Below are positions 1 through 35,349 of a stretch of DNA of 35,349 nucleotides, piece after piece. This stretch comes from Halodesulfovibrio sp. MK-HDV (lineage in GTDB: Bacteria > Desulfobacterota > Desulfovibrionia > Desulfovibrionales > Desulfovibrionaceae): positions 21,807 to 57,155 of the forward strand of contig NZ_WYDS01000025.1 in NCBI RefSeq assembly GCF_009914765.1, written 5' to 3'. The position numbers were made by a program, and so were the translations under genes. The notes under the pieces were generated by a model. That model searched no databases, was not told the origin of the DNA, and was given only the letters and a program-made list of their open reading frames with translations. How positions within the stretch are numbered: the first letter of the stretch is position 1; each line of letters starts with the position of its first letter.

Positions 1-114
1 TTTGTCGGTTCCCAAAAAAAAAGATAAAAAAAGATTACGCCTGCACAAATAAAAATTGACCCCCCATCACTCCCGCCATCATTCCATCAAAACACTCTAT
101 GAAAACACTTAAAC

Positions 115-351
115 CTAAAAAAGAAAAACCCGCTCAACGAAATACATAGCGGAGTAAAAAAAACGCATTTTCTCGTAGGGGAGAAGTAAAGAAATAATGA
201 GCAGTAAGGTAATTCCCATATGTGTGTGAGTTATGAAGTCGAACTCACCATCATGTTTCAATAAAAACAATTTAATCAGTTCAATTGTCCAGAGCACATA
301 CAAAATACTAAACACATATCCAACGACCTTTGCGCCCGTCCTCATATTCAT
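115..351 (-). CDS. small integral membrane protein, unknown function
   Basis: I do not recognise this family. The roughly 78-residue product has a short basic N-terminus (MNMRTGAK), a first hydrophobic segment (GYVFSILYVLWTIELIKLF), a polar loop with two His (FDFITHTHMG) and a second hydrophobic stretch (ITLLLIISLLLP), so two membrane helices are likely. The reading frame stays open to 369. I prefer the Met at 351 because AAGGA on the minus strand lies 8 nt upstream of it; the Met at 357 would be too close. It lies downstream of the other small membrane protein (431-880) on the same strand, 79 nt away, so the two may be co-transcribed. No function can be assigned from context. Confidence 0.45.
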   Translation of the reverse strand: MNMRTGAKVVGYVFSILYVLWTIELIKLFLLKHDGEFDFITHTHMGITLLLIISLLLPYEKMRFFYSAMYFVERVFLF

Positions 352-430
352 ATGCATGTTCCTTAACACCCCATAAAAAATATGAACACTACGTACCGAG
401 GTTCAAAGAAAATTTTTTGATTACTCATTG

Positions 431-880
431 TCATCCCCCAAAAGCGAGCTTTATCAACACTCCAATCTTCCGTCCCTCATCCGTCTTTAAAACTTCTCCG
501 TCATCAATATGTGGAACCACCCTTTGAGCATATCTGAATAAAAGATAAACAATGAGAGCAATCGCCCAATGAAAAGAAGCACCTACAAGCAAGACCAAAC
601 CCAACTTCTGCTTCAGACATGCATATAAAAGGCACGACCACCCGGTGACAAAAATACTAGAGGGAACTGCCCACACTCGATCTTCTTTAGAAGCAAACAA
701 TGTAACAATTGTAATCAGTAATAGAACATCGGGCAGAAGCCTCCCAAGTTCAAAAAGACTCTCTGTTTCTATCCAAAATACAACTATTTCAAAAAGATAA
801 ACCGCAAGATACGCAAAACAAAGAACCCATGCCAATACATTACAGAAAGAGCCAACTGTGTTTTGTCTTTTCAACTTCAT
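431..880 (-). CDS. small polytopic membrane protein, unknown function
   Basis: The 149-residue product is not recognised. After a basic start (MKLKRQNT) it has about four hydrophobic segments, near residues 12-35, 48-63, 70-88 and 92-115, then a charged soluble tail with acidic and basic clusters (HIDDGEVLKTDEGRK). That pattern fits a small inner-membrane protein. No clear Shine-Dalgarno sequence precedes the ATG at 880, so the start is less certain. It lies beyond the terminator of the regulator gene at 1044-2393 and is therefore a separate unit, possibly with the smaller membrane protein at 115-351. Confidence 0.5.
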   Translation of the reverse strand: MKLKRQNTVGSFCNVLAWVLCFAYLAVYLFEIVVFWIETESLFELGRLLPDVLLLITIVTLFASKEDRVWAVPSSIFVTGWSCLLYACLKQKLGLVLLVGASFHWAIALIVYLLFRYAQRVVPHIDDGEVLKTDEGRKIGVLIKLAFGG

Positions 881-996
881 TTGATGATTATGGTTCCCGA
901 TTAGTAATTGAGAGGCTGGTACTAACCATAAATACTAACTTAATAGACAACAATTCTAACGCCCTACTTTTGCAGCAATTGCATCAGCTGTAAAAC

Positions 997-1029
997 AAAA
1001 AAACCGCCTTTATCCTAAGATAAAAGCGG
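997..1029 (-). terminator. intrinsic terminator of the three-gene sensory operon
   Basis: Read on the minus strand, an 11-bp stem (CCGCTTTTATC paired with GATAAAGGCGG, one G-U pair) with a TTAG loop is followed by a run of seven T. It lies 15 nt after the stop codon of the response regulator gene, which is the expected place for the end of the operon. Confidence 0.8.
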
Positions 1030-1043
1030 CGTTACGTGTGTGA

Positions 1044-2393
1044 CTATTCTTTTCGCAGATCGTACTTTCGCATTCGTAAATACAATCGTTTTCGCGGAAT
1101 TCCCAGCTCTACTGCGGTCTTCTCAACGCGCCCGTCATTACGAACCAACGCATCAACAATAAGTTGCTTTTCATAGCGTTCTACAAGTTCATCAAGAACG
1201 GCAACACCGGAGGCGGGAACATCGCTTGAACCAGCATCGTTCTCACCGGAAAGATCCAACGGTAAGCCAAGAACCAGCTGCTGAGCTACGTTACGCAGCT
1301 CGCGCACATTCCCCGGCCATGGATACTGCTGAAGGCGGTTGTTCACTTCTGGCGCGACGTCTGGTGCCGGTCTATTAAAACGATCTGCCATCACGCCCAT
1401 AAAGTAATGAAGCAACGGCATAACATCTTCAGCCCTGTCGCGTAACGGCGGGACATTTATTCGGGCAACATTAAGACGGAAAAATAAATCTTCTCGGAAT
1501 GTTCCATTACTGACAGCTTCACGCAAATCAATTTTAGACGCAGCAACGACTCTGAAATCTACAGGGATAAGCTGGTTACTACCCACACGTTCGATCACAC
1601 GTTCCTGCAATGCTCGTAACAGTTTAACCTGTATATCAAGAGGCATGGACTCAACTTCATCGAGAAAAAGAGTTCCGCCCTGAGCGAGTTCAATCTTACC
1701 AATTCGTCGACTGGAAGCGTTGGTAAAAGCACCGCGCTCATGACCGAATAATTCGCTCTCCACCAAGCTGCCCGGTATAGCGCAGCAGTTCAACGGAACA
1801 AATTTGCCGTTCTGTCTATTTCCGCAATCATGCAACGAACGGGCTGTAAGCTCTTTGCCTACACCAGTTTCGCCTAACACAAGGACATCTACATCAATCG
1901 ATGCCAATGAACTTACAGTCTGACGCAACTGTTTGATCTCAGCAGACGAACCGAGAATCCGTGATTCCAAATCGAAATCGACAGCAAGACGCTGTTTCAA
2001 ATTACGGTTCTCAAGACAAAGACGACGAGCCTCTAACGCACGTTTAGCGACCTCAATCAAGTATTCAGGCGGTGCTGGCTTTTCTAAAAAATCATACGCT
2101 CCGGAACGGATTGCATCCAGAGCCATTGGCACATCGCCATGGCCTGTTAAAATCACTACCGGAAGATCAGGCGCAATACTCCTGATGCGATTCAAAAGTG
2201 TAAGCCCGTCCATCCCCGGCATTTTGACATCACTGATTACCACCCCGAGCCAGTCGGGAGTAATATGCGGCAGAACCTCTTCCCCAGAACTAAAGGTTTT
2301 TATCGCATACCCTTCAAGCTCAAAGGTCTGCTGACACGCCTGTCGAATTTCAGTTTCGTCATCGACTAAGAAAATTTCACCAATCGGAGTCAT
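1044..2393 (-). CDS. sigma-54-dependent response regulator (PgtA/DctD-like)
   Basis: This NtrC-class transcription activator has 449 residues. The receiver domain (about 1-125) carries the acidic pair DD at 11-12, phospho-acceptor D55 (ISDVKMPG) and K105. The AAA+ domain has Walker A GETGVGKE at 174-181 and Walker B TLFLDE at 241-246. The C-terminus (about 400-449) is a Fis-type helix-turn-helix. The sigma-54 contact loop reads GAFTNA at 221-226 instead of the usual GAFTGA, which is unusual. The gene starts 2 nt after the kinase stop and is the last of a binding-protein/kinase/regulator operon. By architecture this matches PgtA of the Salmonella phosphoglycerate uptake regulators, though the ligand here is unknown. 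The likely target is the divergent tctCBA operon with its sigma-54 promoter at 6552-6567 (inference). Confidence 0.85.
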   Translation of the reverse strand: MTPIGEIFLVDDETEIRQACQQTFELEGYAIKTFSSGEEVLPHITPDWLGVVISDVKMPGMDGLTLLNRIRSIAPDLPVVILTGHGDVPMALDAIRSGAYDFLEKPAPPEYLIEVAKRALEARRLCLENRNLKQRLAVDFDLESRILGSSAEIKQLRQTVSSLASIDVDVLVLGETGVGKELTARSLHDCGNRQNGKFVPLNCCAIPGSLVESELFGHERGAFTNASSRRIGKIELAQGGTLFLDEVESMPLDIQVKLLRALQERVIERVGSNQLIPVDFRVVAASKIDLREAVSNGTFREDLFFRLNVARINVPPLRDRAEDVMPLLHYFMGVMADRFNRPAPDVAPEVNNRLQQYPWPGNVRELRNVAQQLVLGLPLDLSGENDAGSSDVPASGVAVLDELVERYEKQLIVDALVRNDGRVEKTAVELGIPRKRLYLRMRKYDLRKE

Positions 2394-2395
2394 AA

Positions 2396-4792
2396 TTATC
2401 CAGCAGCTTTTTGAAATGAAAGAATGAATTTAGTACCACCAGTTGCAGCATTAGTGGCGCTAATCTCCCCTCTCATATCCTTCACAATGTTATAGGAAAT
2501 AGAAAGTCCAAGCCCGAGTCCTTTACCGACCTCTTTGGTCGTATAAAACGGGTCAAAAATTGATTCTTTAACTTCTGGCGGAATCCCCGCCCCTGTATCG
2601 GTAATTTCAATAGAAATGGTTTCTTCTGCTTCAATAACATCAACAGAAATCTTTCGTTCCCCTTCGCCCTGTTGCCCCACCGCATCAATGGCGTTACCAA
2701 AAACATTAACCAGCACCTGCTCGAGTCGAATATCTTCTGCGGTAATGATGTATGACTGCTCTTTGTAACGCGGTTCGATAACAATGTTATCTTCAACAAT
2801 TCTCGCCGTAAGCAAAGCCAGTGATTGTTCGATAACTGGAACCACTTCTACCGGATGCAGCTTGTTTGAAGGAAGACGAGCAAACTTTTTCAAGTGATTG
2901 ATCATCGTGGCCATTCTTGCACTCAGGTTATCAATTTTGTCGATGTTTTCCTGATGAACTTCAATCTGTCCGCGCTCTAGAAGCAGTCGGGCATTGTGCA
3001 GATAATAGCGGATCGCAGACAATGGCTGGTTCAACTCATGAGCAATTCCTGCTGAAAGTTGACCAAGAGCCGCCAATTTACCGGCCTGCACTAATTCATC
3101 CTGCACCCTGCGACGTTCTTTAACTTCCTGACGGAGTTTGGCGTTTGTTACACTCAAATGATCAGTCTTTTCCCGCACCCTCTTCTGCAATAGCTCCTGA
3201 GCCTTTTCACGCTCTGTCACATCATGCAGGGTAATCATCAAGCTTCGCTGGTTCCGCTGCTGAACAGGACGAATGACCACCTCTATCGGAAATTCAAAAC
3301 CGTCGCTTTTGACGCCCTGATACACGTTCACGATCTGCCCGTTATTCTCAGAATTAAATGCCAGAGAACACGCATCGCAAAATGCCTGCTCTTCCGGTAC
3401 TGACACGAAATAAGACAGGTTCTGCCCGATCATCACCTGTGGATCAGCATTAAATAAGCTGACAGCCATCATGTTGAAAAAACGAATGGTTCCATCAGGG
3501 TCAGCGATAACAAGTCCTACCGCGGCGTTATCAATAATAGCCTGAGAATTTGCCTCTTCTACCGCCTGAGCAGTGTCGCGGAAGACGCGCAGCGCACCTG
3601 CCATCTTACCAATTTCATCATCGCCAGCTTCCGGTATGCTGTATTGTAGTTCTCCTCCGGCAATGGCTTGCATACTGCTCGCCAAGGCATTGAGTCGCGC
3701 CACAATACTGCCGCGCACATAAAACCACAAAACACAGACGGCAAGAATCAAACTTAAAAAAACCAGTCCAAGCTGTGCCCACCGGGCACGTTCCAACTTG
3801 CCCTTGGTCACAGCCGCCGCATTCAACGCTTCAGCCTGCGTACGTGTTACAACCGTTCTGATGACAGTACGCAGCTGCCCCACAATTCGAGCATTCTCAG
3901 CAAGGATATCCTGCCCTTTGATATTATTTGCAATAATTCTCTTTTTTAAAGCAAAAACACCATCCGGCCCTTCAGCCCGAGTCAGCACTTCTGAAAACAC
4001 CTGATGCAATGTAAGCGCACTTGCCTCGTCCGAGTAATGCTCGAGGCTAAACCGTAGAGAGACAATGGTGTCACTTGCAAGAGCAGCCAAGTTATCAACT
4101 TGAGCATCCATCTGTGCAGAAGAAGCCTGTAGCAATAAACTCACCAGCAGATCGCCATTATTACCTATACGATCAACTATCTTTTTAAACCGACGATTGG
4201 AGCGAAGCTTTGCAGCTGAAATATTTTTCTCGCCCTGCCCTGCTGCGCTACGGATTCGATCAATTTCAGCATCAAGATTATAGTTTAAATCTTGACTGAG
4301 CGGCTCAATCTCCTCAAGCATGTCAGAATAAAGCCAGCGCAAGCGCTCCATATGCTTTTGGAGGCGCTTCTCCTCTCGTAACCGATCCGTTACAACAATC
4401 TGCAATGAGACAAGGTTGTCTTTCAAGCGCCCAAGCAGGTCATCTATTCCACGGCGAAGCTGAGGGTTTGTATGTTCAAGAAGCCCTACCTCACGACTGA
4501 ATTGCAGCAACAGCAAATCAAGATCTGCGCGTATCCGTTTTTGGGTCTCTTCATCCGGTGCCGAGGCAAGATTAGGCGCGATCGCAATAATTTGTCCGCC
4601 AGTCTCTGCCACGTCAGCGACTTGCGCTAATTCCGGCAAGTTTTTTTCTGTAATTGTTGCAAAGATTTCGCTTGAACTGTCCAAAAGAAAAAGCGCTGTC
4701 AAAACCGCCAGCACAGTCATCCCCGCAATTGCACCAAAAGCAAGGAGCAGTCGCTCCCAAATGCCTAATTTAGTAAAAAACGATGGTATCAT
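2396..4792 (-). CDS. membrane sensor histidine kinase with HAMP and PAS (PgtB-like)
   Basis: The frame is open to 4861, but I prefer the ATG at 4792 (MIPSFFTKLG). It overlaps the stop of the upstream binding-protein gene by one base (TAATG) and gives 798 residues with a normal N-terminal membrane anchor. Domains in order, numbered from 4792: TM1 about 15-37; a long, mostly helical periplasmic sensor region of about 300 residues; TM2 about 340-362; HAMP about 363-415; PAS about 418-530; a coiled segment; HisKA with the phospho-His in GIAHELNQPLSAI (H585); and HATPase_c with the G1 box DTGAGI and G2 box GKGLGLGLS. The large periplasmic domain plus a co-encoded binding protein indicates ligand sensing through that partner. 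The substrate is unknown. It probably phosphorylates the regulator encoded just downstream. Confidence 0.85.
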   Translation of the reverse strand: MIPSFFTKLGIWERLLLAFGAIAGMTVLAVLTALFLLDSSSEIFATITEKNLPELAQVADVAETGGQIIAIAPNLASAPDEETQKRIRADLDLLLLQFSREVGLLEHTNPQLRRGIDDLLGRLKDNLVSLQIVVTDRLREEKRLQKHMERLRWLYSDMLEEIEPLSQDLNYNLDAEIDRIRSAAGQGEKNISAAKLRSNRRFKKIVDRIGNNGDLLVSLLLQASSAQMDAQVDNLAALASDTIVSLRFSLEHYSDEASALTLHQVFSEVLTRAEGPDGVFALKKRIIANNIKGQDILAENARIVGQLRTVIRTVVTRTQAEALNAAAVTKGKLERARWAQLGLVFLSLILAVCVLWFYVRGSIVARLNALASSMQAIAGGELQYSIPEAGDDEIGKMAGALRVFRDTAQAVEEANSQAIIDNAAVGLVIADPDGTIRFFNMMAVSLFNADPQVMIGQNLSYFVSVPEEQAFCDACSLAFNSENNGQIVNVYQGVKSDGFEFPIEVVIRPVQQRNQRSLMITLHDVTEREKAQELLQKRVREKTDHLSVTNAKLRQEVKERRRVQDELVQAGKLAALGQLSAGIAHELNQPLSAIRYYLHNARLLLERGQIEVHQENIDKIDNLSARMATMINHLKKFARLPSNKLHPVEVVPVIEQSLALLTARIVEDNIVIEPRYKEQSYIITAEDIRLEQVLVNVFGNAIDAVGQQGEGERKISVDVIEAEETISIEITDTGAGIPPEVKESIFDPFYTTKEVGKGLGLGLSISYNIVKDMRGEISATNAATGGTKFILSFQKAAG

Positions 4793-6144
4793 TACTTTCT
4801 TTGCACTGAATCCAACAGCTTGTTGGCTTTTTTCAATCGCTTTTCTATAAACTGCTGCCACTGCTCTATCTGCTGCTGTTGTTCTGGACTTCTCGGTGTT
4901 CCCGTAAACAAATTAAAAAATATTGCATTGTACACAGGGTCCAGACTCTGCTTGTAAGTTACAGGAATCTCACTAAGCAAACTGTGCGTCTTTTTCTTTA
5001 CTGAAAGAAAATACGGATCATTCGCAGCATATTGACTTTCCAACAAAAGCAAACGCTTCCAAAGCTGACGCCGCTCTAACAACTTATATGTAATAAATTC
5101 TTCAAACAGATTATTCACGAGGTTGTAGCGCACCTGCGACAAGGAAGAATTGTACGGCTTTGCCTTGCCTTCCTTGATCAATTTGAACAATTGAGACTGT
5201 GCAAGTTTGCCGCTGTCGTACATCTGCTGAGCAACAGGAAGACGACGAATCTGCGGCTTAAGCAGAACAGCTTGCCCTTCCGGCGACAGCATAAAGTCTA
5301 TAAAAATTTCTGCTTCACGAGAATTCACACTGTTTTTTAGTGCCCCAATCCCCGCAGGCATCAAAAGAACAGGTTCGCCGTATCGAAACTTCACATCCTT
5401 TACATCCGGCGCACGACCCAGAATATCGATGACCAGTCCCACACCATACAGTCCGCTCTTAACCCCCTCTGTCACACTAAAGCTACGAGCAGAAAGAGTT
5501 ACAAGGTTACCGGACATGCGTAGCAGATACGCCCAGCCTTTTTCCCACCCCATCTTCTGCAAAAGACTTTCTACAATAAGATGTGTCGTTCCTGACCGCA
5601 AAGGGGTCGACATGACCACATGGCTGTAATATTTTGAATCTTCTAAGTCCTGCCAGCGTTTCGGAGCATCAATGTTTTCATTTTTTAAATATGAATCGTT
5701 CCACATCCACCCAACGCTGGACAACGCAAATCCGTAAAAATAGCCGTCAGGATCATCTACAGAAAATCCTTCAACACGCATTGCTTTATACTGCCGCGCC
5801 CGCTCTGTGTGCCTCAGCATGTTGCCCTGTTTCAAAATTTCAAATGCATCGGGTGACGATGACCAGAACACATCAAAGTTTCTGTTATTTCCACGCAACA
5901 ACTCAGCAACGGCAGAAGCCGTCTTTTTATTTAAAATCGAAACCTTGATTTCAGGATGGAGAGACTTAAACCGTTCAATAAACGGTTCATAAAAATCGGG
6001 AGGATAAGAAGTAATTATTCGCAAAGAAGACGATTGAACGGCTTTCGCCGCAGCAGGTACAATCCCGCAAAAAAGTAGAGCACAAACGACTCCGACCATA
6101 CACCAGCAGACGTATCGAACTCCCCTTAAGAAGCCAACGTTCAT
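4792..6144 (-). CDS. periplasmic solute-binding protein of a sensory operon (PgtC-like)
   Basis: The 450-residue protein has an N-terminal signal sequence (hydrophobic core CWCMVGVVCALLFCGIV, cleavage near PAAAKA). A family-1-type extracellular solute-binding fold follows: SSSLRIITSYPPDFYEPFIE, then FDVFWSSSPDAFEIL, then SPEGQAVLL. A Gln/Lys-rich helical C-terminus ends the protein. The start has an excellent Shine-Dalgarno sequence (GGAGGTG, 4 nt before ATG). No ABC permease or ATPase gene accompanies it. It is instead the first gene of an operon with a histidine kinase and a sigma-54 regulator, so it most likely works as a ligand-sensing partner of the kinase, as PgtC does in Salmonella, rather than as a transport component. 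The ligand is unknown. A carboxylate imported by the divergent TctCBA system is the simplest guess. Confidence 0.75.
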   Translation of the reverse strand: MNVGFLRGVRYVCWCMVGVVCALLFCGIVPAAAKAVQSSSLRIITSYPPDFYEPFIERFKSLHPEIKVSILNKKTASAVAELLRGNNRNFDVFWSSSPDAFEILKQGNMLRHTERARQYKAMRVEGFSVDDPDGYFYGFALSSVGWMWNDSYLKNENIDAPKRWQDLEDSKYYSHVVMSTPLRSGTTHLIVESLLQKMGWEKGWAYLLRMSGNLVTLSARSFSVTEGVKSGLYGVGLVIDILGRAPDVKDVKFRYGEPVLLMPAGIGALKNSVNSREAEIFIDFMLSPEGQAVLLKPQIRRLPVAQQMYDSGKLAQSQLFKLIKEGKAKPYNSSLSQVRYNLVNNLFEEFITYKLLERRQLWKRLLLLESQYAANDPYFLSVKKKTHSLLSEIPVTYKQSLDPVYNAIFFNLFTGTPRSPEQQQQIEQWQQFIEKRLKKANKLLDSVQRK

Positions 6145-6439
6145 TACTCACCTCCAGATGGTACCGCAAACCTGCATGAACAGTGTACCTGCATTCGGAT
6201 GTGCTACATATAAACATTTGTAAAATATGATTTATATAAAAATTTATAATAACACTAAGCGGCAATCGCGAAAGTATAAAAATGTTTCTAACATGGGTCA
6301 AGAGCACGTTCGGAATTTTCTACCAAACTTCACGCAACGTTCTATCCCCTTCGTAAATTTTCTTCGACTCAACTCCCGCTCCTCTGTCTTCAATAAAAGT
6401 TCCCACTTCAACCAAATGCTTCCCTTTAGAAAAAACAAC

Positions 6440-6476
6440 GGGTCATTTTAGAACACGAAGGTGTCAAAAACGACCC
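6440..6476. promoter_or_regulatory. nested inverted repeat, candidate upstream activator site
   Basis: Two concentric dyads share a centre near 6458: outer GGGTC (6440-6444) with GACCC (6472-6476), and inner ACAC (6453-6456) with GTGT (6461-6464). The element lies about 75-110 bp upstream of the sigma-54 promoter at 6552, the usual distance for an NtrC-class enhancer. It sits in the 585-bp gap between the sensory operon and tctC. Binding by the regulator encoded at 1044-2393 is inference. Confidence 0.4.
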
Positions 6477-6551
6477 AAATTATATCTATTAAAAATGCTA
6501 ACATTTTCGTCATTTACAACAAAACTAGAACATTACCCTCACATCTCTCGA

Positions 6552-6567
6552 TGGCACAATATTTGAT
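6552..6567 (+). promoter_or_regulatory. sigma-54 (-24/-12) promoter of tctCBA
   Basis: The sequence TGGCACAATATTTGAT matches the sigma-54 consensus TGGCACRNNNNTTGCW, with GG separated from the -12 dinucleotide by exactly 10 nt. The only key mismatch is A instead of C in the -12 GC. It gives a leader of about 150 nt before tctC. A sigma-54-type regulator (1044-2393) is encoded by the divergent operon, which supports use of this site. Confidence 0.6.
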
Positions 6568-6657
6568 TAATAATGACAAGTACTGTGAAAAATTTTGTCA
6601 CGGTAGGAAGAGGGGAGCTATAACCAACTCTCTTTTTTTTTGCACAATTATGATGCT

Positions 6658-6695
6658 GCCGGTTGATGGATTGCCGGCTGTAATTGTTAACCGGC
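6658..6695 (+). promoter_or_regulatory. leader hairpin upstream of tctC
   Basis: GCCGGTT (6658-6664) is complementary to AACCGGC (6689-6695), giving a 7-bp stem with a 24-nt loop that itself contains GCCGGC. It lies in the leader about 35 nt before the tctC start codon and has no T tract, so it is not a simple terminator. It may stabilise the mRNA or affect translation. Function unknown. Confidence 0.35.
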
Positions 6696-6729
6696 GGATA
6701 TATGCCGCACACAAAGCACGGAGTATGTA

Positions 6730-7671
6730 ATGAAAAGAATTTTAGCATTACTCATGGCACTCGTTTTTGCCTTCCCTATGTATGCTATGGCTGAATACCC
6801 AAGCAAGCCAATCACAATTGTTGTTCCTTCCAAAGCTGGTGGATCAACTGATACAACCGCTCGCATTTTTATTAATGCAGCAAAAAACTACTGGCCTGAC
6901 GCTAATTTTGTAGTTCAGAACGTTCCTGGTTCTGGCGGTCAGAAAGGTTTTGAAGCTATCGCTCGTGCTAAAAAAGACGGCCACACCATCGGCTTAGTTT
7001 TTACCACTCAGATCGTATCTCACATTGTATCCAAACGTGCTCGCTACACTCTCGATAGCTTCCACGTAATGGGTAACGCTGTAGACGATCCATTACTCAT
7101 TGCTGTTCCTAAAGACAGCCCGATCACCGATCTCGCTTCTTTCATCAAAATGGCAAAAGAGAACCCGCTGACCGTTGCTGTTAACGGCATTGGTTCCGAT
7201 GACTTTATTGCTGCCAAAAAATTTGAAAACAAAGCTGATATAACTTTCAACCTTCTTCCAACAAAAGGTTCTACTGAGCAGAAAGCGCTGGTTCTTGGTG
7301 GCCATGTAGATGCAAGCATCATGAACCTTTCCCAGATGCAGGCACAGCACAAAGCGGGCACCGCTCGTGTTATCGCTCTCCTCAATGCAGAACGTTCCGA
7401 CGTTCTTCCAGAGGTTAAAACTGCTACTGAACAGGGTTACACTGTAAACATGACTGCTACCCGCGGTTTTGTTGCACCTGCTGGCATCGATAAAGACATC
7501 CTTACCAAGCTTGATGCTCTTCTCGTGAAAATTAACAGCGATCCTAACTTCATCGCTGACTGCAAAAGAAACGTTTACAGCCAGCTGCCAATGTCCGGTG
7601 AAGACTACCGCACATACCTTGAAGGTCTTCAGACAGAAACACAGTCTTTCTACGACAAGAACCCTTGGTAA
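6730..7671 (+). CDS. tctC: TTT-family periplasmic substrate-binding protein TctC
   Basis: This is the extracytoplasmic receptor of a tripartite tricarboxylate transporter, 313 residues, the usual family length. It has a typical Sec signal peptide (MKRILALLMALVFAFPMYAMA, cleavage before EYPSKP). The TctC/BugT signatures follow: PITIVVPSKAGGSTDTTARI near the mature N-terminus and NVPGSGGQKGFEAIARAKKD, a carboxylate-binding loop region in this family. The start has GGAG about 7 nt upstream. It is the first gene of tctCBA and the most strongly expressed member would be expected here. Known TTT receptors bind carboxylates such as citrate, tartrate or terephthalate, and the substrate cannot be read from this sequence. 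Expression is probably sigma-54 dependent (site at 6552-6567) and controlled by the divergent three-gene sensory system. Confidence 0.88.
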   Translation: MKRILALLMALVFAFPMYAMAEYPSKPITIVVPSKAGGSTDTTARIFINAAKNYWPDANFVVQNVPGSGGQKGFEAIARAKKDGHTIGLVFTTQIVSHIVSKRARYTLDSFHVMGNAVDDPLLIAVPKDSPITDLASFIKMAKENPLTVAVNGIGSDDFIAAKKFENKADITFNLLPTKGSTEQKALVLGGHVDASIMNLSQMQAQHKAGTARVIALLNAERSDVLPEVKTATEQGYTVNMTATRGFVAPAGIDKDILTKLDALLVKINSDPNFIADCKRNVYSQLPMSGEDYRTYLEGLQTETQSFYDKNPW

Positions 7672-7677
7672 TACAAT

Positions 7678-8136
7678 ATGACAAAAAGATTTGCTGAGTT
7701 ATTGCTTCTCGGCGGATTTTTGGTACTTGCGGTGCTGCTTTACAACAGCACCGCAGCGTACCCAAAATTCGTTCAGGGCTCGACAGCCGCATATGTTCGC
7801 TTTTTGGGAATTTCTCTTGGCATTCTATGCCTTACAGAGCTGTTCTTTGCGTCCAAAAAAAAAGGACAGGACAACCAAAAGGCACCTCTTAACATGGCAG
7901 ACGCTCCCCGCCGATTCTGGGGACTATGCATCCTGTTATTTGTCTATGCTGCCTCATTTGAGTTCTTAGGATTCTATCTGGCATCAGCAGTTTTTCTTCC
8001 GGTAGCTATGCTTCTACTTGGAGCACGAAAACCAATTCTTATCAGCCTGACCTCTGGAGGAATTTTACTTTTCGTCTACCTCGTTTTCGAAAAATTGCTT
8101 GGAGTTTTTCTCCCGACAAGTAGCTTGTTCGGATAA
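7678..8136 (+). CDS. tctB: TTT-family small membrane subunit TctB
   Basis: The 152-residue protein has four predicted membrane segments, near residues 8-24, 40-57, 80-100 and 105-142 (the last long enough for two closely spaced helices). The polar loop between the second and third is Lys/Gln-rich (ASKKKGQDNQKAP). Size, position between tctC and tctA, and topology identify it as the small, poorly conserved TctB subunit. It begins 6 nt after the tctC stop and ends 11 nt before tctA, so the three are translated from one message. TctB sequences diverge widely, so the assignment rests mainly on context and topology. Confidence 0.82.
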   Translation: MTKRFAELLLLGGFLVLAVLLYNSTAAYPKFVQGSTAAYVRFLGISLGILCLTELFFASKKKGQDNQKAPLNMADAPRRFWGLCILLFVYAASFEFLGFYLASAVFLPVAMLLLGARKPILISLTSGGILLFVYLVFEKLLGVFLPTSSLFG

Positions 8137-8147
8137 GGATACATCGT

Positions 8148-9626
8148 ATGATCTTAGAATCAATATATTCCCTGATGGCACCTTTGCCATTGCTTGCTGT
8201 AGTTCTTGGAACTATTTCCGGCGTAATCATCGGCGGTATGCCGGGTCTGACAGCGACTATGGCAGTTGCGCTACTAATCCCTGTCACCTTTACCCTTGAT
8301 CCACTCATCGGTCTTGTTCTTATGGGTGGCGTCTACTGTGGTGCCATGTACGGCGGCTCTATTCCAGCAATTCTCCTGCGCACACCGGGCACTCCGGCAG
8401 CAGTTGCAACCGCACTGGAAGGCTACCCGATGACACAGCAAGGTCGTGCGGGCTTGGCGCTTAAAATTTCTGTTATTGCCAGTTGCGTCGGGGGGGTATT
8501 CTCAACAATCATTTTGTTAATTTTGGCTCCAATCCTTGCAACCTTTGCACTCTCTTTTGGACCGCCAGAATACTTCCTGCTTGCGATTCTCGGACTCGCG
8601 GGTCTTGTTTCCATGGCTGACGAAAAGACCGGCCTTATCAAGTCCCTTATCTCCGGTGTGATTGGTTTGATCATTGCTGTTGTCGGCACTGATCCTATCT
8701 CCGGAATGCTCCGCTACACAGCAGGACTGACAGACTTATACGACGGTGTCGCATTTATGCCGGTACTCATCGGCCTGTTCTCTATTTCGCAGATGCTTTC
8801 CCTGACCGGTAAAAGAAGTGTTGTAGATAACGCTGCACTCGTTACCGAGATCAAGCGTGAGCCTATGCCAAAAGGTATTTTCAAATACATCAGCATCGGT
8901 TCTCTTACCGGTACTCTTGTAGGAATTTTGCCTGGTGAAGGTGCAACAATTGCGGCGTTTCTTTCCTATAACATCGCAAGACGCCGTTCTAAAACTCCTG
9001 AGCTGTTCGGCAAGGGTAATCCAGAAGGTATTGCAGCTGCGGAAGCAGGCAACAATGGCTGCGTAGGCGGTTCGTTGATTCCTACTCTTACGCTTGGCAT
9101 TCCCGGCAACAGTGTTGCTGCGGCATTGCTTGGTGGCTTGCTGGTTCACGGTCTGATTCCGGGTCCAGAGCTATTCACCACCTACGGGTCAATGACCTAT
9201 GCATTCATCTTCTCTCTGTTCATTGCCAACATCGTATTTTTGATTCTGGGACTGTACATGGCACCGTACTTTGCAAGAATCGCACTCACCCCAACTGAGC
9301 TGCTGATTCCTGTTGTTTGCCTGTTTTCAGTTCTTGGTTCTTACTCAATGAACAACAGTGTGCTTGATGTCTTCCTCTGTCTGCTTTTCGGCCTTGGAGC
9401 TGTTCTTCTGCACAAAACAGGCTTCTCCCTTGGCGCACTTATCCTCGGACTTATTCTTGGACCAATTGCCGAAACAGGCTTTGCACAGGCGCTTATTATG
9501 AGCAGAGGTAGCGCAGCTATCTTCTTTAAAAGCCCGCAAGCAATTGTACTGTGGTTCATCATCTTCCTGCTGTTAGTGCCACCACTCATCAATATTCTCA
9601 AAAAGCATCGTACAAAGTCAGTGTAA
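8148..9626 (+). CDS. tctA: TTT-family large permease subunit TctA
   Basis: This is the 492-residue translocation subunit of the tripartite tricarboxylate transporter, with about 11-12 hydrophobic segments. The glycine/proline-rich TctA signatures are present: GGMPGLTATMAVALL near the N-terminus, GGSIPAILLRTPGTPAAVAT at about 60-80, and the repeated motif GILPGEGATIAAFLSY near residue 260. It also has TLGIPGNSVAAALLGGL. An AAGGA ribosome-binding site lies 8 nt before the ATG. The protein acts in the inner membrane with TctB and the periplasmic receptor TctC, driven by an ion gradient in known members. A palindromic terminator 100 bp downstream closes the operon. Confidence 0.92.
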   Translation: MILESIYSLMAPLPLLAVVLGTISGVIIGGMPGLTATMAVALLIPVTFTLDPLIGLVLMGGVYCGAMYGGSIPAILLRTPGTPAAVATALEGYPMTQQGRAGLALKISVIASCVGGVFSTIILLILAPILATFALSFGPPEYFLLAILGLAGLVSMADEKTGLIKSLISGVIGLIIAVVGTDPISGMLRYTAGLTDLYDGVAFMPVLIGLFSISQMLSLTGKRSVVDNAALVTEIKREPMPKGIFKYISIGSLTGTLVGILPGEGATIAAFLSYNIARRRSKTPELFGKGNPEGIAAAEAGNNGCVGGSLIPTLTLGIPGNSVAAALLGGLLVHGLIPGPELFTTYGSMTYAFIFSLFIANIVFLILGLYMAPYFARIALTPTELLIPVVCLFSVLGSYSMNNSVLDVFLCLLFGLGAVLLHKTGFSLGALILGLILGPIAETGFAQALIMSRGSAAIFFKSPQAIVLWFIIFLLLVPPLINILKKHRTKSV

Positions 9627-9725
9627 AACGCCACACACTAGTCTTATCAAGTGATTTCACTTTGTCGTTCTCCCTACCTATTCTACGACAAAGCTAGATC
9701 GCCTAGAGTGACACACTATGACTTT

Positions 9726-9757
9726 CCCCCTGCATCAATTGATGCAGGGGGTTTTTA
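9726..9757 (+). terminator. perfect-palindrome terminator after tctCBA
   Basis: A perfect 26-bp palindrome (9726-9751, arm CCCCCTGCATCAA) is followed by TTTTTAT. It is a strong rho-independent terminator for the tct operon. There is no matching T tract on the other strand, so it acts mainly on plus-strand transcription. Confidence 0.85.
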
Positions 9758-9889
9758 TCTTTATAATTTGGGATTACTTTCAAGAAATAACATGCGTTCC
9801 AAAACAATAATTTGGAAGTTACATGCGGATATTACAACGCATTTTACTCACACATAAGTTCAAAATTTTCATAGCAGACCCAATTGCTC

Positions 9890-11527
9890 TTAAGGCTTCG
9901 AGCCAAACATTCTCTTATCCACTTCTTCCTTAAGCCTAATACCTGACGGAGTGGTGCACAAACCGCCCTTACCGGTACAGCACAACGTATCCGGCAATGC
10001 ATTTCCCACTTCCCACATAGCGCAGATAACTTCATCAAGAGGTAATGTTCCGCGGAATCCGTACATCGCAATGTTAGCGGCAGTTACAGCGTTGCTGACT
10101 GCAGCGACGTTACGACCGATGCAAGGAACTTCCACCTGCTCTGCCACAGGATCACAAATGAGTCCCAATGAATTCTGCATAGCCAGTGCCGCAGCATTAC
10201 AAGCTGCTTCTGTTGATCCGCCAGCCATTTCAACCATTGCCGCTGCGGCCATACTGGCTGCGGAACCACATTCTGCCTGACAGCCACATACTTCTGCTGC
10301 AAATGTTGCCTGCTCATTAATAAACACGCCGATAAGTCCGGCAACAAGCATTGCCTTTGCTGCTGTTTCCACTCTAGAATCTTGCGGCACCTCAAGCTGA
10401 TCAAGCATACTGAACACCGCCGCAGGCAGCACACCACAAGAACCAGCAGTCGGCGCAGCCACTACACAGCCCATCGCCGCATTAAGCTCCATCACAGCCA
10501 CGGACATCACGGTGGCCATGTCCAGCATACCGGTTGGAATAAATTTGCCATTCATCACAGCATCGCGAAGTTTGCTTGCAGAAGGGCTCAGGAAACCCTT
10601 CATTGTAAAGTCACCAGCCAGACCAATTGCAACCGCTTCTTCCATCACTCGAATTATTCGTTCCATCATTTCTAACACTTCAGAGACACTCACCCCTCCG
10701 CGGGCTGCCTCATACAACGCAGCAGCTTTCCATAGCGGTGCATCATGTTCTGCACACCAATCCAGCATTGCCGCAGCGCGGGTGAACGGCACCTCGCAGT
10801 CAGCAGATGCAAGCACAGGCATTACCGGAGTAATGTTACGAACACTGGCATCACTAAAACGGAGCTTTATTGTATCCAACAGATTCTGTGGAACCTGTTG
10901 TCGTGTGTGAATAACAATAACGCCTCGCCATGTATCATCAGCTTTGCCGTTTTCGCTTATACTATTACCATGCGCGACAACATTCGCCTCACGTAACAAC
11001 GACTCCACGTCATCACACACACTCTTCATAGAAGAAGCACTGCTGCCTGACTGTAAAATTACAAGTTCGTAGTAGTCGCCAGCCAAAGAAACTGGACATT
11101 CATTTATCTCATTCAGCTCAATGCACCCTCCACCGATTGACAGACCGCTTACAGAAACAGTTCCGCCATTCTCATCCATCAATTCCAACAAGACAGTGTT
11201 AGGGTGATCGGCTTCAAAATCTTTTACCTCAACGACCAGTTCAATTCCCTTTGCCTTGATAAGAGAAAGCGCATCAGACAAGCGCGGGTCTTGCGGGAGC
11301 ATCCCCAACAAACCTGCGGCCAAACCCTGATCAGACTTTTGCCCCTTATATGTCATGGCAAAGGAACCATTCGTTTCAAACATCACTTTCACACATGAGA
11401 GCCTGCCGCCGCACAATTGCCCTGCAAGGTAGCCGATACGGGCAGGGCCGGCTGTATGAGAACTGGATGGCCCGACCATAACAGGACCAATTACGTCATT
11501 AAAAATGCTTGATGGTAATTTTTTCAT
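9890..11527 (-). CDS. sdaA: Fe-S-dependent L-serine dehydratase, fused beta-alpha form
   Basis: This enzyme deaminates L-serine to pyruvate and ammonia in the cytoplasm using a [4Fe-4S] cluster. The 545-residue chain starts with the beta-chain signature VIGPVMVGPSSSHTAGPARI (12-31). An ACT-like linker region follows, then the alpha-chain domain from about 265, with PTAGSCGVLPAA at 360-370. Candidate cluster cysteines are C416, C458 and C469. Their spacing (42 and 11 residues) equals that remembered for the Legionella enzyme, and TGKGGLC near the C-terminus (C524) supplies the tail Cys. At 545 residues it is longer than the common 450-residue single-chain SdaA. The order beta then alpha resembles a fusion of the clostridial two-subunit type. 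AAGGAAG precedes the ATG. The gene is monocistronic, and no serine transporter is recognisable beside it. Confidence 0.88.
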   Translation of the reverse strand: MKKLPSSIFNDVIGPVMVGPSSSHTAGPARIGYLAGQLCGGRLSCVKVMFETNGSFAMTYKGQKSDQGLAAGLLGMLPQDPRLSDALSLIKAKGIELVVEVKDFEADHPNTVLLELMDENGGTVSVSGLSIGGGCIELNEINECPVSLAGDYYELVILQSGSSASSMKSVCDDVESLLREANVVAHGNSISENGKADDTWRGVIVIHTRQQVPQNLLDTIKLRFSDASVRNITPVMPVLASADCEVPFTRAAAMLDWCAEHDAPLWKAAALYEAARGGVSVSEVLEMMERIIRVMEEAVAIGLAGDFTMKGFLSPSASKLRDAVMNGKFIPTGMLDMATVMSVAVMELNAAMGCVVAAPTAGSCGVLPAAVFSMLDQLEVPQDSRVETAAKAMLVAGLIGVFINEQATFAAEVCGCQAECGSAASMAAAAMVEMAGGSTEAACNAAALAMQNSLGLICDPVAEQVEVPCIGRNVAAVSNAVTAANIAMYGFRGTLPLDEVICAMWEVGNALPDTLCCTGKGGLCTTPSGIRLKEEVDKRMFGSKP

Positions 11528-11734
11528 ATCGCTTCCTTATATTGCGTCAGCATCTCCATACTAACTTCCCAGAACCAGTTGAACAGACACCGCACAGTAG
11601 ATGATGGGCAAAATCGTCCCATTTTAATAGCAATATATTACTCTTCCATTCACTAATTCCTCTTCCTAATTTGGCAAAGAGAGAATAATAACACTCAATC
11701 AGTGAATATTAACATACTCGAAAAGGAATCCCTT

Positions 11735-12574
11735 ATGCGCAAACTCTTTATCATCGCCCTGTTACTGTTCGCCCTTCCGCTCACAGCAACAGCAAATGAT
11801 TGCAAAGCCACATACGGCAATGGCAACACTGTCTTCACGCTTGCAACAGGAAGTCCCGGCGAATTGGGTCTTCTTGAAGCATTAGCTGACAAGTTTAACA
11901 GCACAAACGACACCACTATGTGTTGGAAAAAAGCTGGATCAGGAAAATCCTTAAAGCTTCTTAAGGCAGGAAAAGTAGACATCGTCATGGTTCATGCTCC
12001 GGCTGCTGAGAAAAAAGCTGTTGCTGATGGCTGGGCTGGAATGCGTACCCTCATTGGTTCAAACGAATTTTACGTGGTTGGGCCAGTTGCTGACCCTGCA
12101 AACATCGCAAAGGCTCAATCCGTAGCTGAAGCGTACGGTAACATTGCCAAAGCAGGTGCACTGTTCTACTCACGTGGCGATAATTCAGGCACGCACAAAA
12201 AAGAACTCAGAATCTGGAAAAAAGCCAACATCGCTCCGAAAGGAAAATGGTACCAGACTACCCATGAATTCATGCAGGCTACTTTGCTTAAAGCTGACCG
12301 TAACAAAGGTTACTTTATGACTGACTCTTCCACATGGGTTGCCACAAAAAAGGATATCAAAAACCTTAAAGTACTCTTCAAGGGCGATCCTATGTTGATC
12401 AACACATATCACGCTCTGCTTTCACCTACAGGCCCACAGGCAAAAGTTACAAAGAAATTTATCGAATTGCTCAAAGGCGAGGAAGGCCAGAACTTACTCA
12501 GAACCTTCGGTAAAGCTGAACACGGTGAAGCCATGTACAACGATGCAGCCTACGCATCTCAGTACGATCATTAA
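11735..12574 (+). CDS. TupA-like periplasmic oxyanion (tungstate)-binding protein, orphan
   Basis: The ATG at 11735 is chosen over an upstream GTG at 11702 because AAGGA lies 7 nt before it and it starts a clean signal peptide (MRKLFIIALLLFALPLTATA). The mature 260-residue protein has the TupA/phosphate-binding-type pattern: LATGSPGELGLLEALADKF, AGKVDIVMVHAPAAEKKAV, FYVVGPVADPANI and YSRGDNSGTHKKELRIWKKA. In TupA the VHAP and SRGDxSGTHKKE segments line the oxyanion site. No TupB permease or TupC ATPase gene is adjacent, so it would need transporter subunits encoded elsewhere. Tungsten uptake would suit an anaerobe with W-dependent dehydrogenases, but ligand identity is inferred from family only. 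A strong terminator follows. Confidence 0.75.
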   Translation: MRKLFIIALLLFALPLTATANDCKATYGNGNTVFTLATGSPGELGLLEALADKFNSTNDTTMCWKKAGSGKSLKLLKAGKVDIVMVHAPAAEKKAVADGWAGMRTLIGSNEFYVVGPVADPANIAKAQSVAEAYGNIAKAGALFYSRGDNSGTHKKELRIWKKANIAPKGKWYQTTHEFMQATLLKADRNKGYFMTDSSTWVATKKDIKNLKVLFKGDPMLINTYHALLSPTGPQAKVTKKFIELLKGEEGQNLLRTFGKAEHGEAMYNDAAYASQYDH

Positions 12575-12640
12575 GAGTACATTTTGTAGCACACAGATTA
12601 TTTCAATATTCCGTATTACTTAGCGGAGTACCCGATCATA

Positions 12641-12677
12641 AAAAGCAGTTATGGACATCATCCATAACTGCTTTTTT
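12641..12677 (+). terminator. terminator after the TupA-like gene
   Basis: A perfect 15-bp stem (12641-12655 with 12661-12675) with a 5-nt loop CATCA is flanked by A-rich sequence on the left and six T on the right. It is a strong intrinsic terminator for the gene ending at 12574 and could work in both directions. The rest of the gap to 12885 holds no convincing gene. Confidence 0.88.
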
Positions 12678-12885
12678 ATTGAGGTGTCGCACTTAGTTAT
12701 TACACCCATCTGACCATGCCGCAACGTACCCTGATCCTTCATCACGACTCAGCAAACAAGCACAAATCACACGCTCATGATCACCGTTACAACAAATCGT
12801 AGGCTTTCCGCTTGACCCGTCTACCGGTGTAGGCCTGATAACTATCTTTGCCGTGTGGCATCGTTCAACATCAGGAGTTCCAGCA

Positions 12886-13512
12886 TTGAAGAAACAATTA
12901 CCTACATTGTTTTTCACTGTCGTTATACTGGCTGCCGTTACGCTGACAGCACTGACAGCACTGACAGCAAGTGCCAGCAGCGCTCAGCCACCCTATCAGC
13001 TTGGGCATCGCGAGATCACCTCACAAATTAAAGAGCTACAAAAAAGACAGGAAGACACCATGCAGTCTGTAACCTACACCAAAAATTTTACAATGAACCA
13101 ACCGGCGGATGTCCTTTTTCCACTATTTAGTGCGGAAGGCGAAACATTGTGGGTTCCCGATTGGAAATATGAAAACGTTATGGGATCTACAGAATTACAT
13201 GAAGATTATGTTTTCCTGACTCAAACCCATGACCATGCTTCCACAAAAGCTATCTGGCTTGTAAAAAGACATGATCCAGAAACATATTTTATTCAGTTTT
13301 ACAAAGTGGAGCCGAACGACAAGGTAGGCATTGTGACTGTAAAATGCACTCCTGTAGACGCTACGAATACTGAAGTTCAGGTTAGCTACCAATACATCGG
13401 CATTGATGAAAAAGGTAACAAATTCATCAGTACCTTCACTGCGGAAGATTACTCAAAGTACATTGATGAATGGGAAACACTCCTTATCAAATATTTCGCA
13501 TCTCAGTCCTAA
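12886..13512 (+). CDS. secreted SRPBCC-like (START/polyketide-cyclase fold) protein
   Basis: I chose the TTG at 12886 because AGGAG (12873-12877) sits 8 nt upstream. It begins a signal-peptide-like N-terminus (MKKQLPTLFFTVVILAAVTL) ending near ASASSA; the frame is open further to 12853. The signal region contains an imperfect repeat LTALTAL from the DNA repeat CTGACAGCA. The mature part (about 170 residues) has the SRPBCC-type pattern PADVLFPLFSAEGETLWVPD, then TKAIWLVKRHDP, VTVKCTPVDATNTEVQVSYQ and a C-terminal helix YIDEWETLLIKYF. These proteins form a deep hydrophobic cavity. The ligand is unknown. A periplasmic location is inferred from the leader and would be unusual for the fold. It is followed by a long inverted repeat (13521-13575). 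Confidence 0.6.
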   Translation: MKKQLPTLFFTVVILAAVTLTALTALTASASSAQPPYQLGHREITSQIKELQKRQEDTMQSVTYTKNFTMNQPADVLFPLFSAEGETLWVPDWKYENVMGSTELHEDYVFLTQTHDHASTKAIWLVKRHDPETYFIQFYKVEPNDKVGIVTVKCTPVDATNTEVQVSYQYIGIDEKGNKFISTFTAEDYSKYIDEWETLLIKYFASQS

Positions 13513-13520
13513 CGAATAAT

Positions 13521-13575
13521 TTGGTGACCGCGACAATCCGGTAATGGGTCAGTGCAAGTCGATGGCGGTCACCAA
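13521..13575 (+). repeat. 11-bp inverted repeat with 33-nt loop, structured 3' element
   Basis: TTGGTGACCGC (13521-13531) and GCGGTCACCAA (13565-13575) are perfectly complementary, so an RNA here would fold into a stable stem with a 33-nt loop. It begins 8 nt after the stop of the SRPBCC-like gene. No T tract follows, so it is not a standard terminator. It could be a 3' stabilising structure, a small RNA or an operator for the downstream MerR gene. Confidence 0.5.
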
Positions 13576-13656
13576 GTATAACAGATAGAATAAAAAGCCT
13601 TTTTGCTGCCCAATGTGAATCTGCAATATAAATACTTACGATGACAGGATAGTACG

Positions 13657-14184
13657 ATGCTCACAGTTTCCCAACTGGCTAAAAAATTTGGTATATCACG
13701 AACCACTATTCTCTATTATGAACGAGCGGGTTTACTTCTGCCGACAAAACGCTCTTCAAATAATTATCGCTGGTATGGTGAAAAAGAAATTTCAAAACTG
13801 GAAACGATCATAGCGTACCGGTCATTTGGATTACCTGTCGCGCAATTATCTGAACTCTTAGATCGAGAAGATGAAGCAACACAGGAGCAAATCCTATGCA
13901 ACCAATTCAAGGCTCTTGAAACAGAGATACAGCAACTCAGATTGCAGCAAAAAGCCATCATGACCCTTCTTAAGCATCCTGACTTGTTAGAAAACCAGAT
14001 GGTTACCAAAAAACGTTGGAGCAGCATTATGAAGGCTGCAGGCTTGAGCGATCAAGACATGCACAACTGGCATCAGCAGTTTGAAAAAATGGAACCTGAG
14101 GCACATCAGCAATTTTTAGAATCCCTCAATATTTCACCAGATGAAATAAAGAAGATACGCAGTTCCACCAAAAAAAAATCGTAA
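13657..14184 (+). CDS. MerR-family transcriptional regulator
   Basis: This is a 175-residue DNA-binding regulator. Residues 1-70 form the MerR winged helix: MLTVSQLAKKFGISRTTILY, then YERAGLLLP and SNNYRWYGEKEISKLETI. A coiled-coil dimer helix follows at about 80-115, with a C-terminal effector region of about 60 residues rich in charged helices (HNWHQQFEKMEPEAHQQFLE). There is no Cys cluster of the metal-sensing type, so it probably senses an organic ligand or partner. AGGA lies 10 nt before the ATG. It is upstream of and on the same strand as the CutC-like gene but separated from it by a strong terminator. Regulation of that gene is plausible by position, not shown. Confidence 0.85.
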   Translation: MLTVSQLAKKFGISRTTILYYERAGLLLPTKRSSNNYRWYGEKEISKLETIIAYRSFGLPVAQLSELLDREDEATQEQILCNQFKALETEIQQLRLQQKAIMTLLKHPDLLENQMVTKKRWSSIMKAAGLSDQDMHNWHQQFEKMEPEAHQQFLESLNISPDEIKKIRSSTKKKS

Positions 14185-14220
14185 TTCAAAACCTAGCATT
14201 ACTATTTGTAAAACATACGA

Positions 14221-14259
14221 ACGCCGCACAACAATTACACATTATTGTGCGGCGTTTTT
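14221..14259 (+). terminator. terminator after the MerR gene
   Basis: A perfect 11-bp stem ACGCCGCACAA (14221-14231) with TTGTGCGGCGT (14245-14255), a 13-nt loop and a trailing TTTTTA form an intrinsic terminator. It separates the MerR gene from the CutC-like gene, which therefore needs its own promoter. Confidence 0.88.
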
Positions 14260-14288
14260 AATTGCTACCTGACACTTATGTAAACTCT

Positions 14289-14333
14289 GCCCCTGCGGGA
14301 GGGGCTTCACAAAAAAAACCTATTCGCTATAGT
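14289..14333 (+). promoter_or_regulatory. candidate sigma-70 promoter with abutting hairpin, CutC-like gene
   Basis: A -35 TTCACA (14306-14311) and a -10 TATAGT (14328-14333) are separated by 16 nt. Immediately upstream is a GC-rich inverted repeat, GCCCCT/AGGGGC with loop GCGGG (14289-14305), which directly abuts the -35 and could be an operator. TGTAAAC (14279-14285) precedes it and recurs in the promoter region at 21061. No GG-N10-GC sigma-54 site is visible here. Confidence 0.4.
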
Positions 14334-14449
14334 GCAACCTCAGAATATAACAGACTCAATCCAACGCTCAAAATTATTGCGTTCGCACAATGAAACCTTC
14401 AGGCGCAACAGACTGTAATCAAGCACTAGCAAACCAAAGGAATCTTTTT

Positions 14450-16894
14450 ATGACCTGCACAACATCTCGCGAGAACAACAACCTTACGGACAACTCCAGC
14501 AGCGCATCGCAGCTACCTATACGCATTCAGCGTCTTAAAGATGCTTACCTGAAGGTGAAGCCAAGTATCACCATAGGACGCGCTCTGGCGTACACTGAGG
14601 TCACAAAAGAACATCCTAACCTGCCAATCAATGTGCGTCGTGCCAAAGGTTTTAAAAGAGCCTGCGAAACTGCACCGTTGAGAATTCAAAACGGTGAGCT
14701 GATTGTAGGACACCCTTGTGGTAAACCTCGTGCCGGTTCATTCTCCCCTGATACAGCATGGAAATGGCTTCGGGACGAGCTGGACACCATAGGAACCCGT
14801 GCTCAAGATCCGTACGAGATTAGTGAAGAAGATAAAAAGATAATGCGCGAGGAGCTATTTCCTTTTTGGGAAGGCCGGTCTCTTGATGAAGCATGTGAGG
14901 ATGCTTTTCGAGAAAAGGGATTATGGGAATTCTCTGCCGAAGCCTGTGTAAGCGACTTGACCTACCATCATACTAGTGGAGGTGGAGACACAAGCCCTGG
15001 GTATGACATCATTTTGTTTACCAAGGGAATTAACGGCGTAAGAGCTGAAGCGGAAATGCATCTAGCCCAATTACCAAAAGAGGCTGATGCAACCGAAGAC
15101 GACACAAAGAAAATACATCACTACCAAGCAGCGCTCGAAATCTGTGATGGAATCCTTAGTTATGCAAATCGTCTTTCTGCTTATGCACTGCAATTAGCAC
15201 AGGAAGAACAAGACCCTACCCGCAAGGCAGAACTTGAAAAAATAGCCGAAGTTAATGCCACTGTTCCCGCCAATCCACCCAAAAATTTTCATGAAGCTCT
15301 GCAAGCCATCTGGACTATCCAGTCACTCTTCTTGCTGGAAGAAAACCAGTGTAGCACTTCTCTTGGTCGCTTTGACCAATACGTCTATCCATGTTTTGCA
15401 GCCGATATAGATTCTGGTCGAGTAACAGAGGCAGATGCCTTCGAATTAATGAGTTGCTTCATCCTCAAATGCTCTGAAATGATCTGGTATACTCCAGGAG
15501 CAACAGCTCAATATTTCGCAGGCTATATGCCATTCATCAACCTTTGTGTTGGCGGAACTAAACGACAAGGCGGCGACGGAACCAACGCCCTGACATACCT
15601 TGTCATGGATGCTGTTAGCAAAGTAGGAGTGTACCAGCCTTCTCTTGCCTGCCGAATCCACAATCAGTCTCCGCAAAAATATCTGCAAAAAATTGTTGAA
15701 GTTATTAAAGCTGGTAGTGGAATGCCTGCCTGTCATTTCGACGATGCGCACATAAAGATGATGCTCCGAAAAGGGTTCGATTATGAAGATGCCCGCGACT
15801 ACTCCCTCATGGGTTGTGTTGAGCCACAAAAATCCGGACGGATCCACCAATGGACAGCAGGCGGTTTTACGCAGTGGCCTGTCGCTATTGAATTTGTTTT
15901 CAATCACGGTGTGCTGGAATCTTACGGTAGCAAGGTAGGGCTGGATACCGACGACATTTCGCAGTTTAAGACCTATGAAGATTTTGATGCCGCAGTCAAA
16001 AAGCAGATCGCTCATATTTTAGACCTAACAGCGCAAGGCACGGTTATTAACCAAGAGCTTGTCCGCGACACAATGCCTACGCCGTACATGTCATTATTTG
16101 TTGATGGCTGCATGCAAAACGGCAAAGACGTTACTGCCGGTGGCGCTGTTATGTACGGTGGCCCGGGTACAATATTTGCCGGACTGGGTACCTACGTTGA
16201 CAGTATGGCAGCAATTAAAAAGCTTGTTTTTGATGAAAAGAAATACACTCTTACAGAACTGAAACAAGCGCTTAATGCAAACTGGAAAGGGTATGAACAG
16301 GTACAGGTTGATTGTCTTAACGCCCCCAAATACGGGAACGATGATGATTACGCCGACATGATTGCAACAGACCTCATCGACTTCACAGAAAAAACAAGCA
16401 ATCAGCACAAAACATTATATGCTCATTTAATTCACGGCACGTTGTCTCAGTCATTCAACACTCCACTTGGGGAAATGATTGCAGCTACTCCTAACGGACG
16501 CATCTCAAATGCTCCGTTATCAGACGGCATGAGCCCTTCCCAAGGCGCAGATAAGAATGGTCCTACATCGATCATCAATTCTGTGGGCAAACTCAACGTA
16601 GAATCCATGAGCCTCGGAATGTCACACAACTTTAAGCTGCTGAAAGGAACCCTAGAATCACCTGAAGAGAAAGCTGGCTTAGTTGCGTTGCTGCAAACGG
16701 CATCAATGTTAGGCAACGCGCAAATGCAATTTAACTACCTTGATAACGAAGCCCTCATCCAAGCGCAAAAAACTCCTGAAGAGTACCGAGATCTCATTGT
16801 CCGCGTGGCTGGATACAGTGCTTTCTTTGTAGAACTATGCAAAGAAGTACAGGACGAAATTATTAGCCGTACTATGCTAGGCTACAATAATTAA
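14450..16894 (+). CDS. cutC: glycyl radical enzyme, choline trimethylamine-lyase (CutC) family
   Basis: I prefer the ATG at 14450 (AAAGGA 7-8 nt upstream; 814 residues). An ATG at 14390 would give 834; numbering below uses the longer form. The chain has the PFL-like barrel, with the thiyl Cys and catalytic Glu in [11 protein letters not shown] (C476, E478) and the glycyl-radical motif RVAGYSAFF (G808). Against remembered Desulfovibrio alaskensis CutC numbering, F395, C489, E491, T502 and G821 all fall at a constant offset of 13 (F382, C476, E478, T489, G808). Y208 and D216 correspond to Y192 and D200 after a 3-residue indel. Y506 corresponds to F493, a change in the choline pocket. CutC cleaves choline to trimethylamine and acetaldehyde. 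No shell proteins, acetaldehyde dehydrogenase or dedicated activase follow. It is convergent with the activase at 16997-17962. A related quaternary amine is an alternative substrate. Confidence 0.75.
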
Positions 16895-16920
16895 TCAGCA
16901 CCTAACGATAAAATCATAAT

Positions 16921-16950
16921 AAAAAAGGCATCAATGTTGATGCCTTTTTT
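16921..16950. terminator. bidirectional terminator between convergent GRE transcripts
   Basis: A perfect 30-bp palindromic sequence has arm AAAAAAGGCATCAA (16921-16934). The A tract on one side and the T tract on the other make it a terminator in both directions. It ends the CutC-like gene on the plus strand and the activase operon on the minus strand. Confidence 0.88.
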
Positions 16951-16996
16951 ATTACAATCGAAGCAAAAGAGTACTTCACCGTCATTAACAGTAGAT

Positions 16997-17962
16997 CTAC
17001 CCCCCTACTGTTACATGCGCCACATACTTGCTGGCAACATCCTTCATACTGTGCACGATAGCCTTATCGAGTGGTTCAATACCGTGCAGTGGATATGTCC
17101 GCTCCAACTGCTCCCATTTCGGTTCACCAAGCCTGTGGTATGGCAGAATATCAAGTGATTCAACGGCCGAGCCAAGTGATGAAACAAACTTAGCCGTTGC
17201 CTCAATATTTTCCACAGAATCGTTGCAACCCGGAATAAGTGGAACTCTAATACGCAGTTTCTTCCCCATCGTCGCAGCGTTAGCAATATTGATTAGAATT
17301 TGCTCATTGGGCGCTCCTGTAAGCGCCTTATGTTGGTCAGAATCCATATGCTTTATATCAGTCAGTACTAAGTCTGTATGTTCTAATACTTTCTGAAATG
17401 TTTCAAAGGTAGTCATTGCACAGGTTTCAATTGCAGTGTGCATGCCCCTACGCTGAGACTCGCGTAAGCATTCAATCAAAAACTCTGACTGCATAGTCGG
17501 TTCGCCACCGGAAAATGTTACGCCTCCGTTGGACGTCTCATAAAAATGCCGGTCACGCTCCACTTCATCCATCACCTCATCTACTGTCATGAAACGACCA
17601 ACAATAGTCATCGATCCAGCGTAACAATGTTCAACACACTCTCCACAGTATGTGCACTTATCACGCTCAATAATAAACTCGCCCTGCGCATCAACAGACA
17701 AGGCGTTTTCCGGACATTTTTCAATGCATTTTCCGCATCCGATGCATAAATGAGGAAGACGCATCAACTCCGGTTTCGGACTCATTGATTCCGGATTCTG
17801 ACACCACTTACAGTGCAGTGGACATCCTTTAAGAAAGACTAATGTTCGAATCCCGTTACCGTCGTGAACAGAGAACCGTTGAATGTCAAAGACTGTTCCG
17901 GTTAATGCAGCGTTATCTTTGTCAGACAACCGAAAGGAATGTTGGCGTTCTTTCCACGTCAT
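16997..17962 (-). CDS. radical SAM glycyl-radical-enzyme activase
   Basis: This 321-residue activating enzyme installs the glycyl radical on a partner GRE, using S-adenosylmethionine and a reduced [4Fe-4S] cluster. The radical-SAM triad is CPLHCKWC (C47, C51, C54). A ferredoxin-like insert carries two further cluster motifs, CIGCGKCIEKC (C73, C76, C79, C83) and CTYCGECVEHC (C103, C106, C109, C113). The insert is typical of activases of dehydratase/lyase GREs and is absent from the short PFL activase. GGVTFSGGEP is the SAM-binding GGE region. It begins 52 nt after the upstream GRE, behind a hairpin, with AAAGGA 9 nt before the ATG. It is the only activase in the window, so it may serve both GREs. 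Confidence 0.93.
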   Translation of the reverse strand: MTWKERQHSFRLSDKDNAALTGTVFDIQRFSVHDGNGIRTLVFLKGCPLHCKWCQNPESMSPKPELMRLPHLCIGCGKCIEKCPENALSVDAQGEFIIERDKCTYCGECVEHCYAGSMTIVGRFMTVDEVMDEVERDRHFYETSNGGVTFSGGEPTMQSEFLIECLRESQRRGMHTAIETCAMTTFETFQKVLEHTDLVLTDIKHMDSDQHKALTGAPNEQILINIANAATMGKKLRIRVPLIPGCNDSVENIEATAKFVSSLGSAVESLDILPYHRLGEPKWEQLERTYPLHGIEPLDKAIVHSMKDVASKYVAHVTVGG

Positions 17963-17980
17963 GTTCTATGTCCTTTGTAA

Positions 17981-18007
17981 CGCGGAGCCGGATACCCCGA
18001 CTCCGCG
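17981..18007 (-). promoter_or_regulatory. intercistronic hairpin between GRE and activase genes
   Basis: CGCGGAG (17981-17987) and CTCCGCG (18001-18007) form a 7-bp GC-rich stem with a 13-nt loop in the 52-nt gap between the GRE stop codon and the activase start. No T tract follows in the minus-strand direction, so it is more likely an mRNA-stabilising or processing element than a full terminator. It would help keep the GRE in excess over its activase (inference). Confidence 0.5.
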
Positions 18008-18014
18008 GCGTTGC

Positions 18015-20402
18015 TTAGAAGGTCTGTTCGGTACGGGCAATAATGTCGTCCTGAAGTGATTTATCCAACGCTGTAAAGAATGCACTGTATCCGGCAACTC
18101 GGACTACAAGCCCTTTATAGCTATCTGGATTTTCCTGAGCTTCTTCCAACGTTTCACGGCTGATTACGTTATACTGAACATGGAAACCACCATTCTGGAA
18201 GTACGTTTCAGTCACTGCTTTCAAGTTATCCAGACCATTTTCACCTTCGAGTGCTGAGGGATGAAACTTCTGGTTAAGCAATGTTCCGTTTGATGCAATT
18301 TCATGATCAAGTTTAGCAACGGACAACACTGATGCCGTCGGACCGCAACTGTCGTAGCCTGAGATAGGGGAAACACCATCTGCGAGCGGACTCCAAGCCA
18401 TGCGGCCATCAGGAGTCGCTGTTACAACAGAACCAAGCGGCACGTTTGCAGAAGCAGGATACAGACCCGGCTGGAACTTGCCACCGCGCGGGTTTTTGTA
18501 CCGGTTTACTTCGTTGCAATAGATGCCTGCCGCTTCTTTTGCGACGGCATCGGCAAAGTCGTTATCATTACCATACTTAGGGGCGCGGTTTACGAGCATA
18601 AGGCGCAAATCTTCTTGCCCTTCAAAGTTATTGTGCAATGCTTCCTGCAACGCTTTAGCGGTAATCAACTTATCTTCAAAAACAAGCTTCTTAATTGCAG
18701 CAAGAGAGTCACCGGCGTTAGCAACTCCAACACCCTGTGGGCCTGTAAAGTTGTAAATAGCGCCACCTTCCTGAAGAGACATTCCGCGACCAATGCAGTC
18801 TTCTACTAATCCGGAGAGGAACGGTAGCGGACAATGCTTGCCATGGGTCATATCGACAGCGTTATCCGCCGCAGCCATGAGCTTTACGAAATAACTTGTC
18901 TGGGCTTCGTAAGACTTCATAACTTCATCAAAGCTCGTAAAGTCTTCTAGCTTACCACTCTTAGGTCCAATCTGCTTGCCGGTACGTCTGTCCACACCGT
19001 CATTCAAGCAAAGTTCGATAACTTTAGACATGTTGAAGAACGCAGCGTCATGCCACCCTTCTGTCTTACCGCCAACCTGTGGTTCTACACAGCCGATAAT
19101 GCCATAATCTCGAGCGTCTTCTCTACTCAGACCTCTAGCAAGAAGAGCCGGAATAATTACACGGTCGTTGTAATATGCTGGGTATCCTAATCCTAGGCGG
19201 CTTACCTCTGCGGCACGTTTGTACAGAACATCAGGTGTACCTTCATGAATACGGATGGAAAGAGAAGGAGCATATAATTTTGTGTTCGCACTAGCCTGCA
19301 GCACAAGGAAAGACATGGCATTCGTGGCATCAGCACCATCACGGGACTGTCCACCAACAATGAGGTTCATAAACATTGGGTAGCCAGCAAAAGCCATAGT
19401 GGAAGCTTCGTCACGAACCTTATTTAATTCAGAGAATTTAACCCACAGCATATCGAGCAGTTCCTGCGCTCTTTCAACTGAGGTAGAACCTTCCTGCAGG
19501 AACGGATTCATGTATTGATCAAAGCGCATAGGGGAGATCGAATGTCCGTTTGACTCAATCTGTACAACAAGGTGCACAAACCAGAATGCCTGCAGTGCTT
19601 CCTGTAATGTAGTCGCAGGGTGCGCAGGAACCTGACGACAGATACGAGCAATCTCTAATAGCTCTTCTTTACGGTCGCCATCACAGGTTGCAGCTTTTTC
19701 TTCTGCAAGAACTGCAAAACGTTCTGCAAAAACGATAACAGCTTTGTTTGCGATAATTACAGACTCAAGAAAACGACGTTTATTTTGAGCCTCAGCATCG
19801 GTGAAATCCAACTTTTCAATGGCTTCTTCAGCAGATGCAATTACTGAGAGAATACCCTCAGTGAGTACTTTATTGTAATCAGGAGAAATATGTCCCACAC
19901 CGTTATAGAAGTAGTTACCCACTGTATAGACAACATCGTTATGCGCTTCCAATGACTCTGGAGGCATAAATGCTGCTGCTATTTCGTTAGTAGTTCGACC
20001 ATCCCAATATGCGAACGCGCTGCGAAGCTTATCTTTTGTTTCTTCAGAAATAAGAAAAACATCGGCTGTTCTTTTTTCCAGACGATCAAGCTCTTCTTCT
20101 ACCCACTTGCAGGAAAATTCTGGAAAAATGGGAGCAGAACGCGGCATACTGCACTGGTTACCGACTACTAGTTCCCCATCCTGTATAAAGATGGACATGT
20201 TTGTCAGCACGTTTTCCAATGCCCTTGCGCGACGAATCGCAATTGGTTGCCCTTCTGTTGCCTTGTAAGATTCAGTTAAAAGAACAGCTCGCTCTGCACA
20301 AATTGCTGGTGCAGTATTAACGAAACGGTCAAGCGCCAGAGAAACGCGGTCTGTTGGGCCATACAGTTTCGGGATCACCATTTTCGGGGGATTAGTCGTC
20401 AT
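18015..20402 (-). CDS. glycyl radical enzyme, diol-dehydratase-like, substrate unknown
   Basis: This 795-residue GRE has the thiyl Cys and catalytic Glu in IIGCVEPQVGG (C438, E440) and the radical loop [10 protein letters not shown] (G771). Compared with remembered Clostridium butyricum glycerol dehydratase, H171, H287, S288, E440 and D452 (in GWHDAAFFN) occupy the positions of H164, H281, S282, E435 and D447. That points to a dehydratase. The position of its Y339 (94 residues before the Cys) is F344 here, as Phe is in HypD and CutC. The HypD residue Y450 corresponds to A454, so hydroxyproline dehydratase is less likely. AAGGAG lies 7 nt before the ATG. It is 24 nt downstream of a GlcG/HbpS-like gene and followed by the activase. 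Glycerol, propanediol or a sulfonated diol are possible substrates. No aldehyde dehydrogenase or shell genes are present. Confidence 0.82.
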   Translation of the reverse strand: MTTNPPKMVIPKLYGPTDRVSLALDRFVNTAPAICAERAVLLTESYKATEGQPIAIRRARALENVLTNMSIFIQDGELVVGNQCSMPRSAPIFPEFSCKWVEEELDRLEKRTADVFLISEETKDKLRSAFAYWDGRTTNEIAAAFMPPESLEAHNDVVYTVGNYFYNGVGHISPDYNKVLTEGILSVIASAEEAIEKLDFTDAEAQNKRRFLESVIIANKAVIVFAERFAVLAEEKAATCDGDRKEELLEIARICRQVPAHPATTLQEALQAFWFVHLVVQIESNGHSISPMRFDQYMNPFLQEGSTSVERAQELLDMLWVKFSELNKVRDEASTMAFAGYPMFMNLIVGGQSRDGADATNAMSFLVLQASANTKLYAPSLSIRIHEGTPDVLYKRAAEVSRLGLGYPAYYNDRVIIPALLARGLSREDARDYGIIGCVEPQVGGKTEGWHDAAFFNMSKVIELCLNDGVDRRTGKQIGPKSGKLEDFTSFDEVMKSYEAQTSYFVKLMAAADNAVDMTHGKHCPLPFLSGLVEDCIGRGMSLQEGGAIYNFTGPQGVGVANAGDSLAAIKKLVFEDKLITAKALQEALHNNFEGQEDLRLMLVNRAPKYGNDNDFADAVAKEAAGIYCNEVNRYKNPRGGKFQPGLYPASANVPLGSVVTATPDGRMAWSPLADGVSPISGYDSCGPTASVLSVAKLDHEIASNGTLLNQKFHPSALEGENGLDNLKAVTETYFQNGGFHVQYNVISRETLEEAQENPDSYKGLVVRVAGYSAFFTALDKSLQDDIIARTEQTF

Positions 20403-20426
20403 AAATTTCTCCTTACATATTCCCTG

Positions 20427-20828
20427 TTAACAATACGCACTCAAGCCAGCATTGGCACAAGCAATGTCTTGCTCCACACTTCCACCACTCACACCAATTC
20501 CGCCAATAATTACGTCCTCATGTGCTACAGGGAGTCCACCACCAAAAATCACAAAACGACCCTGTTTGTCTGTTTGGATTCCATACAAACTCTGACCCGG
20601 TTGTGCGAGTTCTCCAAGAGTCTCTGTGGAAACCTTTACAGCCACAGCGGTGTAGGCTTTATTCAAGGCAAGATCGATACTAGCCAACAGAGCGTCATCC
20701 TGACGAACCTGAGCAATCAAATTTCCACCCCTGTCAACAACGGCAATAACCATTGGGACACCTAACTCATCAGCCTTCTCTTCAGCAGCTGTGATCATTC
20801 GTAATGCTGTATCTTTTGATATATCCAT
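20427..20828 (-). CDS. GlcG/HbpS/PduO-C-family small protein
   Basis: The 133-residue protein begins at the ATG at 20828 (MDISKDTALRMITAAEEKAD), preceded by GGGAG. The frame is open further upstream to 20945, but that extension lacks family features. Signatures are GVPMVIAVVDRGGNLIAQVR, the Ala-rich helix LALNKAYTAVAVKV, and the Gly-rich GGGLPVAHEDVIIGGIGVSG, all typical of the GlcG/HbpS fold found alone or as the C-terminal domain of PduO. Family members bind haem or cobalamin-related ligands, or degrade small molecules, and the role here is not known. It is the first gene of the operon with the second GRE and the activase. Homologous domains occur in diol-utilisation loci, supporting a diol-type pathway. 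Confidence 0.8.
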   Translation of the reverse strand: MDISKDTALRMITAAEEKADELGVPMVIAVVDRGGNLIAQVRQDDALLASIDLALNKAYTAVAVKVSTETLGELAQPGQSLYGIQTDKQGRFVIFGGGLPVAHEDVIIGGIGVSGGSVEQDIACANAGLSAYC

Positions 20829-21191
20829 TGGAACTCCCGTAACATTTGTTCTGAAAATCTCAGCAGAGCATCTACAGGCAAATGTACATCTAATTATTAA
20901 GATGTAACCTGATCCGACGCACCGCCAAACAAAACTTCGTAACAACCAAGAGCGTATCTCACATGTTTATAGGAAGATTTATTCCAAACTAAATTTAATA
21001 TTACATATCAGATGGTTAATCTAAAAAAATATGTTTCACAGGTTAAAAAGCCCTTCTTTTTGTAAACCACAGTTGACATTCCTTCGCGCTATCTGTTTGT
21101 ATTCACGTAGATATTCGCTAACCATCTACGTTAACCTGCTGTGTTTGTTTGGTTGACACATGGTTTACACGCTTTAGCATCTGGAGAATGT
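20829..21191. promoter_or_regulatory. bidirectional control region with three nested inverted repeats
   Basis: This 363-bp gap separates the GRE operon (minus) from the PocR kinase gene (plus). It contains three pairs of inverted elements: ACGTAGAT (21105-21112) with ATCTACGT (21124-21131); CAGGTTAA (21039-21046) with TTAACCTG (21131-21138); and TGTAAACCA (21061-21069) with TGGTTTACA (21161-21169). A further TAACCTG occurs at 20905-20911. TTGACA at about 21073-21078 may be the -35 of the kinase promoter. I found no clear sigma-54 -24/-12 element in either orientation, although the linked regulator is of the sigma-54 type. Confidence 0.5.
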
Positions 21192-23081
21192 ATGCCTGCA
21201 AATACCGCACGCAATAATGATGTTCTATTGTCGTTACATGGAGAAATAGCGTCACTCCAAGAACGCATTACGTTGCTTGAAGCAGAAGAAACCCTGTGGA
21301 AAAACCTCGGGCAATCCTGCGACTTTCCGCCCGAATCAAACACTCCTCTTCCCGAAGAAATTCATTTCAAATTCGAAAATATTTTTGATCTTACTGCGAT
21401 CCAGAAAATTCAAGATTCCTTTGCAGAAGCAACCAATGTGGCTTCAATCATTACAGACCCTGAAGGAAGACCAATCACTAAACCGAGTGGTTTCTGCAGC
21501 CTGTGTAATGATGTTATTCGCAAGACTAAGTTGGGACTAAAAAACTGTATGCGCTCAGACGCAGCATTCGGGACGCTTAATCCCCTAGAACCTATCATGC
21601 GACCATGCTTAAGCAGCGGACTTCTGGACGGCGGAACAAGCATTTATGTAGGCAAACGCCACATTGCAAACTGGATTATTGGGCAGCGTCGAACATCTTC
21701 AGAACCAGATCAAAAGATTATTGCGTACGCTAAGGCGATTGGAGCAGATGAAGAGGCATATCGAACAGCATATGACAACGTACCAATCATGCCTAAAGAA
21801 CAATTCTACAAGGTATGTAATGCACTGTGCCTCATTGCGAATCAGCTTTCCACGCTTGCACAACAAAATTACCGACAAGCGCAAGCCATTGCCAGACGTC
21901 AACAAGCGGAACATGCATTGCGAGAAAGTGAAGAACGCTTCAGACAACTTTCCGATTCCACTTTTGAGGCAATCTTTATCCACCACAAAGGAAAGATACT
22001 GGAAGCGAACAAAGCCGCAATCACCCTGTTTGGTTTCACACGGGAAGAACTCATAGGCAGGACAATCAATTCTCTTGCTGCACCTGAATTTAGAGAAGCA
22101 ATTCGTGAATATTCTGAGCAAGGTGGGAATTTATGGTTTCAGGGGGAATTTCAATGCAAAAATACGCTGTCGATAATCTGTGAAGTGCAAGAGCGAAACA
22201 TTACGTTTCAAGGCAGAAACGTTCGTGTTTGTGCTGTTCGCGACATCACTCAGCGCATTCAGTCTGAGCAAGAGGCAAAGGAAAAAGAGCAGCAACTTAT
22301 TCAGGCAGATAAAATGGTCTCGCTGGGGGTTTTAGTTTCGGGCGTTGCACACGAAATCAACAATCCCAACAGCTTTATGACAATGAACTTGCCGCTCATT
22401 AATGACGTTTGGCAAAGCATTACGCCTATCCTGGACGACTATTACAAAGAGAACGGGGACTTTCTGGCAGGAGGATTAGAATATTCTTCGTTACGGGAAG
22501 AGCTACCGAACCTAGTTTCCCGTATGCAAGACGGCGCATCACGGATCAAGGGAATCGTTAACAACCTGAAAGATTACTCACGTGTTGAGCCAAGCCAATT
22601 AATGTGGGACGTCGATATAAACGACATGATCCGCAGCTCTCTTCCTCTTCTGGAAAAACTAATTTCAATGCACACTAACAGCTTTACCACCAACCTCGCT
22701 ACGAACCTTCCACCAGTACAGGGCAACAGACAGCGCCTTTCACAAGTCTTCATCAATCTACTCGTTAACGCCTGCGAGGCTCTTATCGACAAAGACGACA
22801 ACGTCACCGTCACATCGCAATATCTTGAAGACTTACGAACAGTTGAAATTGTCGTAGTCGACACAGGAAGCGGTATTCCTGAACATTTATTATCGAAAAT
22901 TACCGATCCGTTTTTCACGACAAAGCGAGATTCCGGAGGTACAGGTCTCGGCTTATCCGTTTCTTCAGCCATTGTGCAGGAACATTCCGGAACCCTACAA
23001 TTCATGCCTCACCCCGACGGGGGCACCATTGCACAACTCCATCTACCAATTGCTGACCATGGAGAAAAAGATGTCCGATAA
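21192..23081 (+). CDS. PocR-PAS sensor histidine kinase
   Basis: The ATG at 21192 is chosen (GGAG 5 nt upstream); a GTG at 21141 is less likely. The protein has 629 residues and no membrane segment, so it is a cytoplasmic sensor. Order: short coiled coil (residues 10-40); PocR ligand-binding domain (about 61-223) with NVASIITDPEGRPITKPSGF and a set of four cysteines (two in FCSLC, one in KNCMRSD, one in RPCLSSG); PAS (about 246-358); HisKA with phospho-His in GVAHEINNPNSF (H387); HATPase_c with DTGSGI and GGTGLGLS. PocR domains are named for the propanediol-utilisation regulator and bind small diol-like or hydrocarbon ligands. The kinase probably senses the substrate of the neighbouring GRE(s). 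Its 3' end overlaps the start of the response-regulator frame by 11 nt. Confidence 0.9.
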   Translation: MPANTARNNDVLLSLHGEIASLQERITLLEAEETLWKNLGQSCDFPPESNTPLPEEIHFKFENIFDLTAIQKIQDSFAEATNVASIITDPEGRPITKPSGFCSLCNDVIRKTKLGLKNCMRSDAAFGTLNPLEPIMRPCLSSGLLDGGTSIYVGKRHIANWIIGQRRTSSEPDQKIIAYAKAIGADEEAYRTAYDNVPIMPKEQFYKVCNALCLIANQLSTLAQQNYRQAQAIARRQQAEHALRESEERFRQLSDSTFEAIFIHHKGKILEANKAAITLFGFTREELIGRTINSLAAPEFREAIREYSEQGGNLWFQGEFQCKNTLSIICEVQERNITFQGRNVRVCAVRDITQRIQSEQEAKEKEQQLIQADKMVSLGVLVSGVAHEINNPNSFMTMNLPLINDVWQSITPILDDYYKENGDFLAGGLEYSSLREELPNLVSRMQDGASRIKGIVNNLKDYSRVEPSQLMWDVDINDMIRSSLPLLEKLISMHTNSFTTNLATNLPPVQGNRQRLSQVFINLLVNACEALIDKDDNVTVTSQYLEDLRTVEIVVVDTGSGIPEHLLSKITDPFFTTKRDSGGTGLGLSVSSAIVQEHSGTLQFMPHPDGGTIAQLHLPIADHGEKDVR

Positions 23082-23166
23082 CTATCCAAGACACCCTATT
23101 TTGCTTGTAGACGATGAAGATTCATGCTCGCCAGCTTCAAAACAACTCTACGCTCTAAAGGGATAG
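23071..23166 (+). pseudogene. N-terminal receiver fragment, frame-disrupted from downstream regulator
   Basis: An ATG at 23071 has an ideal Shine-Dalgarno sequence (GGAG, 23061-23064) and overlaps the kinase stop. It encodes MSDNYPRHPILLVDDEDS, the beta-1 strand and acidic pocket of a response-regulator receiver domain. After Ser at 23122-23124 the frame runs into unrelated residues and stops at TAG 23164-23166. The rest of the receiver domain continues in another frame from 23124 (MLASFKTTLRSKG). One extra base at about 23124 (TCA ATG in place of TCATG) would join the two perfectly into a 466-residue regulator. It is either a real lesion or a base-calling/assembly error. Confidence 0.75.
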
Positions 23167-24470
23167 GTAATGTTGTAACAGAAAACGACAGTAGCAAGCT
23201 GCTTTCCATTTTGGCATCACAAAGATTCTGTGCGGTTGCGATTGACCTTATGATGCCCAAGCTGTCAGGCGAAGAGCTTATTCCACAAATAGTCACCCAG
23301 CATCCTAATATTCCAATCCTTGTAATCTCCGGACTTAATCAGGTAAAAAGTGCTGTTAACTGCATGCGCCTTGGTGCTTTTGATTTTATAGTTAAGACTG
23401 AAGAACGCGACACTCTCATCGCCGCAGTTCGTCACGCCATCGAAATGTTTGAGCTACGACAGGAAAACTCTTCACTTCGAGAACGTTTTTTCAAAAAAGA
23501 GCTGGACCACCCAGAGTATTTTGAAAATATCGTTACGCAAAATAAAGAAATGCATTCCATCTTCCAATATATTGAGGCAATTGCTGAAACATCCCGCCCT
23601 GTACTCATTACAGGAGAAAGTGGTGTCGGCAAAGAGCTGGTAGCGAGAGCTGTGCACAACTCCAGTGGACGTACTGGAGAATTTGTTGCTCTCAACATTG
23701 CTGGTCTTGATGATAATATAGTTGCAGACACACTGTTCGGGCACACTAAAGGAGCCTATACAGGAGCAACAAAACCCCGAATGGGGCTTGTAGAAAAAGC
23801 AAAGAACGGCACACTGTTTCTTGATGAAATTGGAGACTTGAGCCTCGCTTCACAGACAAAACTCCTACGCCTTCTTCAGGAACATGAATATCTGCCACTT
23901 GGGTCAGATATGGCAAAGCGTTCCTCTGCACGTATTGTCGCTGCTACCCACCAAAACCTCAACGAATTACAAGAAAGCAGCCAGTTTAGGCGAGACTTAT
24001 TCTACAGACTGCGAGGGCATTTACTGCACATACCGCCCCTTCGGGATCGCAAGGAAGACCTTCCTCAACTCATCTCACATTTTGTGCATGAAGCAGAAAT
24101 CAATTTAGGAAAAATGGTTACATCAAACCCAACGGAACTCGCAGATTACCTATCGCAATACACGTTCCCGGGAAACATACGAGAGCTGAAAAACCTCATA
24201 CTAGATTGTTCAGGCACCTGTGTTGACGGTTTGTTGAGCACTACGCACGTGCAAAGACTTCTCACCCACTCCTACGATTACCAACCTGAATCTGCAAAAG
24301 CACAACAGCCTGAAGCTCCAGTTACATTTGGCTCCACCCTTCCTTCATTAAAAGAAATTCGTGCAGCTCTCATCAACGAAGCCCTCATACGCGCAAACAA
24401 CAACCAATCCGGCGCTGCGCAGCTTATAGGAGTGACACGTCAGGCAATAAGCAAGTATCTGCGAGAGTAA
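23124..24470 (+). CDS. sigma-54 response regulator, receiver N-terminus frameshifted
   Basis: The 448-residue frame lacks the first 18 residues of the receiver domain, including the acidic pair, which sit in another frame at 23071. Phospho-acceptor D41 (VAIDLMMPK) and the later receiver are present. The AAA+ domain has Walker A GESGVGKE (164-171), a good sigma-54 loop GAYTGA (210-215) and Walker B TLFLDE. A Fis-type helix-turn-helix ends the protein (INEALIRANNNQSGAAQLIG). The internal ATG at 23124 has no Shine-Dalgarno sequence of its own. The partner is the PocR kinase just upstream. If the frameshift is real, the protein could be constitutively altered or not made. If it is an artefact, this is an ordinary two-component pair controlling the GRE operon. 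Confidence 0.8.
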   Translation: MLASFKTTLRSKGIGNVVTENDSSKLLSILASQRFCAVAIDLMMPKLSGEELIPQIVTQHPNIPILVISGLNQVKSAVNCMRLGAFDFIVKTEERDTLIAAVRHAIEMFELRQENSSLRERFFKKELDHPEYFENIVTQNKEMHSIFQYIEAIAETSRPVLITGESGVGKELVARAVHNSSGRTGEFVALNIAGLDDNIVADTLFGHTKGAYTGATKPRMGLVEKAKNGTLFLDEIGDLSLASQTKLLRLLQEHEYLPLGSDMAKRSSARIVAATHQNLNELQESSQFRRDLFYRLRGHLLHIPPLRDRKEDLPQLISHFVHEAEINLGKMVTSNPTELADYLSQYTFPGNIRELKNLILDCSGTCVDGLLSTTHVQRLLTHSYDYQPESAKAQQPEAPVTFGSTLPSLKEIRAALINEALIRANNNQSGAAQLIGVTRQAISKYLRE

Positions 24471-24682
24471 TAAGATTACAGAGAGTTAGACTAAGCACAC
24501 ATGTGTTAAAGATGTAATTTTCTGTATTTAAAAAGATTTTTCATAACAGCATGTTTCTTAACGCTGTCCCAAGCAGCCAATGACATATTTTTGTTACATA
24601 TGTAGACAGCAAAAATACATTTTTATTGATCGCATATCGTATTAGATCTATAGTCAAAGAAAATTTAGTAAGGGAGACATAT

Positions 24683-24883
24683 ATGAAATACGTTCAAGTT
24701 TCTCCAGAGATGTGCGCTGAAAAAGACGGTGAACAATACCCTACAAAAGTCATCTGCGAAGCGTGTTTTAACGTCATCATGAGCAATCCGGAGCAAAACC
24801 TTATCTCTGCTGATGCAGCAGGAACACCAGAGCCTGAGGCCGAATGTGAGTTCAGAATTGCTCACGACTGTGAATCTCTTTAG
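24683..24883 (+). CDS. small acidic Cys-containing protein, unknown function
   Basis: A 66-residue protein starts at the ATG at 24683 with AAGGGAGA 5-6 nt upstream; an upstream in-frame start at 24626 lacks such a site. It is acidic and has four or five Cys: MC near residue 11, CEAC at about 25-28, CEF and HDC near the C-terminus. The CxxC and C/H pairs could hold a zinc or iron atom, but no named domain is recognised. A strong terminator (24906-24936) follows and about 210 bp of AT-rich sequence precedes it, so it is probably its own transcription unit. Confidence 0.65.
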   Translation: MKYVQVSPEMCAEKDGEQYPTKVICEACFNVIMSNPEQNLISADAAGTPEPEAECEFRIAHDCESL

Positions 24884-24905
24884 CAAACATTGTTAGATCA
24901 TTAAT

Positions 24906-24936
24906 AAAAGCAACGGGAATTTTCTCGTTGCTTTTT
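24906..24936 (+). terminator. terminator after the small acidic protein gene
   Basis: AAAAGCAACG (24906-24915) pairs with CGTTGCTTTT (24926-24935) around a 10-nt loop and continues into TTTTTT. This is a typical intrinsic terminator 22 nt after the stop codon. Confidence 0.85.
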
Positions 24937-24937
24937 T

Positions 24938-25600
24938 ATTGCCCAATATCTTCCACATACCATGCTCGTCCCTACCATTTCTGCCATCCTTGCCATCTTT
25001 GCTGGCTAACCACCTTTTCTATCCTCACTGATCCAATTCAGAAAATACACATCCTCGCTATCTTCAAACTCCGAAGCTGCGTCTTTACGCATCTAATCAC
25101 AATTCGCCCATATTCTTTCAAAGACTTCACCATTCCCAGTGGAGTCACGTCGCGCATACCTACAACACAAAATTAGATGAAATTACATATCGTGAGATTC
25201 TTCGTCATCCATCCGACAACACATTGAGAATTTGAGATTATCTCGTGCTCGAATCAATGCAAAACTATCAAAAATTCACCACAGACACTGCACTTTACTC
25301 TTATGATCTCTTTATCCAACTCTAATCGTATCATTTTTTATATTATTTCAATTATACTTTCTCTTTTAGAGTTGTTTTTTCTTTTCATAAATACTCATCA
25401 CTGATTCATTTACAACTTCTGAGCATAAGTATTTTTTATCATGTACAGCTCAACTTTTTTATTCTATTATCTTGTTTACATATCTTTATTTTACAGGGTG
25501 AAAAAATAAGAGTTTTTACCACTTGAACTACGTCCCTTTCGGACATGTTCATTCTCATTAACAAATCAGATCAAACAAACGCGGTCTAAGGTGGTTAAAA
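24938..25600. other. long AT-rich non-coding stretch before glycan genes
   Basis: About 660 bp hold no gene I can support. The plus strand is pyrimidine-rich and the short open frames have no ribosome-binding site. From about 25310 it becomes very AT-rich, as is common upstream of surface-polysaccharide loci. No JUMPstart-like element or complete promoter could be assigned with confidence. Confidence 0.5.
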
Positions 25601-25708
25601 ATGCAATTATTCAGGTTAGCTGATGTTGCTGCGAATTGCGAAGAACCAAAAAATCGCAGCACAGAACAGGATGCTTCCTCTGAATATTTCACACAGGATT
25701 ATATTTAA
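25601..25708 (+). CDS. possible 35-residue small protein
   Basis: An ATG at 25601 preceded by AAGGTGG (25588-25594, spacing 6) opens a short frame encoding MQLFRLADVAANCEEPKNRS and 15 further residues, ending at TAA 25706-25708. The N-terminal 12 residues are amphipathic and the rest is polar and acidic. No family is recognised. The good ribosome-binding site is the main support. It could be a leader peptide or a small protein ahead of the glycan operon, or chance. Confidence 0.3.
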   Translation: MQLFRLADVAANCEEPKNRSTEQDASSEYFTQDYI

Positions 25709-25855
25709 TCCTGAACTTGAAACCCCATAAGAACATCCGCACTTACAAAGTGCTTAAAACAAAAATTTATTCCATTTTTTCAGACACTTAAAAAAATAAA
25801 TTTTAACAAATTGGCGGCAATACATTACACAGCTATCCGCCTAACGGAGAAATTT

Positions 25856-26833
25856 ATGATAACTGCTCGAATCAGTGCACCTACTAAAGAAGCTTGCCAG
25901 TTACCAGCAGATTGTAAGCATACTGGCGTACAAAAAAACGACCAGACTATTTTTGTTTTTTGTCCTGTTAAAGATAAAGAACGGATACATAGTACTCTTT
26001 TGCAAAATAATATTTTGCATAGAATTAACGAGTATTCTGCTTCTTTCGACTCTGATTCTATTCTTTGCCACTTTAAGAGCTGGAACTTGCCAGCAGTGCA
26101 GCAAAATCAGTTAATTGACGCCACTAAAACTGGGGCTTGGGTCGAACCGCTTACATGCTTTTTAGACAGATACTTGGGATATACTGAAATAGAGTTATTA
26201 CACGAGCAGTACTTTCTTCATCAAAAAGCATTTCCCATTTTATCTCGCAAACGGCACGCCTTCATCAAACGTATATTTGATGTAACTTTCGCCTTACTAC
26301 TACTAATCTTCACATTACCAATCTGCCTGCTCACCGCATTGGCAATCAAATACGAATCAGAAGGCCCTGTTCTTTTTAGACAACGCCGAACAGGACAACA
26401 TGACAAAGAATTTGATGTGATCAAGTTCAGATCAATGAGCATTGATGCTGAAAAATATGGGGCACAGTGGGCTTCTCAAAATGACAGCAGAGTTACCAAG
26501 GTGGGAAATTTTATACGAAAAACGCGCATTGATGAACTACCTCAGCTCATCAATGTCATCAAAGGCGAGATGTCTCTCATTGGTCCACGCCCAGAACGAG
26601 AAGTTTTTATCCATGAATTAGAAAAAGTAATCCCGTACTACCGCTTCCGCCACACCATCAAGCCCGGAATATCAGGCTTGGCACAAGTAAAATATGCATA
26701 CGGCGCTTCAGTTGAAGATGCGATGTGGAAGCATAAATACGATACGTATTACATTAAGCACCACAACATGCTCTTAGACATTAAAATTCTTCTATGGACC
26801 GTCAAGACTGTCTTATTCAGGATGGGACGATAG
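25856..26833 (+). CDS. polyprenyl-phosphate sugar-1-phosphate transferase (initiating enzyme)
   Basis: I chose the ATG at 25856 (CGGAGA upstream), giving 325 residues; the frame is open back to a TTG at 25811. The C-terminal 200 residues are a bacterial sugar transferase domain of the WcaJ/PglC type: a basic patch RKRHAFIKRIFDV, one membrane helix, VLFRQRRTG, FDVIKFRSM, the catalytic Asp-Glu in RIDELPQLINVIKGEMSLIG, GPRPE, and KPGISGLAQV. The 120-residue N-terminal part is soluble and unlike the four-helix segment of full WcaJ; I do not recognise it. The enzyme would load the first sugar phosphate on undecaprenyl phosphate at the inner membrane, starting the glycan whose later steps are encoded downstream. 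Confidence 0.9.
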   Translation: MITARISAPTKEACQLPADCKHTGVQKNDQTIFVFCPVKDKERIHSTLLQNNILHRINEYSASFDSDSILCHFKSWNLPAVQQNQLIDATKTGAWVEPLTCFLDRYLGYTEIELLHEQYFLHQKAFPILSRKRHAFIKRIFDVTFALLLLIFTLPICLLTALAIKYESEGPVLFRQRRTGQHDKEFDVIKFRSMSIDAEKYGAQWASQNDSRVTKVGNFIRKTRIDELPQLINVIKGEMSLIGPRPEREVFIHELEKVIPYYRFRHTIKPGISGLAQVKYAYGASVEDAMWKHKYDTYYIKHHNMLLDIKILLWTVKTVLFRMGR

Positions 26834-26984
26834 CCTTCTCTCTACTATAGCAAATATCAAATGCATTATTACTGCAATATCTAAAAATTTTGTAAAGAAT
26901 TAGAAAGAGTCTATACAACTTTATACCATTATACATCATCAGTAGACATATTATAGGGCAACACTAATAAGGGAAGCTTTACAA

Positions 26985-28049
26985 ATGAATATAGTTGTTG
27001 ACGGACGTATGATTAATCATTCTGGAATCGGTGTTTACACTAACGAACTATTAACGTTGCTTAATGATAAATCCTATTCCGTTGTGGTTTTACTTAGTAA
27101 AAATGATGCTTCAAAGTTCGGCTTTAAGAATTTACACGTAAAAACAATTGAATTCGGTAGATATTCTTGGAAAAACTTATTCTATTTGCGCAAGCATATT
27201 AAAGATTCCGATATTTATTTTTGTCCTTTTCTTTCTATCCCCCCCGTTTTCTCTTCAGTTCCTGTCGTAACAACAGTTCATGACCTCTGCCCTGTATCCG
27301 AACGTAAAGTTTTTGGTACACGAGTTGCGATAGCGTATTGGGCGATAATGCTCCTTCAGCTTGTTGTAAGCAGGCAAGTTGTCACCATTTCAAATTTTAC
27401 GCGCTCAGAAATCAGCAAGTGGTTCTGTAGCCTCTTCGACGATAAAGTGTCTGTCGTCTCGAATGGCTTGTCTGTTAAAGAGCAACCCAACCATACAAAA
27501 TCAACATATCCCGTAGACTCTCCTTATATACTCACCGTTGGAAATATTAAGCCTCATAAGAACATCATGAACTTAGCTAGAACATTCTTGCAAAGTAAAT
27601 GGTGTACCACACACCGACTGGTAATCGTGGGCGATCATCAAGGGTTCCGCACGAAAGAACGGGATATAATGATTGATGACAGCCGTATTATTTTTACAGG
27701 TAAAATTTCTGATGCTGAATTAGATCAACTGTATCAACACGCGAGCTTATTTGTATATCCGTCTTTTTATGAAGGGTTTGGTTTACCTTTGCTCGAAGCT
27801 ATGTCCTACCAATTACCAATTGCATGCTCGTCCATTCCTCCATTTCAAGAAATTGCCGGAGACAGCGTAACGTATTTTAATCCGCACCATCTCAATTCTT
27901 TTTGGAAGAATCTAAAGTCCTTCGACTCTTCAAACCATTACGATGAAATTCTTAACAAATACACATGGAAAGCAAACTTAGAAAAGTTATTAACTATTTT
28001 TAAGCAGTCTTCTTCTACTGGCCATCAGAACCTTACGCATGAGGGATAG
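26985..28049 (+). CDS. GT4-family glycosyltransferase
   Basis: This is a 354-residue GT-B glycosyltransferase of the group-1 type. The N-terminal Rossmann half starts MNIVVDGRMINHSGIGVYTN with the Gly-rich acceptor loop. VTTVHDLCPV is typical of mannosyl/rhamnosyl-transferase-like members. The nucleotide-sugar half has LTVGNIKPHKNI and the EX7E motif in SFYEGFGLPLLEAMS. AAGGGAAG precedes the start. It is followed 3 nt later by a second GT4 gene, so the two are co-translated. Donor and acceptor cannot be read from the sequence. Confidence 0.9.
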   Translation: MNIVVDGRMINHSGIGVYTNELLTLLNDKSYSVVVLLSKNDASKFGFKNLHVKTIEFGRYSWKNLFYLRKHIKDSDIYFCPFLSIPPVFSSVPVVTTVHDLCPVSERKVFGTRVAIAYWAIMLLQLVVSRQVVTISNFTRSEISKWFCSLFDDKVSVVSNGLSVKEQPNHTKSTYPVDSPYILTVGNIKPHKNIMNLARTFLQSKWCTTHRLVIVGDHQGFRTKERDIMIDDSRIIFTGKISDAELDQLYQHASLFVYPSFYEGFGLPLLEAMSYQLPIACSSIPPFQEIAGDSVTYFNPHHLNSFWKNLKSFDSSNHYDEILNKYTWKANLEKLLTIFKQSSSTGHQNLTHEG

Positions 28050-28052
28050 AAC

Positions 28053-29165
28053 ATGAGCAAAAAAATACTACAGCTAGGAAAACTCTTCCCTCCGTTTTTT
28101 GGTGGCATTGAAAGTGTATCTTATGAACTTGCATTAGGAATTAAAGCGGCAGGACATGTTAGCGATGTATTATGCGTTAACGAGGTAGGAAAAAAAGATT
28201 CTTTTGATGATGTTCGCGGCGTGCATGTCACGCGCTGCGCTTCTTTTTTTAAATTTGCGAGTGTGTATTTTTCTCTCAGTTATATTCTAAACTGGATAAA
28301 AAGCAGAAAAAAATACGATGTTATTCACGTCCATTGTCCTAATCCATTAGCAAACATCGCACTACTTTTCTTTCCTACACGCGCTCATGTTGTGGTTCAT
28401 TGGCATAGTGATATTGTTAAACAGAAAAAACTAAAAGTTCTGTATCAGCCCCTTCAAAACTGGCTATTGAAGCGTGCAAACAGAATTATTGCTACGAGTG
28501 AGGTCTACGCAAAATCTTCTTCAGATTTACAGCAGTTCCTGCATAAAATTTCGATAATCCCAATCGGTATCGACCCGGACAAACTTGAAACAACAAGTGA
28601 CGGTGTTGAAGCCATCAGATCAAGATATCAGAATAAGAAAATTGTTTTTTCCTTAGGACGGCATGTATACTATAAGGGCTTTAAATACTTAATCTCGGCT
28701 GCCAAAGAGCTGCCTGAAGACTACATCATACTACTTGGCGGCACTGGGAATTTATCCTCTGAACTGTATCAACAGGTTGAGCAGTATGGTCTTACAGAAA
28801 AAGTTCAATTTTTAGGAAAGATATCGACAGAAGAATTAGGCGATTACTACTCAGCTTGCGATGTTTTCTGCCTTCCATCCATTGAACGCTCTGAAGCATT
28901 TGGCGTGGTTCAACTTGAAGCTATGAGCTTAGGAAAGCCAGTGGTGTCGACTTCCATTCCCGGTTCGGGAGTAGGATGGGTTAATAAAGATGGTATATCA
29001 GGAAGAGTCGTTTCACCTAAAAACGTTACAGCGTTACGTGATGCAATAGTAGAGCTTTGTGACAATCCAATTCCTCAAAAGACTATTCAACAACACTTTA
29101 CGAATAACTTTTCTTCATCTGTTATGGTGAACCGCACGTTAACACTCTACAGTCAGCTACTGTAA
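28053..29165 (+). CDS. GT4-family glycosyltransferase
   Basis: This is a 370-residue GT-B enzyme of the group-1 family. The N-terminus is ILQLGKLFPPFFGGIESVSY with the GGIE loop that contacts the acceptor. VHVHCPNPLANI and VVHWHSDIVKQKKL are in the N-half. VFSLGRHVYYKGFKYLI and the EX7E motif (E-AFGVVQLE) are in the C-half, followed by GSGVGWVNKDGISG. The start has GAGGGA 7 nt upstream, and only 3 nt separate it from the preceding GT4 gene. It is the last plus-strand gene of the glycan operon. A stem-loop at 29212-29252 follows. Confidence 0.9.
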   Translation: MSKKILQLGKLFPPFFGGIESVSYELALGIKAAGHVSDVLCVNEVGKKDSFDDVRGVHVTRCASFFKFASVYFSLSYILNWIKSRKKYDVIHVHCPNPLANIALLFFPTRAHVVVHWHSDIVKQKKLKVLYQPLQNWLLKRANRIIATSEVYAKSSSDLQQFLHKISIIPIGIDPDKLETTSDGVEAIRSRYQNKKIVFSLGRHVYYKGFKYLISAAKELPEDYIILLGGTGNLSSELYQQVEQYGLTEKVQFLGKISTEELGDYYSACDVFCLPSIERSEAFGVVQLEAMSLGKPVVSTSIPGSGVGWVNKDGISGRVVSPKNVTALRDAIVELCDNPIPQKTIQQHFTNNFSSSVMVNRTLTLYSQLL

Positions 29166-29211
29166 ATGTTACTGCAATTTCTTAACTGATATTGAATCTA
29201 GAAAAAACAGT

Positions 29212-29252
29212 TTTGAGTTGTTCTTTGTTACAACCTAACCGAACAACTCAAA
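29212..29252. terminator. stem-loop after the glycosyltransferase operon
   Basis: TTTGAGTTGTTC (29212-29223) pairs perfectly with GAACAACTCAAA (29241-29252), loop 17 nt. No T tract follows on the plus strand, whereas the minus-strand continuation has six T a few bases away. It may be a weak terminator or an RNA-stabilising 3' structure for the operon ending at 29165. Confidence 0.45.
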
Positions 29253-29296
29253 GCAACCCCATACGATTGTGATTGTGACTAAAACGCAGGTAATAA

Positions 29297-29325
29297 TTGA
29301 ACTTAATTCCCTCATCACTTATTAA
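29297..29325 (+). promoter_or_regulatory. candidate sigma-70 promoter for a small RNA
   Basis: TTGAAC (29297-29302) and TATTAA (29320-29325) are separated by exactly 17 nt in a stretch with no protein gene. The predicted start near 29332 leads into a structured segment ending at an intrinsic terminator. Confidence 0.4.
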
Positions 29326-29331
29326 AGAAAG

Positions 29332-29487
29332 TATTCAAATAATATATGAATCAAAATATAATCAATAACAAGTGGGGCTTCGCACTAGGTCTGAGTTAAT
29401 AACGGGAACGGCCAGATCTTCAAGTGGGTAACAGCCTCCACTATCTCCATAGAAAGAGCTCTACAAATGTAGAGCTCTTTCTTCGTA
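29332..29487 (+). ncRNA. candidate small structured RNA, unknown class
   Basis: Between convergent glycan operons, a promoter-like element is followed by a segment that can fold into stacked helices: AGTGGGGCT (29371-29379) with AGCCTCCACT (29433-29442, one bulge); CACT (29383-29386) with AGTG (29423-29426); and GGTCTG (29388-29393) with CAGATC (29413-29418, one G-U). These enclose a 19-nt apical loop. It ends in a strong terminator-like hairpin, GAAAGAGCTCTACA (29452-29465) with TGTAGAGCTCTTTC (29468-29481). It resembles no RNA family I know. I compared it by eye with SRP RNA, tmRNA, 6S and GEMM riboswitch motifs without a match. The rest of the gap to 29786 shows nothing supportable. Confidence 0.45.
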
Positions 29488-29786
29488 CCATTCATCATAT
29501 GATTCAATTTTATTGCTGAAATCCAGCGTAGTCAGGAAAGCTCTATTGCAGAGCACAACCCACGGCTGGCTAGCCACTTCTCATTTCAAACTTCTCTACG
29601 ACACCAGACGCCTTGCCAAATCAAAATTTCAATCGTGGATGCCGCTACGATCCCGCCACAAAGACGCCTTCTGCTAACAGCATGAAAATATAGTTGTTAA
29701 AAGCGACCGCAATTTTTCATTCATGGCTTCATCTGATGATCAAAAATTATACTTTTAGGAATAATTATTTGTCAGGTGGATTTTCC

Positions 29787-30962
29787 TCAAACTTCAAGTA
29801 ATTTCTTGCGAATAGCCCTTCTCCGCCGCACCCGCCAAGATTCGGTTTTGGGTTGGTCACCACTGTACGTAAAAGAAGCGGCTCCAAGCAACAACCAAAA
29901 ATAACTTCGTTGCATACTAGATTCAAGAAGCAATCCAATCAACATAACTACTACGATATTCCGCAATGTTGCATCTGTCGCTTTGCCCCTGAGGCCGCAG
30001 AATAAATAGCACAGAAAAGATAACAAAAGAAGTATCCCGCCCTCGGCGGCCATCTCAATAAATACGTTTGTTGCAGGAGAGTGTGCAATATTATGGTATG
30101 GGAAAAAATCTGGATAACTATTTCTGATTGCTTCAGCTTTATCAAAACTGGCGTACGCTCCCGGGCCTATGCCATGAATGACATTATTCTGAAACACATC
30201 CAGAGCGACCAGCATTCTTGGATAGCGATTTCCACCCCGCTCAACACACTGTTGGAAGACATTATCACTTTCCAAAATTCTTCGAACAGTCACTGCAACT
30301 AGGTCATCGCTTATTTGAGCATACAGCCCAAGACCAATCCCCATGATAGTCAAAAAAATCCCCATCCGTACTACCGACTTGATCGAAAGAGAACTCAGGT
30401 TGCTTACAATTATTGTTACCAAAACTAGCAACATCAAATTTGCGCTCATGGTTATTTGTACCGCCATGAGAATCAATATCCAGTCAGGCCAACTTACTGC
30501 TATATGTTTTTTAGCTGTAATATAGAGATATGGCGTCAACGCTATCGCCCAAAAAGAAGGCTCGTAAAAGAAAAGAGAGACCCTTGCTTGCAAGCCTAAT
30601 GCTGCAATTAAAATACCTGCTAAAATCTGAGCCCGTGCACAGAGAACCAGCCCTGCCTTAAACCCTTCAGGACTCAATGAAAAAAGAGCCTTCCCCACGC
30701 TCGCCACACAAACAATATTGAAGAGCAGCAGAAAAGTGTAGGCAATACTTCTTGAAGGTTCTACCGAATACAGCGAGCTGAATATACACGAAGCAACTAT
30801 TCCGATTACACAAAGTAACTCTCCCCTTGTGTAATAGATATGTCTGCCAAGTAAAAAATACAGGCACAAAAAGATTCCTGTTGCAAGCTTCAACTGCCCA
30901 AATGGAAATGATACCGCAATGGTGTCAGCGCCTGCCCAGAAGTACGCGATTGCAACCAGCAA
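29787..30962 (-). CDS. O-antigen polymerase/ligase-like membrane protein (Wzy/WaaL-like)
   Basis: The roughly 391-residue protein has about ten hydrophobic segments and one large periplasmic loop near residues 220-290. The loop ends in PDFFPYHNIAHSPATNVFIE, with the HN/HS pattern followed by an E-rich helix that is typical of the Wzy_C/O-antigen ligase superfamily. A basic C-terminus (RVRRRRAIRKK) fits a cytoplasmic tail. The start is uncertain: the frame opens only with a TTG at 30962, just after an in-frame stop further upstream, with no clear Shine-Dalgarno sequence and inside a hairpin. It probably polymerises or transfers lipid-linked glycan units made by the neighbouring enzymes. Confidence 0.75.
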   Translation of the reverse strand: MLVAIAYFWAGADTIAVSFPFGQLKLATGIFLCLYFLLGRHIYYTRGELLCVIGIVASCIFSSLYSVEPSRSIAYTFLLLFNIVCVASVGKALFSLSPEGFKAGLVLCARAQILAGILIAALGLQARVSLFFYEPSFWAIALTPYLYITAKKHIAVSWPDWILILMAVQITMSANLMLLVLVTIIVSNLSSLSIKSVVRMGIFLTIMGIGLGLYAQISDDLVAVTVRRILESDNVFQQCVERGGNRYPRMLVALDVFQNNVIHGIGPGAYASFDKAEAIRNSYPDFFPYHNIAHSPATNVFIEMAAEGGILLLLSFLCYLFCGLRGKATDATLRNIVVVMLIGLLLESSMQRSYFWLLLGAASFTYSGDQPKTESWRVRRRRAIRKKLLEV

Positions 30963-30986
30963 GGCTACGGAGGACTCTGTAGCCTT
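30961..30986 (-). promoter_or_regulatory. hairpin covering the start of the polymerase gene
   Basis: The 12-nt arm AAGGCTACGGAG pairs with CTCTGTAGCCTT (one G-U) around a 2-nt loop, in practice a slightly larger one. The minus-strand 3' arm includes the first bases of the only available start codon (TTG 30962). It could restrict translation initiation. No T tract follows in the minus direction. Confidence 0.35.
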
Positions 30987-31052
30987 AAAATGGCCGTTCT
31001 ATACAATTGATCGCGGCAGTATATGGTAGGTAACAATTCAAAAGACACTCTC

Positions 31053-32312
31053 CTAGGCAGGAACGAGGCTCGTCACACCATGTTTCACAGACGATCTATT
31101 AAGAAATAGCACTGTAAGATTCATAAATACCATTCCTAAAGGAATTGCTTGAACCTTCAGGAGGCCGCTTAGCGTAAACACAGTGCCTACAAAAACCAAC
31201 GCGCCAATACTCTGATTTATAATGATACTTCGATCAGCACCCACCGAATACAATTGATAATGTGAGACAAGTCCGAACACTTGTAATGAAACAGCAGCAA
31301 GCAGCGTTGGTAACAGATACATATTTTCTAAGAAAATATCCTTCTTCAACCACGTTACGTAGCCGTATATAAAGAGATAACAAACAGGAATGAAAACGAG
31401 AACGAGCAAGAAAATATGCAAATACATTTTTTGGGCAAGGCCAAAAAACGCTGTGTATTTCTTTTCCTGCCAATTTTTGATTTGTTGAGGATAGTTGAAA
31501 TGGAAAATACAAGCGTCTGCGAAAGGGACAAGCGCGCTGACGACACTGAAAAATAAGGTATAAACACCCAAAATTTCAGCTCCACCAATCCGGTCAACCA
31601 AATACCTGTCAATGGTATAGACCCCTTGTGCAATTAGCGTCGAATATAAAAAGGGCAAAGAACTCAACACGCCTTTTTTTATCCACTGAAAATCAACGGT
31701 CTTAATCCGCTTAATTTCAATATCTCTTTGTATAAACAATACTCCCAGAAAACATGAGGTCGCAGAACCAGCCAACCATGTGCAAAAGAGTACTTTCAAT
31801 GTTCTAAATTCTGGAACTATCAGACATAGAATGATCAAAACAATCGGCCAGATTCCACTTCTGAGAAACAACAATAATGTTGCCTGTAGCGGTTTTGATA
31901 GCGCTATTAGCCACCGTTGTTGCTCTTGAGAAATATGTTCCGCCAGCATTATGGGAAAAATCAATACAAATAACTCAAAGGGAATTATTTCAGAAAAAAT
32001 CAAATATGACGCAACAGGAATCAAAAGTAAGTACATCAATAGATGAAAGATGAGTTGTTGTTGAATGATCCAGCTATGGCCCTCTTCCGTCTTAACCAAT
32101 AGCCTTGTTGTATATGAATAGAACTGGCCACCAACTATTTCGTTACAGTACGCCACAGTAACTAAAATTAATCCATATGACCCAAGGTCACTGAGTGAAA
32201 AGAATTTTGCCAAAAAAAGTGTAAGAAGCAATTTAGAAACTAATGTTGCTCCTCTCATGGCAAGATTCGTCATGCGTTGAAAAAACAAATAATACTCCAA
32301 TTTGCTTATCAC
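31053..32312 (-). CDS. polysaccharide flippase (Wzx/MATE-like)
   Basis: The 419-residue polytopic protein has about 12 membrane segments and the N-terminal pattern of polysaccharide transporters (ATLVSKLLLTLFLAKFFSLS, then LGSYGLILVTVAYC). Such proteins flip lipid-linked glycan units across the inner membrane. A GTG at 32312 begins the frame without a strong ribosome-binding site. It starts 23 nt after the upstream transferase stop, so coupling is possible. Sequence in this family is poorly conserved, and the assignment rests on topology plus its position between the glycan transferase and polymerase genes. Confidence 0.75.
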   Translation of the reverse strand: MISKLEYYLFFQRMTNLAMRGATLVSKLLLTLFLAKFFSLSDLGSYGLILVTVAYCNEIVGGQFYSYTTRLLVKTEEGHSWIIQQQLIFHLLMYLLLIPVASYLIFSEIIPFELFVLIFPIMLAEHISQEQQRWLIALSKPLQATLLLFLRSGIWPIVLIILCLIVPEFRTLKVLFCTWLAGSATSCFLGVLFIQRDIEIKRIKTVDFQWIKKGVLSSLPFLYSTLIAQGVYTIDRYLVDRIGGAEILGVYTLFFSVVSALVPFADACIFHFNYPQQIKNWQEKKYTAFFGLAQKMYLHIFLLVLVFIPVCYLFIYGYVTWLKKDIFLENMYLLPTLLAAVSLQVFGLVSHYQLYSVGADRSIIINQSIGALVFVGTVFTLSGLLKVQAIPLGMVFMNLTVLFLNRSSVKHGVTSLVPA

Positions 32313-32335
32313 AACTGTTGGTGGCTACAGGCACA

Positions 32336-33727
32336 TTAAGAAAAACAGCCAACGACCTCTTCAAATGCAAATCGTATTTTTTCTAGATTCTCTCGCTCTG
32401 TCACAGCCTCAAAACTACGGCTATCAGCAAAGTTTCCTTCAAAACTATTACACAAAATGCGCTCAAGTTTTTTGATCCTGCTTTGTGGAGAATTCTCGAT
32501 CTTACTGCTCAACGAAAGCAGCTCCTCTACAGAATCTTTGTATGGATTAAATTGATCCACCACCATGAGGTCACTAAAATACATTTTACTGGCCGTTACT
32601 GCGGGAACCCCAAGCAACGCAGCCTCAAAGCAGCTTGTGCCTGTAACTGAAATTACCATGCTGGCTTTCTTTATGAGCTGGTGACTGTCCTCTTTAGGAC
32701 TCACTAACACCACGCCAGAAATTTTAGATAACTCTTTGTAAAACCCTTTAGGTCGGCAACCTACAGAGGGAAGATGCTCTTTAACCAAAATCTTATATTT
32801 TGCAGGAGTGGTTTTTGATATTGCCTGTATAAATTCTATCTGGTTGGCAAAGGTGTTCCCATAAACGTCTATGCTTGATTCAGGTTGAACATGCAGGGTT
32901 ATTAATATGTACGAAGAAGGCACTACCATCTCAGCTGGAAAGACAACGGATGTTTCAAGCAGAGCTTTTCGTAAAATAGCCGTTTTTACTTTATCAAGAA
33001 TCAACTGATGCAAACTTGGGGTGCACATTGAGTTCTTTTTCCCGGATACCATCATGCGTACCTGTCGAAAAAGTGAAATAAGATTTTGCTTGTTTGCAAT
33101 ATTAGCTGGTTCTTCTAAATAAAAGTAATCGGGCTTTTCCCCTTTATTCACAACAGCAGAAAAGGCATCAGATGCAATCTCTTCCATGTTACAGGCATTT
33201 TCTCGCTGGTACATATCATCGGGTGACAGATATTCAAAAAAACAACTTCGGGATGAAGGAATACGGACTGTCTGAGGGAAGTAGTTTTTTATCTTTAAAA
33301 CCTTGGCAACCTCTGCAATCACAATCTCTTGAGCCCACGTTGATTCTTGAAAAATGACGCTAACATCATGCTTTGTCAGGAACAAATCAACGCTTTGAGC
33401 GATAAATCCTAAATAACAAAGAGCCTGTTCGTAGCTCTTTTCCTTAAGAATACGATCCATCGAAATAATTCTATTTAATTTCACAGAGAACTGCTTTTCA
33501 TAACGCAAAGCTATTTCATAAAGCTCAGCATGTTCATGCTGTAAGCTCTCAAACTTCTGCATAGAAATATCACAGATGCGCTCAGCTGGAATTCCATGCT
33601 TTGTATAGTAGTCCAATTCCGTCTTCTGGGCGCAGAGAATGTAAGGAACCAACAAAGAAGAACTGTTTATAGCTTCAACCCATGTTCGCGTAGTCAAGTA
33701 GCTTTCAACTATAGCAATATTTTTCAT
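32336..33727 (-). CDS. GT-B/capsule-synthesis-like transferase, glycan assembly
   Basis: I prefer the ATG at 33727 (MKNIAIVESYLTTRTWVEAI), which begins a normal first beta strand. An ATG at 33739, just after the pseI stop, is the other option. The roughly 463-residue protein shows a two-domain pattern like capsule polysaccharide biosynthesis and related GT-B enzymes: DVSVIFQESTWAQEIVIAEV in the N-half, and in the C-half YILITLHVQPESSIDVYG, KYKILVKEHL and ASMVISVTGTSCFEAALLGV, a nucleotide-sugar-binding type helix. The LHVQPE motif recalls capsular GT-B proteins. It follows the PseI gene directly, so it may transfer the resulting nonulosonate (inference). The exact family is uncertain. Confidence 0.6.
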   Translation of the reverse strand: MKNIAIVESYLTTRTWVEAINSSSLLVPYILCAQKTELDYYTKHGIPAERICDISMQKFESLQHEHAELYEIALRYEKQFSVKLNRIISMDRILKEKSYEQALCYLGFIAQSVDLFLTKHDVSVIFQESTWAQEIVIAEVAKVLKIKNYFPQTVRIPSSRSCFFEYLSPDDMYQRENACNMEEIASDAFSAVVNKGEKPDYFYLEEPANIANKQNLISLFRQVRMMVSGKKNSMCTPSLHQLILDKVKTAILRKALLETSVVFPAEMVVPSSYILITLHVQPESSIDVYGNTFANQIEFIQAISKTTPAKYKILVKEHLPSVGCRPKGFYKELSKISGVVLVSPKEDSHQLIKKASMVISVTGTSCFEAALLGVPAVTASKMYFSDLMVVDQFNPYKDSVEELLSLSSKIENSPQSRIKKLERILCNSFEGNFADSRSFEAVTERENLEKIRFAFEEVVGCFS

Positions 33728-33741
33728 ATGCTCATCCATCT

Positions 33742-34788
33742 TTAATGTAATATGTCCCAACTCACTGGCGTACCCATTTCAAGATCAGTGCTCGCTTTTC
33801 GCCCAATTACAGTCTCTAAGTAACGAGGGTGTAAGCCATTTCCAGGACGAATCGAGCGTACATTCTGCGAAGTAAACAACTCCCCTTTTTTCATATCCTT
33901 AACAACAAAAAGAGAACGTCTTACAGCTACAGTTTCTTTTTCCTTCTCCGTCAGCTCATAGTTGACATGACCTAACGCTTTTTCAACAACTCTGATGTCT
34001 TGAACCAACTGTTTGAACTCATGCGGTTCCATAGAAAAACTAGAATCCGGCCCACCATCTGCTCTGGAAAGCGTTACATGCTTTTCCACTACTTTAGCGC
34101 CAAGACTCACCGCAGCCACAGCTACCGCAGAGCCCAGCGTGTGGTCAGACAACCCGACAGGACAATTAAACGTTTGCGCCAAGTTTGGAATTGTCAAAAG
34201 GTTAGCCTCTTCCGGTAAAGCTGGATAAGCGGAAGTGCATTTTAACAATACAATTTCCGGACAACCGCCTTCCCGTAACGTGCTGACCGCCTCATGAATT
34301 TCAGAAAGCGTTGCCATACCTGTAGACATAATTACAGGCAGTTCAGTCGAAGCAATTTTTTTAAGTAACGGGATATCAATAACTTCGAAACTTGCTACCT
34401 TGAAACAAGGAACACCCACATCCATTAAATAATCAACGGCTGTATTATCAAATGGAGTTGAGAAACAATCCATTCCCAGCCCATTGGCGAGAGTCTTAAG
34501 GTGCTGGTGCCAGTCCCACGGCATATATGCTTCTTCATATAAATCATAAAATGTTCTTCCAGCCCAACAGGATGTGCCTTCAATTTTGAAGTACGGCTGC
34601 GACGACGGAATCGTTAAGCTGTCTGCAGTATACGTTTGCAGCTTAATGGCATCAGCACCAGCGTCAGCTGCTGCTTTGATGATTGCTTCAGCTCTTTCTA
34701 TGCTGCTATTATGATTAGCCGAGAGTTCAGCTACAATATAAGTATGTTGTTCTTTAAGCATTTTCTTAAAAAAGTTAGTTTGCGACAC
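33742..34788 (-). CDS. pseI: pseudaminic acid synthase-type nonulosonate synthase
   Basis: This 348-residue enzyme condenses a 6-deoxy-hexose derivative with phosphoenolpyruvate to a nine-carbon nonulosonate. The NeuB-type barrel signatures are YIVAELSANHNSSIERAEAI, DAIKLQTYTADSLTIP, CFSTPFDNTAVDYL, PVIMSTGMAT, LLKCTSAYPA and GLSDHTLG. The C-terminal SAF antifreeze-like domain (about 285-345) has RRSLFVVKDMKKGE and RPGNGLHPRYLE. The segment EGTSCWAGRTFYDLYEEAYM is the part I associate with PseI rather than NeuB or LegI. A GTG start at 34788 has AGGAGA 6 nt upstream and overlaps the WbqC-like gene by 14 nt. The other pse genes are not in the window. The sugar could decorate flagellin or the O-antigen. 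Confidence 0.88.
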   Translation of the reverse strand: MSQTNFFKKMLKEQHTYIVAELSANHNSSIERAEAIIKAAADAGADAIKLQTYTADSLTIPSSQPYFKIEGTSCWAGRTFYDLYEEAYMPWDWHQHLKTLANGLGMDCFSTPFDNTAVDYLMDVGVPCFKVASFEVIDIPLLKKIASTELPVIMSTGMATLSEIHEAVSTLREGGCPEIVLLKCTSAYPALPEEANLLTIPNLAQTFNCPVGLSDHTLGSAVAVAAVSLGAKVVEKHVTLSRADGGPDSSFSMEPHEFKQLVQDIRVVEKALGHVNYELTEKEKETVAVRRSLFVVKDMKKGELFTSQNVRSIRPGNGLHPRYLETVIGRKASTDLEMGTPVSWDILH

Positions 34789-35349
34789 TAAAATCTCCTG
34801 TTACGATCTCTACACATCTATCAGGACCAAGGTGAAAAAACGTATCAAGGCAAGCCATAAATGGTACAAACTCTGAGTTTTGCTGTGCATACTCTATGAG
34901 TTCAGGGTGATGATAGCGCACGGCGATATTTGAATCTTGAAACGCCTCTTCAATCCCATACGCTTTCCCGTTACCTCCTGAAACATACTCCGTAGCTCCG
35001 GCTAGCACGCAAAGATCTCTTATCTTTTCGGGCCCGTAATCAGCGCATTCCCCTCGCTTCTCTATATCCGTGGCAAGAGCTAGCTGAGGGGTAAACCCTA
35101 AGTAGGAACACAGCACTTCGAGTTGACTACGAATGACCCTTGTATAATCCCCATCACTCTCAAGGAATGTCTCTAAAATTCTTTTTTCAAGCATATCCAG
35201 AAGAGAACTGTCATAGTACTTCGCATCAGCGTAATACCTTTTCACTACCGAAATATGATCGGTAATCCACTGACTGTCCTGTATCTTTGTATTGCATATT
35301 AACGCCCTGCTTGAAGAGCTGATCGGAACTGTCAACCATTTGGAATCAG
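34775..35349 (-). CDS. WbqC-family protein, N-terminus cut by window edge
   Basis: The frame is open to the right end of the window and has no proper start, so the N-terminal part, including the expected HQPxYLPWLG segment, lies outside. The visible 190 residues match the WbqC family: KWLTVPI at the edge, then SQWITDHISVVKRYYADAKY, LEVLCSYLGF, DYGPEKIRDLCVLAGATEYV and SGGNGKAYG. WbqC-like proteins occur in O-antigen and nonulosonate loci, and their reaction is not settled. Its 3' end overlaps the PseI start by 14 nt, indicating one operon. Confidence 0.8.
   Translation of the reverse strand, partial: DSKWLTVPISSSSRALICNTKIQDSQWITDHISVVKRYYADAKYYDSSLLDMLEKRILETFLESDGDYTRVIRSQLEVLCSYLGFTPQLALATDIEKRGECADYGPEKIRDLCVLAGATEYVSGGNGKAYGIEEAFQDSNIAVRYHHPELIEYAQQNSEFVPFMACLDTFFHLGPDRCVEIVTGDFSVAN

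Follow-up and report, generated by a model that had tools for sequence, protein, structure and literature searches.

The two glycyl radical enzymes (GREs) encoded side by side in the DNA analysed here, a CutC-family protein (CutC2) and a diol-dehydratase-like enzyme (GRE2), are best explained, with reasonable confidence, as members of two unrelated modules that were joined by rearrangement, with CutC2 being activated in trans by CutD, the activase of a choline utilization locus located on another contig. Their placing next to each other is probably due to chance. The link between both GREs is local to the source genome, Halodesulfovibrio sp. MK-HDV, and the orphan clade to which CutC2 belongs is the more interesting object. 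CutC2 would accompany the choline system as a satellite, with choline or some close analogue as its substrate; what we infer about its activation, substrate and location derives from sequence comparisons.

The stretch of DNA under study (35,349 nucleotides, hereafter the window) corresponds to positions 21807-57155 of contig C25 in a 4.17 Mb assembly that is 97% complete, and its right edge is the end of the contig. The gene set described in an earlier note on this DNA was confirmed, with ORFs, coordinates and families as proposed and a window devoid of shell genes (Table 1). PFL-like and Gly_radical domains in CutC2 and GRE2, and the radical SAM domain in the activase, were all detected far above chance, and the HbpS-like protein reached 140 bits with PF03928, for a cut-off of 25. 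CutC2 and GRE2 are convergent, with 103 bp between the end of the activase gene and the end of the CutC2 gene. A profile search gave no BMC-domain match on contig C25; contigs C3 and C13 account for all 14 such matches in the genome. None of the genes in the window was recognised as an alcohol dehydrogenase, and scanning the window for Rfam families and tRNAs returned no matches. The sigma-54 promoter consensus was uninformative, with 21 sites in the window and a mean of 23.1 in shuffled sequences.

Table 1. Features of the window discussed in the text, in window coordinates.
Feature	Position	Strand	Supporting match and remarks
TctCBA tripartite transporter	6730..9626	+	Pfam TctC, TctB, TctA; ~4.8 kb upstream of CutC2
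MerR-family regulator	13657..14184	+	Pfam MerR_1; upstream of CutC2
CutC2, CutC-family GRE	14390..16894	+	TIGR04394, 1327 bits; ATG at 14390 or 14450
GRE2-operon activase (radical SAM)	16997..17962	-	TIGR02494, 368 bits
GRE2, glycerol/1,2-propanediol dehydratase-like GRE	18015..20402	-	Best solved match 1r8w, 1000 bits
HbpS/GlcG/PduO-C (DUF336) protein, opening the GRE2 operon	20427..20828	-	PF03928, 4.8e-41; start placed at TTG, 20945, in the ORF list
PocR-domain PAS histidine kinase, transcribed away from the GRE2 operon	21141..23081	+	PF10114, 1.1e-45
Sigma-54-dependent NtrC-type response regulator	23124..24470	+	Sigma54_activat and Response_reg

Six PFL-like GREs are encoded in the source genome, versus five matches to the CutD-type activase profile (E<=1e-40). 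One activase accompanies each of the GREs on contigs C2, C3, C15 and C37 and the GRE2 operon; since the five other GREs have one activase each, CutC2 is the odd enzyme without its own. The C2 and C15 enzymes pass the equivalog cut-offs for sulfopropanediol dehydratase and 4-hydroxyphenylacetate decarboxylase, respectively, and that on C37 passes none. On contig C3 there is a canonical cut organelle locus, in which shell genes and aldehyde-dehydrogenase-like ORFs accompany a CutD of 535 bits and a CutC of 1642 bits, the latter with 61 residues ahead of its profile match. CutC2 is, therefore, the second CutC-family protein in a genome already holding choline organelle genes, and it lies above the TIGR04394 CutC equivalog cut-off (1327 vs 1050 bits). 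The window activase stays under the TIGR04395 cut-off for CutD (298 vs 360 bits). With respect to a second activase or a complete organelle locus just outside the window, which the earlier note had named as evidence against its reading, no second activase was found on the contig, and a complete cut locus does exist, but on another contig.

CutC2 was present in 7 of 149 genomes of the family (that of the window, plus six with 71-84% identity) and in eighteen named genomes (68-81% identity) among the best 80 of 160 GTDB relatives. The latter come from a scan of GTDB species genomes that took the window protein as query, worked through six peptide patterns and kept the best 80 of 160 loci; two of these 80 were already in the family sample (L104 is G142, and L112, from Desulfovibrio cuneatus, is G019). 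Carriers include Desulfobacterium (two MAGs), Desulfoluna (two), Desulforhopalus, Desulfosediminicola, Desulfovibrio sp. UBA2564 and a member of the Desulfobacteraceae; Clostridium (CS001, aminobutyricum and tagluense), Acetoanaerobium, a Peptostreptococcaceae, Enterococcus and an Enterococcaceae; and Endozoicomonas, Parendozoicomonas and Klebsiella spallanzanii. Among 395 genomes sampled across the phylum, only that of the window gave CutC2 at E<=1e-200.

All CutC2 rows formed one clade, spanning at least three phyla, with an SH-aLRT support of 100 in a first tree (24 CutC2 and 20 canonical rows) and of 100/100 in a second one (18 CutC2, 6 type I, 2 long and 7 other rows), the root of which is unsure, its two outgroups being on very long branches. 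The clade was apart from type I, two long gammaproteobacterial CutC, II.b-like and Pelobacter rows; the II.a-like and II.b-like labels were judged by length and organism, following a passage of PMC5026066. The 84-row alignment leaves out L104 and L112, whose genomes are those of L083 and L087, and L167, whose genome is that of L083. Two proteins that are 70% identical to CutC2 (L114 and L115) were not counted as such, because both the tree and the pocket place them outside. No description of this clade was recognised in searches of an open-licence library, subscription papers being outside their scope. Genomes with closely related genes of other specificities are mentioned in part of PMC6200775, and K. 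pneumoniae is described in a section of PMC12058022 as having two cutC/cutD stretches of more distant relationship (32-34% identity).

CutC2 was associated with the canonical choline system. Canonical CutC and CutD above cut-off were present in all 25 CutC2 genomes examined; in the 24 besides that of the window, CutC2 scored 1235-1396 bits and canonical CutC 1505-1680 bits. CutD and canonical CutC were no more than about 310 bp apart, and a single CutD was found in 23 of those 24, the remaining one (G167, C. aminobutyricum) having two canonical CutC and two CutD. Within the family, canonical CutC occurred in 26 of 149 genomes (rows of 56-61%), among them all seven with CutC2, a co-occurrence with a hypergeometric probability of 2.3e-6, not corrected for kinship. 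In about a third of the genomes (9/24) CutC2 was located 1.8-13.5 kb from canonical cutC on the same contig, as in the complete chromosome of Desulfoluna limicola and in Klebsiella spallanzanii; in the other 15 the canonical gene was not within 16 kb, although in one of these, on the short contig of L101, a shell gene adjoins CutC2. Gene families present in at least three of the 24 neighbourhoods were an activase, aldehyde dehydrogenase, shell proteins, PduL, EutP, EutJ, RnfC/PduS, alcohol dehydrogenase, a DMT-type transporter, canonical CutC and sigma-54 regulators. All of them are cut-locus genes, save the sigma-54 regulators and the activases of L084 and the window.

The cutD gene adjoins CutC2 in none of the 25 genomes, the closest case being 627 bp away across a shell gene (L109), and every activase match less than 8 kb from CutC2 in the 24 genomes besides that of the window is the CutD of a linked cut locus. 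Neither GRE2 nor an activase was found beside CutC2 in the six other family genomes, where the closest activase in the stretches read is 8.4 kb off and on the other strand (L084). In four genomes (G153, G154, G157 and G158), CutD was the sole match to both the CutD profile (E<=1e-40) and the window activase (E<=1e-60). Two further neighbours were considered. The MerR-family regulator was not supported as a partner of CutC2; no homologue was present in the other 23 CutC2 loci (ORFs of at least 90 aa within 10 kb, less at contig ends), and comparison of the window MerR with the cut-locus regulator gave 22% over 73 aa. The link between TctCBA and CutC2 was weak: TctA occurs in four genomes of the same genus with no CutC2 match, and G057 has CutC2 and no TctA match. 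In one relative, L083, TctCBA is the immediate upstream neighbour of CutC2.

GRE2, on the other hand, is part of a conserved unit of its own. It was present in 13 of 149 family genomes, that of the window and twelve others at 78-96% identity. The HbpS-like gene, GRE2 and the activase, together with the PocR kinase/sigma-54 regulator pair, were complete in all 11 relatives' loci fetched (GRE2 of at least 78%; G025, with a GRE2 of 79%, was left out of these). The activase was co-directional with GRE2 and came after it in 11/11, and CutC2 was present in none. Outside this set, L097 (G133, GRE2 of 64%) lacked a full sensor/regulator pair, and HbpS gave no match there. No BMC-domain gene was detected in six of the 13 genomes with GRE2 of at least 78% (G007, G105, G121, G058, G143 and G025) in a search whose controls, E. 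coli and Synechococcus, both gave matches; therefore, the GRE2 unit needs no shell. The shell-free operation raised by the earlier note is in this way supported for GRE2, by the conserved module and by those six genomes.

GRE2 passes the broad subfamily TIGR01774 and no equivalog. The diol-site residues His, His, Ser and Asp and the Cys-x-Glu motif were present in alignments, based on what we take to be the residue numbers of the C. butyricum glycerol dehydratase, and the predicted substrate is glycerol or 1,2-propanediol. The HbpS-like protein matched structures 2a2l, 5cx7 (PduO-type) and 6bws (EfgA), with K, S and D aligned with K57, S114 and D121 of EfgA, assuming an offset in chain numbering. 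EfgA binds formaldehyde, and an overlap with PduO via aldehyde was suggested by its authors in a passage of PMC8153426. The HbpS-like protein of the GRE2 operon probably binds or senses an aldehyde.

Residues of CutC2 were compared in D. alaskensis CutC numbering, using the GCVEPQ motif to anchor C489, over 53 canonical and 24 CutC2 rows; the counts leave out G117, whose CutC2 has one in-frame stop, and of the two same-frame ORFs that make up the CutC2 of L106 only the longer was aligned. Ten of the 13 residues of the pocket, taken as the extra-large QM region given in a section of PMC12451663, were invariant across CutC2 and canonical rows. The other three were T334, changed to C in 23 of 24 CutC2 rows and to A in one, and Y506F and I700Q, both in 24/24, with T, Y and I in 53/53 canonical rows. 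C489, E491, T502, D216, Y208, H209, F389, F395, M487, L698 and G821 were kept in all 24 CutC2 rows, and G335S was found in all of them, with serine also in that column of GRE2. According to a passage of PMC8473560, Tyr506 faces the substrate and Thr334 is too distant from it, so that T334C may act indirectly. Replacing both tyrosines of CutC at once (Y208F/Y506F) lowers its efficiency about 83 times, and the direct electrostatic effect of Tyr208 and Tyr506 is small, as reported in part of PMC12451663.

Conservation of Asp216, Tyr208 and Phe395 makes a cationic beta-hydroxy compound the likely substrate of CutC2, while the polar groups added to the pocket suggest a more polar one. Carnitine is disfavoured, with no basic residue gained at the 13 pocket positions; carnitine, DMS-choline and dihydroxy analogues were not separable as CutC2 substrates by sequence. 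Two readings of these data deserve consideration. The first, which we put forward tentatively and which falls somewhat short of being probable, is that CutC2 is an amine lyase of new specificity, outside the shell and sharing CutD with CutC, which splits a non-choline analogue such as a hydroxylated or sulfonium choline analogue. The second, possible although we doubt it, is that CutC2 is another choline TMA-lyase, activated by CutD and acting on CutC's own substrate. The score above the CutC equivalog cut-off, and the presence in every row of C489, E491, T502, D216 and the seven other residues listed, are in favour of this second reading; against it are the three changes in the pocket, the loss of efficiency upon replacement of Tyr506, albeit in a double mutant (PMC12451663, as cited), and the G335S substitution, which brings a serine to the position where GRE2 has one.

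As to location, an N-terminal extension of at least 45 residues was present in 51 of 53 canonical rows versus 1 of 24 CutC2 rows, lengths being upper bounds taken from longest-ORF starts. According to a section of PMC6325248, the type I CutC extension is predicted to be an encapsulation peptide in GRM1 and GRM1b enzymes, and the GRM2 CutC enzymes have no short N-terminal extension either, though they are encoded in shell loci. CutC2 is probably located in the cytosol, although, given these GRM2 enzymes, the missing extension is no proof of it.

The earlier note had proposed that the window activase may serve both GREs; in this reading, CutC2 and GRE2 constitute one locus. The proximity of the activase gene to the end of CutC2, which has no activase of its own, speaks for this idea, as does the co-occurrence of GRE2 and CutC2 in four of the seven family CutC2 genomes (G000, G057, G117 and G129, from two genera; hypergeometric 0.001, not corrected for kinship), along with the presence of the activase in another CutC2 genome, G155. 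However, window-type activases (at least 69%) were found in only 5 of 25 CutC2 genomes, versus canonical CutC and CutD in all 25; four of these five have a GRE2 of at least 80%, and the fifth, G155, was outside the GRE2 sample. CutC2 and GRE2 are convergent in the window, the activase follows GRE2 in the same direction in every one of the 11 GRE2 loci, and the two GREs are neighbours in none of the six other family CutC2 genomes, GRE2 being on another contig or far away in G057, G117 and G129 and absent in G142, G036 and G019. The linkage was seen only in the window among the four genomes with both enzymes, and the arrangement of two GREs with one activase, whose presence in relatives the note had suggested checking, turned out not to be conserved. 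We thus regard joint service by the window activase as unlikely, even if the neighbouring activase could act on CutC2 in this particular genome. The more general notion of one activase for two GREs may still hold, with CutD as the proposed partner instead of the window activase. Similarity of glycyl radical domains was discarded as a test of activase sharing, as it is non-discriminating: the domain of CutC2 is 68% identical to that of canonical CutC and 42% to that of GRE2, and the core follows the same order (58% and 33%).

A further reading takes CutC2 for a copy in decay or devoid of catalysis, such as a radical sink or a regulatory partner of CutC, and we consider it very improbable: the CutC2 frame is interrupted in G117 and L106 and its distribution is patchy (7/149 in the family and, among the 395 phylum genomes, that of the window alone), but both the radical glycine and the catalytic residues are intact in 24/24 rows, dN is 0.09 versus a saturated dS of 2.08 in one pair (window and G057; dS is undefined with G142), and the clade extends over at least three phyla.

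Two modules joined by rearrangement, with CutC2 dependent on CutD, would thus function as follows. The PocR-domain kinase and the sigma-54 regulator would switch on the HbpS-GRE2-activase operon; the window activase would generate the glycyl radical on GRE2, which would dehydrate glycerol or 1,2-propanediol to the corresponding aldehyde, probably bound or sensed by the DUF336 protein. CutC2, as a lone choline TMA-lyase paralogue without its own activase and probably cytosolic, would receive its glycyl radical in trans from the CutD of the canonical cut locus and eliminate the amine from choline or from a closely related beta-hydroxy ammonium compound, perhaps of higher polarity, and the resulting aldehyde might be used by the cut enzymes.

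CutC is a marker gene for microbial trimethylamine formation, and CutC2 may be counted as a choline lyase, given that it passes the CutC cut-off, even though its pocket differs and its activity is a prediction. If CutD activates CutC2, a single activase would be shared by two clades that differ in their pockets, and if the reading of a new specificity is true, the substrate range of the cut system would be widened in bacteria of three phyla. GRE2, in turn, represents a diol-dehydratase-like GRE maintained in genomes with no BMC-domain gene, in an operon with a possible aldehyde-binding protein.

Some of these traits have parallels in known systems. The shell-free layout of GRE plus activase is that of the B12-independent glycerol dehydratase operon of Clostridium butyricum, and the best solved match of GRE2, 1r8w, is a B12-independent glycerol dehydratase; unlike that operon, the GRE2 operon includes a DUF336 protein and a PocR/sigma-54 pair, and the window shows no recognisable alcohol dehydrogenase. 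The HbpS-like protein resembles EfgA, the PduO C-terminal domain and GlcG in its matches to 6bws, 5cx7 and 2a2l, and differs from them in that its gene opens a GRE diol-dehydratase operon. As for one activase with several enzymes, PflA of E. coli activates more than one GRE, all within the PFL group, whereas for CutD we propose it with two CutC clades. CutC2 is 56-61% identical to the canonical rows of the family and shares with CutC of types I, II.a and II.b (cut/GRM1, GRM2) the thiyl Cys, the CXE Glu, Asp216 and the radical Gly; unlike these, it has no adjacent cutD and no type I N-terminal extension, carries three fixed pocket changes and forms a separate clade, and its locus on contig C25, in contrast with cut/GRM microcompartment loci, has no shell genes. 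A cutC/D pair without a microcompartment is already known in Pelobacter, whose CutC/CutD neighbourhood is described without microcompartment genes in part of PMC6200775. The Pelobacter rows are like CutC2 in being outside a shell locus and are the nearest to it in the outgroup-rooted tree (fork support 83/66); unlike CutC2, they keep Tyr506 and Thr334, they are the sole CutC match in their genomes (G161, G162 and G169), and they have a CutD 6.6 kb (L114) or 5.9 kb (L126) away.

The CutC2 reading frame, that of the stand-alone CutC-family glycyl radical enzyme (GRE), carries one in-frame stop codon in genome G117 (L086:9918-12311), and it is open in G129 (L085), a relative of G117. In Desulfosediminicola flagellatus the stretch 2-8 kb from CutC2 (L118:1727-7772) contains an MttB-family homologue and two genes recognized by eye, one for an aldehyde ferredoxin oxidoreductase and the other for an aldehyde dehydrogenase. 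After CutC2 in Clostridium sp. CS001 come a histidine kinase with a PocR domain and an AraC-type response regulator (L105:12482-14442); a similar-looking pair likewise follows CutC2 in locus L116.

The three-component set beside the tripartite transporter genes TctCBA (see table) is kept together with them in relatives of the genus. Before TctC, a sigma-54-like site with one mismatch was found at 6552-6567 of the window, which is within chance expectation. The pseudaminic acid synthase gene is located inside a surface polysaccharide region that extends to the contig end.

Features in the window and on other contigs of the same genome
Feature	Location	Remarks
Three-component set	window 1044-6144	divergent from TctCBA; consists of a PhnS-like substrate-binding protein, a kinase closest to PgtB and a sigma-54 regulator
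Pseudaminic acid synthase PseI	window 33742-34788	scores above its cut-off
GRE	L019:2138-4573 (contig C37)	with own activase and adjoining transporter-like ORF (transporter by eye)
Second microcompartment locus, without GRE	L017:9644-17111 (contig C13)	shell genes

The GRE on contig C37 scored above no NCBIfam cut-off, and in the alignment a Leu occupies the column of the Glu of the Cys-x-Glu motif; for these two reasons, it is possibly something other than a conventional eliminase.

To the left of the window, two adjoining ORFs (L021:1844-3272) resemble by eye two parts of one aldehyde dehydrogenase, possibly a broken gene, and are adjoined by an ORF resembling an iron alcohol dehydrogenase (by eye). 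In the microcompartment locus on contig C13, the phosphotransacetylase scores above its cut-off and the EutQ-like protein below its own, and two further proteins were recognized by eye, one as an aldehyde dehydrogenase and the other as RnfC/PduS-like. Aldehydes produced elsewhere might serve as input to this locus.
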